Shown: positions 1-64,000 of the stretch, piece by piece
Layout of the letters: each line of letters starts with the position of its first letter
Numbering within the stretch: the first letter of the stretch is position 1
Assembly: GCF_003234965.1 (NCBI RefSeq)
Contig: NZ_QKVK01000008.1
Location: forward strand, 1 to 64,000
Length of the DNA stretch: 64,000 nucleotides
Direction: 5' to 3'
From: Aestuariivirga litoralis
GTDB taxonomy: Bacteria; Pseudomonadota; Alphaproteobacteria; Rhizobiales; Aestuariivirgaceae
Translations under genes and position numbers: made by a program
Notes under the pieces: generated by a model
The model's database searches: none
The model's input: only the letters and a program-made list of their open reading frames with translations
What the model was told of the DNA's origin: nothing

Positions 1-67
1 GTAAATCGCCCCAGCGCCAATGGTACTTCGTCTTAAGACGCGGAAGAGTAGGTCGCTGCCAGGCCTG
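1..67 (+). rRNA. rrf: 5S ribosomal RNA, 3' portion (5' end outside window)
   Basis: The first ~66 bases read as the 3' half of an alphaproteobacterial 5S rRNA: the loop-E/helix-IV segment CCAGCGCCAATGGTACT, the helix around CTTAAGACG, AGAGTAGGTCG, and the terminal strand GCCAGGCCT that would pair with the missing 5' end. This marks the end of an rRNA operon entering from the left. No tRNA-fMet follows in the next 50 bases, although one often follows 5S in this group. The exact 3' end is uncertain by a few bases. Confidence 0.92.
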
Positions 68-115
68 CAAAGGACAGAACGGATAACAAACCCTTCATCC
101 ACAATCGCAATACTC

Positions 116-151
116 AAAACCCCGCCAAGCAGAAATGCAAGGCGGGGTTTT
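116..151 (+). terminator. Rho-independent terminator of the rRNA operon
   Basis: A perfect 11-bp stem (AAAACCCCGCC / GGCGGGGTTTT, 116-126 and 141-151) closes a 14-base loop and ends in TTTT. It lies about 50 bases after the 5S 3' end and is the natural terminator of the rRNA operon. The A-rich 5' arm also allows it to work from the opposite strand. Confidence 0.88.
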
Positions 152-212
152 GCGTTGCTGGCAACAGACGACCAACACCACCACATCCCATCCCTCCAGA
201 CAGCCTGATGCA

Positions 213-312
213 AAGCGGGAGCCCGGCCTGCGCCGGGATCACCGAAGAAGGGGGAAGGGGCGGGAAGTGGCCATCGCCCGAAGCTGGATCCCGGCCTTCG
301 CCGGGATGACGG
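213..312. repeat. Two direct half-copies of palindromic repeat family A
   Basis: Two similar stem-loops lie in direct orientation at about 213-242 and 281-312. Each has an AAGC-GG start followed by a CCCGGC...GCCGGGAT(G/C)AC core, which is the right half of the fuller family A repeats at 7904, 44301 and 49620. Together with the 5S end, the terminator and the operator at 366 they fill the otherwise gene-free 436 bases at the left end. Confidence 0.7.
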
Positions 313-365
313 GCTGAGGAGGCAGAGGACCGGAGCGGGCCGGAAGTCGACTGGCCAGCTAAAAT

Positions 366-381
366 TTGACCATTTGAACAA
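366..381. promoter_or_regulatory. RutR-like operator upstream of preTA
   Basis: TTGACCATTTGAACAA matches the E. coli RutR consensus TTGACCA-N2-TGGTCAA with a perfect left half and 5 of 7 right-half positions. It lies 55 bases before the preT start, where a repressor could block transcription. A RutR-type regulator is encoded at 7987-8616 and a second match lies beside that gene. The consensus is from published E. coli work; binding here is inferred. Confidence 0.6.
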
Positions 382-436
382 ATCCTGTCATCCTCCCCCA
401 AAACGAGAACACTCAAGCTTCTTGGAGGGAGCGACC

Positions 437-1771
437 ATGGCGGATATGAAGCCCGGGATTTCGGGCGGGCGGCTGTCCCATTCCGATTACGCCGTCAATT
501 TCGGCGACATTCACCCACCTCTCGATGCGCATGAGGCATTGGTCGAGTCGGACCGCTGCTATTTCTGCCATGATGCGCCCTGCCAGGTGGCCTGCCCGAC
601 CTCGATCGACATCCCCATGTTCATCCGCCAGATCCAGGCTGGCCATGCCAAGTCGGCGGCCAAGACCATCTTCGACCAGAACATCTTCGGCGGGATGTGC
701 GCCCGTGTCTGCCCCACGGAAACGCTGTGCGAGGAAGCCTGCGTGCGCATGGAGGCGGAGGGAAAGCCGGTGAAGATCGGCCTCCTCCAGCGCCATGCCA
801 CCGATGCCTTCATGGCCGATGGCGTGCAGCCCTATGAGCGCGCCAAGCCCAGCGGCAAGGTGGTGGCCGTGGTCGGGGCAGGCCCTGCGGGGCTCGCCTG
901 CGCGCATCGCCTCGCCATGCATGGCCATGAGGTGACGGTGTTCGAGGCCAGGCCGAAGTCCGGCGGCCTCAATGAATATGGCATTGCCGCCTACAAGAGC
1001 ACGGATGACTTCGCGCAGAAGGAAGTGGACTTCATCCTCGGCATTGGCGGCATCACGGTGGTGCATGGCAAGACGCTGGGCAAGGACCTCGACCTGGCAC
1101 AGCTGCAGAAAGATCATGATGCCGTGTTCCTCGGCCTTGGCCTGCAGGGCGTGAATGCCCTCGGCGCCGCGAATGATGATGCGGCGGGCGTGGAAGACGC
1201 GGTCGACTACATTGCCGCGCTGCGGCAGGCGAGCGATCTCTCGAAGCTGCCGGTCGGCCGCCGCGTCGTCGTCATCGGCGGCGGCATGACGGCAGTCGAT
1301 GCGGCCGTGCAGTCGAAGCTTTTGGGGGCGGAGGATGTGACCATCGTCTATCGCCGCGGGCCAGCCCAGATGAAGGCCAGCGCCTATGAGCAGGAGCTCG
1401 CCCAGACGCGCGGCGTGAGGATCAAGCACTGGGCCATGCCGAAAGCCGTGATCGTGAAGGACGGCAAGGCCGTGGGCCTCACCTGCGAATACACCACGGA
1501 AGCCAATGGCAGGCTCACCGGCACGGGCGAGACCTTCGAGCTTCCCGCCGACATGATCTTCCGCGCCATCGGCCAGACCTATGTGGACGCCGCCGGCAGC
1601 CAACTGGCGCTCGAGGGCGGGCGCATCAAGGTCGATGCCGAGAAGCGCACCAGCGTCAAGGGCATCTGGGCCGGCGGCGACTGCGTGGCGGGCGGGCAGG
1701 ACCTGACGGTCGCCTCCGTCGATGACGGCCGCCGCGCGGCGGAATCGATCAACAACTTCCTCAAGGCGTAA
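437..1771 (+). CDS. preT: NAD-dependent dihydropyrimidine dehydrogenase subunit PreT
   Basis: This 444-residue protein is the electron-input subunit of bacterial dihydropyrimidine dehydrogenase, which reduces uracil and thymine to their 5,6-dihydro forms in the cytosol. The N-terminus carries Cys41/44/49/53 and Cys88/92/98/102, ligands for two [4Fe-4S] clusters as in GltD-like proteins. An FAD Rossmann motif GAGPAG lies at 147-152 and a second nucleotide motif GGGMTA near 283. The start at 437 follows GGAGGGA at 424-430; a longer in-frame start at 374 lacks a ribosome site and would overlap the operator. preA follows after 11 bases, so the two form an operon. Glutamate synthase small subunit is the nearest alternative, but the preA partner settles it. 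Confidence 0.95.
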   Translation: MADMKPGISGGRLSHSDYAVNFGDIHPPLDAHEALVESDRCYFCHDAPCQVACPTSIDIPMFIRQIQAGHAKSAAKTIFDQNIFGGMCARVCPTETLCEEACVRMEAEGKPVKIGLLQRHATDAFMADGVQPYERAKPSGKVVAVVGAGPAGLACAHRLAMHGHEVTVFEARPKSGGLNEYGIAAYKSTDDFAQKEVDFILGIGGITVVHGKTLGKDLDLAQLQKDHDAVFLGLGLQGVNALGAANDDAAGVEDAVDYIAALRQASDLSKLPVGRRVVVIGGGMTAVDAAVQSKLLGAEDVTIVYRRGPAQMKASAYEQELAQTRGVRIKHWAMPKAVIVKDGKAVGLTCEYTTEANGRLTGTGETFELPADMIFRAIGQTYVDAAGSQLALEGGRIKVDAEKRTSVKGIWAGGDCVAGGQDLTVASVDDGRRAAESINNFLKA

Positions 1772-1782
1772 AGGACGAAGCC

Positions 1783-3093
1783 ATGGCTGACCTTCGCTCG
1801 AACTTCATCGGCATCAAGTCTCCCAATCCCTTCTGGCTCGCGTCCGCTCCGCCGACCGACAAGGAATACAACGTGGTGCGCGCCTTCAAGGCGGGCTGGG
1901 GTGGTGTGGTGTGGAAGACGCTGGGCGAGGAAGGCCCGCCGATCGTCAACGTCAATGGCCCGCGCTATGGCGCGATCCATGGCGCCGACCGCAGGCTCCT
2001 CGGCCTCAACAACATCGAGCTCATCACCGACCGGCCGCTGGAGGTGAACCTCCAGGAGATCAAGAAGGTGAAGCGCGAATGGCCGGACCGCGCGATGATC
2101 GTGTCGATCATGGTGCCCTGCAACGAGGACTCGTGGAAGGCCATCCTGCCGCGCGTCGAGGAGACGGGCTGCGACGGCATCGAGCTGAACTTCGGCTGCC
2201 CGCATGGCATGAGCGAGCGCGGCATGGGGGCCGCCGTCGGCCAGGTGCCGGAATACATCGAGATGGTCACCCGCTGGTGCAAGCAGTATTCGCGCATGCC
2301 GGTGATCGTGAAGCTGACGCCCAACATCACCGACATCCGCTACCCCGCGCGTGCGGCCAAGAAGGGCGGGGCGGACGCGGTGTCGCTCATCAACACCATC
2401 TCTTCCATCGTCTCCGTCGACCTCGACAATTTCGCGCCCATGCCGACGATCGACGGCAAGGGCAGCCATGGCGGCTATTGCGGCCCGGCGGTGAAGCCCA
2501 TCGCGCTCAACATGGTGGCCGAGATCGCGCGCGACCCCGAGACGCGCGGACTGCCGATTTCCGCCATCGGCGGGGTGACCACCTGGCGCGATGCGGCGGA
2601 GTTCATCGCCATGTCGGCCGGCACGGTGCAGGTGTGCACGGCGGCCATGACCTATGGCTTCCGCATCGTCGAGGAAATGAAGACGGGTCTTGCCCGCTGG
2701 ATGGATGAGAAGGGCTTCTCGACCATCGAGGACTTCCGCGGCCGCGCGGTGCCAAATGTCACCGACTGGCAGTACCTCAACCTGAACTATGTGACCAAGG
2801 CCCATATCGACCAGGACCTCTGCATCAAGTGCGGCCGCTGCTATGCCGCCTGCGAGGACACCTCGCACCAGGCCATCTTCAAGGAAAAGGACGGCAAGCG
2901 GCACTTCGAGGTGAATGACGCCGAATGCGTGGCCTGCAATCTCTGCGTGGAAGTCTGCCCGGTGGACAACTGCATCACCATGGTGCGGCAGACCGAGGGC
3001 GTGGATCCGCGCACCGGGCGCAAGATCAACCCCGACTATGCGAACTGGACGACGCATCCCAACAACCCGATGGCGCTGAAGGCCGCCGAATAG
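1783..3093 (+). CDS. preA: NAD-dependent dihydropyrimidine dehydrogenase subunit PreA
   Basis: This 436-residue catalytic subunit holds FMN in a dihydroorotate-dehydrogenase-like barrel (about residues 5-310) and ends in a 2[4Fe-4S] ferredoxin domain with Cys347/350/353/357 and Cys382/385/388/392. With PreT it carries out the first step of reductive pyrimidine breakdown. The active-site segment NFGCPHGMSERGMG aligns well with mammalian dihydropyrimidine dehydrogenase. The residue matching the mammalian catalytic Cys671 is Val152, which I recall is also Val in E. coli PreA. An N-terminal region typical of the long eukaryotic enzyme is absent, being supplied by PreT. Confidence 0.95.
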   Translation: MADLRSNFIGIKSPNPFWLASAPPTDKEYNVVRAFKAGWGGVVWKTLGEEGPPIVNVNGPRYGAIHGADRRLLGLNNIELITDRPLEVNLQEIKKVKREWPDRAMIVSIMVPCNEDSWKAILPRVEETGCDGIELNFGCPHGMSERGMGAAVGQVPEYIEMVTRWCKQYSRMPVIVKLTPNITDIRYPARAAKKGGADAVSLINTISSIVSVDLDNFAPMPTIDGKGSHGGYCGPAVKPIALNMVAEIARDPETRGLPISAIGGVTTWRDAAEFIAMSAGTVQVCTAAMTYGFRIVEEMKTGLARWMDEKGFSTIEDFRGRAVPNVTDWQYLNLNYVTKAHIDQDLCIKCGRCYAACEDTSHQAIFKEKDGKRHFEVNDAECVACNLCVEVCPVDNCITMVRQTEGVDPRTGRKINPDYANWTTHPNNPMALKAAE

Positions 3094-3182
3094 CCATGAG
3101 CGGCGGGCATCGTTGCATGCGCCAGGCGGACAACCCCCGCAGGGCGCTTGCCGATCCCTCAATGTCAGGTTAGATTTACAGG

Positions 3183-3935
3183 ATGCACGGGACCCCGCCC
3201 AGCATCATTCCGGACGTGTTGCAGCGCTGCGACCACTGCGCCGTGCGTCATCAGGCCGTCTGCGGTGCCATGGACGATGTGCAGGTCAAGAAGCTCGCCC
3301 AGATCGCGCACCGCAAGAAGGTGCCTGCGGGCCAGACCATCATCTCGGACGAGGAGCCGGTCGATTTCTTCGCCAATGTCATCTCGGGCGCCATCAAGCT
3401 GACCAAGACCCTGCCCGACGGCCGGCAGCAGATCGTCGGCCTGCTCTTCGCGCCGGACTTCCTCGGCCGCGCCTATTCCAAGCACAATCCCTACACGGCG
3501 GAAGCGGCGACAGACGTCGAGATCTGCACCTTCCCCAATGCCGCCTTCGAGCGCCTCGTCGGCGAATATCCCGGGCTGCAGCAGCGCCTGTTCCAGCACA
3601 CGCTGGACGAACTCGACGCGGCGCGCGACTGGATGCTTCTCCTCGGCCGCAAGACGGCGGAGGAGAAGGTTGCAAGCTTCCTCCACATGCTCGCCCGCCG
3701 CAGCCTGCTGACCGGCTGCGTGCACAAGGCAAGCCCGGGTTCGGCGGCCTTCGAGCTTCCGCTCACCCGCTCCGACATGGCGGACTACCTGGGCCTCACC
3801 ATCGAGACGGTGAGCCGCCAGCTCACCCGCCTCAAGACTTCCAATGTCGTCAGGCTCAGCACCAACCGCCTGATCATGGTGCCCGATCTCGACCGTCTTG
3901 CGCAGGCTGCCGGACAGGACAATCATCGTCATTGA
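3183..3935 (+). CDS. fnrL: FnrL-type oxygen-sensing Crp/Fnr regulator
   Basis: This 250-residue Crp/Fnr protein has Cys16, Cys19, Cys27 (CX2CX7C, the alphaproteobacterial FnrL spacing) and Cys115 in VEICTFP, aligned with Cys122 of E. coli FNR. All four ligands for an oxygen-labile [4Fe-4S] cluster are therefore present. A cyclic-nucleotide-like sensor domain spans about 35-150. The C-terminal helix-turn-helix contains ETVSRQL, the recognition helix of proteins that read TTGAT. It should activate or repress genes under low oxygen. The ribosome site before the ATG is weak. A half-perfect FNR box overlaps its own stop codon, upstream of the usp gene. Confidence 0.93.
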   Translation: MHGTPPSIIPDVLQRCDHCAVRHQAVCGAMDDVQVKKLAQIAHRKKVPAGQTIISDEEPVDFFANVISGAIKLTKTLPDGRQQIVGLLFAPDFLGRAYSKHNPYTAEAATDVEICTFPNAAFERLVGEYPGLQQRLFQHTLDELDAARDWMLLLGRKTAEEKVASFLHMLARRSLLTGCVHKASPGSAAFELPLTRSDMADYLGLTIETVSRQLTRLKTSNVVRLSTNRLIMVPDLDRLAQAAGQDNHRH

Positions 3936-3945
3936 TCCGGGTCAA
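3932..3945. promoter_or_regulatory. FNR/FixK box upstream of usp
   Basis: TTGATCCGGGTCAA matches the FNR consensus TTGAT-N4-ATCAA at 9 of 10 specified positions. It lies 57 bases before the universal stress protein start, a usual place for activation, and shares bases with the fnrL stop codon. This suggests usp is a direct FnrL target. Confidence 0.72.
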
Positions 3946-4001
3946 GGACCCCTCGGCCTGCCCTGCCCATAACTCATGACGGAACCCCGGAGGAGGAAGC
4001 G

Positions 4002-4844
4002 ATGAGTTACAAGACGATCCTGGTCTCCCTCAACGAAGTGGGCCGCCTCTCGGAGCTGGTGGCCGCCGCCGTGAGCATCGCGCGGGCGACGGGCGGGCAT
4101 GTCTCGGGCCTCTACGTGGTGCCGGCGGTGCAGGTCTATCCCTCTGTCGGATTCGAGGCCGCACCCCAGGTGTTCGAGGGCAACCGCAGCTTTTTCAAGG
4201 ACAATGCCCAGCGCGTGAAGCAGGCCTTCGAGGCAGCGATGCAGGCCGAGGGGCTGTCGCATGATTTCCACCAGGTCGATGCGAGGACACCGGTGATTGC
4301 CGACGAGGTGGTGGCGGCGGGCCGCGTCGCCGACCTCGTCATCGTGTCCGCCACCAACCCGGAAGAGATCACCGGGGTGGAGCGTGACTTCGTCGAGCAG
4401 ACGGTGATGGCGCTTGGCCGCCCGGTCATCGTGCTGCCGGCCAAGGCGCGCTCGGCGATCTCGCTCGACGAGGTGGTGATCGGCTGGGATGGCGGCCGCG
4501 AAGCGGCCCGCGCCAGCTTCGATGCGCTGCCGCTGCTGAAGAAGGCGGGCAAGGTGCGCGTCGTCCGAATCGACCCGCAGAAGGACCCGAGCCTGCGCGG
4601 CAGTGTTGCCGGCGCCGACCTGGCCGAAGCCCTGGCGCGCCATGGCGTGAAGGCCGAGGCGCAGGGCTATCCCACCGACGGCCAGGACGAGGGCCAGGCG
4701 CTGATGCGCTGCGCCGAGGATGCCGGTGCCGGCTTGATCGTGATGGGCGCCTATGGACACAGCCGGCTGGCCGAGTTCATTTTCGGCGGCGCCACGCGCT
4801 TCGTGCTGAACCGCCTCGTCTGCCCCGTGCTGATGTCTCACTGA
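4002..4844 (+). CDS. Universal stress protein, tandem Usp domains
   Basis: This 280-residue cytosolic protein has two UspA-like folds, about 1-145 and 150-280. The first begins with YKTILVSLNE. The second ends with the nucleotide-binding pattern GAYGHSRLAEF followed by FGGAT, then the usual VLNRLVCPVLMSH tail. Tandem Usp proteins are typical members of FNR/FixK-controlled low-oxygen regulons in rhizobia and relatives, which fits the FNR box at 3932. The start follows a strong GGAGGAGG site. The next gene starts ten bases after the stop and probably shares its transcript. Confidence 0.9.
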   Translation: MSYKTILVSLNEVGRLSELVAAAVSIARATGGHVSGLYVVPAVQVYPSVGFEAAPQVFEGNRSFFKDNAQRVKQAFEAAMQAEGLSHDFHQVDARTPVIADEVVAAGRVADLVIVSATNPEEITGVERDFVEQTVMALGRPVIVLPAKARSAISLDEVVIGWDGGREAARASFDALPLLKKAGKVRVVRIDPQKDPSLRGSVAGADLAEALARHGVKAEAQGYPTDGQDEGQALMRCAEDAGAGLIVMGAYGHSRLAEFIFGGATRFVLNRLVCPVLMSH

Positions 4845-4854
4845 GGAGAATTGA

Positions 4855-5223
4855 ATGCTGACCAAGATCCGTCTCGAACTGGCCCGCGACCATGACCACC
4901 CCGAGGGCTCCCATGCCATCGGCTATGAGTTCGCGGCGCCGCTCGACGGCAATGGCAAGATCGACCCCGACGAATGGCACAAGCGGCGCGACAACTGCCG
5001 TGTCGTGCGCTTCCGGCCGGGCGAGGCGGACGACATCGGCCACCTGATCCGCAAGGGCGGGGGCAGCTGGGCCTTCCACTATGACATCGACTCCGACGAG
5101 GAGGACGACGAGGCCGGCTACCGCTTCGGCGACCATGCCTTCAAGGTCGGCGAATATGTCTCGATCCGCGAGGACGAGGGCCTGAGGACCTTCCGCGTGG
5201 TGCGGGTGCAGCCGGTGGCGTGA
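4855..5223 (+). CDS. Conserved hypothetical protein, acidic, 122 aa
   Basis: I do not recognise a named family. The protein has no signal peptide or membrane segment, is rich in Asp and Glu (a DSDEEDDE run near residue 80) and ends in a small beta-rich stretch ([21 protein letters not shown]). It follows usp by ten bases with a GAGGAG ribosome site, so it is probably cotranscribed under FnrL control and may act in the same low-oxygen or stress response. Confidence 0.75.
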
Positions 5224-5315
5224 GGGTTTCACCCTTCCCACAAGGGGAAGGGGAGCATTGCAGGGCAGTCATCCTCACGGCGGACTTGCCACCACCTTCC
5301 TAAGCCGCTACCCAT

Positions 5316-5346
5316 CGCCCCGATTTCTCACAATCGGGGCGTTTTT
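5316..5346 (+). terminator. Terminator-like hairpin touching the leuB start
   Basis: A perfect 10-bp stem CGCCCCGATT / AATCGGGGCG (5316-5325, 5332-5341) with a six-base loop is followed by TTTTT. It has the full form of an intrinsic terminator, but the leuB ATG follows after a single C at 5348. The only purine-rich stretch that could serve as the leuB ribosome site (GGGG, 5336-5339) lies inside the stem. It may end the usp unit, or act as an attenuator or translational switch for leuB. Confidence 0.8.
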
Positions 5347-5347
5347 C

Positions 5348-6457
5348 ATGGCGAGCTACAATCTGTTCCTGCTTCCGGGCGACGGCATCGGTCCGGAGGT
5401 GATGAAGGAAGTCGAGGCGATCATCGCCTGGTTCAATGCTGAAGGAATTGCCAGGTTCGAGGTCGACCGCGGCCTCGTCGGCGGCTCCGCCTATGATGCC
5501 CATGGCCAGGCCATCTCGGAAGCCGACATGGCCAAGGCCATGGCCTCCGACGCCGTACTCTTCGGCGCGGTTGGCGGTCCGAAGTGGGACAAGGTGCCCT
5601 ATGACGTGCGCCCCGAGGCGGGCCTGCTGCGGCTGCGCAAGGATCTCGGCCTCTTCGCCAACCTGCGCCCGGCGATCTGCTATCCCGCCCTTGCCGATGC
5701 GTCCTCGCTGAAGCGCGAGGTGGTCGAGGGCCTCGACATCCTGATCGTGCGCGAGCTGACGGGTGGCGTCTATTTCGGCGAGCCCAAGACCATCACCGAC
5801 CTCGGCAACGGCCAGAAGCGCGGCATCGACACGCAGGTCTACGAGACCTACGAGATCGAGCGCATCGCGCGCGTCGCCTTCGACCTCGCCAAGACGCGGC
5901 GCAACAAGGTGTCCTCCGCCGAGAAGCGCAACGTGATGAAGACGGGCGTCCTCTGGAACGAGATCGTCACGCGCATCCACGCCGCGGAATATCCGGGCGT
6001 GCAGCTCGAGCACGTGCTGGCCGACAACTGCGCCATGCAGCTCGTGCGCTGGCCGAAGCAGTATGACGTGATCGTCACCGACAATCTCTTCGGCGACGTG
6101 CTGTCCGACGTGGCGGCGATGCTGACGGGTTCGCTCGGCATGCTGCCCTCGGCCTCGCTCGGTGCACCCGATGCGAAGACGGGCCGCCGCAAGTCGCTCT
6201 ACGAGCCGGTGCATGGCTCTGCCCCTGACATCGCCGGCACAGGTGCGGCCAACCCGATTGCCATGATCGCCAGCTTCGGCATGGCGCTGCGCTATTCGCT
6301 GGGGCTCGGCGACTGGGCCGACAAGCTGGACCAGGCCATCGCCGCGGTGCTGGCGCAGGGCATCCGCACCAAGGACATCGCCGGCAGCCAGCCCGCCAAT
6401 GCGACGACCACGCAGATGGGTGCGGCGATCTTGGGTGAGTTGAAGAAGCTGGCCTGA
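5348..6457 (+). CDS. leuB: 3-isopropylmalate dehydrogenase
   Basis: LeuB oxidatively decarboxylates 3-isopropylmalate with NAD in leucine synthesis. The 369-residue product starts [18 protein letters not shown], the family N-terminus, and has the Mg/substrate loop [11 protein letters not shown] near residue 243, the RxLR region around 95-110 and the NAD loop GSAPDIAG near 300. The ATG at 5348 gives a standard-length protein. An in-frame TTG at 5258 has a better ribosome site but would add 30 residues encoded through the hairpin. leuC and leuD are not in the window. Confidence 0.96.
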
Positions 6458-6478
6458 GGCTTTCACGTCCCAACAGTC

Positions 6479-6555
6479 CATCATGGCCGGGCTCGTCCCG
6501 GCCATCTTTTTTGGTGGTGCCGAGAAGGATCGCCGGGACAAGCCCGGCGATGATG
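6479..6555. repeat. Palindromic repeat family B, copy 1
   Basis: Two stem-loops (GGCCGGG...CCCGGCC and CGCCGGG...CCCGGCG) separated by about 20 bases, bounded by CATCAT on the left and ATGATG on the right, so the whole unit can also fold as one large hairpin. It begins 21 bases after the leuB stop. Related copies lie at 26948, 39479, 43432 and 54422. Confidence 0.88.
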
Positions 6556-6619
6556 AACGTAGGGGGTGGTGTGACGGCACGGAGTGAGGTTACTCTCCCC
6601 AAAAACAGCGAGGGGCCCC

Positions 6620-7903
6620 ATGATCGATCTGCTGGTGAAAAACGCGGTGCTGCCGGATGGGCGCAAGGTGGATATTGCTTGCGTGGGTGGCAAAATCGCC
6701 GAGGTGTCTCCCTCGCTTGATGCCGCGGCGCGCGAGACGATCGATGCGAAGGGCTATCTCGTCTCGCCGCCCTTCATCGACGCGCATTTCCACATGGATG
6801 CGACGCTGTCACTCGGCATGCCGCGCTATAACCAGTCAGGGACCTTGCTCGAGGGCATAAGGCTGTGGGGCGAGTTGAAGCCGCTCTTGACGCATGAGGC
6901 GGTGATCGAGCGGGCGATGCGCTATTGCGACCTTGCGGTGTCCCAGGGCCTGCTTGCCATCCGCACCCATGTGGACGTGTGCGATGACCGGCTCCTGTGC
7001 GTCGAGGCGCTGCTGGAGGTGAAGAAGCGCATCAAGCCCTATATCGACCTGCAGCTCGTCGCCTTTCCGCAGGATGGCTTCTACCGCGACCCCCATGCGA
7101 AGAAGAACCTGCTGCGCGCCCTCGACCTCGGCGTCGACGTCGTCGGCGGCATCCCGCATGGCGAGCGGACGATGGCCGATGGCGCGCGGAGCATGACGGA
7201 GCTGTGCGAGATCGCGGCGGAACGCGGGCTGCTCGTCGACATCCATTGCGACGAGAGCGATGATCCCTGGTCGCGCCATGTCGAAGCGCTCGTTTATGAA
7301 ACCCAGCGGCTGGGGCTTCAGGGCCGCGTGGTGGGCTCGCACCTCACTTCGATGCATTCGATGGACAACTACTATGCCTCGAAGCTGATCGGGCTGATGG
7401 TGGAGGCCGATCTGCACGCAACGCCCAACCCGCTCATCAACATCACGCTGCAGGGCCGGCACGACAGCTACCCCAAGCGCCGCGGCATGACGCGCGTGCC
7501 GGAGCTGCGCGCGGCGGGGATCAACGTGTCCTTCGGCCATGATTGCGTGATGGACCCGTGGTATCCGCTGGGTCAGGGCGACATGCTGGAGGCGGCCTCG
7601 ATGGGTATTCATGTGGGTCTGATGACGAGCCCCGAACAGATGCGCTGGGCCTTCGATGCGGTGACGGTGAACCCGGCCAGGGCGCTGCACCTCGAAGGCT
7701 ATGGACTGGAGAAGGGCTGCAATGCTGATTTCGTGGTGCTGCAGGCAAAGAACCCGGTGGAGGCGCTGCGGCTGAAGGCCAACCGGCTGAAGGTGGTGAA
7801 GCGCGGCAAGGTGATCGCCGAGACGCCGGAACGCGTGGCGGCGCTGCATCTGGAAGGACGGCCGCAGACGGTGAACGGGGCGGATTACGCGCCCTCACGT
7901 TAA
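6620..7903 (+). CDS. codA: Cytosine deaminase family amidohydrolase, probable 5-methylcytosine deaminase
   Basis: This 427-residue CodA homologue matches E. coli CodA with a constant offset of five: metal ligands His56, His58, His209 and Asp308, catalytic Glu212 and His241, and substrate Gln151. The residue after the metal Asp (Asp314 in E. coli) is Cys309 here. Published work on CodA homologues found that loss of Asp314 marks enzymes that deaminate 5-methylcytosine to thymine. The gene lies inside a pyrimidine breakdown island that could consume thymine or uracil. The ATG at 6620 follows GCGAGGGG. Plain cytosine deamination is the alternative. Confidence 0.9.
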   Translation: MIDLLVKNAVLPDGRKVDIACVGGKIAEVSPSLDAAARETIDAKGYLVSPPFIDAHFHMDATLSLGMPRYNQSGTLLEGIRLWGELKPLLTHEAVIERAMRYCDLAVSQGLLAIRTHVDVCDDRLLCVEALLEVKKRIKPYIDLQLVAFPQDGFYRDPHAKKNLLRALDLGVDVVGGIPHGERTMADGARSMTELCEIAAERGLLVDIHCDESDDPWSRHVEALVYETQRLGLQGRVVGSHLTSMHSMDNYYASKLIGLMVEADLHATPNPLINITLQGRHDSYPKRRGMTRVPELRAAGINVSFGHDCVMDPWYPLGQGDMLEAASMGIHVGLMTSPEQMRWAFDAVTVNPARALHLEGYGLEKGCNADFVVLQAKNPVEALRLKANRLKVVKRGKVIAETPERVAALHLEGRPQTVNGADYAPSR

Positions 7904-7986
7904 CCGTCACCCCGGCGAAAGCCGGGGCCCAGCTTTCCACTTTGTTTTCGCCCAAAGCGGGGTCCCGGCTTTCGCCGGGATGACGG
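7904..7986. repeat. Palindromic repeat family A, copy filling the codA/rutR gap
   Basis: CCGTCACCCCGGCGAAAGCC at the left and GGCTTTCGCCGGGATGACGG at the right are near-perfect inverted ends, each also holding an inner CCCGGC/GCCGGG hairpin. The unit occupies exactly the 83 bases between the codA stop and the convergent rutR stop. It probably serves as a two-way transcript end. Confidence 0.9.
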
Positions 7987-8616
7987 TCATTGGGAGCGCG
8001 GCTTCAGCCCTTCGACGAAGAGCCGCGTCAGCGTTTCCTCGGCCTTCGTCATCACCTCCGGGCCGCCGCCGACCACGGCCTGCACCTGGGGTTCGAAATC
8101 GGCATAGTGCTGGGTGGTGGCCCAGATGGCGAAAATCAAATGGTGGGGGTCGACCGCGTTGAGCCTGCCTTCCGCGATCCAGCCCCGGATGATGGCGGCC
8201 TTCTCGTCCACCAGGTCCTTCAGCGGGCCCTTGAGATAGGTGCCGATGGCGGTGGCGCCGTGCAGGATCTCGTTGGCGAAGAGGCGCGACGCCTTGGGGT
8301 TGTCGCGCGACAGGCGGATCTTGGTGCGGATGTAGCGGGTGATTTCCTCGATCGGCTCGCCGGCGGGGTCGAGGCTGCGCAGGGGCTCCAGCCAGTCGTG
8401 CAGGGTGTGCTCCAGCACCGCGACGTAGATGTCTTCCTTGCGGCGGAAATAATAGAGCAGGTTGGGCTTGGACAACCCGCAGTTCGTGGCGATCTGGTCC
8501 ACCGTGGCGCCGCGGAAGCCATAGGCGGAGAACACCTCCAGGGCGGCCTTGAGGATCAGCTCCTCGTTCTGGGCCTGGATGCGGGTTTTCCGGGGGATTG
8601 CGGTGGTTTCGCCCAT
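7987..8616 (-). CDS. rutR: RutR-type TetR-family pyrimidine regulator
   Basis: The 209-residue protein has a TetR helix-turn-helix near residues 38-58 (ATVDQIATNCGLSKPNLLYYF) and a ligand domain closely resembling E. coli RutR, including LLYYF, the ASRLF segment, the DPHHLIF(A)IWA segment and TQHYADFEPQV. RutR senses uracil and thymine and represses pyrimidine-use genes. Here it is transcribed away from the ABC importer, with a 16-bp RutR-like site in the shared promoter and another before preTA. It therefore probably controls a reductive pathway rather than the oxidative Rut pathway, whose rutA/rutB genes are not in the window. Confidence 0.92.
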   Translation of the reverse strand: MGETTAIPRKTRIQAQNEELILKAALEVFSAYGFRGATVDQIATNCGLSKPNLLYYFRRKEDIYVAVLEHTLHDWLEPLRSLDPAGEPIEEITRYIRTKIRLSRDNPKASRLFANEILHGATAIGTYLKGPLKDLVDEKAAIIRGWIAEGRLNAVDPHHLIFAIWATTQHYADFEPQVQAVVGGGPEVMTKAEETLTRLFVEGLKPRSQ

Positions 8617-8635
8617 GCCGTCACCTTGTTAATTC

Positions 8636-8651
8636 TTGATCGCTTGGTCAA
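8636..8651. promoter_or_regulatory. RutR-like operator in the rutR/ABC divergent promoter
   Basis: TTGATCGCTTGGTCAA fits TTGACCA-N2-TGGTCAA with a perfect right half and 5 of 7 in the left half. It sits 20 bases before the rutR start and 51 before the importer ATPase start, so one bound dimer could control both directions. Confidence 0.72.
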
Positions 8652-8701
8652 GAGCGGATAGCCTTCGCACAAGCAACAAGAGCAACAGGGGAGGAGCCGA
8701 G

Positions 8702-9478
8702 TTGGCGGGCCCGGTCATTTCGGCACGCGAGCTGAGCCTCGTATTCCAGACGGCGGACGCGCCCGTCTATGCGCTGTCCAAGGTCAACCTGGAGGTCGAG
8801 GACGGCGATTTCGTTTCCTTCATCGGGCCCTCGGGCTGCGGCAAGACCACGCTGCTGCGCGTCATCGCCGACCTGGAGCAGGCGACCTCCGGCGCCATCA
8901 CCGTCAATGGCATGACCCCGCAGGAGGCCCGCCTCAAGCGCGCCTATGGCTATGTGTTCCAGGCGCCCGCGCTTTACCCGTGGCGCACCGTCGAACGCAA
9001 TGTCGGGCTGCCGCTGGAAATCATGGGCCTCGACCATGCGCCGGAACGGATTGAGCGCAACCTCGAACTCGTCAACCTCAAGGGCTTCGAGAAGAAATAT
9101 CCCTGGCAGCTGTCGGGCGGCATGCAGCAGCGCGTGTCGATTGCCCGCGCGCTGGCCTTCGACCCCAAGCTGCTGCTGATGGACGAGCCCTTCGGCGCGC
9201 TGGACGAAATCGTGCGCGACAAGCTGAACCAGCAGTTGCTGGAATTGTGGGACCGCACGAAAAAGACCGTTGTCTTCGTCACGCACTCGATTCCGGAAGC
9301 CGTGTTCCTGTCCACCAAGATCGTGGTGATGAGCCCCAGGCCAGGCCGCATCATCGACGTGATCGAGACCAACCTGCCGAAGAACCGCACGCTGGACATT
9401 CGCGAGACGCCGGAATTCCTGGCGATTGCGCACCGCGTGCGCGAAGGCCTGAAGGCCGGGCACAGCTATGAGGACTGA
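8702..9478 (+). CDS. ABC importer ATPase, NitT/TauT type, pyrimidine cluster
   Basis: This 258-residue ATPase has a standard Walker A (GPSGCGKTT), Q-loop, signature LSGGMQQR, Walker B LLLMDEPFGALDE and H-loop VTHSI. I place the start at the TTG at 8702 because GGGGAGGAG lies six bases before it; a longer frame would begin inside the operator. It powers the importer formed with the two permeases and binding protein that follow. Divergence from rutR and the shared operator argue for a pyrimidine base or derivative as cargo. Confidence 0.9.
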   Translation: MAGPVISARELSLVFQTADAPVYALSKVNLEVEDGDFVSFIGPSGCGKTTLLRVIADLEQATSGAITVNGMTPQEARLKRAYGYVFQAPALYPWRTVERNVGLPLEIMGLDHAPERIERNLELVNLKGFEKKYPWQLSGGMQQRVSIARALAFDPKLLLMDEPFGALDEIVRDKLNQQLLELWDRTKKTVVFVTHSIPEAVFLSTKIVVMSPRPGRIIDVIETNLPKNRTLDIRETPEFLAIAHRVREGLKAGHSYED

Positions 9479-10381
9479 GTGAGCGCCGCACCCGCCATCG
9501 CCGCGAAGCCTGCCGCCCGTGAGCCGGGCAATGCCTTCCCCGTGGCTGTCGTGTGTCTTGCCATCCTGCTCGTCTGGTATGTCGCCGCCATCCCGATGAA
9601 CTGGGTGGTGACGGGGCCAAAGATCGAAGGGGCCGGCGGCGGGCTTTCCAACACGCTTGCCTTCTCGTGGAACGAGGCGCGCCCCGTGCTGCCGGCGCCG
9701 CACCAGATTGCGCAGGAACTGTGGAAAAGCGTGTTCACGGTGGCGCCGTGGAGCGTGAAGTCGCTGCTCTACCACGGCTGGGTGACGCTCTCCTCCACGC
9801 TCGTCGGCTTCATCCTGGGTTCATTGCTGGGCATCGCGCTGGCCATTGCCATCGTGCATGTGAAATTCCTGGCGAAGAGCCTGATGCCGTGGATCATCGC
9901 CTCGCAGACCATTCCCATCCTCGCCATCGCGCCCATGGTGATCGTGGTGCTGGGCTCATTGGGCTTCACCGGGCTGGTACCGAAGTCGCTGATCTCGATG
10001 TATCTCTGCTTCTTCCCCGTCACCATCGGCATGGTGAAGGGCCTGACCTCGCCCGAGGTGATGCAGCTCGACCTGATGCGCACCTATAATGCCTCGACCT
10101 CTCAGGTGCTGTGGAAGCTGCGTTTTCCCGCGTCCGTGCCGTTCCTGTTCACGTCGCTCAAGGTGGCGGTGGCGATCGCGCTCACCGGTGCCATCGTCGG
10201 CGAGTTGCCGACGGGGGCCATCGCCGGCATCGGGGCGCGATTGCTGCAGGGCTCCTACTACGGCCAGACGGTGCAGATCTGGGCGGCGCTGTTCATGGGG
10301 AGTTTCCTCGCCGCCGCCCTCGTCTGGCTGGTCGGTGTCGCCGAGCGCTTCACGCTGCGCCGCATGGGGGTGAAGCCGTGA
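9479..10381 (+). CDS. ABC importer permease 1
   Basis: A 300-residue BPD_transp_1 permease with an N-terminal membrane segment near 20-40, a periplasmic stretch and a five- to six-helix core ending near residue 290. The EAA-type loop is seen as LMRTYNASTSQVLWKLRFPAS. The GTG start directly follows the ATPase stop, showing translational coupling. It pairs with the second permease in a NitT/TauT-like (ThiX/SsuC-like) importer. Confidence 0.88.
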   Translation: MSAAPAIAAKPAAREPGNAFPVAVVCLAILLVWYVAAIPMNWVVTGPKIEGAGGGLSNTLAFSWNEARPVLPAPHQIAQELWKSVFTVAPWSVKSLLYHGWVTLSSTLVGFILGSLLGIALAIAIVHVKFLAKSLMPWIIASQTIPILAIAPMVIVVLGSLGFTGLVPKSLISMYLCFFPVTIGMVKGLTSPEVMQLDLMRTYNASTSQVLWKLRFPASVPFLFTSLKVAVAIALTGAIVGELPTGAIAGIGARLLQGSYYGQTVQIWAALFMGSFLAAALVWLVGVAERFTLRRMGVKP

Positions 10382-11148
10382 GCGGTTCGCGCCTTACCGA
10401 CATTCTCTACCCAGCCGTCTTCGGCATCGGCGTGCTGATCCTGTGGGAACTGATCGTCAAGAGTTTCGGCGTGCCCGCCGTGCTGCTGCCGGCGCCCTCG
10501 GCGATCTGGGCCAAGCTCATCGCCTCGCTGCCCACGCTTGGCGTCGATTTCGTGCAGACCGTGCTGCGCGCGGTGATCCCCGGCTGGATCATCGGCTCGC
10601 TGTCGGGATTCCTGGCGGCCCTGCTGTGCGACCGCATCCCCTTCCTGCGGCGCGGGCTGCTGCCGCTCGGCAACCTGGTGGCGGCACTCCCCATCGTCGG
10701 CGTCGCCCCCATCCTCGTCATGTGGTTCGGCTTCGACTGGCCGTCCAAGGCGGCGATGGTCGTCGTCATGACCTTCTTCCCCATGCTGGTGAATGCCGTG
10801 GCGGGGCTGCAGGCGTCAGGACACCTCGAGCGCGACCTGATGCGGAGCTATGGCGCCTCCTGGTGGCAGACGCTGGTGAAGCTCAGGCTTCCGGCCGCCA
10901 TGCCCTTCATCTTCAATGCGCTGAAAATCAACTCCACCCTTGCCATGATCGGCGCCATCGTTGCCGAATTCTTCGGCACGCCCATTGTCGGCATGGGCTT
11001 CCGCATCTCGACGGAAGTTGGCAGACTGGGGCTGGACATGGTCTGGGCCGAGATCGCGGTGGCTGCCATCACGGGTTCGGCTTTCTACGGTCTCCTGGTG
11101 TTCCTCGAACGCCGGGTGACCTTCTGGCATCCGTCCTACAGAAAGTAG
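10378..11148 (+). CDS. ABC importer permease 2
   Basis: A 256-residue permease of the same family, with the coupling loop DLMRSYGASWWQTLVKLRLPA near residues 156-176. The GTG start overlaps the previous stop as GTGA, so the two are translated in a chain. Two different permeases rather than a homodimer is a known but less common arrangement in the NitT/TauT group. The binding protein follows after 32 bases. Confidence 0.88.
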   Translation: MSGSRLTDILYPAVFGIGVLILWELIVKSFGVPAVLLPAPSAIWAKLIASLPTLGVDFVQTVLRAVIPGWIIGSLSGFLAALLCDRIPFLRRGLLPLGNLVAALPIVGVAPILVMWFGFDWPSKAAMVVVMTFFPMLVNAVAGLQASGHLERDLMRSYGASWWQTLVKLRLPAAMPFIFNALKINSTLAMIGAIVAEFFGTPIVGMGFRISTEVGRLGLDMVWAEIAVAAITGSAFYGLLVFLERRVTFWHPSYRK

Positions 11149-11180
11149 GCGGCAACTCAAAACTGGAGGAGACAGGGACA

Positions 11181-12176
11181 ATGAAGAAATTTCTGATGGC
11201 CGCAGCCGCCGCGGGCGCGCTGCTGGTGAGCGGCTCGGCCGCCATGGCGGAAGCCGTGAAGCTGCAGCTGAAGTGGGTGACGCAGGCGCAGTTCGCCGGT
11301 TACTACGCCGCAGCTGCCAAGGGCTTCTACAAGGACGCCGGCCTCGACGTGACGATCCTCCCCGGCGGCCCCGACATCAACCCGCAGCAGGTGCTGGCCG
11401 GCGGCGGCGCCGACGTGGTGGTCGACTGGATGCCGTCTGCGCTGGCCACGCGCGAGAAGGGCTCGCCCGTCGTCAACATCGCGCAGCCCTTCGCCAAGTC
11501 GGGCATGATGCTCACCTGCCGCGTCGACACCGGCATCAAGACCCCGGCCGACTTCAAGGGCAAGACGCTGGGCGTGTGGTTCTTCGGCAACGAGTATCCC
11601 TTCCTGTCGTGGATGAGCCAGCTGGGCCTGCCCACCACCGGCGGCCCGGATGGCGTGACCGTCATCAAGCAGGGCTTCAACGTCGACCCGCTCCTGCAGA
11701 AGCAGGCCGACTGCATCTCGACCATGACCTACAACGAGTACTGGCAGCTGATCGAGGCCGGCATGAAGCCGGAGGAACTCATCACCTTCAAGTATGAGGA
11801 CCAGGGTGTCGCGACGCTGGAAGACGGCCTCTACGTGCTCGAGGACAAGCTGAAGGATCCGGCCTTCGTCGAGACCATGGCGAAGTTCGTCAAGGCCTCG
11901 CAGAAGGGCTGGGACTATGCCCGCGCCAATGGCGATGAAGTGGCCCAGATCGTCATCGACAATGACGCCTCGGGTGCCCAGACGCTGGATCACCAGAAGC
12001 GCATGATGTCGGAAGTGAACAAGCTCACCGAAGGCTCCGACGGCACGCTGGACGTGGCCGCCGCCGAGCGCACGGTCGAGACCCTGATGAAGGGCGGCTC
12101 CGACCCGGTCATCACCAAGAAGCCGGAAGGTGCCTGGACCTCGGTCGTGACCGACAAGGCCAAGACCCTGCAGTAA
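11181..12176 (+). CDS. ABC importer substrate-binding protein, NMT1/THI5-like
   Basis: This 331-residue periplasmic protein has a signal peptide (cleavage near residue 24, after SAAMA) and an NMT1/THI5-like fold with the typical opening LKWVTQAQFAGYYAAAAKGF. Members of this family bind thiamine precursors, riboflavin or pyrimidine-like compounds. Placement with RutR, the deaminase and dihydropyrimidinase suggests a pyrimidine base such as thymine, uracil or a methylated cytosine. The start follows GGAGG. A strong terminator right after it ends this transcript. Confidence 0.88.
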   Translation: MKKFLMAAAAAGALLVSGSAAMAEAVKLQLKWVTQAQFAGYYAAAAKGFYKDAGLDVTILPGGPDINPQQVLAGGGADVVVDWMPSALATREKGSPVVNIAQPFAKSGMMLTCRVDTGIKTPADFKGKTLGVWFFGNEYPFLSWMSQLGLPTTGGPDGVTVIKQGFNVDPLLQKQADCISTMTYNEYWQLIEAGMKPEELITFKYEDQGVATLEDGLYVLEDKLKDPAFVETMAKFVKASQKGWDYARANGDEVAQIVIDNDASGAQTLDHQKRMMSEVNKLTEGSDGTLDVAAAERTVETLMKGGSDPVITKKPEGAWTSVVTDKAKTLQ

Positions 12177-12182
12177 TGAGCG

Positions 12183-12214
12183 GGGCCTCCTCCATCATGG
12201 AGGAGGCCCTTTTT
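12183..12214 (+). terminator. Rho-independent terminator after the ABC operon
   Basis: A perfect 11-bp stem GGGCCTCCTCC / GGAGGAGGCCC with loop ATCAT is followed by TTTTT. It begins six bases after the binding-protein stop and 30 bases before the dihydropyrimidinase start. The downstream gene thus needs partial readthrough or its own promoter. Confidence 0.9.
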
Positions 12215-12243
12215 CTTTGCGTTCGTTGAAGGAGAGAGCAGCC

Positions 12244-13698
12244 ATGAGCACACTCATTCGCGGCGGCACCGTCGTGAACCATGACCTTTCGCAGCGCGCC
12301 GACGTGCTGATCGACGGCGGCCGGATCGTCGCCGTGGGCGAGAAGCTCGAGGCGCCGGCCGGCGCCGAGATCGTCGATGCGGGCGGCTGCTATGTCATGC
12401 CGGGCGGCATCGACCCGCACACCCACATGGAACTGATGTTCATGGGCAAGGTCTCGGCGGACGATTTCGAGTGGGGCACCAAGGCGGGGCTTTCCGGCGG
12501 CACGACGATGATCGTCGACTTCTGCATTCCCGCCCCGGGCGAATCGATGCTCGCCGCCTACCAGGCCTGGCGCCACAAGGCCGAGAAGGCCTGTGCGGAT
12601 TACTCCTTCCACATGGCGGTGACACAGTGGTCGCCGCAGATCCACGACGAGATGGAAACCGTCGTGAAGACCTATGGCATCAACACCTTCAAGCACTTCA
12701 TGGCCTACAAGGGGGCCTTGATGGTGAATGACGATGAGCTCTACAATTCCTTCCGCCGCTGCGCGCAGCTGGGTGCGCTTCCGCTGGTGCATGCCGAGAA
12801 TGGCGATGTCGTCGCGCGCATGCAGGCCGATCTCCTGGCGCGCGGCGTCACCGGGCCCGAGGGCCACAGCTATTCACGCCCGCCGGAAGTCGAGGGCGAA
12901 GCGGCGAACCGCGCCATCATGATCGCCGACATGGCAGGCTGCCCGCTCTACATCGTGCATGTCTCCTGCGAGCAGACGCATGATGCGATCAGGCGCGCCA
13001 AGCAGGCCGGCCAGCGCGTCTTCGGCGAGCCGCTGGTGCAGTATCTCGTGCTCGATGACTCGGAATACCAGAACAAGGACTGGGACTATGCTGCGGGCCG
13101 CGTGATGAGCCCGCCCTTCCGCAACAAGAAGCACCAGGATTCGCTGTGGGCCGGCCTCCAGTCCGGCACCCTCTCGGTCGTGGCCACCGACCATTGCTCC
13201 TTTACCATCGAACAGAAGCGCAATGGCGTGGGCGACTTCACCAAGATCCCCAACGGCACGGGCGGCCTCGAGGATCGCCTGCCGGTCCTGTGGAATGCGG
13301 GCGTCAACACGGGCCGCCTCACCAAGGAGGAGTTCGTCGCCGCCACCTCCACCAACATCGCGCGCATCCTCAACATGTATCCGAAGAAAGGTGCGGTGCG
13401 GGTGGGGTCCGATGCCGACCTCGTGATCTGGGACCCGAAGGCCACCAAGACGATCACCGCCAAGAAACAGGTCTCGCGCATCGAATACAATGTCTTCGAG
13501 GGCTATACCTGCACCGGCGTGCCGCGCACGGTGTTCTCGCGCGGGCGCATCGCCTGGCACGAGGGCGACATGCGGGCGAAGCCCGGCGACGGCGAATTCG
13601 TGCGCCGCGAGCCCAATGCGCCGGTGAACGTCGCCAACGCCATCTGGAAGGGTCTGACGCAACCCAAGCCCGTGGCCCGCCCCGATATCGTGCCGTGA
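12244..13698 (+). CDS. hydA: Dihydropyrimidinase / D-hydantoinase
   Basis: This 484-residue enzyme opens dihydrouracil and dihydrothymine to N-carbamoyl-beta-amino acids, the second step of reductive pyrimidine breakdown. The binuclear Zn ligands fall at family positions: His59, His61, carboxylated Lys150 in TFKHFMAYKG, His183, His239 and Asp316 in ATDHCSF. Length and motif spacing match bacterial D-hydantoinases. GAAGGAGAG precedes the ATG. It sits between the importer and the Zn-dependent carbamoyl hydrolase that would use its product. Confidence 0.95.
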   Translation: MSTLIRGGTVVNHDLSQRADVLIDGGRIVAVGEKLEAPAGAEIVDAGGCYVMPGGIDPHTHMELMFMGKVSADDFEWGTKAGLSGGTTMIVDFCIPAPGESMLAAYQAWRHKAEKACADYSFHMAVTQWSPQIHDEMETVVKTYGINTFKHFMAYKGALMVNDDELYNSFRRCAQLGALPLVHAENGDVVARMQADLLARGVTGPEGHSYSRPPEVEGEAANRAIMIADMAGCPLYIVHVSCEQTHDAIRRAKQAGQRVFGEPLVQYLVLDDSEYQNKDWDYAAGRVMSPPFRNKKHQDSLWAGLQSGTLSVVATDHCSFTIEQKRNGVGDFTKIPNGTGGLEDRLPVLWNAGVNTGRLTKEEFVAATSTNIARILNMYPKKGAVRVGSDADLVIWDPKATKTITAKKQVSRIEYNVFEGYTCTGVPRTVFSRGRIAWHEGDMRAKPGDGEFVRREPNAPVNVANAIWKGLTQPKPVARPDIVP

Positions 13699-13753
13699 CA
13701 GCCTGAGGCTGTGATGGCACTGTTCCTGACCGAATCGAACCGGGGAGCCTGAC

Positions 13754-14548
13754 ATGCGGCGGATCGTGCTTTGTCTTTTCCTGATGCTGGGCCTGGCAGC
13801 ACCTGCCTTGGCCGCCTCCTGCGGCAAGACGGGGGCGGGCTTCGATGCGTGGAAAAAGGCCTATGCGGCGGAGGCTCAGGCCCAGGGCATCGGCCCCAGG
13901 GGACTCGCGGCACTGGCGGGCACGCGCTATGCCACCGCCACCATCAAGGCCGACCGCAGCATGCATTCCTTCAAGCTCGGGCTCGACGCCTTCATGGAGA
14001 AGCGCGGGGCCGCCACCATCATCGCGCAGGGCAAGAAGAAGAAGGCGCAGAACGCCGCGCTGTTCAAGAAGATCGAGAAGAAGTACGGCGTGCCGGCAGG
14101 CCCGCTCATCGCCATCTGGGGCATGGAGACGGCGTTCGGAAGCTTCATGGGCCACCAGAACACCATCTCGGCCGTGGCGACGCTGGCCTATGACTGCCGG
14201 AGGCCGGATTACTTCCGCGAGCAGCTGATCGCGGCGCTGCAGCTCATCGACAATGGCACATTGTCGGCGACCTCCACCGGCGCCATGCATGGCGAGGTGG
14301 GGCAGACGCAGTTCCTGCCCAAGAACGTGCTGCTCTACGGTGCCTCGATCAATGGCGGCGGCATCGACCTCAACGAGAAGGCCGATGCGCTGGCCTCCAC
14401 CGCCAACTTCCTCAAGGGCCATGGCTGGCGCCCGGGCCTCGGCTATCGCCCGGGCGAGCCAAACTATGCAGCGCTGCAGGGCTGGAACGCGGCCAGCGTC
14501 TATCAGCAGGCCCTCGCCATCATGGGCAACGAGATCGACGGCAACTGA
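13754..14548 (+). CDS. Periplasmic lytic murein transglycosylase (MltB/SLT_2-like)
   Basis: The 264-residue product has a signal peptide (first ~21 residues, ending ALA-AS) and an SLT_2 lytic transglycosylase domain. The catalytic Glu is Glu125 in GMETAFG, and GEVGQTQFLP is the usual follow-up motif. It would cleave peptidoglycan glycan strands with 1,6-anhydro product formation. No peptidoglycan-binding domain follows, so it is a short form. It has no evident link to pyrimidine use; a small palindrome ACAGCC-TGA-GGCTGT separates it from the dihydropyrimidinase. Confidence 0.88.
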   Translation: MRRIVLCLFLMLGLAAPALAASCGKTGAGFDAWKKAYAAEAQAQGIGPRGLAALAGTRYATATIKADRSMHSFKLGLDAFMEKRGAATIIAQGKKKKAQNAALFKKIEKKYGVPAGPLIAIWGMETAFGSFMGHQNTISAVATLAYDCRRPDYFREQLIAALQLIDNGTLSATSTGAMHGEVGQTQFLPKNVLLYGASINGGGIDLNEKADALASTANFLKGHGWRPGLGYRPGEPNYAALQGWNAASVYQQALAIMGNEIDGN

Positions 14549-14778
14549 TGTTCAAGAACGAGCAGAAGCACCCGTTCTACAAGCCGCTGTGGGTGCGCGT
14601 GGCGCTGGTGGTGTCGATTGCCCTGTGGCTCGGCTTCGAGATCTGGCAGGCCAGTGCCGGCGGCGGCTCCGGCCTGTGGCTGGCGCTCGCCGCAGGCATG
14701 CTCGGATATGCGGTCTACACCTTCTTCCTCACATGGCCCAAGGATGGTCCGGGGGATGACGGAGCCCCACGCGCCTGA
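14548..14778 (+). CDS. Small two-helix membrane protein, 76 aa
   Basis: The ATG overlaps the transglycosylase stop (TGATG), implying coupled translation. Two hydrophobic segments, about 17-35 and 42-63, are joined by a Gly/Ser-rich turn, and the tail is hydrophilic. I recognise no family. It may help place the transglycosylase at the membrane, but that is only inferred from coupling. Confidence 0.72.
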   Translation: MFKNEQKHPFYKPLWVRVALVVSIALWLGFEIWQASAGGGSGLWLALAAGMLGYAVYTFFLTWPKDGPGDDGAPRA

Positions 14779-14811
14779 TAGCGTGCCGGGCCTCCAGACG
14801 AGGGTTCAGAC

Positions 14812-15882
14812 ATGGAATACCGCCAGCTCGGCCGCTCCGGCCTCAAGGTTTCGCTGCATGCGCTCGGCACGATGAATTTCGCCGGCACCGGCATGTTCGA
14901 GAAGGTGGGGAGCCTCGACAATGCTGAGGCCAGCCGCCTCGTCGACGTGGCGCTGGAGCATGGCGTCAACCTCATCGACACGTCGAACGTCTATTCCACC
15001 GGCCGCTCCGAAACGGCCGTGGGCGAGATCCTGAAGGGCCGTTCCAGCCAGATCCTCGTCGGCACCAAGGTGCGCTTCACCATGGGGCCGGGGCCGAACG
15101 AAGTGGGCCTCTCTCGCTTCCACATCATCGAGCAATGCGAGGCGAGCCTCAGGCGCCTGCAGCGCGACCGCATCGACATCTACTACCTCCACCAGTGGGA
15201 TGGCTCGACCCCCGTCGAGGAGACGATGGAGGCGCTGGACACGCTGGTGAAGCAGGGCAAGGTCCGCTACGTCGCCTGCTCCAACTTCTCCGCCTGGCAC
15301 ATCATGAAATGCCTGATGGCATCCGAGCGCCACAACCTGCAGCGCTTCGTCTGCCAGCAGATCCACTACACGGTCGAGGCGCGCGAGGCGGAATACGAAC
15401 TGATCCCGCTGGCGCTCGACCAGGGCGTGGCGGTGCAGGTGTGGAGCCCGATCGCGGGAGGACTGCTCTCCGGAAAGTTCCGCCGCAACGCGCCGCCGCC
15501 GGACATGTCGCGCCACCTCAACGCCTGGAACGAGCCGCCGATCCGCGACGAGAACCGTCTCTACGACATCATCGACGCCCTGGTGACGATCGGCGAGGCG
15601 CGCGGCGTCTCCGCGGCGCAGGTGGCGCTCGCCTGGCTCGCCGGCCGCGCGGGTGTCGCCAACATCATCGTCGGGGCGCGGACCGAGGCGCAGCTGAAGG
15701 ACAATCTCACCGCCGCCGCGCTGAAGCTGACGGCGGAGGAACGCGCACGGATCGACGCGGTCAGCCTGCTGCCGCTCATCTATCCCTACTGGCACCAGAA
15801 CAGCACGGCGGCCTCGCGTCTGGGCGCGGCGGACCTGTCGCTGCACGCACCGCACCTTGCCCGCGCCAAGCCGCGCATGTGA
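14812..15882 (+). CDS. Aldo/keto reductase
   Basis: A 356-residue aldo/keto reductase with the family landmarks: catalytic Asp and Tyr in NLIDTSNVYSTG, Lys in VGTKVRF, and HQWD in YYLHQWDGSTP. The NADPH-binding end is visible as IVGARTEAQLKDNL. It reduces or oxidises an unknown carbonyl compound. It lies 16 bases before the carbamoyl hydrolase and might act on an aldehyde or semialdehyde made from the beta-amino acids, but substrate cannot be read from sequence. Confidence 0.9.
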   Translation: MEYRQLGRSGLKVSLHALGTMNFAGTGMFEKVGSLDNAEASRLVDVALEHGVNLIDTSNVYSTGRSETAVGEILKGRSSQILVGTKVRFTMGPGPNEVGLSRFHIIEQCEASLRRLQRDRIDIYYLHQWDGSTPVEETMEALDTLVKQGKVRYVACSNFSAWHIMKCLMASERHNLQRFVCQQIHYTVEAREAEYELIPLALDQGVAVQVWSPIAGGLLSGKFRRNAPPPDMSRHLNAWNEPPIRDENRLYDIIDALVTIGEARGVSAAQVALAWLAGRAGVANIIVGARTEAQLKDNLTAAALKLTAEERARIDAVSLLPLIYPYWHQNSTAASRLGAADLSLHAPHLARAKPRM

Positions 15883-15898
15883 TTTCACGGAGTTCACC

Positions 15899-17143
15899 AT
15901 GACATCGAAGACCAACCTCACCATCAACCCGCAGCGCCTGTGGGACAGTCTGATGGAGACCGCGCGGTTCGGCGGCACGCCCAAGGGCGGCATCAAGCGA
16001 TTGACTGTCTCGGATGAGGATAAAAAAGTCCGCGACTGGTTCAAGGCCGAATGCGAGAAGCTGGGCTGCACGGTGGAGGTGGACGAGGTTGGCAACATGT
16101 TCGCCACGCGCCCCGGCAGGCGCAAGGACGTGGCCCCCATCGCCATGGGCTCGCACCTGGACACGCAGCCGACGGGCGGCAAGTTCGATGGCGTGCTGGG
16201 CGTGCTGGGGGCACTGGAGGCCATGCGCACGCTGGTCGACATGGGCTACGAGACCAATGCGCCCATCATGATCGTCAACTGGACCAACGAGGAAGGTTCG
16301 CGCTTCGCGCCCGCCATGCTGTGCTCCGGCGTCTATGCCGGTGTCTTCACCACCGACTTTGCCTACTCGCGCGAGGACCGGCAGGGCATCAGGCTGGGCG
16401 ATGAGCTGGAGCGCATCGGCTACAAGGGCAAGCACAAGGCGGGGGACATCAAGTTCCAGGCCATGTTCGAACTCCACATCGAGCAGGGGCCGATCCTCGA
16501 GGCCGAGAACAAGATGATCGGCGTCGTCACCGGCGTGCAGGGCATGCGCTGGTACGAGGTGACGGTGCGCGGCCAGGAATCGCACACCGGCGCCACGCCC
16601 ATGGGCCTGCGCAAGAATGCGCTGCTGGGTGCCGCCCGCATGATCGAGGCGATCCACCAGGTGGGCATGAACAACCTGCCGGGTGTGGCCTCCGTCGGCT
16701 TGATCGAGAACCGCCCCAACAGCCGCAACGTGGTGCCGGGCGAGGTGTTCTTCACCGTCGACCTGCGCCACCCGGACGAGAAGGTGCTGGACAGGATGGA
16801 AGCCGAATACCAGGCGGCCCTGCCGAGGATCGCCGCCGAAACCGGCGTCGAGGTGGAGGAGAAGCGCATCTGGATCTCGCCCGCGGTGAAGTTCGCAGCC
16901 CCCCTGATCGACTGCGTGCGCGAGGGCGCGAGCCAAGCCGGCTACACGATGCGCGAAATGGCGTCTGGTGCCGGCCATGACGCCGCCTATATCGCGCGCG
17001 TCACCCCCACCACCATGATCTTCGTGCCCTGTCTTGGCGGCATTTCGCACAACGAGGCGGAATCGACGACGCTGGAGGAATGCGGGGCCGGCAGCCAGGT
17101 GCTGCTCAACTCGGTTCTCGCCTATGACCGGACGCTGGCGTGA
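15899..17143 (+). CDS. Zn-dependent N-carbamoyl amino-acid hydrolase (beta-ureidopropionase type)
   Basis: This 414-residue M20 hydrolase of the hydantoinase/carbamoylase group has metal and catalytic residues His86 and Asp97 (GSHLDTQ, KFDGVLG), Glu131/132 (NEEGSRF), His196 (ELHIEQGP) and the late His in GGISHNEAE. It should remove carbamoyl from N-carbamoyl-beta-alanine or N-carbamoyl-beta-aminoisobutyrate, the third reductive step. Allantoate amidohydrolase is a close relative, but dihydropyrimidinase and preTA nearby favour beta-ureidopropionase. Confidence 0.9.
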   Translation: MTSKTNLTINPQRLWDSLMETARFGGTPKGGIKRLTVSDEDKKVRDWFKAECEKLGCTVEVDEVGNMFATRPGRRKDVAPIAMGSHLDTQPTGGKFDGVLGVLGALEAMRTLVDMGYETNAPIMIVNWTNEEGSRFAPAMLCSGVYAGVFTTDFAYSREDRQGIRLGDELERIGYKGKHKAGDIKFQAMFELHIEQGPILEAENKMIGVVTGVQGMRWYEVTVRGQESHTGATPMGLRKNALLGAARMIEAIHQVGMNNLPGVASVGLIENRPNSRNVVPGEVFFTVDLRHPDEKVLDRMEAEYQAALPRIAAETGVEVEEKRIWISPAVKFAAPLIDCVREGASQAGYTMREMASGAGHDAAYIARVTPTTMIFVPCLGGISHNEAESTTLEECGAGSQVLLNSVLAYDRTLA

Positions 17144-18633
17144 GGAACGACATTTCGGCGCGGGCGCGCGAGATCGCGCTCACGCTCACCTCCTGGCCTT
17201 CCGTCACGGGCTCCGCTGACGAGGCGGCCATTGCCCCGAAGCTGGCGCGTTACCTGTCGCACTTCGACACGGTGTGGACCTCGCCCATCCCCAAGGACGC
17301 GCGCAGCAATGTCTTCGCGCTGAAGCGCGGGCGCAGCAGGCGCACCATCGTGCTCACCGGCCATTTCGACGTGGTGCCGGTCGATGACTATGGCGCGCTG
17401 GAACCCCTGGCCTTCAATGCCGAACGCCTGCTGCCGGAGATCGTGGCGCGATTGCGCAAGACGGGCGAGAATGCGCTGGCACTGGCCGATTTCGAGTCGG
17501 GCGAATTCCTGCCGGGGCGCGGGTTGCTCGACATGAAGGCGGGGCTTGCCGCGGGCATCGCCGCGATGGAAGCCTATACGGGCGATGCGAGCCTGCTGTT
17601 CCTTGGTGTGTCCGACGAGGAGGAACGTTCGGCGGGGGCGCGCGCCGCAGCACCCATGCTGTCGCAGATCGCTTCGGAACATGACCTCGACATCGCACTG
17701 GTCATCAACCTCGATGCGATCTCGGACCAGGGCGATGGCGCACTGGGCCGCACGGTGGCGCTGGGCTCCGTCGGCAAGCAGCTGGTCACGGCCCTCGTCA
17801 CCGGCAAGGAGGCGCATGCCTGCTATCCGCAGGATGGCGCGAATGCCGCCTATCTCGCGGCGGAGCTCCTGACCGAATTCGAACTCGCGCCGGAACTGGC
17901 GGAGACCAGTGGAGCGGAGATCGCGGCACCGCCCACCGCCCTCCACGCCAAGGACCTGAAGTCCGGCTACAACGTCACCACGCCCGCGCAGAGCTGGCTC
18001 TACTGGAATACGCTGCAGCACCGCCGCTCGGCCGAGGAGGTGTTCGACATCTCGCTGATGCTCGCCCGCCGCGCCATGGCGCGCGCGGCGCGGAAACTGG
18101 CGCGCGACATTCCGGTGATGAGTTATGCGGAACTCGCCGCCCGTGTGCCGCACCATGATGTGCAGCGCATCGCGGAAGAGGTGGCGGCCATCGAGGGCCT
18201 CGACCTGCCGGAGCGCGCCAAGCGGGTGACGGCGGCGGTGTGGAAGGCCTCGGGGCTGACGGGTCCCGCGGTGGTGATGGGCTTCGGCTCCATTCCCTAT
18301 CCGGCGGTGTCGCTGTCGGATGCGGCACTGGAGGATGCGATCGCCATGGCCTGTGCTGCGCATGGGGTGGGAAGCCTGCGCTACTTCCCCGGCATTTCGG
18401 ACATGAGCTTCTTGGGCGAGGCTTCGGGCGACCTGTCGGCCTGTGCCGCCAATACGCCGATCTGGGGGAGCAGTTTCACCATGCCCGACTCCGCCGGCTA
18501 TCCCTGCATCAACATCGGCCCCTGGGGGCGGGATTACCATCACTGGCTCGAGCGGCTGCATGCCCCCTATGCCTTCGACACGCTTCCCCGCGTGCTGCTG
18601 GCCGTGATTGAAGCGGTGGCCAAAGGTCGCTAA
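17140..18633 (+). CDS. M20 family peptidase, RocB-like
   Basis: A 497-residue M20 metallopeptidase starting with GTG in a GTGA overlap with the carbamoyl hydrolase. Metal motifs are seen at TGHFDVVP, LLDMKAGLA and GVSDEEERSAG. Overall it resembles RocB-type proteins named from arginine use in Bacillus, whose true substrate is poorly defined. Tight coupling suggests it acts on a product or relative of N-carbamoyl-beta-amino acids, perhaps an amide or dipeptide of beta-alanine. This is inference. Confidence 0.85.
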   Translation: MRNDISARAREIALTLTSWPSVTGSADEAAIAPKLARYLSHFDTVWTSPIPKDARSNVFALKRGRSRRTIVLTGHFDVVPVDDYGALEPLAFNAERLLPEIVARLRKTGENALALADFESGEFLPGRGLLDMKAGLAAGIAAMEAYTGDASLLFLGVSDEEERSAGARAAAPMLSQIASEHDLDIALVINLDAISDQGDGALGRTVALGSVGKQLVTALVTGKEAHACYPQDGANAAYLAAELLTEFELAPELAETSGAEIAAPPTALHAKDLKSGYNVTTPAQSWLYWNTLQHRRSAEEVFDISLMLARRAMARAARKLARDIPVMSYAELAARVPHHDVQRIAEEVAAIEGLDLPERAKRVTAAVWKASGLTGPAVVMGFGSIPYPAVSLSDAALEDAIAMACAAHGVGSLRYFPGISDMSFLGEASGDLSACAANTPIWGSSFTMPDSAGYPCINIGPWGRDYHHWLERLHAPYAFDTLPRVLLAVIEAVAKGR

Positions 18634-18663
18634 ACACCACCCGTTCCAAAGGAGAATGAGACT

Positions 18664-19017
18664 ATGGCACTGAAGCGTATCGAACCCGGCAAGCGCATGA
18701 GCTCCGCCGTTATCCATGGCAACAAGGTCTATCTCGCCGGCTTCACGCCCGACAAGGCGCTGGGCAAGTCGGTGGCAGAGCAGACCAAGGACGTGCTCAC
18801 CCAGATCGACGCGACGCTGAAGGAAGCGGGCACCGACAAGACCAAGATCATCAAGGCCAATATCTGGCTCACCAACATTTCGACCTTCGCCGAGATGAAC
18901 TCGGTGTGGGATGCCTGGGTCGTCCCCGGCCAGACGCCTGCCCGTGCCACGGTCGAAGCCAAGCTCGCCGCCCCCGGCATCGACGTCGAGATCATGGTCG
19001 AGGCGGCTCTCGACTAA
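18664..19017 (+). CDS. RidA/YjgF family protein
   Basis: This 117-residue Rid protein has the enamine/imine deaminase fold, with GNKVYLAGFTP near the start and the catalytic-position Arg94 in TPARATVEA. RidA proteins clear reactive imines; RutC, of this family, works in oxidative pyrimidine breakdown. Its place at the end of the reductive cluster suggests a similar clean-up role after transamination or deamination. Its stop abuts the convergent oxidase stop with no base between, so no terminator separates them. Confidence 0.92.
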   Translation: MALKRIEPGKRMSSAVIHGNKVYLAGFTPDKALGKSVAEQTKDVLTQIDATLKEAGTDKTKIIKANIWLTNISTFAEMNSVWDAWVVPGQTPARATVEAKLAAPGIDVEIMVEAALD

Positions 19018-20358
19018 CTACCGAGAATCTTCCCAGCCGTACCAGACATAGGCCCCCTTCAAGTAGAGGGGCCGGAAGGCGGGCAGGGGGAAGCGCGACA
19101 GGCGGCGCGTGAGCACGGGCGAAAGCTCCTCGCGCGCCGTCTTCTTTGTGAGAAGGCGTGCCACCGCGCGGCCACTCCATGAGCCCATGGCGACGCCATT
19201 GCCGTGATAGGCGATGGCGGTCCACACCGTCTTCCTCTCGTCCAGCGGGCCGACATAGGGCACGAGGTCATTGCTCAGGCAGACGAAGCCGCGCCAGTAA
19301 TGCGTGATCTCCACATTGCGCCAGGCTGGAAAGAGTTCGTTGAAGGCTTTCGTCAGCATCGGGCGATAGGCGGCATCGCCATGGTCGGACGCATCGGTGC
19401 CGCCGCGGCCGCCGAACAGGAAGCGGCCATTGGGCAGCAGGCGGAAATAATGCAGCAGCTTGCGCGAGTCATAGGATGGGACGTCCGACGTCCAGCCCTG
19501 GGCGCGGCGCTCCTCCTCGGTCAGCGGGCGCGTGACGATGATGCTGGAGAGTGCCGGCATGATGCGGCCCGCATGGCGCGTCGACACGTCCTCCGGCGTA
19601 TAGCCATTGGTGGCGACGATGACCTGCCTCGCCTTCAGCACGCCGTCTCGCGTGTGCAGGCGATGGCCGTCGGATAGCTCCTCCCAGCGGATGAGCTGCG
19701 AGCGGCCATGGATCTTCGCACCCGCTTTTGCCGCGGCGCGGGCGAGGCCGCGCACGTAGTTCAGCGGATGCACGCCGAAGCCCACCTTGCCCTTGAGACC
19801 TGCGTGGAAGCCCGGCCCGTCAAGGCCCTGTTCCTTGAGGTCTCCCTTCGACAGGAACTCCGTCTCGTCGCCAAAGGTCTGCTTCAGGTAGGCCTGTTCG
19901 TCGCGCAGCTCCTGGACGCGGCTCGGCAGGTGGGCGAGTGTCACCTCGCCATCCGCCGTGGCCCAGGCATCGATGCCGTAATGCTGGATGTTGTCGCGCA
20001 CCAGCGCCACGGACTGGCGCATGGTCTCGTAGAATCGCTGGCTGGCCGCGAGCCCGTAGCGGCGGATCATGGTGGGATAGGAAAGCTTGTGCGAGCCCAT
20101 GCAGGCGAAGCCGCCATTGCGGCCCGAGGCGCCCCAGCCGACATGGCCGGCCTCCAGCACGCGCACGTCAACGCCCTGCCCGGCCAGTTCCAGCGCGGCG
20201 GACAGCCCGGTGAAGCCTGCACCGATGACCGCGACCTCGCAGCTTTCCTCGCCCTTCAGCGGTGGAGTCTCGATGCCCAGCGGATCGGCCGAGGCCTCCC
20301 AGTAACTGTCAACGGCGCGCTCGAAATGGAAGGCATGCGGATGGGTTGTGGAAGCCAT
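19018..20358 (-). CDS. FAD-dependent amine oxidoreductase, PuuB-like
   Basis: A 446-residue DAO-family flavoprotein with a dinucleotide motif VIGAGFTGLSAALEL near residue 45, then GWGASGRNGGF, which is typical of gamma-glutamylputrescine oxidase and related amine oxidases. It probably oxidises a secondary amine or amino acid. The neighbour at 20409 is another DAO-family enzyme, and the carbamoylputrescine amidase and Pot-type importer elsewhere in the window fit polyamine catabolism, but no puuA or puuC partner is next to it. Confidence 0.85.
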   Translation of the reverse strand: MASTTHPHAFHFERAVDSYWEASADPLGIETPPLKGEESCEVAVIGAGFTGLSAALELAGQGVDVRVLEAGHVGWGASGRNGGFACMGSHKLSYPTMIRRYGLAASQRFYETMRQSVALVRDNIQHYGIDAWATADGEVTLAHLPSRVQELRDEQAYLKQTFGDETEFLSKGDLKEQGLDGPGFHAGLKGKVGFGVHPLNYVRGLARAAAKAGAKIHGRSQLIRWEELSDGHRLHTRDGVLKARQVIVATNGYTPEDVSTRHAGRIMPALSSIIVTRPLTEEERRAQGWTSDVPSYDSRKLLHYFRLLPNGRFLFGGRGGTDASDHGDAAYRPMLTKAFNELFPAWRNVEITHYWRGFVCLSNDLVPYVGPLDERKTVWTAIAYHGNGVAMGSWSGRAVARLLTKKTAREELSPVLTRRLSRFPLPAFRPLYLKGAYVWYGWEDSR

Positions 20359-20408
20359 GGTGAAGCCTTGCTAGCATTGCCCAAACAGAAGATCAAAAGG
20401 GTGGGAAC

Positions 20409-21656
20409 ATGAAGGCGCTGGTGCTGGGGGCGGGGATCGTGGGCATCACCACGGCCTATGAGCTGAACCGCGATGGCCACGAGGTGACGGTGATCGACCG
20501 GGAGCCGGAGCCCGCCAATTTCACCTCCTTCTCCAATGCCGGGCTCTTTGCGCCGGGCCATGCTTACGCGTGGTCATCACCCGCCGCGCCGAAGATCCTG
20601 CTGCGCTCGCTCTGGCGGGGCGACCAGGCGCTGCGCTTCAAGTTCTCGACCGACCCGCGCTTCTGGAAGTGGATGTGGCGCTTCTGGGGGGAATGCACGG
20701 CCGAGCGCGCGGCGCTCAACACCACGCGCAAGGTGAAGCTCTGCAATTACTCGCTCGATGTCTTCCACGACACGGTGACGCGGACGGGCGTGGACTATGA
20801 CGGGCGTACCGGCGGGCTCATCTATCTCTACCGCTCGGAAGCGGCCTTGAAGGCGGCCTCCGCCAAGTCCTGCATCCTTTCCGACAATGGCTGCCGCATC
20901 GAGACGCTGGACCGCGACGGCGTTGCGGCGCGTGACCCGGCCCTTGCCCCGGTGAAGGACAAGTTCGCAGGCGCGCTTTATGCACCCGACGACGAGAGCG
21001 GCGACTGCCGCAAGTTTTCCCAGAACATGGCGGCCTGGCTGAAGGGGCAGGGCGTCACCTTCAAGTACAACACCACCATCACCGGCTTCGAGAAGCAGGG
21101 CGACCGCATCTCGGCCGTCATGACCGACAGGGGGCAGGAGACGGCGGACGTGATCGTGCTCTGCCTCGGCGTCTATTCACCCCACCTGGCGCGCGAGCTG
21201 GGGCATGACCTCGCCGTCTATCCGGTGAAGGGCTATGCCATCACCGCCCCCATGGCCGGGCGCAACAACCCGCCCACCATCGGCGGCGTGGATGAAGAGA
21301 CGCTCGTCGCCTATGCGCCGCTGGGCGACCGGGTGCGGGTGACGGCGACGGCGGAATTCTCGGGCTATGGGCGGTCCCACAGGCCGCAGGACTTCGAGAC
21401 CATGCTGGCGACCATGAAGACCCTGTTCCCCGACGGCGCGGACTGGAGCAAGGCCAGCTTCTGGGCGGGGCTCAGGCCCATGACGCCGGAGGGCACCCCC
21501 ATCCTCGGCCCCTCGCGCATGAAGAACCTGTGGTTCAACACCGGCCAGGGCCACATGGGCTGGACCATGAGCCATGGTGCCGCCCGCATCACCGCCGACC
21601 TTGTGGCGGGCAAGCGCCCGGCAATCGCGCTGGATGGCATGCTTGCCGTAACGTAA
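20409..21656 (+). CDS. dadA: D-amino-acid dehydrogenase, DadA-like
   Basis: This 415-residue flavoprotein starts with the FAD motif VLGAGIVGITTAYEL and has SFSNAGLFAPGHAYAWSSP, close to the DadA signature. It ends with NTGQGHMGWTMSHGAA, the usual flavin-contact tail. DadA feeds electrons from D-alanine and other D-amino acids to the respiratory chain at the inner membrane face. It is divergent from the PuuB-like gene with a 50-base gap. No alanine racemase is adjacent. Confidence 0.9.
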   Translation: MKALVLGAGIVGITTAYELNRDGHEVTVIDREPEPANFTSFSNAGLFAPGHAYAWSSPAAPKILLRSLWRGDQALRFKFSTDPRFWKWMWRFWGECTAERAALNTTRKVKLCNYSLDVFHDTVTRTGVDYDGRTGGLIYLYRSEAALKAASAKSCILSDNGCRIETLDRDGVAARDPALAPVKDKFAGALYAPDDESGDCRKFSQNMAAWLKGQGVTFKYNTTITGFEKQGDRISAVMTDRGQETADVIVLCLGVYSPHLARELGHDLAVYPVKGYAITAPMAGRNNPPTIGGVDEETLVAYAPLGDRVRVTATAEFSGYGRSHRPQDFETMLATMKTLFPDGADWSKASFWAGLRPMTPEGTPILGPSRMKNLWFNTGQGHMGWTMSHGAARITADLVAGKRPAIALDGMLAVT

Positions 21657-21728
21657 ACCACTGACACATTCTCGCCCTGATTCGGCCTATGGTGCCCCGC
21701 CAACGTAACAATCAAGGCGTGCAGGGGA

Positions 21729-22175
21729 ATGAAGCAGATGCGTTTGGCCGCAATCGCGGCATTTGCCATCCTCTGCGGGACCATCTCCCAGGCCGACGCC
21801 GCCGCCCAGACCGGCAAGGCCTCCTACTACAAGCATGGCAAGCGCACGGCCAGCGGTGAACGCTTCAACGCCGCCGACTATACAGCGGCCCACCGCACCC
21901 TGCCCTTCGGCACGCGGGTTCTGGTGACGAATCTCAAGACCGGCAAGTCGGTCATCGTCCGGGTCAATGACCGGGGCCCCTTCATCAAGAGCCGCATCAT
22001 CGACGTGAGCTATGGCGCGGCCAAGGTTCTCGGCATCACGGCAACCGGTGTTGCCACGGTGAAGATCGTGCCGCTGCAGAAGGCAGCTGCCGCCGCGCCT
22101 GCCGCCGCTCCAGTGCCGGCCGCTCCGGTCGAAGCCGTGGCCGAAAATGCCGGCGAGGTCTTCTCGCTGCGCTAG
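21729..22175 (+). CDS. rlpA: RlpA-like septal/cell-wall lytic transglycosylase
   Basis: The 148-residue product has a signal peptide ending near residue 25 (ADAAA) and a double-psi beta-barrel domain: [29 protein letters not shown] with the catalytic-position His, and RVNDRGPF with the Asp. An Ala/Pro-rich tail follows; no SPOR domain is present and the usual lipobox Cys is missing, so it is a soluble short form. A start at 21738 is also possible because GGGG sits very close to the first ATG. Confidence 0.88.
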
Positions 22176-22283
22176 GGTGTCGCTGGATTGCGATTTCCGA
22201 TCCTCCAACCTGCGATAATCTATTTCCCGGTTGGGTAAGGCGCTGGCATTGTCCGGCGCTGGTTTGCAGTGGAGGTGCCCCTG

Positions 22284-24386
22284 ATGGACAATGGCTCGAA
22301 CCCGGTTGGCGGCGCGAGGCTGCGCGACCCGCGCTACGACATCCTGTTCGAGCCGGTGAAGATCGGGCCCGTCACCGCCAGGAACCGCTTCTACCAGGTG
22401 CCGCATTGCAATGGCGGCGGCTACCGCGACCCCTCCGCCGCCGCCGAGATGCGGCGCATCAAGTCGGAGGGTGGCTGGGGTGTCATCTTCACCGAGCAGG
22501 TGGAAATCCACCATACGTCCGAAATCACGCCCTTCATCGAGCTCCGCATCTGGGACGAGGACGACATGCCGGGGCTGGCGAAGATGGCCGATGCCATCCA
22601 CTCGAACGGCGCGCTGGCGGGGATCGAGCTCGCCTATTCCGGCGCCAATGGCCCCAACCTCTATACGCGCGAGGTGCCGCTGGCGCCGTCCCACACGCCG
22701 ATCCTGACCTTCACCTCGGACCCCGTGCAGGCCCGCGCCATGGACAAGGAGGATATCAGGAACCTTCGCCACTGGCACAAGCTGGCCTACCGGCGGGCGA
22801 AGCGTGCGGGCTATGACATTCTCTGCCTCTATGGCGCGCATGGCTTCGGCGTCATCCAGCATTTCCTGTCGCCGCGCACCAATCAGCGAACCGATGAATA
22901 TGGCGGCTCGCTGGAGAACCGCTCGCGGCTCCTCAAGGAACTCATTTCGGACGCGCGCGACGAGGTGGGCGACACCTGCGCCATCGCGGTGCGGCTGTCG
23001 CTCGACGAGCTCGCCGGCGAGCAGGGCTTCTCCAATGCGCAGCTCAGGGACATGGTGGCGATGCATGCCGAGCTCCCCGACCTGTGGGACTTCGCCCATG
23101 GCACCTGGGAGGCCTGTTCCGGCACCTCGCGCTTCAAGCCCGAGGGCGCGCAGGAAGACCTGATCCGCGGCTTGAAGCAGCTCACCCCCAGGCCCGTCGT
23201 CGGCGTCGGCCGCTTCACCTCGGCCGACATGATGGTGCGGCAGGTGCGCCAGGGCCTCATGGACTTCATCGGCGCGGCCCGGCCCTCGATCGCGGACCCG
23301 TTCCTGCCGAAGAAGATCGACGAAGGCCGCATCGAGGACATCCGCGAATGCATCGGCTGCAACATCTGCGTCACGGGTGACATGACCATGTCGCTCTCCC
23401 GCTGCACGCAGAACTCCTCCTTCATGGAGGAGTGGCGCAAGGGCTGGCACCCGGAGACGATCAGGCCGAAGCAGTCGGACGCCAAGGTTCTGGTGGTGGG
23501 TGCGGGGCCTGCGGGCCTTTCCGCCGCGCACAAGGTGGGCCTGCGCGGCTATGAGGTGGCGCTGGCGGAAGCTACCGCCGAACTCGGCGGCCGCGTGACG
23601 CGTGAAAGCAGGCTCCCCGGCCTCAGCGCCTGGGCCCGCGTGCGCGACTATCGCCATGGCCAGATCGCCAAGATGACCAATGTGAATGTCTATCGCGACT
23701 CCGCGCTGACGGCGGATGACGTTCTGGGCTTCGGTTTCGAGAACATCGCCATCGCCACCGGCGCGCGCTGGCGGCGCGACGGCATCGCCCGCTACAACCT
23801 GCTGCCGATCCCGCTGGCGGGGTCCATGCCGGTCTTCACGCCGGATGACCTGATGGCGGGATCGCTGCCCACGGGCCATGTCGTGGTCTATGATGACGAT
23901 CATTATTACATGGGCAGCGTGCTGGCCGAGCTTCTGGTGCAGAAGGGTTGCAAGGTCACCTTCGTCACGCCAGCAACCAAGGTTGCCGAGTGGAGCTTCA
24001 ACACGCTGGAGCAGGGCACCATCCAGGCGCGACTGCTCGAGACCGGCGTGGACGTGCGGGTGACGCGCGGCCTGTCCTCGGTCGAAGCCGATGGCGTGAC
24101 GGTGGCCTGCACCTATACCGGCCGAACTGAGCGCATCGGCTGCGATGCGGTGGTGATGGTGACGGCGCGCCTGCCGGAGGACGGCCTGTTCCTGGCGCTC
24201 AAGGCGCGCGAGGCGGAATGGGCCGACAATGGCATTGCCTCGGTGAAGCTCATCGGCGATGCCAATGCGCCCGCCGCCATTGCCTGGGCCACCTATGCCG
24301 GCCACCGCTATGCGGAGGAACTGGAAGCGCCGCCGATTGGCGATGCGCTGCCGTTCCGCCGCGAAGTCGCAAGGTTGAAGGATTGA
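22284..24386 (+). CDS. Trimethylamine-dehydrogenase-like iron-sulfur flavoprotein
   Basis: This 700-residue protein matches Methylophilus trimethylamine dehydrogenase along its length: an Old-Yellow-Enzyme barrel, [4Fe-4S] ligands Cys356/359/362/374, and a C-terminal ADP/FAD domain starting at VVGAGPAGLSAAH. Cys42 in VPHCNGG aligns with Cys30, which carries the covalent FMN. Tyr60 of the substrate cage is Gln72, and the Trp264-Asp267 stretch is shortened and changed. It is therefore likely an oxidative N-demethylase or amine dehydrogenase for another substrate. The ATG at 22284 follows GGAGGTG. The amidase follows after two bases. Confidence 0.88.
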   Translation: MDNGSNPVGGARLRDPRYDILFEPVKIGPVTARNRFYQVPHCNGGGYRDPSAAAEMRRIKSEGGWGVIFTEQVEIHHTSEITPFIELRIWDEDDMPGLAKMADAIHSNGALAGIELAYSGANGPNLYTREVPLAPSHTPILTFTSDPVQARAMDKEDIRNLRHWHKLAYRRAKRAGYDILCLYGAHGFGVIQHFLSPRTNQRTDEYGGSLENRSRLLKELISDARDEVGDTCAIAVRLSLDELAGEQGFSNAQLRDMVAMHAELPDLWDFAHGTWEACSGTSRFKPEGAQEDLIRGLKQLTPRPVVGVGRFTSADMMVRQVRQGLMDFIGAARPSIADPFLPKKIDEGRIEDIRECIGCNICVTGDMTMSLSRCTQNSSFMEEWRKGWHPETIRPKQSDAKVLVVGAGPAGLSAAHKVGLRGYEVALAEATAELGGRVTRESRLPGLSAWARVRDYRHGQIAKMTNVNVYRDSALTADDVLGFGFENIAIATGARWRRDGIARYNLLPIPLAGSMPVFTPDDLMAGSLPTGHVVVYDDDHYYMGSVLAELLVQKGCKVTFVTPATKVAEWSFNTLEQGTIQARLLETGVDVRVTRGLSSVEADGVTVACTYTGRTERIGCDAVVMVTARLPEDGLFLALKAREAEWADNGIASVKLIGDANAPAAIAWATYAGHRYAEELEAPPIGDALPFRREVARLKD

Positions 24387-24388
24387 CC

Positions 24389-25276
24389 ATGACGAAGCTG
24401 ACTGCCGCCATCACCCAGATGGCCTCCGAGAATGACTGGGAGAAGAACTGCGACAAGGCCGAGCGCCTGGTGCGCGATGCTGCTGCCAAGGGCGCGCAGC
24501 TCGTCCTGCTGCAGGAGCTCTTCGACGGCGATTATTTCTGCATCGAGCAGCATGCCAGGTTCCTGAAACAGGCGCATGAGATCGACCGGCACCCGACGGT
24601 GAAGCGTTTTGCAGCACTGGCGAAGGAGCTGGGCGTCGTCCTGCCCGTCAGCGTCTTCGAGCGCGCGGGCAATGCGCACTACAACACGACGGTGATCGTC
24701 GACGCCGATGGCCGCGAGCTCGGCATCTATCGCAAGAGCCATATCCCCGATGGCCGCGGCTACCAGGAGAAATTCTATTTTTCACCCGGCGACACGGGCT
24801 TCAAGGTGTGGGACACCGCGGCGGGCCGCATCGGGCTCGGCATCTGCTGGGACCAGTGGTTCCCCGAATGCGCGCGTGCGATGGCGCTGATGGGGGCGGA
24901 GGTGCTGCTCTATCCCACCGCCATCGGCTCCGAGCCGCCGAACCCGCAGTATGACTCTTCCACGCACTGGCAGAACTGCATGCGCGGCCACGCGGCGGCC
25001 AACATCATGCCGCTGCTGGCCTCGAACCGCGTGGGGCAGGAGACAGCGCCCGATGGCCGCTCCGACCTGTTCTACGGCCGCTCCTTCATCGCCGATTACC
25101 AGGGCGAGAAGATCGCGGAGATGGACCGGACGGAGGAAGGCGTGCGCGTGGCGAGCTTCGATCTCGAGGCGATCGGTGAATTGCGCCGCAGCTGGGGCGT
25201 GTTCCGCGACCGGCGGCCCGAACTCTATGGCGCGCTGATGACGCTGGACGGGAAGACGAAGAGCGCGGCGGTGTGA
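24389..25276 (+). CDS. aguB: N-carbamoylputrescine amidase
   Basis: This 295-residue nitrilase-family enzyme would hydrolyse N-carbamoylputrescine to putrescine, CO2 and ammonia. The catalytic triad is Glu in LLQELFDGDYFC, Lys in YRKSHIPDGRGYQEKF and Cys in GICWDQWFPE. The C-terminal SWGVFRDRRPELY is nearly the plant enzyme sequence. Its start lies two bases after the dehydrogenase stop, so the two are coupled, an unexpected partner. Eukaryotic beta-ureidopropionase belongs to the same superfamily, so activity on N-carbamoyl-beta-alanine is a lesser possibility. Confidence 0.92.
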   Translation: MTKLTAAITQMASENDWEKNCDKAERLVRDAAAKGAQLVLLQELFDGDYFCIEQHARFLKQAHEIDRHPTVKRFAALAKELGVVLPVSVFERAGNAHYNTTVIVDADGRELGIYRKSHIPDGRGYQEKFYFSPGDTGFKVWDTAAGRIGLGICWDQWFPECARAMALMGAEVLLYPTAIGSEPPNPQYDSSTHWQNCMRGHAAANIMPLLASNRVGQETAPDGRSDLFYGRSFIADYQGEKIAEMDRTEEGVRVASFDLEAIGELRRSWGVFRDRRPELYGALMTLDGKTKSAAV

Positions 25277-25307
25277 CGTTCGCGCGCCCGCAGATTTCTC
25301 CTTAAGC

Positions 25308-25336
25308 CCGTCATCCCGGCCTCGCCGGGGTGACGG
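25308..25336. repeat. Short family A palindrome between convergent genes
   Basis: CCGTCATCCCGGC and GCCGGGGTGACGG form a nearly perfect 29-base hairpin, a collapsed version of the longer family A repeat. It lies 31 bases after the aguB stop and 21 bases from the convergent MFS stop. Confidence 0.82.
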
Positions 25337-25357
25337 ACGTTAGGGTTGAGCGGACAC

Positions 25358-26812
25358 TCAATCCGCCACCACCGCTTCCGCCGCGTGGCGGGCGGCGGAG
25401 CGCAGGGGCTTCTCCCGCATCCACAGGATGAAGACGAAGGCGATGACGAAGCCCACGGCGGTCGCCGCGAAGATCGGCGTGAAGCCGCCGGCGGGAACGC
25501 TCGCCACCGAATGCAGTGCCGCCTCGCTGATGCCGGAGGCATTGAGCAGGGCCCCGAAGATCGCCACCGTGACCGCGCTGGCGAGCTGCCGGAAGAAGTT
25601 CATGGTGCCGGTGGCGGTGCCCAGCTGGTGCAGCTCCACCGCATTCTGGATCGCCACCGTGGTGGTGGGCAGCACGGTGCCAAGCCCGATGCTGATCATC
25701 GCCAGCACCGCCGCGAAGAGGGCCACCGGCATGGCATCGGCCCACAGGGCGAGCGCCGTCGCCCCCAGGGCCGCGAAGAACAGCCCGATCACCGGCACGC
25801 GCTTGTAATGCACGATGCGGCCCATCAGCTGGCCGGCGATGGTGGCACCGACCACGGTGCCCACCATCAGCGGAATGAGGCCGAGGCCCGATTCGGTGGT
25901 GCTCATGCCGCGCACCGACTGGAAGTAGACCGGCAGGTAGATCGACAGCCCGATATAGGCACCCATGCCGCAGGAGGCCGCCACCGTGCCGCGCGCCACC
26001 ACGTCATTGGCCAGCACCGAGAGCGGGATCAGCGGTTCCTCGGCCGTGCGGATGCGCCACACGAAGGCCAGCCACAGTGCCAGCGAGCCGCCGATGAGGC
26101 CGAGGATGCGGGCCGATGTCCAGGCATAGTTGATGCCGCCGTCATGCAGCGCCAGCATCAGCGTCACCGTGGCGGCGACGAGCAGGATCGCCCCCAGCAC
26201 GTCAAGCTCATGCGGGCGGTCATGCCGCGGCAGGCGTTTGAGCGCGCTGTTGCTCATGAAGAAGGCGAGTGCGCCCAGCGGCAGGTTGATCCAGAAGATC
26301 AGCGTCCAGTGCAGGTGCTGGGTGAAGACGCCGCCGAGCGTTGGCCCCAGCAGGCTCGCCAGCAGGAAGACGGAGGCGAAATAGATCTGGTAGCGGCCGC
26401 GCTCCTTCGGCGCCACGATGTCGGCGACGATGGTCTGCGCCAGCGAGATCAGCCCGCCGCCGCCCAGGCCCTGCAGCGCACGCGCCGCGATCAGCCAGCC
26501 CATGGAGGGCGCCAGCGCGCAGGCGATGGAACCCGCGACGAAGGTGACGACACCCAGCGTCAGCGCCGCGCGCCGGCCCCTGATGTCGCTGAACTTGCCA
26601 TAGAGGGGCGTCACCGCGGTGGCGGTGAGGAGATAGATGCTGGCCACCCAGGAGATGGCATCGAAGCCGCCGAGGTCGCTGGCGATCGCGGGAAGGGCGG
26701 CCGCGATGATGGTCTGGTCCAGCGCGCCGAGGAACATGGCCACGCCCACCCCGATCACGATCGTGCGGATGTCGGCATGCGACAGCGAGGCGCGGGGCGT
26801 GGGGCGGGTCAT
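25358..26812 (-). CDS. MFS multidrug exporter, DHA2 (EmrB/QacA) type
   Basis: A 484-residue membrane transporter with about 14 helices. The DHA2 features are LGALDQTIIAAALPAIASDLGG in helix 1, the conserved WVASIYLLTATAVTPLYGKFSD (motif A region) and GLGGGGLISLAQTIVADIV (motif C). It exports drugs or metabolites using the proton gradient. I chose the ATG at 26812 because it begins just before helix 1; an upstream frame to 26953 codes for atypical sequence. No regulator or EmrA partner is adjacent. Confidence 0.92.
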   Translation of the reverse strand: MTRPTPRASLSHADIRTIVIGVGVAMFLGALDQTIIAAALPAIASDLGGFDAISWVASIYLLTATAVTPLYGKFSDIRGRRAALTLGVVTFVAGSIACALAPSMGWLIAARALQGLGGGGLISLAQTIVADIVAPKERGRYQIYFASVFLLASLLGPTLGGVFTQHLHWTLIFWINLPLGALAFFMSNSALKRLPRHDRPHELDVLGAILLVAATVTLMLALHDGGINYAWTSARILGLIGGSLALWLAFVWRIRTAEEPLIPLSVLANDVVARGTVAASCGMGAYIGLSIYLPVYFQSVRGMSTTESGLGLIPLMVGTVVGATIAGQLMGRIVHYKRVPVIGLFFAALGATALALWADAMPVALFAAVLAMISIGLGTVLPTTTVAIQNAVELHQLGTATGTMNFFRQLASAVTVAIFGALLNASGISEAALHSVASVPAGGFTPIFAATAVGFVIAFVFILWMREKPLRSAARHAAEAVVAD

Positions 26813-26947
26813 CAGGCTCCGGAACGGATGGCGGGCGGATCGGTTCGGCAGGTCTAATCCATGCGCCGCCGCATGGCAGGCCATAAATCCGCAAGGCAGC
26901 TTCCCGCGTGGTGCAGTGATCCGGCATGCGATGCTTCCTCCAGGTCT

Positions 26948-27020
26948 CATCATCGCCGGGCTTGTCCCGGCGAACCTTTCTGCCGCCCGAAAGGATGCCC
27001 GGGACGAGCCCGGGCATGAG
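26948..27020. repeat. Palindromic repeat family B, copy 2
   Basis: CATCATCGCCGGGCTTGTCC at the left and a CGGGACGAGCCCGGGCATGAG arm at the right give two stem-loops with the same spacing as other family B copies. It lies between the MFS promoter side and the gntR 3' end, 53 bases from the gntR stop. The rest of the 261-base gap (26813-27073) shows no gene. Confidence 0.85.
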
Positions 27021-27073
27021 GCGTGGAGGGAGGTGTTCCCCAGAGATGTGGAGGAAGGTGTTCCGGAGTGTTC

Positions 27074-27757
27074 CTACCCCAGCCCCGGCCCGTCCAGCAC
27101 CGCCACCGTGCTCCGCCAGGCCGCGTCCAGATGGGCCTTCATGGCGGCGGCCGCCTTGGCGGGGTCGCGGCTGTTCAGGCCACGGATGATCTCGCGGTGC
27201 TGCTCAAGTGTGGCTTCCGCCTGGCCGGCGCGCGGCAGCATCATGTGGCGGCAGCGGTCGAGCTGGGCCTTGGAGATGTCGATGGTGCTCCACAGCCGGG
27301 GCAGGTCGCTGATCTCGGTGATGGCGTGGTGGAACTCATCATCGCGCGCGATGGCCTCGACGAACTGGCGCTTTTCGACCGCGCGCTCATGGCGGGCGAG
27401 GATGTCGTGCAGGCGGTCGGCGTGTTCCTGGGCCATGTGCTGGGCCGCCTGGGCTGCACTTTCCATCTCCAGCGCGCGGCGGATGAGGAAGCTCTCCTCG
27501 ATGGCCTTGCGGTCCATCTTCGACGCCTTGGTGCCGGACTGGGCGACGACGTCCACCAGACGCTCGTCGGACAACCGTTTCACCGCTTCGCGCACCGGCG
27601 TGCGGGAGACATCGAGCTGTGCGGCAATCGCCTTCTCGTCGATCACTTCGCCCGGGCGGATGATGCCGGTCAGGATCAGCCCGCGCACCAGCGGGTAAAT
27701 CTGGTCACGCAAGGGTCGCGAGCGGTCGAGGCGGAGGGTGGAAAGGTCCACGGGCAT
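27074..27757 (-). CDS. GntR-family (FadR/FCD) regulator of the sugar island
   Basis: This 227-residue regulator has a winged helix with DEKAIAAQLDVSRTPVREAVKRL (about 41-63) and an all-alpha FCD domain (about 85-215) with the metal/effector motif EFHHAI. FCD GntR proteins usually respond to sugar acids or other small carboxylates. It is divergent from the isomerase/dehydrogenase/ABC run, which it very likely represses. The 88-base gap holds the AT-rich stretch ATACTAATATAACAGT, a candidate operator or promoter region. Confidence 0.92.
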   Translation of the reverse strand: MPVDLSTLRLDRSRPLRDQIYPLVRGLILTGIIRPGEVIDEKAIAAQLDVSRTPVREAVKRLSDERLVDVVAQSGTKASKMDRKAIEESFLIRRALEMESAAQAAQHMAQEHADRLHDILARHERAVEKRQFVEAIARDDEFHHAITEISDLPRLWSTIDISKAQLDRCRHMMLPRAGQAEATLEQHREIIRGLNSRDPAKAAAAMKAHLDAAWRSTVAVLDGPGLG

Positions 27758-27845
27758 GGCTGGGATACTAATATAACAGTTGTGGACAGCAAGCCGGATT
27801 CGAGTCTAGCATCAGAAAAAAGAAGCCAACCGCGTGGGAGGAAAC

Positions 27846-28895
27846 ATGGCGGGCAAGAACAATTTCCCCAAGCTTCACAATGCGATGTGGCCTGGGCTCG
27901 TGGGCAAGGGGCCGGATTCGGAACCACCCATCGACCTCGATACCATGATCGCGCTGACCGCCGCGGCGCAAGTCAATGGCGTGACGTTCGACGGCATCGA
28001 CATTTTCCATGCCGCTCCCCACACCGACATCGACTTCACCGCGGACGAGGCCAAGGCGCTGGCGGAGAAGGCGGCGAAGCACAATCTCGCCATCGGCTCC
28101 ATCGTGGCGCCGGTCTGGCCGCCGGTGGGCGGTGGCTCGGCCATGGGCTCGGCCGAGGACCGCCGGAAATTCGTGGCGAATGTCCGCAAGTCGTGCGAGC
28201 TCGGCAAGGCGCTGCGCGACCTCGGCGTGCGCAAATATGGCGTCATCCGCATCGACTCCGCCTCGAGCCCGGCCGACTGGGCCAAGGATCCCGCCGGCAA
28301 TACGAAGCTCATCGCCCAGACCTGGCGCGAGGCCTGCGACGTGGCCAAGGATTTCGGCGAGCGGCTTGCGGCGGAAGGCGAGATCTGCTGGGGCGGCATG
28401 CACAGCTGGAAGGCGATGGTCGACACGCTGGAACAGACCGACCGCCCCGGCATCATCGGCTTCCAGGCCGACATGGCGCACACGCTGCTCTACACCATGG
28501 GCTACAACGCGCCCGAGGCGGCCCTGCTGCCGGAAGGCTTCGACTGGAAGGACCAGGCCCAGCTCGATGCGGCGCTGGTCAAGATGACCGACCTGCTGCG
28601 CCCCTGGACCATCGACTTCCATGTCGCGCAGAACGACGGCACGGTGAAGGGCATGGGCTACCATGACAAGACCGGCCGCCACTGCATGGTGACCGACCCC
28701 AATGGCCGCCTCGACATCGTGAAGCATGCAGGGATGTGGCTGCGCAACAAGGATGGCTCGCTCACCAGGGCCATGAAGCACATCTGCTGGGATGGCTGCA
28801 TGTTCCCCAACGAGGTGATGATGAAGCAGCAGACCTGGAATGACATCCTCGGGGTGATGATCAAGGTCCGCGACGCGCATGGCTGGGAGGGCTGA
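27846..28895 (+). CDS. Sugar isomerase/epimerase, xylose-isomerase-like TIM barrel
   Basis: A 349-residue xylose-isomerase-like barrel protein with candidate metal residues in [20 protein letters not shown] and [11 protein letters not shown]. The substrate is unknown, probably a keto sugar or inosose-like compound. GGGAGGA lies just before the ATG at 27846. It is the first gene of a run with a Gfo/Idh dehydrogenase, an ABC importer, a sugar kinase and SDRs, so it should carry out isomerisation or epimerisation early in that pathway. Confidence 0.82.
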
Positions 28896-28899
28896 TCCG

Positions 28900-30042
<1,143 letters not shown>

Positions 30043-30092
30043 TCACGCGCGCGTGCATGAAGTTTAGGCAGATGCGCTCTGTCCCACACGTG

Positions 30093-30157
30093 TTGCAAAC
30101 ATTGAAAGGCGTCTTGCAAATCGTTCGGGACAGGATAGTCTCTCTCGCCAACGAGAG
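30093..30157. promoter_or_regulatory. Direct repeats and leader hairpin before the sugar ABC operon
   Basis: TTGCAAA occurs at 30093-30099 and 30114-30120, exactly 21 bases apart, or two helical turns, as expected for a regulator binding one face of the DNA. A small hairpin CTCTCG-CCAA-CGAGAG follows at 30142-30157, 30 bases before the ATPase start. The gap between the dehydrogenase and the ABC genes (30043-30187) thus probably contains a second promoter. The cognate regulator is unknown. Confidence 0.45.
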
Positions 30158-30187
30158 CCTCGAGGGCCGCTGAGACAGGGAATGGGA

Positions 30188-31279
30188 ATGGCAGCAAGCA
30201 AGGTTCCAGCACTGCGTTTGTCGGGGATTTCGAAATCCTACGGCAAGGTGCGCGCGCTCGACAATCTGTCCTTCGATGTGCCGGAGGGCCGCTTCTTCGT
30301 GCTGTTCGGGCCAAGCTCGGTGGGCAAGACGACGACGCTGCGGACCATTGCGGGGCTCGTCGCAACCGATTCAGGCCGCCTCGAGATCAACGGCCATGAC
30401 GTGACCACTGCGCCGATTGCCGGGCGTGGCGTCTCCATGGTGTTCCAGTCCTTCGCGCTTTATCCGCATCTCACCGTCTACGAGAACTTCGCCTATCCGC
30501 TGAAGGAAGAGGGTGTCGGTCGCGAGGAGATCGACACCCGCGTCAAGGAAACCGCGGCGATGCTCAAGCTCTCGCATCGCCTCGAGCGCAAGCCCAACAC
30601 CCTGTCGGGTGGCGAGCAGCAGCGCGTGGCGCTGGGCCGCTCGCTCATCCGCCGGCCGAAGATCCTGCTGCTCGACGAGCCGCTCACCAACCTCGACGCC
30701 AAGCTGCGCCACGACATGCGGGCCGAGCTGAAGCGCCTGCACCGCCAGTTCGGCATGACCATCGTCTATGCAACACCCGACGAGCTGGAAGCCCTGTCGA
30801 TGGGCGAGGAGATCGCGGTGATGCGCGATGGCGCCGTCGTGCAGCGCGGCACGCCGGACGAGCTCTACGAGCAGCCCATCGATACCTATGTGGCGGGCAA
30901 GATCGGCTCGCCGCACATGAACATGGTGAAGGCAACGCTCGCCGCAGATCTCGCAAGCCTCGACACGCCGCTGGGCAAGCTGCTGTCGGGCCGCAGGCTG
31001 CATTCGGCCACCGCCGGAGAGGCCGCCCTCGTCGGCATCCGCCCCAGCGATCTCCGTCCGGCCGCGCCCGGCGAGACCGCCGTTCCATCCCGCGTCCACC
31101 TGATCGAGCCCCTGGGCGACGTGACCGTCGTCTCGGTCGAGGCCGGTGGCGAGACGCTGCGCATGGTGCTTCCCGAACAGAGCGCCGCGGCCCTGAAGCC
31201 CGGCGACGATGTTCCGGTCGCCATCGACTTGAGCAAGATCCACATCTTCCGTGCCGCCAGCGGACAGGTAATGACCTGA
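30188..31279 (+). CDS. Sugar ABC importer ATPase 1 (H-loop His replaced)
   Basis: This 363-residue MalK-like ATPase has Walker A GPSSVGKTT (41-49), an intact signature LSGGE (139-143), Walker B LLLDEP (160-165) and a C-terminal TOBE domain. The H-loop, normally VTHDQ, reads ATPDE with Pro197 in place of the His. The second ATPase at 34843 has the opposite defect. ATGs at 30182 and 30188 are both in frame; AGGGA spacing favours the second. It opens the ABC run, an arrangement like the rhizobial glycerol importer GlpSTPQUV. Confidence 0.9.
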   Translation: MAASKVPALRLSGISKSYGKVRALDNLSFDVPEGRFFVLFGPSSVGKTTTLRTIAGLVATDSGRLEINGHDVTTAPIAGRGVSMVFQSFALYPHLTVYENFAYPLKEEGVGREEIDTRVKETAAMLKLSHRLERKPNTLSGGEQQRVALGRSLIRRPKILLLDEPLTNLDAKLRHDMRAELKRLHRQFGMTIVYATPDELEALSMGEEIAVMRDGAVVQRGTPDELYEQPIDTYVAGKIGSPHMNMVKATLAADLASLDTPLGKLLSGRRLHSATAGEAALVGIRPSDLRPAAPGETAVPSRVHLIEPLGDVTVVSVEAGGETLRMVLPEQSAAALKPGDDVPVAIDLSKIHIFRAASGQVMT

Positions 31280-31326
31280 CGCCGACGGCCTGAAGCCATA
31301 CGGTTAACCATGGGAGGAAACCTGAC

Positions 31327-32757
31327 ATGACCGTAGTGACTAAGGTGAAAGGGTTCGCGGCCGCCGCAGGCTTCGCCGCCACCCTGATGACCGGAGGGGC
31401 CACCTACGCCCTTGCGGATGAAGTGACACTGACCATGGCGGTGCCGGACTGGCCTCCGACCCGCATCATGAAGAAGTTCTTCGACGAGCAGTACAAGCCG
31501 AAGTCCGGCAACACCGTGAAGCTCGACGTCGACTTCATCCCGTGGCCCGACTTCTACACGCGCGTCAACGCGTCGCTGACGTCCGGCGAGCAGAAGTACA
31601 ACTTCATCGTCTCCGACTCGCAGTGGCTGGGCGCCTTCGTGGAAGGCGGCTACTACCGCAAGATCAACGATCTTCTGGATGCCGACCCGGAGTTCAAGAA
31701 GACGCTGATGAGCGTGCACCCCGCACCGCTCGCGGCCTATTCGACCTACCCCTACAAGTCGGAAAACTACTACGGCTTCCCGCAGTTCCCGGACGTCCTC
31801 GTGACCTATGGCCGCAAGGACATCCTGTGCCACGAGGAAGAGCAGAAGAACTTCCAGGCCAAGTACGGCAAGAAGCTGCCCTGCACCGGCGAAGAAATCG
31901 ACGCCATGACCTGGGACGACTTCAAGAACGTGGGCGAGTTCTTCCGCCGCAAGAAGGGCGAGATGCTGGCCGGCGCACCTGCCGAGGACGATTTCTACGG
32001 AATCGCCTTCCAGGCCGGCAAGGGCTACGACTTCTCGTCGATGCAGATCAACGGCTTCATCTGGCAGATGGGCGGCAACATCTGGGATGAAACCCAGGCG
32101 CCGACCGGCCAGGCCGAAGGCGTGGTCAACTCGCCGCAGGCCGTCGCCGCGCTCGAGAAGTACCTGAGCCTGCTCGAGTACATGCCGCCGGTCGCCAAGA
32201 CCGGCACCATGGACATCTTCAAGTCCGACGAGCTGTTCCGCGAAGGCAAGGTCGCGATGAACATCGACTGGATCGGCCTTGGCGAAGCCTCGCTCGATCC
32301 GAAGTCGTCCAAGGTCTCCGACAAGCTGGTCTTCGGCCAGATGCCGGGCACGATGGTCGACGGCAAGAACGTGAAGTGGTCCAACATCGGCGGCCAGCCC
32401 TTCGTGCTGACCACCTGGACGACGCCGGAGCAGACCAAGGAAGCCGTGGACTTCGTGAAGTGGTGGCTGTCTGACGACATCCAGCACCAGTTCGCGGCCT
32501 CCGGCGGTCAGTCGGCTGTGAAGTCGGTCTATGAAGACCCCAAGTACGTGACCTATCGTCCGTGGAACCGCGCCTGGGCCCCGCAGCTCGACTGGCAGAA
32601 GGACGTGTGGCACGTGCCGCAGTTCTTCGAGCTCCTGACGCAGCAGCAGGACCAGTTCGACCTTGCCATCACCGGCAAGCAGGACGCCAAGACCACGCTG
32701 GATAACATCGCCAAGTTCCAGCAGGACCTGCTGAAGAACGCCGGCCTCATCCAGTAA
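31327..32757 (+). CDS. Sugar ABC importer substrate-binding protein
   Basis: A 476-residue family 1 extracellular binding protein with an N-terminal signal (about 30 residues, ending YALADE). Features include the WPDFYTRVNASLTSGEQKYN region and WQMGGNIWDE, typical of carbohydrate binding proteins. It is long for the family. Many aromatic residues line the C-terminal half. It delivers a sugar, polyol or derivative to the two permeases downstream. GGGAGGA precedes the start. Confidence 0.9.
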   Translation: MTVVTKVKGFAAAAGFAATLMTGGATYALADEVTLTMAVPDWPPTRIMKKFFDEQYKPKSGNTVKLDVDFIPWPDFYTRVNASLTSGEQKYNFIVSDSQWLGAFVEGGYYRKINDLLDADPEFKKTLMSVHPAPLAAYSTYPYKSENYYGFPQFPDVLVTYGRKDILCHEEEQKNFQAKYGKKLPCTGEEIDAMTWDDFKNVGEFFRRKKGEMLAGAPAEDDFYGIAFQAGKGYDFSSMQINGFIWQMGGNIWDETQAPTGQAEGVVNSPQAVAALEKYLSLLEYMPPVAKTGTMDIFKSDELFREGKVAMNIDWIGLGEASLDPKSSKVSDKLVFGQMPGTMVDGKNVKWSNIGGQPFVLTTWTTPEQTKEAVDFVKWWLSDDIQHQFAASGGQSAVKSVYEDPKYVTYRPWNRAWAPQLDWQKDVWHVPQFFELLTQQQDQFDLAITGKQDAKTTLDNIAKFQQDLLKNAGLIQ

Positions 32758-32771
32758 CACGCCTCAACCCC

Positions 32772-32798
32772 GGGTGCGGGGAGATGATCCCCGCACCC
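32772..32798 (+). other. Intercistronic hairpin between binding protein and permease
   Basis: A perfect 10-bp stem GGGTGCGGGG / CCCCGCACCC with loop AGATGAT begins 15 bases after the binding-protein stop. No U run follows directly. Such hairpins commonly protect the upstream mRNA so that the binding protein is made in excess over the permeases. It also argues that the permease starts at 32832 and not at the ATG inside the loop. Confidence 0.75.
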
Positions 32799-32831
32799 CA
32801 CTTGGGCCTTTTCTTCCGGAATTCATTGCCG

Positions 32832-33893
32832 ATGACCTCCACGACTGCGACAGCTCCGCCGCCGCCACTCATGCGACTGTCTTCCGACAACTGGAAACTC
32901 GCCATCCTGGTCGGACTTGTGGTGTCGGTGATCGCCGGCGCGGTCCTGCCGGCCGCAGCCTCATTCTGGGTGATCGGGGCCATGGCGGCGATGGTCGCCG
33001 CTGCCTTCGTGGTCAATGCCTATCGCCGCAAGTATTACGGCGGGTTGCTGGTGGCCCCCGCCATCGCCGTCCTGTTCGTCATGAACATCTTCCCGCTGCT
33101 GTGGTCGCTGGGGCTTTCGTTCTTCGCCTACCAGTCGAACCAGCAGTCGATCCGCTTCGTCGGGCTTGCCAACTACATCAAGGTGCTCACCAACGACATC
33201 GCGGCCCCCGCCAACTGGGCGGCCCTCGTCAATACCGCGATGTTCGTCATCCTCACCGTCACCGCGCAGATGGTGGTGGGCTTCCTTCTCGCCATGCTCT
33301 TCGCCAAGCAGTTCCCGCTGCGCAAATACCTCCTCATCCTCGTGCTGACGCCGATGATGCTGTCGGTCGTCGCCTCCGGCGTGTTCTTCACCTATTACTA
33401 TGACCCGACCTTCGGCATCCTCAGCTATGTGGTCAACGCCATCACCGGCGGCCAGTTCATCCTGATGAGTTCCAAGGTGGGTGCCGTCACGGGCATCGTC
33501 TTCGCCGATGCCTGGATGTGGTCGCCCTTCGTCATGCTGCTGGTGCTGGCGGGCCTCGTCTCCGTCCCGAAATATCTCTACGAGGCGGCGGCCATCGACC
33601 GCGTGTCGAAGTGGCGCCAGTTCTGGACCATCACCTTCCCCTATATCCGCGGCCTCCTGATGCTGGCGCTGCTGTTCCGCACCATCGAGGCCTTCAAGCT
33701 CGCCGACCTCGTCATCCTGCTCACCAAGGGCGGCAACGACACGATGACGATCTCCTACCACCTGATCCGCATCGCCAACGAGCAGAACAAGACTTCCGAG
33801 GGTGCGGCCATCTCCTACCTGATGCTGTTCATGGTGATCGTGCTGACCAACCTCTACCTCTACATCGCCAACCGCCGCAGCCAGGGAGCCTGA
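32832..33893 (+). CDS. Sugar ABC importer permease 1 (MalF-like)
   Basis: A 353-residue permease with an extra N-terminal pair of membrane helices (about 20-65) before a six-helix MalF-like core. The EAA coupling loop is YEAAAIDRVSKWRQFWTITFP. I place the start at 32832 after a modest GGAA site, as the earlier in-frame ATG at 32784 lies in the loop of a strong hairpin. It forms the channel with the next gene and contacts one of the two unlike ATPases. Confidence 0.88.
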   Translation: MTSTTATAPPPPLMRLSSDNWKLAILVGLVVSVIAGAVLPAAASFWVIGAMAAMVAAAFVVNAYRRKYYGGLLVAPAIAVLFVMNIFPLLWSLGLSFFAYQSNQQSIRFVGLANYIKVLTNDIAAPANWAALVNTAMFVILTVTAQMVVGFLLAMLFAKQFPLRKYLLILVLTPMMLSVVASGVFFTYYYDPTFGILSYVVNAITGGQFILMSSKVGAVTGIVFADAWMWSPFVMLLVLAGLVSVPKYLYEAAAIDRVSKWRQFWTITFPYIRGLLMLALLFRTIEAFKLADLVILLTKGGNDTMTISYHLIRIANEQNKTSEGAAISYLMLFMVIVLTNLYLYIANRRSQGA

Positions 33894-33896
33894 GCC

Positions 33897-34841
33897 ATGG
33901 CCGAACACAACTCCATCTGGGAGGCGCTGGGCTTCCGCAAGGCGAGCGGCGTGGGCGAGGCCGGCTGGGGCCGCACGCTGGTCGTCGCCATCGTGTCCTT
34001 CATCTACTTCCTTCCCGTTCTGTTCATCATCTTCACCGCCTTCAAGCCGCAGGACGCGGCGCTCTCGGTGCCGCCCACGCTGTCGCCCACGTCCTTCTTC
34101 GGCCTGATCCCGGACAAGTTCGTGTTCACGCCGACGCTGGAAAACTTCGGCTCGGTCTTCATGCGCTCCATGACCACCGGTGGCGCCCCGGAGGCGACGG
34201 GCTTCGACCGCTACTTCTTCAACTCCATCGTCATCGCCTCGTCCTCGGTGCTGCTGGCGCTGGTGATCGGCACGCTCGCCGCCTTCGGCTTCTCGCGCTA
34301 TCCGCTGAAGGGCAATGACACCTACCTCTTCATCATCCTGACGACGCGCATGCTGCCGGCCATCGTCGTCATCATCCCGGTGATCCTGATGTTCCGCGTG
34401 GTGGGCCTGTCGGGCTCCTATACCGGCATCATCCTGCTCTACACCGCCTTCAACCTGGCATTCACCATCTGGATGATGAAGAGCTTCTTCGACGAGCTCT
34501 CGCTCGACGTCGAGGATGCCGCCCGCATCGACGGATCGTCGGATGTGAAGGTGTTCTTCAAGATCGCGCTCCCCCAGGTGATCGCGGGCCTTGCCGCAAC
34601 CTTCGTCTTCGGCCTCATCCTCACCTGGAACGAGTTCCTCTTCGCACTGCTGCTGTCGGGCCCCGACACGCGCACCGTGCCCGTTGCGATGAACCAGGCC
34701 GTGTCCTCCGGCGGCCGCGGCACCGACTGGACGCTGCTGGCGGCGATCGAAACCCTGTTCCTCATCCCCGTCTTCCTCGTCACCTTCTTCCTGCAGAACC
34801 ACCTGCTCAGGGGCGTGACCTTCGGAACCGTGAAGCGCTGA
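33897..34841 (+). CDS. Sugar ABC importer permease 2 (MalG-like)
   Basis: A 314-residue MalG-like permease with about six helices and the EAA loop VEDAARIDGSSDVKVFFKIALP near 205-225. A long periplasmic segment follows helix 1 (about 55-105). It starts three bases after the first permease. The C-terminal LLRGVTFGTVKR is typical of sugar permeases of this group. Confidence 0.92.
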   Translation: MAEHNSIWEALGFRKASGVGEAGWGRTLVVAIVSFIYFLPVLFIIFTAFKPQDAALSVPPTLSPTSFFGLIPDKFVFTPTLENFGSVFMRSMTTGGAPEATGFDRYFFNSIVIASSSVLLALVIGTLAAFGFSRYPLKGNDTYLFIILTTRMLPAIVVIIPVILMFRVVGLSGSYTGIILLYTAFNLAFTIWMMKSFFDELSLDVEDAARIDGSSDVKVFFKIALPQVIAGLAATFVFGLILTWNEFLFALLLSGPDTRTVPVAMNQAVSSGGRGTDWTLLAAIETLFLIPVFLVTFFLQNHLLRGVTFGTVKR

Positions 34842-34842
34842 C

Positions 34843-35931
34843 ATGTCGACGATTGAAATCCGGAAAGTCACCAAGCAGTTCGGCTCCTTCACCGCGGTGA
34901 AGGACGCCGACCTGAAAGTCGAGGCGGGCGAGGTGGTCTGCCTCCTCGGCCCCTCGGGTTGTGGCAAGACCACGACGCTGCGCATGATCGCCGGGCTGGA
35001 GCGCGCCACCTCCGGCGACGTCATCATCGCCGGCCAGCGCATGAACGAGCTGCCGCCGCAGAAGCGCGACATCGCCATGGTGTTCCAGTTCTATGCGCTC
35101 TATCCCGCACTCACCGTGGGCCAGAACATCGCCATGCCGCTTCATTCGGAGGGCCTCTCCAAGGCCGACTCCGATGCCCGCGTCATGAAGGTCGCCAAGA
35201 TCATGCACCTCACCGAGGTGCTGGACCGCATGCCGAACCAGATCTCGGAGGGCGAGAAACAGCGCCTTGCGGTGGCGCGTGCCATCGTGCGCGATCCCAA
35301 CTGCTTCCTGTTCGACGAGCCCTTGTCGCGGCTTGACGTGGAACTGCGCCATTCGATGCGCGGCCAGATCAAGGAGGTGCTGACCGGCCTCTCCAAGGCG
35401 ACCGTCATCGTGACCCATGACCAGCTCGAGGCCCTCACCATGGCGAGCCGCATCGCCATCATGAAGGATGGCGTGATCGAGCAGGTGGGGACGCCTCACG
35501 AGGTCTTCGCCAAGCCCACCAACGTCTTCGTGGCGAGCTTCATCGGCACGCCGCAGATGAACCTCGTCGAGGCCGATCTCCAGAGCTTCGGCGACGGCAA
35601 GGCCGCGGTGGTGATGGCCGGCCAGAGCCTGAGCATCGCGGCAGATCCGGCCGTCTCCCGCCTCAGGCCCTCCAAGGTCACCGTCGGCATCCGCCCGCGT
35701 GCCTTCACCACGGTGCAGGACAAGGCGGGCGACACGATTGCCGCCCAGGCCGAGCTGATCGAGCCCATGGGGGCCGAGACCCTGATCCATGCCCGCACCG
35801 CATCGGGCGGCGACATCCGTGTCGTCGTGCCGCGCGACAAGCGGGTGAAGGTGGGCGAGGCGCTGCATCTGCGCCCCGATCCGCGGCAGACGCATTTCTT
35901 CGGCGAGGACGGCAAGGCGGTGCGCGCATGA
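34843..35931 (+). CDS. Sugar ABC importer ATPase 2 (degenerate signature motif)
   Basis: This 362-residue MalK-like ATPase has a canonical Walker A GPSGCGKTT (36-44), Walker B FLFDEP (156-161), H-loop VTHDQ with His192, and a TOBE tail. Its signature is ISEGE (134-138) rather than LSGGQ/E, with Glu136 where Gly is expected. Together with ATPase 1 it should form a dimer with one complete ATP site (its own Walker A, B and His plus the LSGGE of ATPase 1) and one degenerate site. The start follows the permease stop by one base. Confidence 0.92.
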   Translation: MSTIEIRKVTKQFGSFTAVKDADLKVEAGEVVCLLGPSGCGKTTTLRMIAGLERATSGDVIIAGQRMNELPPQKRDIAMVFQFYALYPALTVGQNIAMPLHSEGLSKADSDARVMKVAKIMHLTEVLDRMPNQISEGEKQRLAVARAIVRDPNCFLFDEPLSRLDVELRHSMRGQIKEVLTGLSKATVIVTHDQLEALTMASRIAIMKDGVIEQVGTPHEVFAKPTNVFVASFIGTPQMNLVEADLQSFGDGKAAVVMAGQSLSIAADPAVSRLRPSKVTVGIRPRAFTTVQDKAGDTIAAQAELIEPMGAETLIHARTASGGDIRVVVPRDKRVKVGEALHLRPDPRQTHFFGEDGKAVRA

Positions 35932-36368
35932 GCAACCATGAGCAGGGCATGACCCGGCAAGGCGCGCTGCGCCTCGAGTTCTTCATCATCGGGCTCGGCA
36001 TCTTCGCGCTGCTGCTGATCTTCCAGCCCTTCAGCCTGCAGCTCTTCGCCATCGGCAGTGTTCTGGTGGTGATCGCCGGCCTCATCAACAACCTCCTCCC
36101 CATGGCCCAGCCGGGGGTGAAGGTCAGGAGCGTCATCACCGTCGCCATGGTGGTGGCGATGATCTTCTGCATCGTGCTGCTGGTCTCGATCGCCGCCGCG
36201 CATCTCTATGGCGCCTTCTTCCTCAAGCCGCCGGACCCCAACACGCTGGCCGGCAAGGTGCAGCTCGGCACGCCGCCCTTCTGGCGCCAGCCGCTGGTCT
36301 GGGGCATCGCTGCCGTGGCCGCGGGCCTTGCCGTCATCATCACCGCCATGACGAAGTATCGGGACTGA
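35928..36368 (+). CDS. Small four-helix membrane protein of the sugar ABC operon
   Basis: The 146-residue product overlaps ATPase 2 by ATGA. Four hydrophobic segments are seen at about 18-38, 40-60, 65-92 and 122-143. I recognise no named family. The rhizobial glycerol importer operon likewise carries a small unknown membrane protein (GlpU), but I see no close sequence likeness. Coupling suggests a subunit or regulator of this importer. Confidence 0.8.
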   Translation: MSNHEQGMTRQGALRLEFFIIGLGIFALLLIFQPFSLQLFAIGSVLVVIAGLINNLLPMAQPGVKVRSVITVAMVVAMIFCIVLLVSIAAAHLYGAFFLKPPDPNTLAGKVQLGTPPFWRQPLVWGIAAVAAGLAVIITAMTKYRD

Positions 36369-36369
36369 C

Positions 36370-37314
36370 ATGCCGCATGATGTCTCGGTGATCGGCCTCT
36401 ACATCCTCGATGTGCTGGGCCGGCCCGTCACCCGCATCCCGGACCGCGGCAACGTCGACTTCATCGAGGAGATCCGCCTCACCGTCGCCGGCACGGCCGG
36501 GGGCACGGTGGTGGACACCGCGAAGCTCGGCCTGAAAAGCCTCGCCGTCGGCGCGGTGGGCGACGACGAGAAGGCCGACTGGGTGCTCCTCACGCTGGCG
36601 AAGCACGGCATCGACACCTCCGCCATGCAGCGCATCAAGGGTGTGCCCACCTCGGCCACCATCCTCAACGTGCGGCCGAACGGCGACCGCCCGGCGCTGC
36701 ACGTGCGCGGTGCGTCGGATCATTTCGACGTGCCGCCCGCGGCCTATGCGCAGGTCTTCGATGCGCCCATCATTCACCTGGGCGGCACGGGCCTGCTGAA
36801 GAGGCTCGATGGCCCGGCCTCGGTCACGCTGCTGAAGGAAGCGAAGCGCCGCGGCCGCACCGTCACCTTCGACCTCATTGCGGCGAGTGCCGAGACCATC
36901 GGAATCGTCGAGCCGCTGCTCCCTTATATCGACTATTTCATGCCATCGATCGAGGAAGCGAAAGACATGTCGGGGCAGGCCACGCCCGAGGACTGCGCGA
37001 AATTCTACCTCGACAGGGGGGCCGCCTGCTGCGTCTTCACGCTGGGTGGCGATGGTGCCTATTACGCCCACAGGGACGGCACGCGCCTCAGGTCGCCCGC
37101 CTACGAGATTCAGGTTGTCGACACCACGGGCTGCGGCGATGCCTTCGACGCAGGCTTCATTGCGGCGCTCCACCACAGGATGGACGTGGAGACATCGCTG
37201 CGCTTCGCGCAGGCCTCCGCCGGGCTCGTGGCCACGGGGCTCGGCTCGGATGCCGGCATCGTGAGCTTCGAAGACACACTCGACAAGATGAAGAACTGGA
37301 AGATCAAGCAATGA
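36370..37314 (+). CDS. PfkB-family carbohydrate kinase
   Basis: A 314-residue ribokinase/PfkB sugar kinase. The C-terminal anion hole and catalytic base are seen in TTGCGDAFDAGF (Asp near 259), and the N-terminal glycine motif in AGTAGGTVVDTAKLG. It would phosphorylate the imported sugar or its keto derivative in the cytosol. It begins one base after the small membrane protein and overlaps the SDR gene by four bases, so it is part of the same operon. Confidence 0.92.
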   Translation: MPHDVSVIGLYILDVLGRPVTRIPDRGNVDFIEEIRLTVAGTAGGTVVDTAKLGLKSLAVGAVGDDEKADWVLLTLAKHGIDTSAMQRIKGVPTSATILNVRPNGDRPALHVRGASDHFDVPPAAYAQVFDAPIIHLGGTGLLKRLDGPASVTLLKEAKRRGRTVTFDLIAASAETIGIVEPLLPYIDYFMPSIEEAKDMSGQATPEDCAKFYLDRGAACCVFTLGGDGAYYAHRDGTRLRSPAYEIQVVDTTGCGDAFDAGFIAALHHRMDVETSLRFAQASAGLVATGLGSDAGIVSFEDTLDKMKNWKIKQ

Positions 37315-38003
37315 GATTTCAAGGCAGGCGTGCCGTCGTCACCGGCGGTCTTTCAGGTATCGGCGAAGCGGTGGCGAAGCGCATCGAGGCCGAGGGCGGC
37401 AAGGTCGTCGTCTGGGACATGCAGGGCGGCATCAGGACCGACATCTCCAACTGGGACTCGGTGCAGGCCGCAGCGGCCGAGACCGTGCGCCAGCTCGGCG
37501 GCATCGACGTGCTGGTGAACAGCGCCGGTGTTGCCGGCCCCACCGCCACCGTGCTCGACGTCAGGATCGAGGACTGGCACCGCACCATCGCCATCAACCT
37601 CGATGGCACCTTCTTCACCAACCGCGCCGTGATCCCGCACATGATGGCCAATGACTATGGCCGCATCGTCAACATCGCCTCGATCGCCGGCAAGGAGGGG
37701 AACCCCAATGCCTCGGCCTATTCGGCCTCCAAGGCGGCGGTGATCGGCTTCACCAAGTCGCTGGCCAAGGAACTGGCCAAGACCAACATCACGGTCAACA
37801 GCGTGACGCCGGCCGCAGTGAGGACGCCGATCTTCGACCAGCTGCCGCAGAGCCACATCGACTTCATGCTCTCCAAGATTCCGAAGGGCCGGCTCGGCAA
37901 GGTGGACGAGGTGGCAAGTCTCGTGTGCTGGCTCGCCAGCGAGGAATGTTCCTTTTCGACGGGTGCGGTCTTCGACGTCTCCGGCGGCCGCGCCACCTAT
38001 TAG
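37311..38003 (+). CDS. Short-chain dehydrogenase/reductase, sugar operon
   Basis: A 230-residue classical SDR with the cofactor motif TGGLSGIGEAV (about 10-20), the NSAG structural motif near 67 and the catalytic YSASK near 137. The N-terminus, with an Asp after the second strand (VWDMQG), favours NAD. Its start overlaps the kinase stop. It probably oxidises a secondary hydroxyl of the same substrate that the kinase handles. Confidence 0.9.
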   Translation: MRFQGRRAVVTGGLSGIGEAVAKRIEAEGGKVVVWDMQGGIRTDISNWDSVQAAAAETVRQLGGIDVLVNSAGVAGPTATVLDVRIEDWHRTIAINLDGTFFTNRAVIPHMMANDYGRIVNIASIAGKEGNPNASAYSASKAAVIGFTKSLAKELAKTNITVNSVTPAAVRTPIFDQLPQSHIDFMLSKIPKGRLGKVDEVASLVCWLASEECSFSTGAVFDVSGGRATY

Positions 38004-38054
38004 CGGAACCCTTTCGCGGGTCACCGAGTTGGGCGGTGAGGGAAGGAGACCCTC

Positions 38055-38276
38055 ATGCCCAAGGATCCGAAACAGGTGAACCCCGACCTCCTGCGCCAGG
38101 AAATCGAGAAGGGCCGCATGGGCGACCGCGCGCTTGACAGGAAGCCCGGCGAAACCCCCGACACCGGCTTTTCCGAGGAGGACGAAGCCATCGTCTGGGA
38201 CGACGACCAGCGCCAGCTGGTCGAGAACCAGGACATGGACGAGATCGAAAAGGCGCGGGAGAAGCGGCCCCTCTGA
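38055..38276 (+). CDS. Hypothetical charged protein, 73 aa
   Basis: A short, highly charged, soluble protein with no Cys, no signal peptide and no membrane segment; Pro and Gly in the middle suggest disorder. A strong AAGGAGA ribosome site supports translation. I recognise no family. It ends six bases from the stop of the convergent SDR gene. Confidence 0.68.
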   Translation: MPKDPKQVNPDLLRQEIEKGRMGDRALDRKPGETPDTGFSEEDEAIVWDDDQRQLVENQDMDEIEKAREKRPL

Positions 38277-38282
38277 CCGCCC

Positions 38283-39053
38283 TCAGATCGCGGTATATCC
38301 CCCGTCCACCAGCAGGTCGTGCCCGCAGATCATGTCGGAGGCGGAGGAGGCGAGGAACAGGATCGCATCCGCCACCTCCATCGGCCTGCCGAAGCGGCCG
38401 CCGGGGATCTTGGCCTTCATCGGGTCGCCCTTTTCCGGCTGGCCCCAGACCTGCTCGCCCATCGGCGTGAGGATCACCGTGGGGCAGACGGTGTTGATCT
38501 GGATGTTGTGCTTCGCCCACTCCACCGTCATCACCTTGGTCAGCATGTTGAGGCCGCCCTTGGAGGCGCAATAGGCGGCGTGGCCCTCGAGGCCGACCAC
38601 GCCCGCCTGTGAGGAGACATTGATGATCTTGCCGCCCTTCCTCTCGATCATGCCGGGCACCAGTTCACGCGCGAGCAGGAAGGGCGCGCGCAGGTTCACC
38701 GCCATGGTGGCGTCCCAGTCGGCGACCCTGGCATCCTCCAGCCGGTCAATGAGCGCGATGCCGGCATTGTTGACGAGAATGTCGATCGCCCCGAAATAGG
38801 CCAGCGCATCATGCGCCGCCTTCACCGGCCCGTCGGCAGTCGCCATGTCGGCGGAGATCGCGACACAGCGCCGGCCCATGGCCTCGACGGCGGCCTTCAC
38901 TTCCGCAAGCCCCTCGCGGTCGCGGCCCACGGCGGCGATGTCGGCACCTGCATCGGCCAGCACCTTGGCTGTTTCGAGGCCGATCCCCTTGCTCGCCCCG
39001 GTCACCAGTGCATGCTTGCCCTTGAGGCCGAATCTTTTCGTCCAGTCACCCAT
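38283..39053 (-). CDS. Short-chain dehydrogenase/reductase, glucose-dehydrogenase-like
   Basis: A 256-residue classical SDR with TGASKGIGLETA (about 18-30), the NNAGIAL motif, catalytic Ser in VSSQAG and YCASK near 162. The VGRDREG sequence after the second strand favours NADP. I start it at 39053, where GGGAGGCGAGACA precedes ATG. It is divergent from the mutarotase-like gene and may oxidise or reduce the same sugar family, such as an L-rhamnose or L-fucose-like hexose. Confidence 0.9.
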   Translation of the reverse strand: MGDWTKRFGLKGKHALVTGASKGIGLETAKVLADAGADIAAVGRDREGLAEVKAAVEAMGRRCVAISADMATADGPVKAAHDALAYFGAIDILVNNAGIALIDRLEDARVADWDATMAVNLRAPFLLARELVPGMIERKGGKIINVSSQAGVVGLEGHAAYCASKGGLNMLTKVMTVEWAKHNIQINTVCPTVILTPMGEQVWGQPEKGDPMKAKIPGGRFGRPMEVADAILFLASSASDMICGHDLLVDGGYTAI

Positions 39054-39127
39054 TGTCTCGCCTCCCGTTTCTGGCAATCTTCGTGTGGAGAGAGGCGCCG
39101 GTCAATGGCGGCGGGAGGGAATCGCAC

Positions 39128-39457
39128 ATGCAGAGAATGGGACGCGTCATCAAGCTGAAGCCGGAGGTCATTCCGGAATACAAGCGCATCCATGCCGATG
39201 TCTGGCCCGAGGTGCTGAAGTCGATCCGCGATTCGAACATCCGCAACTACACCATCTTCCTGAAGGAGCCGGAGAACATCCTCTTCGCCTACTGGGAATA
39301 TCACGGCGACAATTTCGCGCTCGACATGCTCAAGATGGCCGGTGTCGAACGCATGCAGGAGTGGTGGAAAATCACCGACCCCATGCAGGTGCCCTTCGAG
39401 ACGCGCAAGGACGGCGAGTGGTGGGCGGACATGGAGAACGTGTTCCACACGGATTGA
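39128..39457 (+). CDS. rhaM: L-rhamnose mutarotase-like protein
   Basis: This 109-residue dimeric alpha/beta-barrel protein has the RhaM signature: YKRIHADVWPEVL with the active His22-type residue, NYTIFL, WEYHGDN and EWW near the end. Such enzymes interconvert alpha and beta anomers of L-rhamnose or L-fucose. The ATG at 39128 gives the usual length. Its presence suggests a 6-deoxyhexose or similar sugar is handled by this island, though no rhaA, rhaB or rhaD is visible. Confidence 0.88.
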   Translation: MQRMGRVIKLKPEVIPEYKRIHADVWPEVLKSIRDSNIRNYTIFLKEPENILFAYWEYHGDNFALDMLKMAGVERMQEWWKITDPMQVPFETRKDGEWWADMENVFHTD

Positions 39458-39478
39458 GTTTTACCGACCCCACACTCT

Positions 39479-39553
39479 CATCATGCCCGGGCTCGTCCCG
39501 GGCATCCTTTTGGGTGACGCAAAAGGATACGCGGGACAAGCCCGCGTATGATG
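39479..39553. repeat. Palindromic repeat family B, copy 3
   Basis: CATCATGCCCGGGCTCGTCC leads into a CCCGGGC stem-loop; a second stem GCGGGACAAGCCCGC ends in ATGATGG. It begins 21 bases after the rhaM stop and ends 28 bases before the convergent SRPBCC gene stop. Confidence 0.88.
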
Positions 39554-39581
39554 GGGAGGGAGTCTGGTGATGGAGGCTGAG

Positions 39582-40514
39582 CTACCTCTTCCGCTTCGTC
39601 CCGAAGTAGTTCCGCTCCAGTTCCGCGAAGGCGCGCTGGTAGACGTTCTGTTCCGTCCGCGGGATCAGCACCACGTCGTCCTCGGGGCTTGCCACCCAGT
39701 CGCCGGTCCAGACGCCGAATGTGGTGTTGTCGGCCGTCACCGGCCAGAGGCGCGGGCCCGAGACATAGTTCATCCAGGGAATGTCGCACTTGGTGATGCG
39801 GTAGGAGAAGCTCCGCTCACGGTCGTCGAGGTGAAGGAGTTCCTCGTTCAGGTGCCCCTCGCCGAAATAGAAGTCGCGGATGCCGGAGACCTTGTCGGAG
39901 CGCTGCCGCTTCAGCATGTGCATCTTCGTGATCTCGCCATGCCAGCCGCCCATGGAGGCGAAGTCGCGCATGATCTTCCAGACGCCATCGACCGGCGCCT
40001 TGATGACGCGCGAGGTCCAGACCTTGTTGGGCTGGAAGCCCTTCCAGCGTTCGGCACCTCCGGGCTTTTCAGGCTTCGTCTTGGCCAGCAGCCGGGCGAG
40101 GTTCTTGAAGTTCGCCGCGAAAACGTCGTTGGAGACGATCTTCTCGTATTTCCCCTCATCCCCCGGTGCCTCGTCGAAGGTCGCCTCCCATTCGGCGAAG
40201 GTCTGGTCGGTGTGGGTGACGGGATAGAGCCTGAGTGTCGCGAGATAGTTCTTCACCGGGAAGGCGGGGGTCTCGAAGTTATAGCTGAAGCAGCGCCTGG
40301 CATCGTCCAGCATCAGCAGGCGCTCGCGCACATGGGCACCATTGTGGAGGTGGAAGGAGCGGATGCATCCGACGACGTCGGAGTCCAGTCCCTTCTCGAT
40401 CTTGGAGCTCTTCACGCCGGCCGCCCAGTTCGGCAATCCGTTGAAGTCGCGCACGATGGACCAGACGGTCTCGACGGGGGCCTTCAGGATGATCGATGCA
40501 TAGGCGCGGGCCAT
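39582..40514 (-). CDS. Tandem SRPBCC (Bet v 1-like) protein
   Basis: The 310-residue protein is two similar SRPBCC domains in a row. The first, about 1-150, begins SIILKAPVETVWSIVRDFNG; the second, about 160-305, begins SRVIKAPVDGVWKIMRDFAS. Both have the strand-helix start, a WPVT or YPVT strand and a long C-terminal helix. SRPBCC folds enclose a hydrophobic ligand pocket and act as cyclases, transfer proteins or ligand sensors. Tandem duplication in one chain is uncommon. It is the last gene of a three-gene operon. Function unknown. Confidence 0.85.
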   Translation of the reverse strand: MARAYASIILKAPVETVWSIVRDFNGLPNWAAGVKSSKIEKGLDSDVVGCIRSFHLHNGAHVRERLLMLDDARRCFSYNFETPAFPVKNYLATLRLYPVTHTDQTFAEWEATFDEAPGDEGKYEKIVSNDVFAANFKNLARLLAKTKPEKPGGAERWKGFQPNKVWTSRVIKAPVDGVWKIMRDFASMGGWHGEITKMHMLKRQRSDKVSGIRDFYFGEGHLNEELLHLDDRERSFSYRITKCDIPWMNYVSGPRLWPVTADNTTFGVWTGDWVASPEDDVVLIPRTEQNVYQRAFAELERNYFGTKRKR

Positions 40515-40515
40515 T

Positions 40516-41718
40516 CTACTGTCCTCTGGTGATGTCGCGGAAATGGTGGACGGCGGCCTCGGCAAAGGCCGGGTCGTTGATGTGGGCGTCGATCTCGACG
40601 AGCTGGCGGTTGGCTGCAGGCCTCCAGCCTTCGCGGATGGCCGCGAAGAGGGCCGCATCGGCGGCAGGATCATGGAAGGGCTTGCCGGGCGCATCGATGG
40701 CGGAAACGCCCCGGAGCGGCAGCAGGAAGCGCGCCGGGCCTTCCATGCGGTTGACGCGCTCGACGATCCAGCGGCCGATGGCGGCATTCTCGCCGGCCGT
40801 GGTGCGCATCAGCGTCACCTGTGCGTTGTGCACATAGAGGTTCCGTGCACCGAACTGCGCCGGCACCGTCTCGCGCCCGCCGAAATTCACCATGTCGCAG
40901 GCGCCCACCGAGCCGACCCAGGGGATGCGCCTGCGGATCACGGCGCCGAAACGGTCCTCCGTGCACGGAAGAACGCCGCCAAAGAGATGGTCCGCCACCT
41001 CGGTCGTGGTGATGTCGAGCGCAGCCGTGATGAGGCCTGAATCGATCAGCTTCTCCAGGCACTGCCCGCCGGTGCCGGTGGCGTGGAAGACGAAACATTC
41101 GCAATCACCCTCGATCAGGTGGCGGATCTGGGTGATGCAGGGTGTGGTGACGCCGAACATGGTGAGGCCCACGGCGCGCCGGGCCTCACCGCCGGCGGGA
41201 ATGGCATTCAGTGCCATGCCGGCTGCGGCATGGGCGGCATTGCCGATCACGGTGCGGGTGATGGCGTTCAGCCCCGCCACATCGGCCACCGCATGCATCA
41301 TCATGATGTCGGTGGGCCCGACGTAAGGCGCCACATTGCCCGAGGCCATGGTGGAGACCATCAGCTTCGGCACGCCGATCGGCAGCCGCCGCATCGCCTC
41401 CGTCACCATCGAGGTGTTGCCGCCACCGCCAAGGCCCAGCACCGCGCCGATGTCATTGCGCGAGAGCAGGAAGCGCCCCAACGCCTCCGCCATGGCTGCA
41501 ACCGCCTTGCCCCGGTCGGCATGGCCCAGCACCGCGTCCGCGCCGGCGGGGTGGTGCTTCGCCACCGTCTCCGGTGTCACGTCGGCCTGTGCCGTGCTCG
41601 GCGTGGTCGAGATGTCGACGAGCAGGGCAGGGGATCCGGCCTTCTGCACCTGCTCGATCGCGTAGCGGAGTTCCGCCTCCTTGGTGTCGCAGGTGCCGAT
41701 GACGTGGACGGGCTTCAC
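40516..41718 (-). CDS. Tm-1-like / UPF0261 ATP-binding domain protein
   Basis: A 400-residue UPF0261 protein, the bacterial counterpart of the N-terminal domain of the tomato Tm-1 virus-resistance protein. It shows the start VHVIGTCDTKEAEL, Gly-rich GLGGGGNTSMVTEAM near 97-112 and FHATGTGGQCLEKLI near 210. The family binds ATP; its natural reaction is not settled. In many bacteria it is next to, or fused to, a TIM-barrel signalling-type protein. Here the coupled partner (four-base overlap) is a sugar-epimerase-like barrel, and the other neighbour is the tandem SRPBCC protein. Confidence 0.88.
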   Translation of the reverse strand: MKPVHVIGTCDTKEAELRYAIEQVQKAGSPALLVDISTTPSTAQADVTPETVAKHHPAGADAVLGHADRGKAVAAMAEALGRFLLSRNDIGAVLGLGGGGNTSMVTEAMRRLPIGVPKLMVSTMASGNVAPYVGPTDIMMMHAVADVAGLNAITRTVIGNAAHAAAGMALNAIPAGGEARRAVGLTMFGVTTPCITQIRHLIEGDCECFVFHATGTGGQCLEKLIDSGLITAALDITTTEVADHLFGGVLPCTEDRFGAVIRRRIPWVGSVGACDMVNFGGRETVPAQFGARNLYVHNAQVTLMRTTAGENAAIGRWIVERVNRMEGPARFLLPLRGVSAIDAPGKPFHDPAADAALFAAIREGWRPAANRQLVEIDAHINDPAFAEAAVHHFRDITRGQ

Positions 41719-42557
41719 GCCTTTGCCCAGCCCTGCTTCATGTTGCGGAAGCCGAGCTTGTAGACCTCTTCCGGCGAGGGCGCGAAGTCGCGCCAGACGC
41801 GCGTTGCCGCGGCCAGTGCGGGCATGGAGCGCCCGAAGGCCTCGATGGTGAGCCAGCCGTCATATCTTGCCTTCTTCAGCGCCTTGTAGGTTTCAGGCCA
41901 CGGCACATGGCCCTTGCCGGGCGTGCCACGATCATTCTCGGAGATGTGGACATGCACCATGTGCGGGCGGATGGTCTTGATCGCGCCCACCGGATCCTTC
42001 TCCTCGATGTTCGCGTGGAAGGTGTCATACATGCCCTGGATGTGGGGGTGGTTCACCTCGTCGAGGTAATCATTCAGCTGCTGCATCGTGTTCAGGAAAT
42101 AGCATTCGAAGCGGTTCAGGGCCTCGAGCGCGAAGGTGATGCCCTTGCGCCCGGCATAATCGCCCGCCTTCTTGTGGAAGGAGAGTGCGCGCCTGCGTTC
42201 GGCCGATGTCGCGGGGTTGCCGGAGAAGTAACCAAGCTCCGAATGCATCGGCCCGCCAAGGATGGGCGCGCCGAGGGCTGCGCAGCAGTCCACCGTCCAC
42301 CTGGCATAATCGAGTGCGGCGGCTTGGGCAGCCTTGTCGGCGGACAGCGGATTCTTGCCCTGGATGACGCTCACAACCGAACGTTCAAGCCCGATCCTGT
42401 CGAGGAGGTCACCGAGCCTTGCATAGTGGTCGGGCGTTCCTTCGAACATCGGGATCTCGACCCCGTCATAGCCCGTCTTCTTCAGCGCGCGCAGGATGGG
42501 CTCATGCGCCTCGGTGACATGCGGCGTCCACAGCAGAAGATTGAATCCCAGCTTCAT
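41715..42557 (-). CDS. D-tagatose/D-psicose 3-epimerase-like TIM-barrel protein
   Basis: A 280-residue xylose-isomerase-like barrel with metal ligands expected of ketose 3-epimerases: Glu in FALEALNRFE, Asp in YDTFHANIEE, His in VHVHISENDRG and Glu in LTIEAFGRS. It should epimerise a ketose at C3 with Mn or Mg. The ATG at 42557 begins the natural MKLGFNLLLW. It heads the operon with the Tm-1-like and SRPBCC genes, divergent from the DJ-1/PfpI gene. Confidence 0.88.
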   Translation of the reverse strand: MKLGFNLLLWTPHVTEAHEPILRALKKTGYDGVEIPMFEGTPDHYARLGDLLDRIGLERSVVSVIQGKNPLSADKAAQAAALDYARWTVDCCAALGAPILGGPMHSELGYFSGNPATSAERRRALSFHKKAGDYAGRKGITFALEALNRFECYFLNTMQQLNDYLDEVNHPHIQGMYDTFHANIEEKDPVGAIKTIRPHMVHVHISENDRGTPGKGHVPWPETYKALKKARYDGWLTIEAFGRSMPALAAATRVWRDFAPSPEEVYKLGFRNMKQGWAKA

Positions 42558-42651
42558 TCGGCGTGCCCTCCCTGCACGGAACACAGGACAAACCGTCTCG
42601 CGCCTCTTGTCAATTCCTGATATACGTCTTGCATTCAGGAGGACCCCCCAG

Positions 42652-43404
42652 ATGAACAAGCCGCATGAGCCCGCTTCCGCCACCAATGCCGCCCTGTTGC
42701 GCGCCCAGGCCTTCATGACGCCGTCGCCGGTGCCGTCGATCTCGACCGAGCTTCTCGTCTCGGCCGATGGCGAGTTGAACCGCGAGCTTCATCACTTCCT
42801 GTTCGACCCGCCGTCAAACCCCGAGCTGCTCAAGGGCAAGAAGATCGCCATCTGCTGCACCAATGGCGTGGAGGAGGTGGAGATCACCGGCGCCATGAAA
42901 TGGCTCACCGAGCATGGCGCCACGGTGCACGTCGTCGCCCCGCGCATCGGCGAGTTCCACCCGACGCTGGGCCTGCGCTTCCCGCCGCTCACCAAGACGC
43001 ATGTTCTTGCCATCCGCCTCATGGAGAATGCCGGCTGGCTCGAGATCAACTGCTACATGGACGAGGCGAAGGTGGCGGATTACGACGCCTGCATCTTCCC
43101 GGGCGGCTGCTGGAATCCGGATGCGCTGCGCGCCGACAAGCACGCGCAGAAATTCGTGCAGGACATGCTGGCCTCCGGCAAGCCCACCTGCGCCATCTGC
43201 CACGGCCAGTGGGTGATGGTGAGTGCAGGTATCCTCAAGGGCAAGAAGGCCACTGCCGTGTGGAACATCCACCCGGACCTCGCCAATGCCGGGGCCACCG
43301 TGCTGGACGAGCCCTGCGTGGTCGACGGCAACCTGATCACCGCCCGCTTCCCCTATGACCTGCCGCGCATGGTGGATGCGCTGGTGAAGCAGTTGGTGAA
43401 ATGA
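42652..43404 (+). CDS. DJ-1/PfpI family protein with N-terminal extension
   Basis: A 250-residue class I glutamine amidotransferase-like protein. The DJ-1/PfpI domain runs from about 65 (KKIAICCTNGVEEVEI) to 248, with nucleophile Cys183 in AICHGQW and a metal or acid region near VEEVE. About 60 residues before the domain have no obvious motif. Members are deglycase-like, protease or chaperone proteins. GGAGG precedes the ATG. It is divergent from the epimerase operon, so the two may answer to the same signal, for example reactive keto sugars. Confidence 0.87.
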   Translation: MNKPHEPASATNAALLRAQAFMTPSPVPSISTELLVSADGELNRELHHFLFDPPSNPELLKGKKIAICCTNGVEEVEITGAMKWLTEHGATVHVVAPRIGEFHPTLGLRFPPLTKTHVLAIRLMENAGWLEINCYMDEAKVADYDACIFPGGCWNPDALRADKHAQKFVQDMLASGKPTCAICHGQWVMVSAGILKGKKATAVWNIHPDLANAGATVLDEPCVVDGNLITARFPYDLPRMVDALVKQLVK

Positions 43405-43431
43405 GTAACACCCGGGTCGCTCTCTGACCTT

Positions 43432-43508
43432 CATCATCGCCGGGCTCGACCCGGCGATCCTTTTTGGCGGCGACCAAAAGGATGCCCGGGTCGAGCCCGG
43501 GCATGATG
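43432..43508. repeat. Palindromic repeat family B, copy 4
   Basis: CATCATCGCCGGGCTCGACC opens the first stem-loop and CCCGGGTCGAGCCCGGGCAT the second, with ATGATGG at the end. It starts 27 bases after the DJ-1/PfpI stop, in the gap to the convergent Ni/Co permease. Confidence 0.88.
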
Positions 43509-43524
43509 GGCAGGGAGGGGTTCG

Positions 43525-44235
43525 TTACCCGAACAGCACCGTGCCCGTCTCCACCAGCGTGTGGAGGCCGATGGCGATGGCGAAGAGGCCGGCCAGCGCC
43601 TGGAAGCCGCGGGTGGCCCAGGTGAGCGTCATGGCGGTGTAGGACAGCGGAACGGCGATCACCGCCGAGAAGAGCGCCATGCCGGCGATCGAGCCCAGGC
43701 CGAACAGCAGTATGAAGGCGACACCGAGCGGAATGCTGGGGGCGGTCGAGGCGGCGAGTGCGACAAGGGCTGCGGAGCCCGCCAGGCCGTGCATCATGCC
43801 GACCGCGAGGCTCCGCCGCCAGCCGCCCGCGGGGTGGGCATGGCCATGGCGGCTCAGCGCGTGGTTCTTCACGTCGCCGGCATGGCTGTGGGCGTGGAAG
43901 TGCACGTTCTCCGCCCCGTGGCGGTGGGTGTGAAAGTGAACGCGGTCACGCAGCAGCACATAGAGCAGGCGGGCGCCGAGCAGCACCATCATGATGCCCA
44001 CCGCGAATTCGAGCCCGCTGGCCAGCCGGCCGCTCAAGGTGAGTTCGAGCGCATAGACGGCGCCGCCGAAGGCCCCCAGCACCAGCGCATGGCCCAGGCC
44101 CCAGACCGCGCCATGACGGATGATATTGCGAACCCCCTTCTTGTCGGCGGTCAGCGAGGCCACGGCGGCGATGTGGTCGGCCTCCAGCGCGTGCTGGAGC
44201 CCGAGGAGGAAACCGAAGAAAACCCAGGTGAGCAT
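43525..44235 (-). CDS. Nickel/cobalt permease, NiCoT-like
   Basis: A 236-residue membrane protein with about six helices and the metal-permease signature HALEADH (His15, Asp20, His21; HX4DH). A His-rich cytosolic loop near 95-130 (HFHTHRHG, HFHAHSHAG, HGHAH) can hold Ni or Co. I start at 44235, the MLTWVFFGFLLGLQ beginning; upstream codons lie in a repeat. No urease, hydrogenase or cobalamin genes are near. It is related to UreH/RcnA-like permeases, so import or export is uncertain. Confidence 0.85.
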   Translation of the reverse strand: MLTWVFFGFLLGLQHALEADHIAAVASLTADKKGVRNIIRHGAVWGLGHALVLGAFGGAVYALELTLSGRLASGLEFAVGIMMVLLGARLLYVLLRDRVHFHTHRHGAENVHFHAHSHAGDVKNHALSRHGHAHPAGGWRRSLAVGMMHGLAGSAALVALAASTAPSIPLGVAFILLFGLGSIAGMALFSAVIAVPLSYTAMTLTWATRGFQALAGLFAIAIGLHTLVETGTVLFG

Positions 44236-44300
44236 GGGAGAGCTATAGACTGGCGCGGGGCTGCAGGCGAGGGTTGTTTGCGGCAGGCCTCCTCTCACTT

Positions 44301-44386
44301 CCGTCACCCCGGCGAAAGCCGGGGTCCAGCTTTGGGTCAAGGCGCGCGAAGAGAAAGCGGGGTCCCGGCTTTCGCCGGGATGACGG
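44301..44386. repeat. Palindromic repeat family A, copy between permease and MBL genes
   Basis: The ends CCGTCACCCCGGCGAAAGCC and GGCTTTCGCCGGGATGACGG are identical to those of the copy at 7904; only the central ~40 bases differ. It ends one base before the MBL gene stop codon. Confidence 0.9.
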
Positions 44387-44387
44387 C

Positions 44388-45134
44388 CTAAGGGGCCAGA
44401 TGACAGCCCGGCTTGCGGTGGCCTGCCACGTAGTCGTCGATCAGTTGGCGGTAGCGCACGGGGCCGAAGCTGGGGAAGTGGCCGCCGTGGACGATCGACA
44501 CGGGGAGTGCCCGCAGGCGGTCGAGGGTCTCGACATAGACGGGGATATCGGAGTGGTAGGCGTCATCGATCAGCGGCCCGTCATAGATGATGTCGCCGGA
44601 GAGGAAGATGCCGGTCCTGCGCTCGAACAGGCCGATGCCGCCAGGGGAATGGCCCGGCGTGTGCACCACCTCGAAGGCGCGGTCGCCGAGGTCCACGACG
44701 TCGCCCTGCTCGAGGATGCGCTCCGCCCTGGCGGGCTTCACGTGGTATTTCGTCTGGTCCCAGCCTTGCGGTGGGCGGATGAACATGTCGTCGGTGGCGT
44801 AATGGGCGAGGATCAGGTCGTTCTGCGGGTCGGCGAGGATCGCCGCTTCGGCGGAGTGGACGGCACAGTGGCCGAATTCGTGGTGGCAGCCGATGTGGTC
44901 GAAGTGGGTGTGGCTCGCCACACAGGCGATGTCGCGCTCGGAGACGAGCGGCACATGGGCGCGCAGGCTGAAGTGGCCGAGGCCGGAATCGAACAGCAGG
45001 TCACGGTCGCGGCCGCGCACGTGCCACATGTTGCAGCGGAAGAAGGGCTTGATCCAGGGCTCGTGGATCAGCGTCACGCCGTCGGCGAAGCGCAGCGTCT
45101 CGTACCATTCGGTGGCGCTGATGCGGAGGTCCAT
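44388..45134 (-). CDS. MBL-fold metallo-hydrolase
   Basis: A 248-residue metallo-beta-lactamase-fold protein with SHTHFDHIG (HxHxDH metal motif), HTPGHSPGGIGLF for the third His and SGDIIYDG for the bridging Asp. Enzymes of this type open thioesters, lactones or cyclic esters. Only four bases separate its stop side from the PotA-like gene start side, so it belongs to the 3' end of the polyamine importer operon, downstream of potA. Substrate unknown. Confidence 0.88.
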   Translation of the reverse strand: MDLRISATEWYETLRFADGVTLIHEPWIKPFFRCNMWHVRGRDRDLLFDSGLGHFSLRAHVPLVSERDIACVASHTHFDHIGCHHEFGHCAVHSAEAAILADPQNDLILAHYATDDMFIRPPQGWDQTKYHVKPARAERILEQGDVVDLGDRAFEVVHTPGHSPGGIGLFERRTGIFLSGDIIYDGPLIDDAYHSDIPVYVETLDRLRALPVSIVHGGHFPSFGPVRYRQLIDDYVAGHRKPGCHLAP

Positions 45135-45138
45135 GGGC

Positions 45139-46143
45139 TCAGTCCTTCAGCACGATGACGTGGGCGGGGTCGATGGCGAGGCTCACCGTCTCGCCGGGCG
45201 TTACCTTGGTTTCGGCAGGAAGCCTGGCGAGGAGGTCGACGCCGTTCACCCGCGCGGTAACGCGCTTGAAGCTGCCCTGGTAGACGACATCCGTCACCGC
45301 GCCCGCGAGTGCGCCGCCCAGCGAGACGTGCTCGGGGCGGATCGCCACTTCCCTTGCATCATGTGGCGCGGGGAAGCGGCCGAGTGCCGTGTCGATCATG
45401 CCGTCCAGCACGGTGCCCGGCACGATGGTGCTCTCGCCCATGAAGGTGGCGGTGAAGCGGGTGGCGGGGCGGGCATAGACGCGTTCGGGGTCGCCCTGGT
45501 CCTCGATGCGGCCGTGGTTCATGACGACGACGTGGTCGGCGAGCGCCATGGCCTCTTCCTGATCGTGCGTCACGTGGATGAAGGCGGTGCCGACGCGCTT
45601 CTGGATCGCCTTCAGCTCGTCCTGCATCTGGCGGCGGAGCTTGAGGTCGAGCGCGCCCAGCGGTTCGTCGAGCAGCAGCACGGCGGGTTCGACGACGAGG
45701 GCGCGGGCCAGCGCCACGCGCTGGCGCTGGCCGCCCGAGAGCTGGTGCGGCTTCCTCTCGAAGGCGGCGGCGAGGCCGACCACCTCGAGCATGGCGCGGG
45801 CCTTGGCATCACGTTCCGCCTTCGCCACACCCTTCATGCGCAGGCCGAAGCCGACATTGCCGCCGATCGTCATGTGCGGGAACAGCGCATAGTCCTGGAA
45901 CACCGTGGCGGTGGGGCGCTTGGCGGGGGCCATGGCGGTGCAGTCCGCGCCCTTGATGAGGACGCGCCCCTGTTCGGGGGCAAGAAAGCCGCCGAGGATC
46001 GAGAGCAGCGTGGTCTTGCCGGAGCCCGAGGGGCCGAGCAGCACGGTGTAGCTGTCCGGCGGGAGATTGAGCGAGACGTCATCCAGCACCTTCGTCGGGC
46101 CGAAGCTGTGGGAGACGTGCTGGATGGAAACGAGGTCCGTCAT
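45139..46143 (-). CDS. Polyamine-type ABC importer ATPase (PotA-like)
   Basis: A 334-residue ATPase with Walker A GPSGSGKTT, signature LSGGQRQR, Walker B LLLDEPLGALD, H-loop VTHDQEEAM and a C-terminal TOBE domain (IRPEHVSLG). The start at 46143 overlaps the preceding permease stop as ATGA. It drives the importer with the two permeases and the periplasmic protein upstream. Spermidine/putrescine or opine-like amines are the usual cargo of this family. Confidence 0.92.
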   Translation of the reverse strand: MTDLVSIQHVSHSFGPTKVLDDVSLNLPPDSYTVLLGPSGSGKTTLLSILGGFLAPEQGRVLIKGADCTAMAPAKRPTATVFQDYALFPHMTIGGNVGFGLRMKGVAKAERDAKARAMLEVVGLAAAFERKPHQLSGGQRQRVALARALVVEPAVLLLDEPLGALDLKLRRQMQDELKAIQKRVGTAFIHVTHDQEEAMALADHVVVMNHGRIEDQGDPERVYARPATRFTATFMGESTIVPGTVLDGMIDTALGRFPAPHDAREVAIRPEHVSLGGALAGAVTDVVYQGSFKRVTARVNGVDLLARLPAETKVTPGETVSLAIDPAHVIVLKD

Positions 46144-46916
46144 TGCGGGCGCTTTCGGAAGGCGACGAGTTCGAAGACGATGGCGAGGATGATGGAGACG
46201 CCGAAGACGAGGGCGCCCACCGCATTGGTCTTGGGGTTCAGCCCCGCGCGCAGCAGGTTCCAGATCTCGACGGGCAGCGTCGTCTCGAAGCGGGTCAGCA
46301 GGAAGGAGATGACGAACTCGTCCCACGAGAAGGTCATGGATAGGAAGAAGGCGGCGAAGAGGGCGGGCCACATCATGGGCGCGGTGACGAGGAGAAGGAC
46401 CTTCGCCTCGCTGGCACCGAGGTCGCGCGCGGCGCGCTCGATATTGGCCTGGTGCTCGCCCATCTGGCTGTAGATGATGGCGAAGCAGAGCGGCAGGTTG
46501 ATCACCACATGCCCGATGCCCGCGGCCATCAGGGATTTGGGGAGCCCGATCCAGTTGAAGAAGATCAGGAGGCCCATGCCGATGATGAGGTAACTCACCG
46601 TGAGCGGCAGGGTGATCAGCCCACGGAGGAAGGCAGAGGCCGGCAGGTGGAAGCGCGCGAAGCCCCAGGCGGAGAGGAAGCCCAGCAGTGTCGCAATGGC
46701 GGAGGTGGTGAGTGCTACCAGCACGGAATTGCCGAGCCCCGCGGTGAGGCGCGCGTCGTTCAGCACCGCGGTGTACCAGCGCAGGCTCGGGCCGTTGAAG
46801 GGCGGGATGGGGAAGAGCGTGCCCTGGAAGGAGAACAGCACCAGCACGGCTACCGGCAGGAAGATGAAGCCGTAGAGCAGCAGGGCGTAGGCGATGGCAA
46901 TGGCGCGGGTCATCAC
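46140..46916 (-). CDS. Polyamine-type ABC importer permease (PotC-like)
   Basis: A 258-residue six-helix permease. The cytosolic coupling loop is NIERAARDLGASEAKVLLLVTAP, the typical PotC form. The first two codons are both ATG (46916 and 46913). Four-base overlaps on both sides tie it to the neighbours. Confidence 0.9.
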   Translation of the reverse strand: MMTRAIAIAYALLLYGFIFLPVAVLVLFSFQGTLFPIPPFNGPSLRWYTAVLNDARLTAGLGNSVLVALTTSAIATLLGFLSAWGFARFHLPASAFLRGLITLPLTVSYLIIGMGLLIFFNWIGLPKSLMAAGIGHVVINLPLCFAIIYSQMGEHQANIERAARDLGASEAKVLLLVTAPMMWPALFAAFFLSMTFSWDEFVISFLLTRFETTLPVEIWNLLRAGLNPKTNAVGALVFGVSIILAIVFELVAFRKRPQ

Positions 46917-47752
46917 GCCCTCTCGATCTTCAGCCAGCGGGCGCAGGCGAGATAGGCGATGGTGACGACGGCCATGAGGATGAGCGAGAGGGCGGAGGCC
47001 GAGGCGAAGTCGCCGCGCCGGCCGATCTGCATCATGATCAGCTGCGGCATCAGGAGTTCGTTGTTGCCGCCCAGAATCTGCGGCGTGATGTAGTCGCCGA
47101 TCGCCAGCACGAAGGTGAGGAAGGCGCCGACCATGATGCCGGGGAGCGTGAGCGGCAGGATGACGTGGATGAAGGTCTGGATGCCGGAGGCGCCAAGGTC
47201 CGTCGCGGCCTTGCGGTAGTTCGGCGAGAGCTGCTTGAGGTTGGCGTAGATCGTCAGTGTGAGGAGCATCACGAAGAAGTGGACGAAGCCGATCACCGTC
47301 GCCGCGCGGGTGTTGGCGATCTGCACGGGTTCCGCCAGCAGGCCGAGATCGACCAGCGTGGAATTGACGACGCCCTTTTCAGCGAGGACGAGGAGCCATG
47401 AGTAGGAGCGCACGACATAGGAGGTCCAGAAGGGCAGGACGGCCAGCATCAGGGCCAGCCGCTGCCAGCGCTCCGGCACCATGAAGGCGAGGACCCAGGC
47501 GAAGGGATAGGCCAGCAGCACCGAGACCGCGGTGACGATGAGCGTGACCTCGAGCGAGTTGACGAGCGCGCGCCAGTAGCTCGGATTGGCAAAGAACTGC
47601 GCATAGGCGGCAAGGCTTGCGCCTTCCCCGGCCTTCGGGTGAAGGCTCATCACCGCCATGGCGATGAAAGGCACGACGAAGAAGACCAGCGTCCACAGCA
47701 GTGCGGGTGTGACGCTGGCCCATCCGATGCGTTGTCCCGATGCCTGGCTCAC
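46913..47752 (-). CDS. Polyamine-type ABC importer permease (PotB-like)
   Basis: A 279-residue permease with the coupling loop YRKAATDLGASGIQTFIHVILP and the family motif PFWTSYVVRSYSW. It overlaps the binding-protein stop and the next permease start by four bases each, so potD-potB-potC-potA are translated as one chain. Confidence 0.92.
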   Translation of the reverse strand: MSQASGQRIGWASVTPALLWTLVFFVVPFIAMAVMSLHPKAGEGASLAAYAQFFANPSYWRALVNSLEVTLIVTAVSVLLAYPFAWVLAFMVPERWQRLALMLAVLPFWTSYVVRSYSWLLVLAEKGVVNSTLVDLGLLAEPVQIANTRAATVIGFVHFFVMLLTLTIYANLKQLSPNYRKAATDLGASGIQTFIHVILPLTLPGIMVGAFLTFVLAIGDYITPQILGGNNELLMPQLIMMQIGRRGDFASASALSLILMAVVTIAYLACARWLKIERA

Positions 47753-48813
47753 TGCGCCTGGATCATTTCAGTCCACAGGTCCTGCATCTTCTTGTCGAGG
47801 TCCTCCGAGGGGGCCGGATATTCCTGGGCCCGCTTCAGGAAGTCCGCCTGCTCGGCAAAGCGCAGGATCTTCTTCTGGTCGTCGTTCAGCGCAGCCTTGG
47901 CATTGGCCGGCATGCCCCAGTAGCAGGCGGAGGTGGCGAGCCGCGCCTGGCCCTCGGGGCTGAGGATGTACTGGATGAACTTCAGCGCCGCGTCCTTGTT
48001 CTTCGAATCCTTGAACATGGCGAGCGACTGCGACCAGAGCACGGCCCCTTCCTTGGGGATCGAGAAGTCGAGGTCCGGGTTCTCCTTGGCGATGCCGGCC
48101 GTCACCCATTCGCCGCCGCCGACCAGGATGTCGGCCTCGCCGGTGGCGAGTGCCGTCTGGCTGGCGACCACGTCGGTCACCGCCTTGGCGTTGGCCTTCA
48201 TCTTGAGGAGGACCTCCTTCAGCGCGGGAAGGTCGGCCTCGGTGAGTTCGGAGGTCTTCTTGCCGATCGACATGGCGGCGAGGCCCATCACGGGCAGGTA
48301 ATAGTCATAGATGGCGATGCGGCCCTTGTACTTGTCGTTGGTCAGCACGCCGAGGGTTTCCATGTCGGCCACGTCGACCTTCGACTTGTTGAAGCCGATG
48401 GTGTTGTAGCCGAACTTCTCGGTGATGCCGTAGCGCTTGCCGTCCACCACGGCATGGCTGTCCATCAGCACCTCGGGGAAAATGTCGGCAGTGGGAAGCT
48501 GGTCGGCGGGCAGCGGCTCGAACAGGCCGCGCTCGACACCGCGGCGGACGTCGACCGTGTCGATCACCATCACGTCCCAGTCGCCGGGCTGGGACTGCTC
48601 GACGATGGCAAGGCCTGCACCCGTGCCCTCGAACTCCTTGACGTTGACCTTGATGCCGGTGGCGTCCTCGAAGGGCTTCAGCAGGTTCGGGTCGGAGTGG
48701 TCGCACCAGACTAGGGCATTGAGATCCTGGGCGGAGGCGGCGGCGTAGGAGCCCATGAGGGCCAGTGCGGCGACGGAAGCGCCGAAGAGACGGCGCGAAA
48801 GACGGTTGGTCAT
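47749..48813 (-). CDS. Polyamine-type periplasmic binding protein (PotD-like)
   Basis: A 354-residue extracellular binding protein with a signal peptide cleaved near residue 28 (AAASA-QD). NALVWCDHSDPNLLKPFEDATG is the family beginning, and VLTNDKYKGRIAIYD and YILSPEGQARLAT are usual PotD-like segments. It heads the operon and is divergent from a TetR regulator. The amine bound cannot be named from sequence. Confidence 0.9.
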   Translation of the reverse strand: MTNRLSRRLFGASVAALALMGSYAAASAQDLNALVWCDHSDPNLLKPFEDATGIKVNVKEFEGTGAGLAIVEQSQPGDWDVMVIDTVDVRRGVERGLFEPLPADQLPTADIFPEVLMDSHAVVDGKRYGITEKFGYNTIGFNKSKVDVADMETLGVLTNDKYKGRIAIYDYYLPVMGLAAMSIGKKTSELTEADLPALKEVLLKMKANAKAVTDVVASQTALATGEADILVGGGEWVTAGIAKENPDLDFSIPKEGAVLWSQSLAMFKDSKNKDAALKFIQYILSPEGQARLATSACYWGMPANAKAALNDDQKKILRFAEQADFLKRAQEYPAPSEDLDKKMQDLWTEMIQAQ

Positions 48814-48846
48814 GTGGCGTTCTCCCTATATGCGAGAAAACTGAAC

Positions 48847-48869
48847 GAATTACAAAGTTGAGTCAATTC
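48847..48869. promoter_or_regulatory. Candidate TetR operator between potD and tetR
   Basis: GAATT and AATTC (48847-48851, 48865-48869) frame the region, with an inner TTGAGTCAA palindrome at 48858-48866. It sits mid-gap, 34 bases from potD and 24 from the tetR start. TetR proteins commonly bind such palindromes between themselves and the genes they control. Confidence 0.5.
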
Positions 48870-48892
48870 CAATAATCGTGCAGACTGCCCGC

Positions 48893-49522
48893 ATGTCAGG
48901 CTTGCGCGAGAGACAGAAGGCCATCCGCCACGACCGCATCGTGGAGGCCGCCACCCGCCTTTTCCGCGAGCAGGGCTACGAGACGGTGAAGATGGAGGCG
49001 ATCGCCGCCGCCGCCGAAGTCTCGATCGGCACGATCTACAATTACTACCGCAACAAGGGCGACCTGCTGGTCGCCATCGTCTCGCTCGAGGTCGAGGAGG
49101 TGCTGCGCCAGGGTGAGGAGGTGATCGCCAACCCGCCCGCCAGTGCCGAGGCTGCGGTCGATGCCCTGGTCGGCGGCTATGTGGAGCATTCGCTGCACTA
49201 TCTCTCGAAGGAGATGTGGCGGCAGGCCATGGCGATCTCGACGACCCAGCCCGAAAGCCCCTTCGGCGAAACCTATGCCGCGCTCGACGTGGCGCTGGCG
49301 CAGCAGACCTGCCAACTGATCGAAAAGCTCCAGCAGCTGGGCCTTCTGGACCGGGCCGCCGACGCCGCCGGCCTCGGCGAGGTCATTTTCAACAATACGA
49401 ACATGAACTTCATCGTGTTCGTGAAGGACGAGGGGATGACCCTCGCGCAACTCCGCAGCCACCTCCGCCGCCAAAACAGGGCCGTCTTGGCGGGATTCCG
49501 GAGCGTGGCTGCGGGGGCCTGA
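48893..49522 (+). CDS. TetR-family regulator of the pot-like operon
   Basis: A 209-residue TetR protein. The helix-turn-helix is VKMEAIAAAAEVSIGTIYNYYRNKGDL (about 33-60). The C-terminal domain, with cavity-lining residues unknown, has no named relative I can place. It is divergent from potD with an 79-base gap and probably represses the importer until an amine binds. ATG at 48893 is chosen; a GTG at 48878 is possible. Confidence 0.9.
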   Translation: MSGLRERQKAIRHDRIVEAATRLFREQGYETVKMEAIAAAAEVSIGTIYNYYRNKGDLLVAIVSLEVEEVLRQGEEVIANPPASAEAAVDALVGGYVEHSLHYLSKEMWRQAMAISTTQPESPFGETYAALDVALAQQTCQLIEKLQQLGLLDRAADAAGLGEVIFNNTNMNFIVFVKDEGMTLAQLRSHLRRQNRAVLAGFRSVAAGA

Positions 49523-49558
49523 CCGTCGCAGTCTTTTCTTGTATTAGGAAAATTATGC

Positions 49559-49587
49559 TTGACAGCGCGCGCTGGATCGGGTATAGG
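49559..49587 (+). promoter_or_regulatory. Strong sigma70-type promoter
   Basis: TTGACA (49559-49564), a 17-base spacer and TATAGG (49582-49587) form the best housekeeping promoter match seen in the window. A transcript would start near 49594 and carry a leader of about 210 bases, including a family A repeat, before the aminotransferase at 49808. A short noncoding transcript ending in the repeat is the alternative. The rest of the 285-base gap shows nothing else. Confidence 0.72.
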
Positions 49588-49619
49588 AGGTCATTCTCGA
49601 CAATTGGGTTCTCCCCCAT

Positions 49620-49705
49620 CCGTCACCCCGGCGAAAGCCGGGGCCCCGCTTTGTGCGTTGCACCATGTGGATGGAGAGCGGGGTCCCGGCTTTCGCCGGG
49701 ATGAC
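49620..49705. repeat. Palindromic repeat family A, copy in the aminotransferase leader
   Basis: Ends CCGTCACCCCGGCGAAAGCC and CCCGGCTTTCGCCGGGATGA match those at 7904 and 44301. This copy lies downstream of a strong promoter and within the expected leader of the aminotransferase mRNA. Confidence 0.9.
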
Positions 49706-49807
49706 TGCGTTTCAAGGGTCTGGCCCAAGCAACGGGGAAAGCTGGTGCATTTCCCTGGATGCCCGGTTTCTGCTATCACCAAGCATCGCTCGGAGGAGAT
49801 TTGACCG

Positions 49808-51166
49808 ATGAACAAGCCCGTGAATCTTGACGGCGCCGCCGCCTGGGAGCCGTCACCCAACAATCTTGAGCCGTTCTGGATGGGCTTCACGCCCAACCGC
49901 GCCTTCAAGAAGCGCCCGCGCATGATCGCGCGTGCCAAGGACATGCACTACTACGACATGTCCGGCCGCGCCGTTCTCGACGGGTCTGCCGGCCTGTGGT
50001 GCTCCAATGCCGGCCATTGCCGCGGGCCCATCGTCGAAGCCATCCAGAAGTCGGCCGCCGAGCTCGACTTCGCGCCGACCTTCCAGTTCGGCCATCCCAA
50101 GGTGTTCGAGCTCGCCTCGCGGCTTGCCACCATGGCGCCGGGCGACCTGAACTATGCCTTCTTCTGCAACTCGGGCTCGGAAGCCGCCGACACCGCGCTG
50201 AAGATCGCGCTGGCCTATCACCGCGCCAACGGCGAGGCGAGCCGCACCCGCCTGATCGGCCGCGAGCGTGGCTATCACGGCGTGAACTTCGGCGGCATCT
50301 CGGTCGGCGGCATGGTCGCCAACCGCAAGTGGTTCGGCGCCATGCTGGCCGGTGTCGACCACCTGCCGCACACCTATAACCGCAAGGAACAGGCCTTCAC
50401 CGCGGGCGAGCCGGAGTGGGGTGCTCACCTCGCGGACGACCTCGAGCGTCTGGTGGCGCTGCATGATGCCTCCACCATCGCGGCGGTGATCGTGGAGCCG
50501 ATGGCCGGTTCGACCGGCGTGCTGCCGCCGCCCAAGGGCTATCTCAAGCGCCTGCGCGAGATCTGCACCAAGCACGGCATCCTGCTGATTTTCGACGAAG
50601 TGATCACCGGCTTCGGCCGCCTCGGCCATGCCTTCGCCGCCGAGCGCTTCGGCGTCACCCCCGACATCCTGACCTTCGCCAAGGGCGTCACCTCCGGCAC
50701 CGTGCCGATGGGCGGCTGCCTGGTGCGCCAGGGCATCTACGACAAGTTCATGGGCGGTGCCGACCACGTGATCGAGCTGTTCCACGGCTATACCTATACC
50801 GGCCACCCGATGGCGGCCGCGGCGGGCGTTGCCACCATGGACCTCTATCGCGACGAGAAGCTGTTCGAGAACGCCAAGAAGCTCGAGAAGGTGTGGTCGG
50901 ACGCGGCCTTCACGCTCAAGGGCCATCCGCTGGTCGAGGACATCCGCACCATCGGCCTCGTGGCCGCCATCGACCTCAAGCCGGTCGAGGGCAAGCCCGG
51001 CCTTCGCGCCTACAAGGCCATGGAGAACGGCTTCCACGACGTGGGCATGCTGGTCCGCATCACGGCGGATACGATTGCACTCTCGCCGCCGCTGATCATC
51101 AACGAGAATCAGATCGACGAGATCTTCTCCGACAAGATGCCGAAGATCCTGGCCTCGGTGGCCTGA
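49808..51166 (+). CDS. Beta-alanine:pyruvate aminotransferase (omega-amino acid transaminase)
   Basis: This 452-residue class III PLP enzyme would pass the amino group of beta-alanine or beta-aminoisobutyrate to pyruvate, finishing reductive pyrimidine breakdown started by PreTA. PLP residues: Lys292 in TFAKGVTSG, Asp in LIFDEVITGFGRLG, and the NSGSEAADTA phosphate loop. The beginning LEPFWMGFTPNRAFKKRPRM is characteristic of beta-alanine:pyruvate transaminases, and HGYTYTGHPMAAAA closes the pocket. GGAGGAG precedes the ATG. It has its own promoter and terminator and is 30 kb from the rest of the pathway. Confidence 0.93.
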   Translation: MNKPVNLDGAAAWEPSPNNLEPFWMGFTPNRAFKKRPRMIARAKDMHYYDMSGRAVLDGSAGLWCSNAGHCRGPIVEAIQKSAAELDFAPTFQFGHPKVFELASRLATMAPGDLNYAFFCNSGSEAADTALKIALAYHRANGEASRTRLIGRERGYHGVNFGGISVGGMVANRKWFGAMLAGVDHLPHTYNRKEQAFTAGEPEWGAHLADDLERLVALHDASTIAAVIVEPMAGSTGVLPPPKGYLKRLREICTKHGILLIFDEVITGFGRLGHAFAAERFGVTPDILTFAKGVTSGTVPMGGCLVRQGIYDKFMGGADHVIELFHGYTYTGHPMAAAAGVATMDLYRDEKLFENAKKLEKVWSDAAFTLKGHPLVEDIRTIGLVAAIDLKPVEGKPGLRAYKAMENGFHDVGMLVRITADTIALSPPLIINENQIDEIFSDKMPKILASVA

Positions 51167-51192
51167 TCCATCGGATCACGGACGGTTTCGAA

Positions 51193-51221
51193 GGCCGGAG
51201 GGCACCCCCTCCGGCCTTTTT
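51193..51221 (+). terminator. Rho-independent terminator after the aminotransferase
   Basis: GGCCGGAGGG and CCCTCCGGCC form a perfect 10-bp stem with a four-base loop, followed by TTTTT. It starts 26 bases after the aminotransferase stop and closes a single-gene transcript. Confidence 0.92.
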
Positions 51222-51264
51222 GCATCCAAGGCGGGAAAACGGGGCTTCCCGGAAAGGGCGATTC

Positions 51265-52542
51265 ATGCGAATTCCTGATGTGTTGCCCGGCGCGGACGTC
51301 GAATCGCGCGGGGCCGGGGTAAGTGATGGGGTAAGGGGTCGAGGCAGGATGTCACGACACATGGCGCCGGTGATGCTGGGGCTCACCGCCTTTCCGCTCG
51401 CTGCGATCGGCATCGCGGCCTATCTGGTCGTGTCCGCCGGGCCGCAGATGATGGCGGTGGCGGGGGCCATCCTGCTGTTGTCCTGCTGCATCCTGCTGGC
51501 CGTTACCGTGGCGCTGGTGAAGCTGCAGCGCCACGACGAGTGGCTGTGGTCGCTGCGGGATTCGCTCCGCGGCCTCGCCGGCAAATCCGATGACCTGCTC
51601 GCCCGGCTGGCAAGCGTGGAGCGCCGCCATGACGACGCGGTGACGGCGGCCCAGCTCGGCGCGGTGGCGGGCGACGTGCACAAGCTGCGCCGCGAGCTGC
51701 ATGACTATGTCGCTGCCCAGCCGCACTGGCGGCAATATGGCCCCGGCGCCGAATCGCTCGTGGCCACCGCGCCGGCGCCGGCGCTGCCGCGGCCGATCAA
51801 GGCCACCGGGCGCGAGGAACTGTCATTGCTGCTGGAGCCCGTGGTGGAGCTGGCCAGCGGATCGACCAGCCACTACCGCGCCCTGGTGGCGCTGGCCGAT
51901 GGCCGCGGCAAGCTGATCGGCCATGACGAGCTGATGCAGAAGGCCGACCAGGGCGGCATGCGCCCCGCCCTCGACCTGCGCATCGTGAAGATGGTGGCCC
52001 CGGTGCTGCGCCGCCTGCGCAACCGCAACCCGGGGCTTCGCGTCTTCGTGCCGGTGGGCAAGGCGACGCTCGGCTCGCAGGACGAAGCGGCGAAGCTGAT
52101 GGCCCTGCTGCAGAAGGACGCCGACGTGGCCCAGGGCATGGTGTTCGAATTCGCCCAGCAGGACCTGGGCGCGCTCGACGCGGCCGGCATCGAGAACCTG
52201 GCGAAGCTCGCCCGGCACGGCGCCACGCTGGCGCTGCGCGAGGTCTATCTCGGCGGGCTGGACCTTGCCGCACTGCGGCAGCTTGGCGTGCGCTTCCTGT
52301 CCTTCCCGCCGCATGCGGTGGATGCCGGCAACGGCCCCAACGCCGCCTGGGCCGACTTCGCCAAGCAGGCCCGCGCCCTGCAGATGCAGGTGATCGTGGG
52401 CGACGTGAAGACGCCGCAGCAGGCCACCGCCGCCAGCCGTTCGGCGCGCTTCGGACATGGCCCCTTCTTCGCGCCGCCGCGCAAGGTGAGGCCGGAGGCC
52501 GGCGTGGCCGCCGCCGCAGTGCGCAAAGCCAGCGCCGCCTGA
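51265..52542 (+). CDS. Membrane-anchored degenerate EAL-domain protein
   Basis: A 425-residue protein with two membrane helices (about 35-75), a probable coiled region (80-140) and a C-terminal EAL-like fold (about 180-405). The fold is seen in LLLEPVVELASGSTSHYRALV, LDLRIVKMVAPVL and GLDLAALRQLGVRFLSF, but the EAL triplet reads RAL and the DDFGTG metal loop is gone. It is very unlikely to hydrolyse cyclic di-GMP and may bind a partner instead. A later ATG at 51349 is possible. The EAL-like / HAD-IIA / ribF order is common in this bacterial order. Confidence 0.82.
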   Translation: MRIPDVLPGADVESRGAGVSDGVRGRGRMSRHMAPVMLGLTAFPLAAIGIAAYLVVSAGPQMMAVAGAILLLSCCILLAVTVALVKLQRHDEWLWSLRDSLRGLAGKSDDLLARLASVERRHDDAVTAAQLGAVAGDVHKLRRELHDYVAAQPHWRQYGPGAESLVATAPAPALPRPIKATGREELSLLLEPVVELASGSTSHYRALVALADGRGKLIGHDELMQKADQGGMRPALDLRIVKMVAPVLRRLRNRNPGLRVFVPVGKATLGSQDEAAKLMALLQKDADVAQGMVFEFAQQDLGALDAAGIENLAKLARHGATLALREVYLGGLDLAALRQLGVRFLSFPPHAVDAGNGPNAAWADFAKQARALQMQVIVGDVKTPQQATAASRSARFGHGPFFAPPRKVRPEAGVAAAAVRKASAA

Positions 52543-52559
52543 TCCTGACGCCGCGCATC

Positions 52560-53387
52560 ATGCAGAGATTTTCCGACGCCTATCCCGTCTGGTTCTGTGA
52601 CATCTGGGGGGTGGTGCACAATGGCGTGGCGCCCTTCCCGATCACGGTCGAGGCGCTGAAGCGCCATCGCGCCAAGGGCGGCACCGTCATCCTCGTCACC
52701 AATTCGCCGCGCAGCAACCTCGGCGTCGAGAAGCAGCTGCTCGAGATCGGCGTCGATCCCGCCAGCCACGACCGTATCGTGACCTCGGGCGATGTCACCC
52801 AGGTGCTGATGAAGCTGCATGGGGGCAGGGGTGTCCATCACGTGGGGGCTGCCCGCGACCTGTCGATCTATGAGGGCACGGGTGTTTCGCGCGTCGGGCT
52901 CGATGCGGCGGAGGCGGTGCTGTGCACCGGGCTCGTCGATGACCTCAATGACCGGCTGGAGGATTACGAGCCCCTGCTCGACGACATGAAGCGCCGCGGG
53001 CTCGCCATGATCTGCGCCAACCCGGACAAGATCGTGAAGAAGGGCGACCGAATCCTCTACTGCGCGGGGAAGCTCGCCGAGATGTATGCCGCGCGCGGCG
53101 GCGAGGTGCTGATGGCGGGCAAGCCCTTTGCGCCCATCTACGACCTGGCGCTCGCCGAGGCCCGGCGCATCACCGGGCGCGACATCGACCGGCCCGACAT
53201 CCTGGCCATCGGCGACGGGCCGGAGACCGACATCCGCGGCGCTGCGGACTATGGCCTTGACGCCCTTCTTGTTGCAGAAGGGGTGACGGATGCGAGCGAG
53301 GGGCTGCATGTGGCCGAGGCAGAGGTGCTTCGGGCCGTGCCGAACGCCCGCATCGTGGCAACCGTCCATGACCTGTCATGGATGTGA
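52560..53387 (+). CDS. HAD-superfamily class IIA hydrolase
   Basis: A 275-residue HAD-IIA phosphatase of the alphaproteobacterial TIGR01459 group. The nucleophile region is WFCDIWGVVHNG, the second motif VTNSPRS, and the Mg motif AIGDGPETDIRGAADYG. Relatives act on sugar or nucleotide phosphates; the true substrate is unknown. It lies between the EAL-like gene and ribF, 12 bases before ribF, and could act on a flavin-pathway phosphate. Confidence 0.9.
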   Translation: MQRFSDAYPVWFCDIWGVVHNGVAPFPITVEALKRHRAKGGTVILVTNSPRSNLGVEKQLLEIGVDPASHDRIVTSGDVTQVLMKLHGGRGVHHVGAARDLSIYEGTGVSRVGLDAAEAVLCTGLVDDLNDRLEDYEPLLDDMKRRGLAMICANPDKIVKKGDRILYCAGKLAEMYAARGGEVLMAGKPFAPIYDLALAEARRITGRDIDRPDILAIGDGPETDIRGAADYGLDALLVAEGVTDASEGLHVAEAEVLRAVPNARIVATVHDLSWM

Positions 53388-53399
53388 CAAGGAACTGGA

Positions 53400-54401
53400 A
53401 TGCAACTGATCACGGGCCTGTCGCCCGTTCCTGAAACCTGCCGGGGCGGCGTCGTGGCCATCGGCAATTTCGATGGCGTGCACCGCGGCCACCAGACGCT
53501 GCTGACCTGCGCGGCCGAGGAGGGCGCACGGCTGGGGCTGCCCTGGGGCGTGGTCAGCTTCGAGCCGCATCCGCGCAGCTTCTTCCGGCCGGACGAGCCG
53601 GTGTTCCGGCTGACACCGGGGCCGCTGAAGGCCAGGCTGGTGGCGGCGCTGGGTGCCGCCTTCCTGGCGGTGCTGGACTTCGACCGCGCGCTGTCCGAAC
53701 TCTCGCCGGAGGACTTCGTGCGGCTGCACCTGGTGGAGCGGCTGGCCGTGCGCCATGTGGTGATGGGTTACGATTTCCACTTCGGCAAGGGCCGCAAGGG
53801 CAGCCCCGCCACCATGAGCGAACTTGGCGCCAGGTATGGCTTCGGCGTCACCATCGTCGAGCAGGTGACGGATGAGGGCGACCAGCATTCGCCCTTCTCG
53901 TCGAGCAACATCCGCCAGGCGCTGCGCCACGGCCACGTGACCGCTGCGGCGCATGACCTCGGCTATCACTGGACGGTGCTGGGCGAGGTGGTGAAGGGCG
54001 ACCAGCGCGGCCGCACCATCGGCTTTCCCACCTTGAACATCGTTTTGGAAAAGGGGGCCGACCCCTATCGCGGCATCTATGCCGTGCGCGTGCGCGATGC
54101 GATGAAGCAGGGTGCCGAGGTGTGGAAAGGTGCGGGCTATTTCGGCGACCGGCCGACCTTCGACACGGGGCGCACCTTCCTCGAGGTCTATCTCATCGGC
54201 TTCGAGGGCGACCTCTATGGCCGGCAGCTGTTCGTCGAATTCGTCGACCTGATCCGCGGCGACAAGCGCTTCGCGTCGATCGACGAGCTGGTGACGCAGA
54301 TGAAGGCGGATTGCGAAGCGGCGGTGGCGCGGCTTGCTGCGCCCGATGAAACGGTGACGGCTTTTCCGCTGGGGCGGCTGCAGGCCGAGGGGAAGATTTA
54401 G
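53400..54401 (+). CDS. ribF: Bifunctional riboflavin kinase / FAD synthetase
   Basis: This 333-residue enzyme makes FMN and FAD from riboflavin. The N-terminal FMN adenylyltransferase part has AIGNFDGVHRGHQTLL and SSSNIRQALRHG; the C-terminal kinase part has GDQRGRTIGFPTLNI, GYFGDRPTF and EFVDLIRGDKRF. Length is standard. AAGGA precedes the ATG. Its supply of flavin suits a region with many flavoproteins, but the gene is housekeeping. Confidence 0.96.
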   Translation: MQLITGLSPVPETCRGGVVAIGNFDGVHRGHQTLLTCAAEEGARLGLPWGVVSFEPHPRSFFRPDEPVFRLTPGPLKARLVAALGAAFLAVLDFDRALSELSPEDFVRLHLVERLAVRHVVMGYDFHFGKGRKGSPATMSELGARYGFGVTIVEQVTDEGDQHSPFSSSNIRQALRHGHVTAAAHDLGYHWTVLGEVVKGDQRGRTIGFPTLNIVLEKGADPYRGIYAVRVRDAMKQGAEVWKGAGYFGDRPTFDTGRTFLEVYLIGFEGDLYGRQLFVEFVDLIRGDKRFASIDELVTQMKADCEAAVARLAAPDETVTAFPLGRLQAEGKI

Positions 54402-54421
54402 GGCTGCTTGCCGCTTCCCAC

Positions 54422-54500
54422 CGTCATCTTCGCCGGGCTTGTCCCGGCGATCCTTTCGGTGGCCATGCAAGGGATGCCCGGGACAAGCCTGGGCATGATG
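54422..54500. repeat. Palindromic repeat family B, copy 5
   Basis: CGTCATCTTCGCCGGGCTTG opens the first stem-loop, and GCCCGGGACAAGCCTGGGCA the second, ending ATGATG. It starts 20 bases after the ribF stop and ends 15 bases before the convergent DMT gene stop. The left end is slightly changed relative to other copies. Confidence 0.85.
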
Positions 54501-54515
54501 TGACGTGGGGTCCCG

Positions 54516-55418
54516 TCAGTGCGCTGCTTCGACCGCCATCAGCGCCTCTGCCTTCCGCTGCCGGCCATCGAGCCAGATGATGGCGAGCCCCGCCAGCGCC
54601 ACCAGCAGCATGCCGGCGATGGCCAGCCGGTTGGGGACTTCGCCGAAGATCACGAGGCCCGAGAGCACCGCCCAGATGGTGAGCGTGTACATGAAGGGCG
54701 CCACGGTGCGCGCCTCGCCGAGGCGGTAGGTGAGGTAGAGCAGCAGATGGCCGGCGACCGCCATGGTGCCGGAGACGACCATCAGCAGGATCTCACGCGG
54801 GCCGGGCATGACGGGGGCCTCGACCGCCAGCATGCCGGCGAGCCCGGTGAGGGTGAGCACGGTGATGACGGTGAGGGCCGCCACCAGCGGCGGCATGCCC
54901 TTCGGCACGTTCGGCGTGAGGAGGTCGCGGATCGCCGAGGCGATGGCGGTGATGAAGGCGAGGCTGGCGAGCGGCGACACGGCACCTGAGCCGGGCTGGG
55001 CCACCAGCATGGCGCCGGCGATGCCCACCAGGATCAGGAACAGGCGCTGGCCGCCCAGATGCTCGCCGCGGAAGGCCCAGGCGCCGAGCAGCACGAAGAG
55101 CGGGCAGGTCTGGACGATGGCGGTGAGGTCGGCAATGGCGATGAAGCCCAGCGCGAAGATGAAGCTGAGGTTGGCGATGGTCTCCAGCACGCCGCGCGCC
55201 ACCAGCCACTTGTCGAACATGCGGCGGATGCTGCCGGCCTGGCCGAGCGCCAGGATGAGCCCCAGGCAGACGGTGAGCGACACGAGCCCGCGCATCAGCA
55301 TCAGCTCGAACAGCGGCGCGTGCTCCATGGCCAGCTTCATGCAGCTGTCGGAGGCCACGAAGGAGCCCATGGACACGACCATGGCAAGGATGGCGCGGAG
55401 AGTGTTGTGGCTGGTCAT
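54516..55418 (-). CDS. DMT-superfamily (EamA) exporter
   Basis: A 300-residue ten-helix transporter made of two EamA halves, with SFIFALGFIAIADLTAIVQTCPLF in the first half and PFMYTLTIWAVLSGLVIFGE in the second. It probably exports amino acids or other small metabolites. Cargo unknown. It is the 3'-most gene of a minus-strand run that includes ubiA and cysQ, though an 79-base gap to the DUF4170 gene may hold its own promoter. Confidence 0.9.
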   Translation of the reverse strand: MTSHNTLRAILAMVVSMGSFVASDSCMKLAMEHAPLFELMLMRGLVSLTVCLGLILALGQAGSIRRMFDKWLVARGVLETIANLSFIFALGFIAIADLTAIVQTCPLFVLLGAWAFRGEHLGGQRLFLILVGIAGAMLVAQPGSGAVSPLASLAFITAIASAIRDLLTPNVPKGMPPLVAALTVITVLTLTGLAGMLAVEAPVMPGPREILLMVVSGTMAVAGHLLLYLTYRLGEARTVAPFMYTLTIWAVLSGLVIFGEVPNRLAIAGMLLVALAGLAIIWLDGRQRKAEALMAVEAAH

Positions 55419-55497
55419 CGGTCCGGCCTCTTAGGCGCGAGGGCTGCTGCGCCGCAACGGCCAGAAACGGCGGCGGGCCATGCCCGCCGTGCCGGGC

Positions 55498-55752
55498 TCA
55501 GGGCGCCTGCTGGGTCGAGGGATCGAGGATGCGGTGCAGGTGGACGATGAAATAGCGCGTCTGGGCGCTGTCCAGCGTCTCGCGCGCCTTGACCAGCCAG
55601 GCCTGGTAGGCCGAGGCATAATCCGGGAAGAAGCCCACCACGTCCAGCCTGGCGAGGTCCTTGAAGGTCACCTGGTCGACATCGGTGAGTTCGCCCCCGA
55701 AGACGAGGTGCAGGAGCTGCTGGTCGGGTTTGGCGGGGGTCTTGGTCATCAT
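55498..55752 (-). CDS. DUF4170 domain protein
   Basis: An 84-residue soluble protein recognised as DUF4170 by LLHLVFGGELTDV near residue 13, VVGFFPDYASAYQAWLVKA and YFIVHLHRILDP. The family is nearly confined to alphaproteobacteria and its function is unknown. It lies ten bases after the cysQ stop, a neighbourhood often kept in this group. Confidence 0.88.
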   Translation of the reverse strand: MMTKTPAKPDQQLLHLVFGGELTDVDQVTFKDLARLDVVGFFPDYASAYQAWLVKARETLDSAQTRYFIVHLHRILDPSTQQAP

Positions 55753-55762
55753 GTCCTCAGGG

Positions 55763-56554
55763 CTAGTCCGTTGAGCGCCGGGCAGCGCTCAATGCTTCGA
55801 TCAGCGCCGCGTGGCGCTTCGCACCTGCAGCAACGAGGCCTTGCTGCCACGGCTCAGGCCGATTGTAAATGTATCCTTCGCCGGAGGAGCCGGAAACCCG
55901 GCCGCCGGCCTCCGCGACCAGCAATTCGCCCGCCGCCAGGTCCCAGTCATTGCGCCTGCCGATGGAGACAGCCCCGTCGAGGCGGCCCGCCGCCACATGG
56001 GCCAGGCGCAGCTGGAGGGGCAGCGCGCCCGAGGGGTCGGGGGCGATTCCGAGATCGGCGAGGCTGGCCAGTGCCTTGCGGTTTCCGGCGATATGGGCGC
56101 CTGCGAGCGAGGCCGGATCGGCCAGGGCAAGGCGGGTGCCGTTGAGCAGGGCGCCCCCGCCTGCCGTGGCGGTGAAGAATTCATTATGGCGCGGGGTGAA
56201 GACGGCGGCGAGCACCGGGCGGCCCTTCACCGCTAATGCGGCCGCCACGCACCATTCCCGGCGCCCCTCGAGGAAGGCGCGGGTGCCGTCGATCGGATCG
56301 ATGATCCACAGCCGGTCGCGGGCCATGCGGGCTGCGGGCTCGTCGGGGGTTTCCTCCGACAGCCAGCCATCATCGGGGCGTGCCGCGCGCAGGCGCTGCT
56401 CGAAGAGGGCGTTGATGGCGAGGTCGCCCTCGGTGACGTGGCTGCCGTCAGGCTTTGTCCAGTGCCTCAGGTCCTTCTTGCGGCCGATGGCAAGGCCCAG
56501 TTCGCCCGCCTCGCGCACCACGTCGCAGAGCAGGTCGGCGTCAGACACCGGCAA
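55763..56554 (-). CDS. cysQ: 3'(2'),5'-bisphosphate nucleotidase, CysQ / inositol monophosphatase family
   Basis: A 263-residue Mg-dependent, Li-sensitive phosphatase. The metal motif is IIDPIDGTRAFLEG, with an earlier Glu in VTEGDLAIN and LSEETPDE, and the last Asp in NDWDLAAGELLVAEAGG. It probably clears 3'-phosphoadenosine 5'-phosphate from sulfur metabolism; inositol or histidinol phosphate are alternatives. Its start overlaps pmbA by 14 bases. Confidence 0.9.
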   Translation of the reverse strand: MPVSDADLLCDVVREAGELGLAIGRKKDLRHWTKPDGSHVTEGDLAINALFEQRLRAARPDDGWLSEETPDEPAARMARDRLWIIDPIDGTRAFLEGRREWCVAAALAVKGRPVLAAVFTPRHNEFFTATAGGGALLNGTRLALADPASLAGAHIAGNRKALASLADLGIAPDPSGALPLQLRLAHVAAGRLDGAVSIGRRNDWDLAAGELLVAEAGGRVSGSSGEGYIYNRPEPWQQGLVAAGAKRHAALIEALSAARRSTD

Positions 56555-57863
56555 TGGTCAGGCCTTCGACGAGGCAGTTGGGAGCCGATACCGAGGAACG
56601 GAACTCGAGGTTCGAGGCGGGCCGGATGGTGCGGAACATGTCCTTCAGGTTTCCGGCGATGGTGATCTCGCTCACCGGGAAGGTCAGCTCGCCATTCTCG
56701 ATCCAGAAGCCGGAGGCACCGCGGCTGTAGTCGCCCGTCACGTTGTTGATCGAGGAGCCGATGAGTTCGGTGACGTAGAGGCCCTGCTTCAGCGACCTGA
56801 TCTGGTCCTCCGGCGTTTCCGTGCTCGCGGGCAGGAAGACGTTGGAGGTCGACGGCCCGCCGCGCGAGCCCTGGCCGGTGGGGGCGAGCCCGAGCTGGCG
56901 CGCCGCGCGCAGATCGAGGATCCAGCCCGTGAGCACGCCCTGGTCGATGAGGTTGCGCCTGTGGCAGGCCAGGCCTTCGCCGTCGAAGGGGCGCGAGCCG
57001 TGGCCGCGCAGCATGTGCGGGTCCTCGACGATGGTGATGTGGGGGCCGAAGATCTGCTGGCCCATCGCATCCTTGAGGAAGGAGGTGCCGCGCGCGATGG
57101 CGGCACCATTGATGGCGCCGAGCAGGTGGCCGATGAGGCCGGAGGCGACGCGGCGGTCATAGATCACCGGCACCGACTGCGACTTCACCTTGCGCGGGTT
57201 GATGCGCTCCACCGCGCGTTCGCCCGCAGTGCGGCCGATCACCTCGGGCGCGCGCAGGTCGACGAAGTGGACGGCGGAGGAATAGTCATAGTCGCGCTGC
57301 ATGGCGAGGCCCTCGCCGGCGATGGCCGACATGGAAACACCCACACCCGTGCGCCGGTAGCCTTGCGCGAAGCCGTTGGAGATGACGATGCCCACCGAGG
57401 TCTCGGAGCGCGAGGCGCCTGCACCGGACGACTTGCTGACGCCCTTCACGGCCAGACCCGCCGCCTCGGCGCGCTTCGCCAGCTCTTCGAGCTTTGCCGG
57501 ATCGGGCAGGTCGGTGGCGGCGAGGTCGAGTTCGGGGATCTCGGTGGCCAGCTGGTCCGGATCGGCGATCCCTGCATGGGGGTCGGGCGGGGCGAGCTTC
57601 GCCATGCGCAGCGCATTCTCGGCGAGGCGGTGGATCGCCTCCTTCGTCAGCACGCTGCCGGAGATCGAGGCGGAGGACTTGCCGGCGAAGACCTTGAGCG
57701 AGATGTCGCGGGCTTCCGACTGCTCCACCTTCTCGATCCTGCCGTCAAGCACGGAGATTTCGGTGGAGCGGCCATCGGCGGCCACGGCATGGACGGCGTC
57801 GGCGCCGAGTTTCCGGGCATGAGCCACGGCGAGGCCGGCCAGGTCGAGGAGATCGTCGGTCAT
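56541..57863 (-). CDS. pmbA: TldD/PmbA family metalloprotease subunit
   Basis: A 440-residue PmbA/TldE protein. In E. coli PmbA and TldD form a protease that matures microcin B17 and breaks down CcdA; here a more general role is likely. Features include GRIEKVEQSEARDISLKVF, SVGIVISNGFAQGYRRTG and NNVTGDYSRGASGFWIENG near the end. The HExxxH motif of TldD is absent, as expected for the PmbA half. tldD is not in the window. Confidence 0.93.
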   Translation of the reverse strand: MTDDLLDLAGLAVAHARKLGADAVHAVAADGRSTEISVLDGRIEKVEQSEARDISLKVFAGKSSASISGSVLTKEAIHRLAENALRMAKLAPPDPHAGIADPDQLATEIPELDLAATDLPDPAKLEELAKRAEAAGLAVKGVSKSSGAGASRSETSVGIVISNGFAQGYRRTGVGVSMSAIAGEGLAMQRDYDYSSAVHFVDLRAPEVIGRTAGERAVERINPRKVKSQSVPVIYDRRVASGLIGHLLGAINGAAIARGTSFLKDAMGQQIFGPHITIVEDPHMLRGHGSRPFDGEGLACHRRNLIDQGVLTGWILDLRAARQLGLAPTGQGSRGGPSTSNVFLPASTETPEDQIRSLKQGLYVTELIGSSINNVTGDYSRGASGFWIENGELTFPVSEITIAGNLKDMFRTIRPASNLEFRSSVSAPNCLVEGLTIAGV

Positions 57864-58798
57864 ATGAGGAGTGAATCCAGGAGGAAGCCGAAACTGATGA
57901 TGAGGCCAAATATGCGGTTTGACCGGAAAAGTTCAAGGCAGCGCGGGCCATTGTCGGGCGCGAAGCGGGCGAGCTGCCAGGCTGCCTGCAGGGCTGCGGC
58001 GGCAACCCCCACATGGGCGATGATCGAACCGCCCGCCAGCCACGCCGCGGCATCGATCAGGGCAATGGCAAGGGCGAAGAAGACGGCCAGCCACCACAGC
58101 GACCGGTCGCCGAACTTCAGCGCGGTGGACTTGAGGCCGATCAGCGCATCGTCCTCCTTGTCCTGGTGGGCGTAGATCGTGTCATAGGCCAGCGTCCAGC
58201 TGACGCCGCCGGCATAGAGCAGCAGGGGCGCGGGCGACAGCGTGCCGTGGACAGCGCTCCAGCCCACCAGCGCGCCCCAGTTGAAGGCCAGTCCCAGCAC
58301 CGCCTGCGGCCAGTAGGTGATGCGCTTCATGAAGGGATAGACGGCGACGACGAGAAGCGAGGCCGCACCCGTCACCACGGTGAACCAGTTGAACTGGAGC
58401 AGGATGACGAGGCCGAGCAGGCAGAGCAGCACGAGGAAGGCCAGCGCCTGCTTCACGCTCACCTGCCCCGCCGGGATGGGGCGCAGCCTGGTGCGCTCGA
58501 CGCGGCCGTCGAAATTGCGGTCGGCGATGTCATTGAGCGTGCAGCCCGCGCCGCGCATGATGATGGCGCCGACGAGGAAGAGCAGCGCATACCACGGGCT
58601 CGGCAGGCCGCCGCCATTGGCGATCTGGCCCAGCGTGAGGCCCCACCAGCAGGGCAGCAGGAGCAGCCACCAGCCGATCGGCCGTTCGAGCCGCATCAGC
58701 CGCGCATAGGGCCGCGCCCAACCCGGCAGCGCACGGTCGGCCCAATGGTCCGGCAGCGCGTCGGCGATGCGGGTTTCGGGGTGGCCGGCCTTGCTCAT
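57860..58798 (-). CDS. ubiA: 4-hydroxybenzoate polyprenyltransferase
   Basis: UbiA attaches the isoprenoid tail to 4-hydroxybenzoate in ubiquinone synthesis at the inner membrane. The 312-residue protein has the two Asp-rich Mg-diphosphate motifs, NDIADRNFD near 98 and YDTIYAHQDKEDD near 225, and eight or nine membrane helices. The start at 58798 gives the usual length. It overlaps the pmbA start by four bases. Confidence 0.95.
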   Translation of the reverse strand: MSKAGHPETRIADALPDHWADRALPGWARPYARLMRLERPIGWWLLLLPCWWGLTLGQIANGGGLPSPWYALLFLVGAIIMRGAGCTLNDIADRNFDGRVERTRLRPIPAGQVSVKQALAFLVLLCLLGLVILLQFNWFTVVTGAASLLVVAVYPFMKRITYWPQAVLGLAFNWGALVGWSAVHGTLSPAPLLLYAGGVSWTLAYDTIYAHQDKEDDALIGLKSTALKFGDRSLWWLAVFFALAIALIDAAAWLAGGSIIAHVGVAAAALQAAWQLARFAPDNGPRCLELFRSNRIFGLIISFGFLLDSLLI

Positions 58799-58846
58799 TC
58801 TTGATTTCTGGCTTCGCTCATGGCGGCGGTGTACACCGGGCGCACC

Positions 58847-59581
58847 ATGAAGACCACCCCTCGCCTCCACCTCGACGCGGAGCTCGGCCACCAGCGGGAG
58901 ATCGCGCTGGAACGCGAGCAGGCGCATTACCTCGCGGGCGTGCTGCGGCTGTCCGCCGGCGACCCCGTCTCGGTGTTCAATGCGCGCGACGGGGAGTGGC
59001 TGGCCTATCTGACCGAGGTCACCAGGAAGGGTGTCCGCATCCGCTGCGAGCGGCAGGTCTCGGCCGTGATGCCGCCGCCGGACATCGACTATTGCTTCGC
59101 GCCGCTCAAGCATGCGCGGCTCGATTATGTGGTGCAGAAGGCCACCGAACTGGGCGCGCGGCGGCTGAGGCCCGTCATCACCCGGCGCACCATCGCGGAG
59201 CGGGTGAACCTCGAGCGCATGACGGCCAATGTCATCGAGGCGGCCGAGCAGTGCAACCTGGTGTTCGTGCCGGAGGTGCATGAGCCGGTGAAGCTGCCAA
59301 AGCTGCTGCTGGAGTGGGAGAAGGACCGCGCGCTGGTCTATTGTGACGAGACGGCAACCATCGCCGATCCGCTCGCGGCGCTGAAATCGCTTCGATCGCC
59401 CGCGGCGGTGCTGATCGGGCCCGAGGGCGGCTTCACCGATGACGAGAAGGTGCTGCTGAAGTCGCTGCCCTTCGTCACGGCCATTTCACTGGGGCCGCGC
59501 ATCATGCGGGCGGACACGGCGGCGGTGGCGGCGCTGACGCTGGTGCAGGCCGTGCTGGGCGACTGGCATCACAAGCCCTGA
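58847..59581 (+). CDS. rsmE: 16S rRNA m3U1498 methyltransferase
   Basis: A 244-residue SPOUT methyltransferase that modifies U1498 of 16S rRNA. The C-terminal knot has GPEGGFTDDE and ISLGPRIMRADTAAVAAL, and KATELGARRLRPVITRRT marks the middle. The N-terminal PUA-like part begins near LHLDAEL. I use the ATG at 58847; one at 58820 is in frame. Divergent from ubiA. Confidence 0.94.
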   Translation: MKTTPRLHLDAELGHQREIALEREQAHYLAGVLRLSAGDPVSVFNARDGEWLAYLTEVTRKGVRIRCERQVSAVMPPPDIDYCFAPLKHARLDYVVQKATELGARRLRPVITRRTIAERVNLERMTANVIEAAEQCNLVFVPEVHEPVKLPKLLLEWEKDRALVYCDETATIADPLAALKSLRSPAAVLIGPEGGFTDDEKVLLKSLPFVTAISLGPRIMRADTAAVAALTLVQAVLGDWHHKP

Positions 59582-59662
59582 TGGGCCCATTCCGAATCTT
59601 CGCTTGCCGGATGGAGGCCCGCCGCCTACATCCTCGGACACAATTTTGACAGGATCGACCCC

Positions 59663-61045
59663 GTGAGCGGACCCGCCCCCGACAGCCCCAAGGCGCGCAT
59701 GCCCATCGAGACCAAGGCCCAGCTCATCGAGGAACTGGCCTCGGGTTCCAAGCCCAAGGCGGAATGGAAGATCGGCACCGAGCACGAGAAGTTCCCCTTC
59801 CTCACCGACACGCTGCAGCCGGTGCCCTACCACGGGCCGCGCTCGATCAAGGCGCTGCTCGACGGCCTCAAGGACCGCTATGGCTGGACCGGCGTCTATG
59901 AGGGCGAGAACATCATCGCATTGTCGGACCCCAATGGCCTCGGCAACGTCTCGCTCGAGCCGGGCGGCCAGTTCGAGCTTTCCGGTGCGCCGCTCGATAC
60001 GGTGCATGACACCTGCGAGGAGGTGCATGAGCACCTGACACAGGTGCGCGAGGTGGGCGACAGGCTGGGGATCGGCTTCCTCGGGCTGGGCGCCTCGCCG
60101 CTGTGGAGCCTCGCCGAAACCCCCGTCATGCCCAAGGGCCGCTATGGCATCATGGCGCCCTACATGGACAAGGTGGGTACCAAGGGCCGCGACATGATGT
60201 TCCGCACCTGCACGGTGCAGGTGAACCTCGACTTTGCCTCGGAAGCCGACATGGTGAAGAAGCTGCGCGTGTCGCTGGCGCTGCAGCCGGTCGCAACGGC
60301 GCTATTTGCCGACTCGCCCTTCCTCGACGGCAAGCCCAATGGCTTCCTGTCCTATCGTTCGGAGGTGTGGCGCGACACCGACAATGCCCGCGCCGGCATG
60401 CTGCCCTTCGCCTTCGAGGATGGCTTCGGCTTCGAGCGCTATGTCGATTATGCGCTCGACGTGCCGATGTATTTCGTGATGCGGGATGGCAAGTACATCA
60501 ACACGTCGGGTGAAAGCTTCCGCGCCTTCCTCGATGGCCGGTTGCCGCAGCTGCCGGGCGAGAAGCCGGTGATGAAGGACTGGGCCGACCACCTCACCAC
60601 CATTTTCCCCGAGGTGCGGCTCAAGAAATACCTCGAGCAGCGCGGTGCCGATTCCGGCCCGTGGCGCCGCCTCTGCGCGTTGCCCGCCCTGTGGGTGGGG
60701 CTGCTCTACGAACAGTCCTCGCTCGATGCCGCCTGGGACCTGGTGAAGGACTGGACGGCGGAGGAGCGCCAGAAGCTGCGCGACGACGTGCCCCGGCAGG
60801 CGCTGCACGCGACGATCCGTGGACGGAAGGTCCAGGACATCGCCAGGGAAGTGCTGGCGATCGCCCGCGCCGGACTCGAGGCGCGCGGCAGGCACGGCTG
60901 CAAGGGCAAGACGGAGGCCGCCTTCCTCGACCCGCTGGACGAGATCGCGCAGAGCGGCAAGACGGCGGCCGAGAACCTGCTCGCCCTCTACAATGGCGAC
61001 TGGCACCAGGACGTGACACGGGTGTTCCGCGACTTCGCCTATTGA
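59663..61045 (+). CDS. gshA: Glutamate-cysteine ligase, plant/alphaproteobacterial type
   Basis: A 460-residue GCS2-family enzyme for the first step of glutathione synthesis. The family landmarks are WKIGTEHEKFPF near 30, EPGGQFELSGAPL near 100, and FRTCTVQVNLDF. It starts with GTG after AGGATCG; an ATG at 59699 is a lesser option. The eukaryote-like type is normal in this group. Confidence 0.94.
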   Translation: MSGPAPDSPKARMPIETKAQLIEELASGSKPKAEWKIGTEHEKFPFLTDTLQPVPYHGPRSIKALLDGLKDRYGWTGVYEGENIIALSDPNGLGNVSLEPGGQFELSGAPLDTVHDTCEEVHEHLTQVREVGDRLGIGFLGLGASPLWSLAETPVMPKGRYGIMAPYMDKVGTKGRDMMFRTCTVQVNLDFASEADMVKKLRVSLALQPVATALFADSPFLDGKPNGFLSYRSEVWRDTDNARAGMLPFAFEDGFGFERYVDYALDVPMYFVMRDGKYINTSGESFRAFLDGRLPQLPGEKPVMKDWADHLTTIFPEVRLKKYLEQRGADSGPWRRLCALPALWVGLLYEQSSLDAAWDLVKDWTAEERQKLRDDVPRQALHATIRGRKVQDIAREVLAIARAGLEARGRHGCKGKTEAAFLDPLDEIAQSGKTAAENLLALYNGDWHQDVTRVFRDFAY

Positions 61046-61132
61046 CGAAGCTGACAACTGGAAAGCCGGTCGCTATAAATCCTTCAGGCACCACCGCGGC
61101 ATCCAGCCGTCCGGGCAGGAGGGGTTCCAGAC

Positions 61133-62905
61133 GTGCAGGACGATCGCGAGCTGCTCCGCGAATATCGCGAGACGCGCCAGGCCCTGTCCGAGCTGGCGGC
61201 CATCTACAATGACGCGCCCGTGGGCCTTGCCGTCGTCGGCGCCGACTTCCGCTTCCAGCGCATCAACAACCGGCTTGCCGAACTGAACGGCGTTGCCGTC
61301 GAGGACCATATCGGACGAACCATCCGCGAAGTGGTGCCGAAACTCGCCGACATCGGCGAAAGCCTGGTGCGCAAGGTGGTGGAAACGGGTGAGTCGATCC
61401 TGAATCTGGAGATCGAGGGCGAAACGGCCGCACAGCCGGGCGTGCGCCGGAGCTTCCTCGAGCACTGGTCGCCGATCCGCGACGAGGAGGGCCGCGTTAT
61501 CGCCGTCAACATCGTGGCCGAGGAAACCACCGCGCAGAAGCGCGCCGTCCGCGCGCTGCAGGCCAGCGAGGCCACGGTGCGCAACGTGCTGAACTCGATG
61601 GGCGACGCCTTCCTCGTCCTCGACAGGGAGTTCCGTGTCACGCTGGTCAACAGCGAGGCAGCGCGCATCAGCGGCAAGACACCCGAGGAGATGGTGAAAC
61701 GCCCGTTCTGGGAGCTGTGGCCCGACGTCGTCGGCTCGCCCTTCGAGGCGATGCTGCGCGACGTCATGAGGGACAAGCTGCCGGGCCTGCTGGAATATCA
61801 CTGCGCGACCGCGACGCGTGCACTGTGGCTCGACATTTCCGCCTATCCCACCTCGGATGGCGTGGCCATGTTCTACCGCGACATCAGCACGAGGAAGGAG
61901 GCGGAGGACCAGCTGCGGCGCAGCGAAAGCCGCCTCGAGACGGCGCTGCGGGCCGGCAAGCTCGGCGTCTTCGAAGTCACCTACCGGCCGCAGATGCACT
62001 ACTACTGGGACAGCACGGTGCGGCAGATCTGGGGCCTCGGGCCCGAGGACGAGGTCACCGACGCCGTCTACTGGGACTCGCTTCACCCGGAGGACAAGCC
62101 CCGCATCATCGCCGTGGGCGAAGAGATCATGGCCAGGGCGGCGCCCCGGCGCATCGATTCGCAATACCGCATCATCCGCTGGTCGGACGGCGCGGTGCGC
62201 TGGGTGAATGTGGCGCTCGACATCATCTGCGATGCGCAGGGTCCCTACAAGATGATCGGCACCATCCAGGACATCACCGAGCGCAAGGCGGCGGAGGAAC
62301 ATGCGCAGCTGCTGATGCGCGAGATCAACCACCGCTCCAAGAACCTTCTCGCCGTGGTGCAGGCCATCGCCCAGCAAATGGCAAAGACCAGCGACATCGA
62401 AACCTTTCCGCAGCGCTTCGCCGAAAGGCTGGCGGGGCTCGCCTCGTCACAGGACCTGCTGGTCAGGAACTACTGGAAGGGCGTGCCGCTGCGCGAACTC
62501 GTCGCCTCGCAGCTGTCCCACTACCAGCACCTGATCGGCGGCCGCATCCTGCTGCAGGGGCCGGAGGTGCGCATCGCGCCCGGCGCGGCGCAGAACCTCG
62601 GCATGGCGCTGCATGAGCTTGGCACCAATGCCGCCAAGTACGGCGCCCTCTCGGGCGACAGGGGCGAGGTGGTGATCGCCTGGCAGCTGGCGCCCGGCGC
62701 GGAGGGGGAAAAGGACTTCGTTCTGAGTTGGACGGAGCGCAACGGGCCGCCGGTCACGCCGCCGACGCACAAGGGCCTTGGCTCCTTCATCGTGATGCGG
62801 CTGTTCAAGCATGCGCTCAGCGGCGAGGTGACCCAGGACTTCGCGCCCGACGGCGTCTGCTGGTCGATCCGCGCCTCCGCCGGCTCGATCCTCGAGGGCG
62901 ACTGA
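61133..62905 (+). CDS. PAS-domain HWE histidine kinase
   Basis: A 590-residue soluble sensor kinase. Three PAS domains run about 20-130 (YNDAPVGLAVVGADFRF), 150-260 (NSMGDAFLVLDREFRV) and 270-390 (the last followed by a PAC-like QDITERK). The HWE kinase core starts at REINHRSKN with phospho-acceptor His400; the N-box is LHELGTNAAKYGAL and the WxE motif SWTERNGPPV. GTG start after GGAGGGG. There are no membrane helices and no response regulator nearby, so it is an orphan; such kinases feed general stress or light/redox circuits. Confidence 0.93.
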   Translation: MQDDRELLREYRETRQALSELAAIYNDAPVGLAVVGADFRFQRINNRLAELNGVAVEDHIGRTIREVVPKLADIGESLVRKVVETGESILNLEIEGETAAQPGVRRSFLEHWSPIRDEEGRVIAVNIVAEETTAQKRAVRALQASEATVRNVLNSMGDAFLVLDREFRVTLVNSEAARISGKTPEEMVKRPFWELWPDVVGSPFEAMLRDVMRDKLPGLLEYHCATATRALWLDISAYPTSDGVAMFYRDISTRKEAEDQLRRSESRLETALRAGKLGVFEVTYRPQMHYYWDSTVRQIWGLGPEDEVTDAVYWDSLHPEDKPRIIAVGEEIMARAAPRRIDSQYRIIRWSDGAVRWVNVALDIICDAQGPYKMIGTIQDITERKAAEEHAQLLMREINHRSKNLLAVVQAIAQQMAKTSDIETFPQRFAERLAGLASSQDLLVRNYWKGVPLRELVASQLSHYQHLIGGRILLQGPEVRIAPGAAQNLGMALHELGTNAAKYGALSGDRGEVVIAWQLAPGAEGEKDFVLSWTERNGPPVTPPTHKGLGSFIVMRLFKHALSGEVTQDFAPDGVCWSIRASAGSILEGD

Positions 62906-62907
62906 GG

Positions 62908-63789
62908 CTATTCCGCCGCGATCATGCCGGGGCTGAGGTTGCCGAGGCTTTCCGCCACGTGGCGGGCCAGCGCATCGACCGCCGAACTCGCCCGGCCGGG
63001 CTTGCGCATCAGGCCGATCTGGAACTCGCCCAGCGACGGGAACCCGTCCTTCTCGGTCAGCACGCGCATGCCGGGGCGCACGCACATTTCAGGGACGGCG
63101 CCGACCGCCAGGCCCGACTGAACGGCGGCATTGACCGCGTTGGAATTGGGGCTCGAATAGGCGACGCGATACTTGCGGCCGGTCTTGTCCAGCGCGGCAA
63201 GCACGGTCGAGCGCCACTCGCAGCCGGCATGCGAGATGGCGAGCGGCATGACCTCGAGCAGATGCGTCGAATGGCGCGCCGAGGTGACCCAGACGAGCGG
63301 CTCGCGGCGCACCGGCTCATCGGTCTTGACGTTGCAGCCGAAGGTGACGAGTGCGAGGTCCATCTCGCCGCGCTTGGTGCGCTCGAAGAGAACGGAGGTG
63401 TTGAGGCAGTCGACGTCCACCGTCACCAGCGGATGGGTGCGCGCGAAGCGGGCGAGGATTTCCGGCAGGTAGCGGTCGGCATAATCGTCCGGCGTGCCGA
63501 AGCGCACCGTGCCGGTGAGTTCCGGGCGCTTGAAGGTGGCCACCGCCTCGTCGTTCAGCGCCACCAGGCGGCGGGCATATTCGACCAGCCTTTCGCCATC
63601 GGGCGTGAAGCGGCTGGCCCGGCCGTCGCGCGCGAAGAGCGGGCGGCCCAGGAGTTCCTCCAGCCGCTTCATCTGCATCGAGACGGCGGACTGGGTCTTG
63701 TTCACCTCCTCGGCGGCGCGGGTGAAGCTGCCGGTGTCGGAAATGGCGAGGAAGGTCTTGAGGAGGTCGATGTCGAGATTGGGGATCAT
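62908..63789 (-). CDS. LysR-family transcriptional regulator
   Basis: A 293-residue LysR regulator with the winged helix LLKTFLAISDTGSFTRAAEE and TQSAVSMQMKRLE (residues 8-42) and a substrate domain (about 92-290). It starts at the MIPNLDIDLLK ATG. Its stop is two bases from the convergent kinase stop. It is divergent from the gene beginning at 63944, which it may control along with itself. Effector unknown. Confidence 0.92.
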   Translation of the reverse strand: MIPNLDIDLLKTFLAISDTGSFTRAAEEVNKTQSAVSMQMKRLEELLGRPLFARDGRASRFTPDGERLVEYARRLVALNDEAVATFKRPELTGTVRFGTPDDYADRYLPEILARFARTHPLVTVDVDCLNTSVLFERTKRGEMDLALVTFGCNVKTDEPVRREPLVWVTSARHSTHLLEVMPLAISHAGCEWRSTVLAALDKTGRKYRVAYSSPNSNAVNAAVQSGLAVGAVPEMCVRPGMRVLTEKDGFPSLGEFQIGLMRKPGRASSAVDALARHVAESLGNLSPGMIAAE

Positions 63790-63837
63790 GGCAGCGCATC
63801 CATCACTGATCGTGATCGTTACTATAAAATACATTCG

Positions 63838-63850
63838 TTGGATAAATCAA
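63838..63850. promoter_or_regulatory. Candidate LysR box in the divergent promoter
   Basis: TTGGATAAATCAA fits the loose T-N11-A LysR pattern with TTG/CAA ends, in an AT-rich stretch that also holds TATAAAAT just to its left. It lies 49 bases from the LysR start and 94 from the other gene. No other structure is seen in the 154-base gap. Confidence 0.4.
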
Positions 63851-63943
63851 TGGGCCTCGTGCATTCTGCAACCATCGCAAGACGGAAACGGCAGACACGG
63901 CGGGTGAGGAATGGTCCTTCCCGTCCACGAGGAGGATTTTGCC

Positions 63944-64000
63944 ATGAGAGACTATGCCCTGCACCGCGCCGAAGCCTCGGAAGCCACCGGCAGCCTGGCG
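63944..64000 (+). CDS. Partial gene start, possible DUF1127 protein
   Basis: Only 19 codons are inside the window: MRDYALHRAEASEATGSLA. A very strong GGAGG (63931-63935) precedes the ATG. In this bacterial order LysR genes of this kind often stand divergent from small DUF1127 proteins with such short polar N-termini, but the family domain itself is cut off, so this is a guess. Confidence 0.45.
   Translation, partial: MRDYALHRAEASEATGSLA

Follow-up and report, generated by a model that had tools for sequence, protein, structure and literature searches.

A cytosine deaminase homologue with Cys at position 314 and Gly at position 186 near genes for reductive pyrimidine catabolism in Aestuariivirga litoralis

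Three characterised relatives of the Escherichia coli cytosine deaminase CodA that lack Asp314 reportedly deaminate 5-methylcytosine, and Rsp0341 from Rhodobacter sphaeroides is said to be a 5-methylcytosine deaminase. The 5-methylcytosine deaminase Kpn00632 of Klebsiella pneumoniae (PDB: 4R7W, 4R85 and 4R88) carries Ser at position 314 and Tyr at position 186, the latter being Phe in E. coli CodA (PDB: 1K6W). A CodA variant with this Asp (numbered 315 in PMC6186785) exchanged for Ala gains activity on 5-methylcytosine, as stated in an excerpt of PMC6186785 that cites Hitchcock 2014. AtzC, an N-isopropylammelide isopropylaminohydrolase of the same amidohydrolase group, has Asn at position 314 and His in place of Glu217 according to an excerpt of PMC4577212.

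The window, the whole stretch of 64,000 nucleotides of A. litoralis DNA that was analysed, contains a codA homologue at 6620–7903 on the forward strand (427 amino acid residues, then a stop). The protein shares 42% identity with E. coli CodA; its active-site blocks align with those of CodA free of gaps in both HMMER and BLASTP. It affiliates with the NCBIfam model PRK07572 (NF005748, 'cytosine deaminase') with 766.8 bits over residues 1–421 (cut-off 438). The best PDB matches of its predicted structure (mean pLDDT 85.6) were E. coli CodA and the Klebsiella 5-methylcytosine deaminase, with TM-scores of 0.88–0.93 (Foldseek). An earlier note on this DNA had claimed that the catalytic residues of CodA are all retained, each shifted by five positions, and that Asp314 is replaced by Cys309, and the alignments bear out both: H61, H63, Q156, H214, E217, H246 and D313 of E. 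coli (crystal numbering) correspond to H56, H58, Q151, H209, E212, H241 and D308, and D314 aligns with C309 (FGHDCVMDPWYPLG against FGHDDVFDPWYPLG; codon TGC, 7544–7546, forward strand). Hence the Asp at 314 by which an E. coli-type CodA is recognised is absent, and the two features used for 5-methylcytosine deaminases (Hitchcock 2014), retention of the CodA catalytic residues and replacement of Asp314, are both present. Besides Asp314, the E. coli residues Thr66, Val278 and Phe186 are exchanged, for Ala, Ile and Gly, respectively.

With Kpn00632 the window protein shares the fold, the catalytic residues, the loss of Asp314 and the Ala at Thr66, at an identity of 42% in the Foldseek alignment; the corresponding identity to AtzC is 29–30%. 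The window protein does not fall into the sequence group of the solved Klebsiella enzyme. The identity of a close plasmid homologue of Kpn00632 is higher to E. coli CodA (59%) than to the window protein (43%). Since the Klebsiella type is thus nearer to E. coli CodA, its activity transfers weakly to the window protein, and Asp314 was probably lost, or gained, independently in the two lines. In the phylogenetic tree, three outgroup rows split from the PRK07572 clade (support 100) and served as its root. On the Klebsiella pneumoniae plasmid locus L031 (3971–10217), codB, a PucR-type regulator and codA (Ser314) lie between IS26 and IS1 transposase genes.

All steps of reductive pyrimidine catabolism, namely the dehydrogenase, the dihydropyrimidinase and the N-carbamoyl amidohydrolase, are encoded inside a 17-kb part of the window, the PreT-like subunit matching below cut-offs. 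Unless stated otherwise, the genes lie on the forward strand. The PreT-like subunit of dihydropyrimidine dehydrogenase (374–1771; glutamate-synthase small-chain-like models, below their cut-offs; its true start may be later) precedes PreA (1783–3093; PRK08318, 740.8 bits, cut-off 335). There follow a Crp/Fnr-type regulator (3183–3935), a universal stress protein (4002–4844) and, directly upstream of codA, leuB for 3-isopropylmalate dehydrogenase (5258–6457; TIGR00169, 433.9 bits, cut-off 353), whose model match begins at residue 37, so that the true start is probably later. Downstream, a RutR-like regulator of the TetR family (7987–8616, reverse strand) is convergent with codA and divergent from an importer operon, and scores below both of its cut-offs (PRK15008, 219 bits against 230; TIGR03613, 237 against 368). 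The ABC importer consists of an ATPase (open frame 8636–9478), a first permease (9479–10381), a second permease (open frame 10111–11148, domain at residues 164–337) and an NMT1/THI5-like substrate-binding protein (10443–12176, domain at residues 282–499 of an over-long frame). The operon is followed by a dihydropyrimidinase (hydantoinase; 12217–13698; TIGR02033, 612.3 bits, cut-off 393) and, beyond a lytic transglycosylase and an aldo-keto reductase-like frame, by an N-carbamoyl-amino-acid amidohydrolase, likely a beta-ureidopropionase (15857–17143; PRK09290.1-3, 605.9 bits, cut-off 452; TIGR01879, 433.4 bits, cut-off 204). The last gene, added here, would complete the reductive pathway for uracil and thymine. 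The preTA genes, the RutR-like regulator, the importer and the dihydropyrimidinase named in the earlier note as flanking codA are thus all present, but preTA does not adjoin codA, as three genes (Fnr-type regulator, universal stress protein and leuB) stand between them.

Further features of the window and its contig were noted. A gene of the carbon-nitrogen hydrolase family (PF00795; 24218–25276) might provide another candidate enzyme for the N-carbamoyl amidohydrolase step, and a UPF0261 protein, of a family uncharacterised by its Pfam name, is encoded at 40516–41718. Just 3' of codA (7905–7990) lies a GC-rich, inverted, intergenic repeat-like sequence (CCCCGGCGAAAGCCGGGGCCCAGC ... TTTCGCCGGGATGACGG), with a similar one at about 270–315 and similar ones upstream of codA in the congeneric loci L127, L195 and L199. 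By eye, the upstream region of codA shows a hairpin after leuB and repeat-like sequence. The contig of the window also holds one match to the C5-cytosine DNA methyltransferase family (C25, 143332–144471); as an indication of an own source of 5-methylcytosine, this lone match is not decisive.

We consider it fairly probable, from residues and gene content, that the window enzyme is a dual cytosine/5-methylcytosine deaminase whose product enters the reductive pathway of the island, and hence a general scavenger of nitrogen from pyrimidine bases rather than a dedicated enzyme. The metal-dependent amidohydrolase of the PRK07572 clade would take the 4-amino group off cytosine, and 5-methylcytosine would be accepted with Cys in place of the charged Asp314, which disfavours a methyl group at C5. 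The uracil or thymine formed would pass through PreTA, the dihydropyrimidinase and the N-carbamoyl amidohydrolase, yielding beta-alanine or beta-aminoisobutyrate together with ammonia and CO2. Residues, clade, gene content and RutR-like boxes are observed; the two deaminase activities, the passage of the product and the function of each pathway gene are inferred from them. The activity of a relative need not carry over to the window protein, because it has Gly at position 186, where nearly all of the clade has Phe.

The earlier note had gone further and proposed a dedicated 5-methylcytosine deaminase that feeds thymine breakdown, so that methylated bases derived from DNA would serve as nitrogen source. 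Such a dedicated route is possible, but it is not favoured, and we hold it to be unlikely. It agrees with a residue other than Asp at 314, as in the Klebsiella enzyme (Ser), with the retained catalytic residues and with a complete reductive pathway nearby that can take thymine; a near-identical enzyme is moreover present in six congeners, at least four of them with the stretch of RutR-like regulator, importer and dihydropyrimidinase. 5-Methylcytosine as the purpose of the gene, however, found no support, and the substitution at 314 proved to be clade-wide. In a literature search on 5-methylcytosine with preTA or as sole nitrogen source, no such route was among the matches listed.

Position 314 was read in several sets of loci. 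In the 115 loci first compared, a set in which the window is counted and a few duplicates are included, the seven catalytic residues were kept throughout (115/115), and position 314 was Cys in 111 and Ser in three, one of these being the Klebsiella plasmid type; Asp occurred in E. coli CodA only. The alignment of 152 clade rows (window left out, a few duplicates inside) had 149 Cys, two Ser, one gap and no Asp. Among 141 non-redundant neighbourhood loci, Cys was found in all 140 that were readable, the remaining one being a fragment in which this residue is unreadable. This last set was obtained from 144 loci by removal of identical proteins and comprises 80 named loci (the best 80 of 598), three plasmid loci, 40 loci of the order or class, 20 of the family, and the window; it omits 30 short loci of the class sample, including both clade members with Ser314 (L026 and L028). 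Rsp0341 probably belongs to the same clade as the window protein, a membership judged from the Rhodobacter family and not from the sequence of Rsp0341 itself: among 198 genomes from the family of an assembly named 'Rhodobacter sp.', 79 had a match (E <= 1e-40), either 54–72% identical (the clade) or 32–36% identical, with none between. Cys314 together with Phe186 was present in all 33 loci from this search, in which the best of the 79 matches were read, and from a search of four genomes.

Outside the clade, the class sample (matches in 44 of 385 genomes) yielded eight distant homologues at 34–47% identity, in which position 314 was Asn in three, Ser in two, Cys in two and Asp in one; the catalytic set was kept in seven of the eight. 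Cys at 314 is therefore a marker of the PRK07572 clade, and the loss of Asp314 is common outside it too. The idea that the exchange of Asp314 for Cys is special to the window gene was rejected, as it is clade-wide and seven of the eight distant homologues are without Asp. Loss of Asp314 alone does not identify a dedicated 5-methylcytosine enzyme, and the frequency of the loss speaks against reading one into the window gene; what Cys309 hints at is that 5-methylcytosine is tolerated, and not that a route is dedicated to it. Other CodA-like subfamilies (37–47% identity) are represented by the loci L250–L256; their residue 186 is Asn, and their residue 314 is Ser, Cys or Asn. In genome G196 two genes of these subfamilies lie side by side.

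In the clade, the usual neighbour is a BMP-type ABC importer, whereas the window has an NMT1-type importer and reductive genes. In the 141 non-redundant loci, the permease of the BMP-type importer was found in 88, preA in 14, dihydropyrimidinase in 10 and URC1 with URC4 in four; 30 loci had none of the neighbours searched at the identity thresholds applied, and URC4 and preA occurred together in none of the 141. For the 110 loci flanked by 5 kb or more on either side, the counts were 71 for the importer permease, 12 for preA and three for URC1 with URC4. The URC pathway degrades uracil and is not known to degrade thymine, so URC-linked members most simply supply uracil from cytosine. In the tree, which came from a quick search and has several weak forks, these members and those linked to the reductive pathway are mixed together in one largely betaproteobacterial section with position 314 unchanged, and the Cys314 of the four URC-linked loci argues against a dedicated 5-methylcytosine enzyme. 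The occurrence of the clade with both sets of genes fits a general scavenger. Within the window's order, a clade match was found in 40 of 121 genomes, all at 60–100% identity (E <= 1e-60), and at the same threshold no other CodA-like match was found in the 121 genomes. As the only CodA-like type there, the clade probably also serves plain cytosine and would probably have to cover it even if 5-methylcytosine were the main substrate. Cytosine deamination in these bacteria is thus probably the task of this clade, which is likely to accept 5-methylcytosine in second place. Apart from the genes of the BMP importer, three families recurred among the neighbours in 39 order-level loci, in four loci each; by eye, one is ABC ATPase-like and two resemble wrong-frame readings of the crude gene caller. 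An amidase-family gene stands among the BMP-importer and codA genes in many loci (L034, L044, L046, L047, L057, L070 and others).

RutR reportedly senses uracil and thymine, and the box searched for follows the E. coli RutR motif. At up to three mismatches, matches in the window were confined to 366–381, 8636–8651 and 32407–32422; shuffled sequences gave a mean of 1.16, and 11 of 100 shuffles reached three, so that the count is not significant. The first box (TTGACCATTTGAACAA, forward strand) lies before preT and the second (TTGATCGCTTGGTCAA, forward strand) between rutR and the importer operon. As the latter sits on the first bases of the ATPase frame, the true start of the ATPase is probably later. 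Where the contigs reach, the boxes have counterparts at matching positions in congeneric loci: both of them in L127 and L198, the importer box in L195 and L196, and the preT box in L199. Upstream of codA, a RutR-like box was found neither in the window (up to three mismatches) nor in the congeners (up to two), which tells against a dedicated link of codA to thymine breakdown. With no such box and with preTA three genes away, codA need not be coregulated with the pathway.

Across the clade, 82 loci were compared for a RutR-like box before the BMP-importer gene: 32 have one at up to three mismatches (for example L070, L077, L084, L092, L133, L135, L159, L200 and L213), 16 at up to two and eight at up to one; the other 50 BMP genes have none at up to three. 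Markov-resampled sequence gave means of 0.97, 0.13 and 0.03 at three, two and one mismatches (maximum four at three), random places of the same loci gave 2.9, 0.5 and 0.23 (maximum seven at three), and eight permuted palindromes gave 0–4, 0 and 0. Most of the BMP genes (78 of 82) are on the codA strand and within 7 kb of codA. The boxes before BMP-importer/codA genes therefore tie the clade to the catabolism of pyrimidine bases, and the BMP-type importer is predicted to carry pyrimidine bases or nucleosides; they speak equally for cytosine and for 5-methylcytosine. Another box pattern, less strict than the first, was discarded, because it had been fitted to the window's own box and its count was circular.

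The unusual residue of the window gene itself, overlooked in the earlier note, is Gly181 (codon GGC, 7160–7162, forward strand) at the position of E. coli Phe186, where the sister sequences have Phe. In the 152-row alignment it is the one position where the window protein differs from a residue found in over 93% of the clade and where its congener is the only row to differ in the same way; the rows hold 150 Phe, one Gly (the congener) and one His (L021). Among the 141 non-redundant loci, Gly occurs in seven genomes of one genus and Phe in the other 134. The 69 family genomes searched gave matches in 30, with Gly in seven, Phe in 21 and residue 181 unread in two (G534 and G526). Apart from the window, the carriers of Gly181 are G485, G510, G511, G512, G532 and G533, whose proteins are 88–95% identical to that of the window. 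The seven sequences form one branch (SH-aLRT 99) that requires one change on the tree. Codon 181 is GGC in all seven and TTT or TTC in six sisters, a difference of at least two base changes. Within the group, dN/dS is 0.05–0.15, hence the gene is under purifying selection; a decayed gene as cause of the change from Phe186 to Gly was rejected on this value and the open frame. The idea that Gly181 is strictly tied to the island was dropped, the stretch of RutR-like regulator, importer and dihydropyrimidinase being present in four of the six congeners (L127, L195, L196 and L198). In L199 the contig ends at the locus, with PreT, Fnr, Usp and LeuB upstream of codA; in L197, which has Gly181, none of the island genes were seen, and L201 (L036), an 81% identical sister with Phe at 186, has RutR and the importer.

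A reshaped pocket is a second alternative to the dual deaminase. Gly181, on top of the clade-wide Cys314, might open the CodA-type pocket on a second side for a base that is bulkier than, or otherwise unlike, those preferred by the CodA homologues described so far, such as 5-hydroxymethylcytosine (present in eukaryotic or phage DNA), isoguanine or an N4-substituted cytosine, and the product might then enter the adjoining reductive pathway; taken together, we regard this as distinctly unlikely. Its restriction to one genus, its single origin through at least two base changes and the low dN/dS all accord with such a change. So does the variation between subfamilies expected of a specificity position: a 36% identical homologue from a family member has Phe aligned at 186, and the eight homologues at 34–47% identity have Asn (seven) or His (one), for which reason an invariant Phe186 in all CodA-like enzymes was rejected. 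Position 186 thus appears to be fixed within subfamilies and different between them, which could also mean a tolerant position. Residue 181 lies four positions past a strand ending at 177 in the predicted barrel and hence, by topology, probably near the barrel mouth, from where it might touch the substrate. Phe186 is not among the CodA and AtzC pocket residues listed in the excerpt of PMC4577212, and a literature search for Phe186 or F186 of cytosine deaminase found no mention of it.

That the window protein is a plain cytosine deaminase, with Cys309 having no effect and with no useful activity on 5-methylcytosine, is very improbable: the same Cys in URC-linked members and the clade's position as the only CodA-like type in the order sample agree with it, but the gain of 5-methylcytosine activity on exchange of the CodA Asp for Ala (excerpt of PMC6186785) and the reported activity of three enzymes without Asp314 count against it.

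Should the enzyme indeed take 5-methylcytosine, methylated DNA could become a source of nitrogen and carbon for these bacteria, and the cycle of a common DNA modification would be closed. Of greater use are the comparative results, namely position 314 as a clade marker, the boxes of the BMP importers and the group with Gly for Phe186. The many BMP-importer/codA loci with RutR-like boxes point to a predicted pyrimidine importer. The window protein itself seems a rather unremarkable enzyme for salvaging bases, with a single residue that is unusual. CodA with 5-fluorocytosine is used as a suicide gene, and for this reason the Gly181 group, a natural experiment on CodA specificity, is of interest; it is the part that could surprise and deserves attention.
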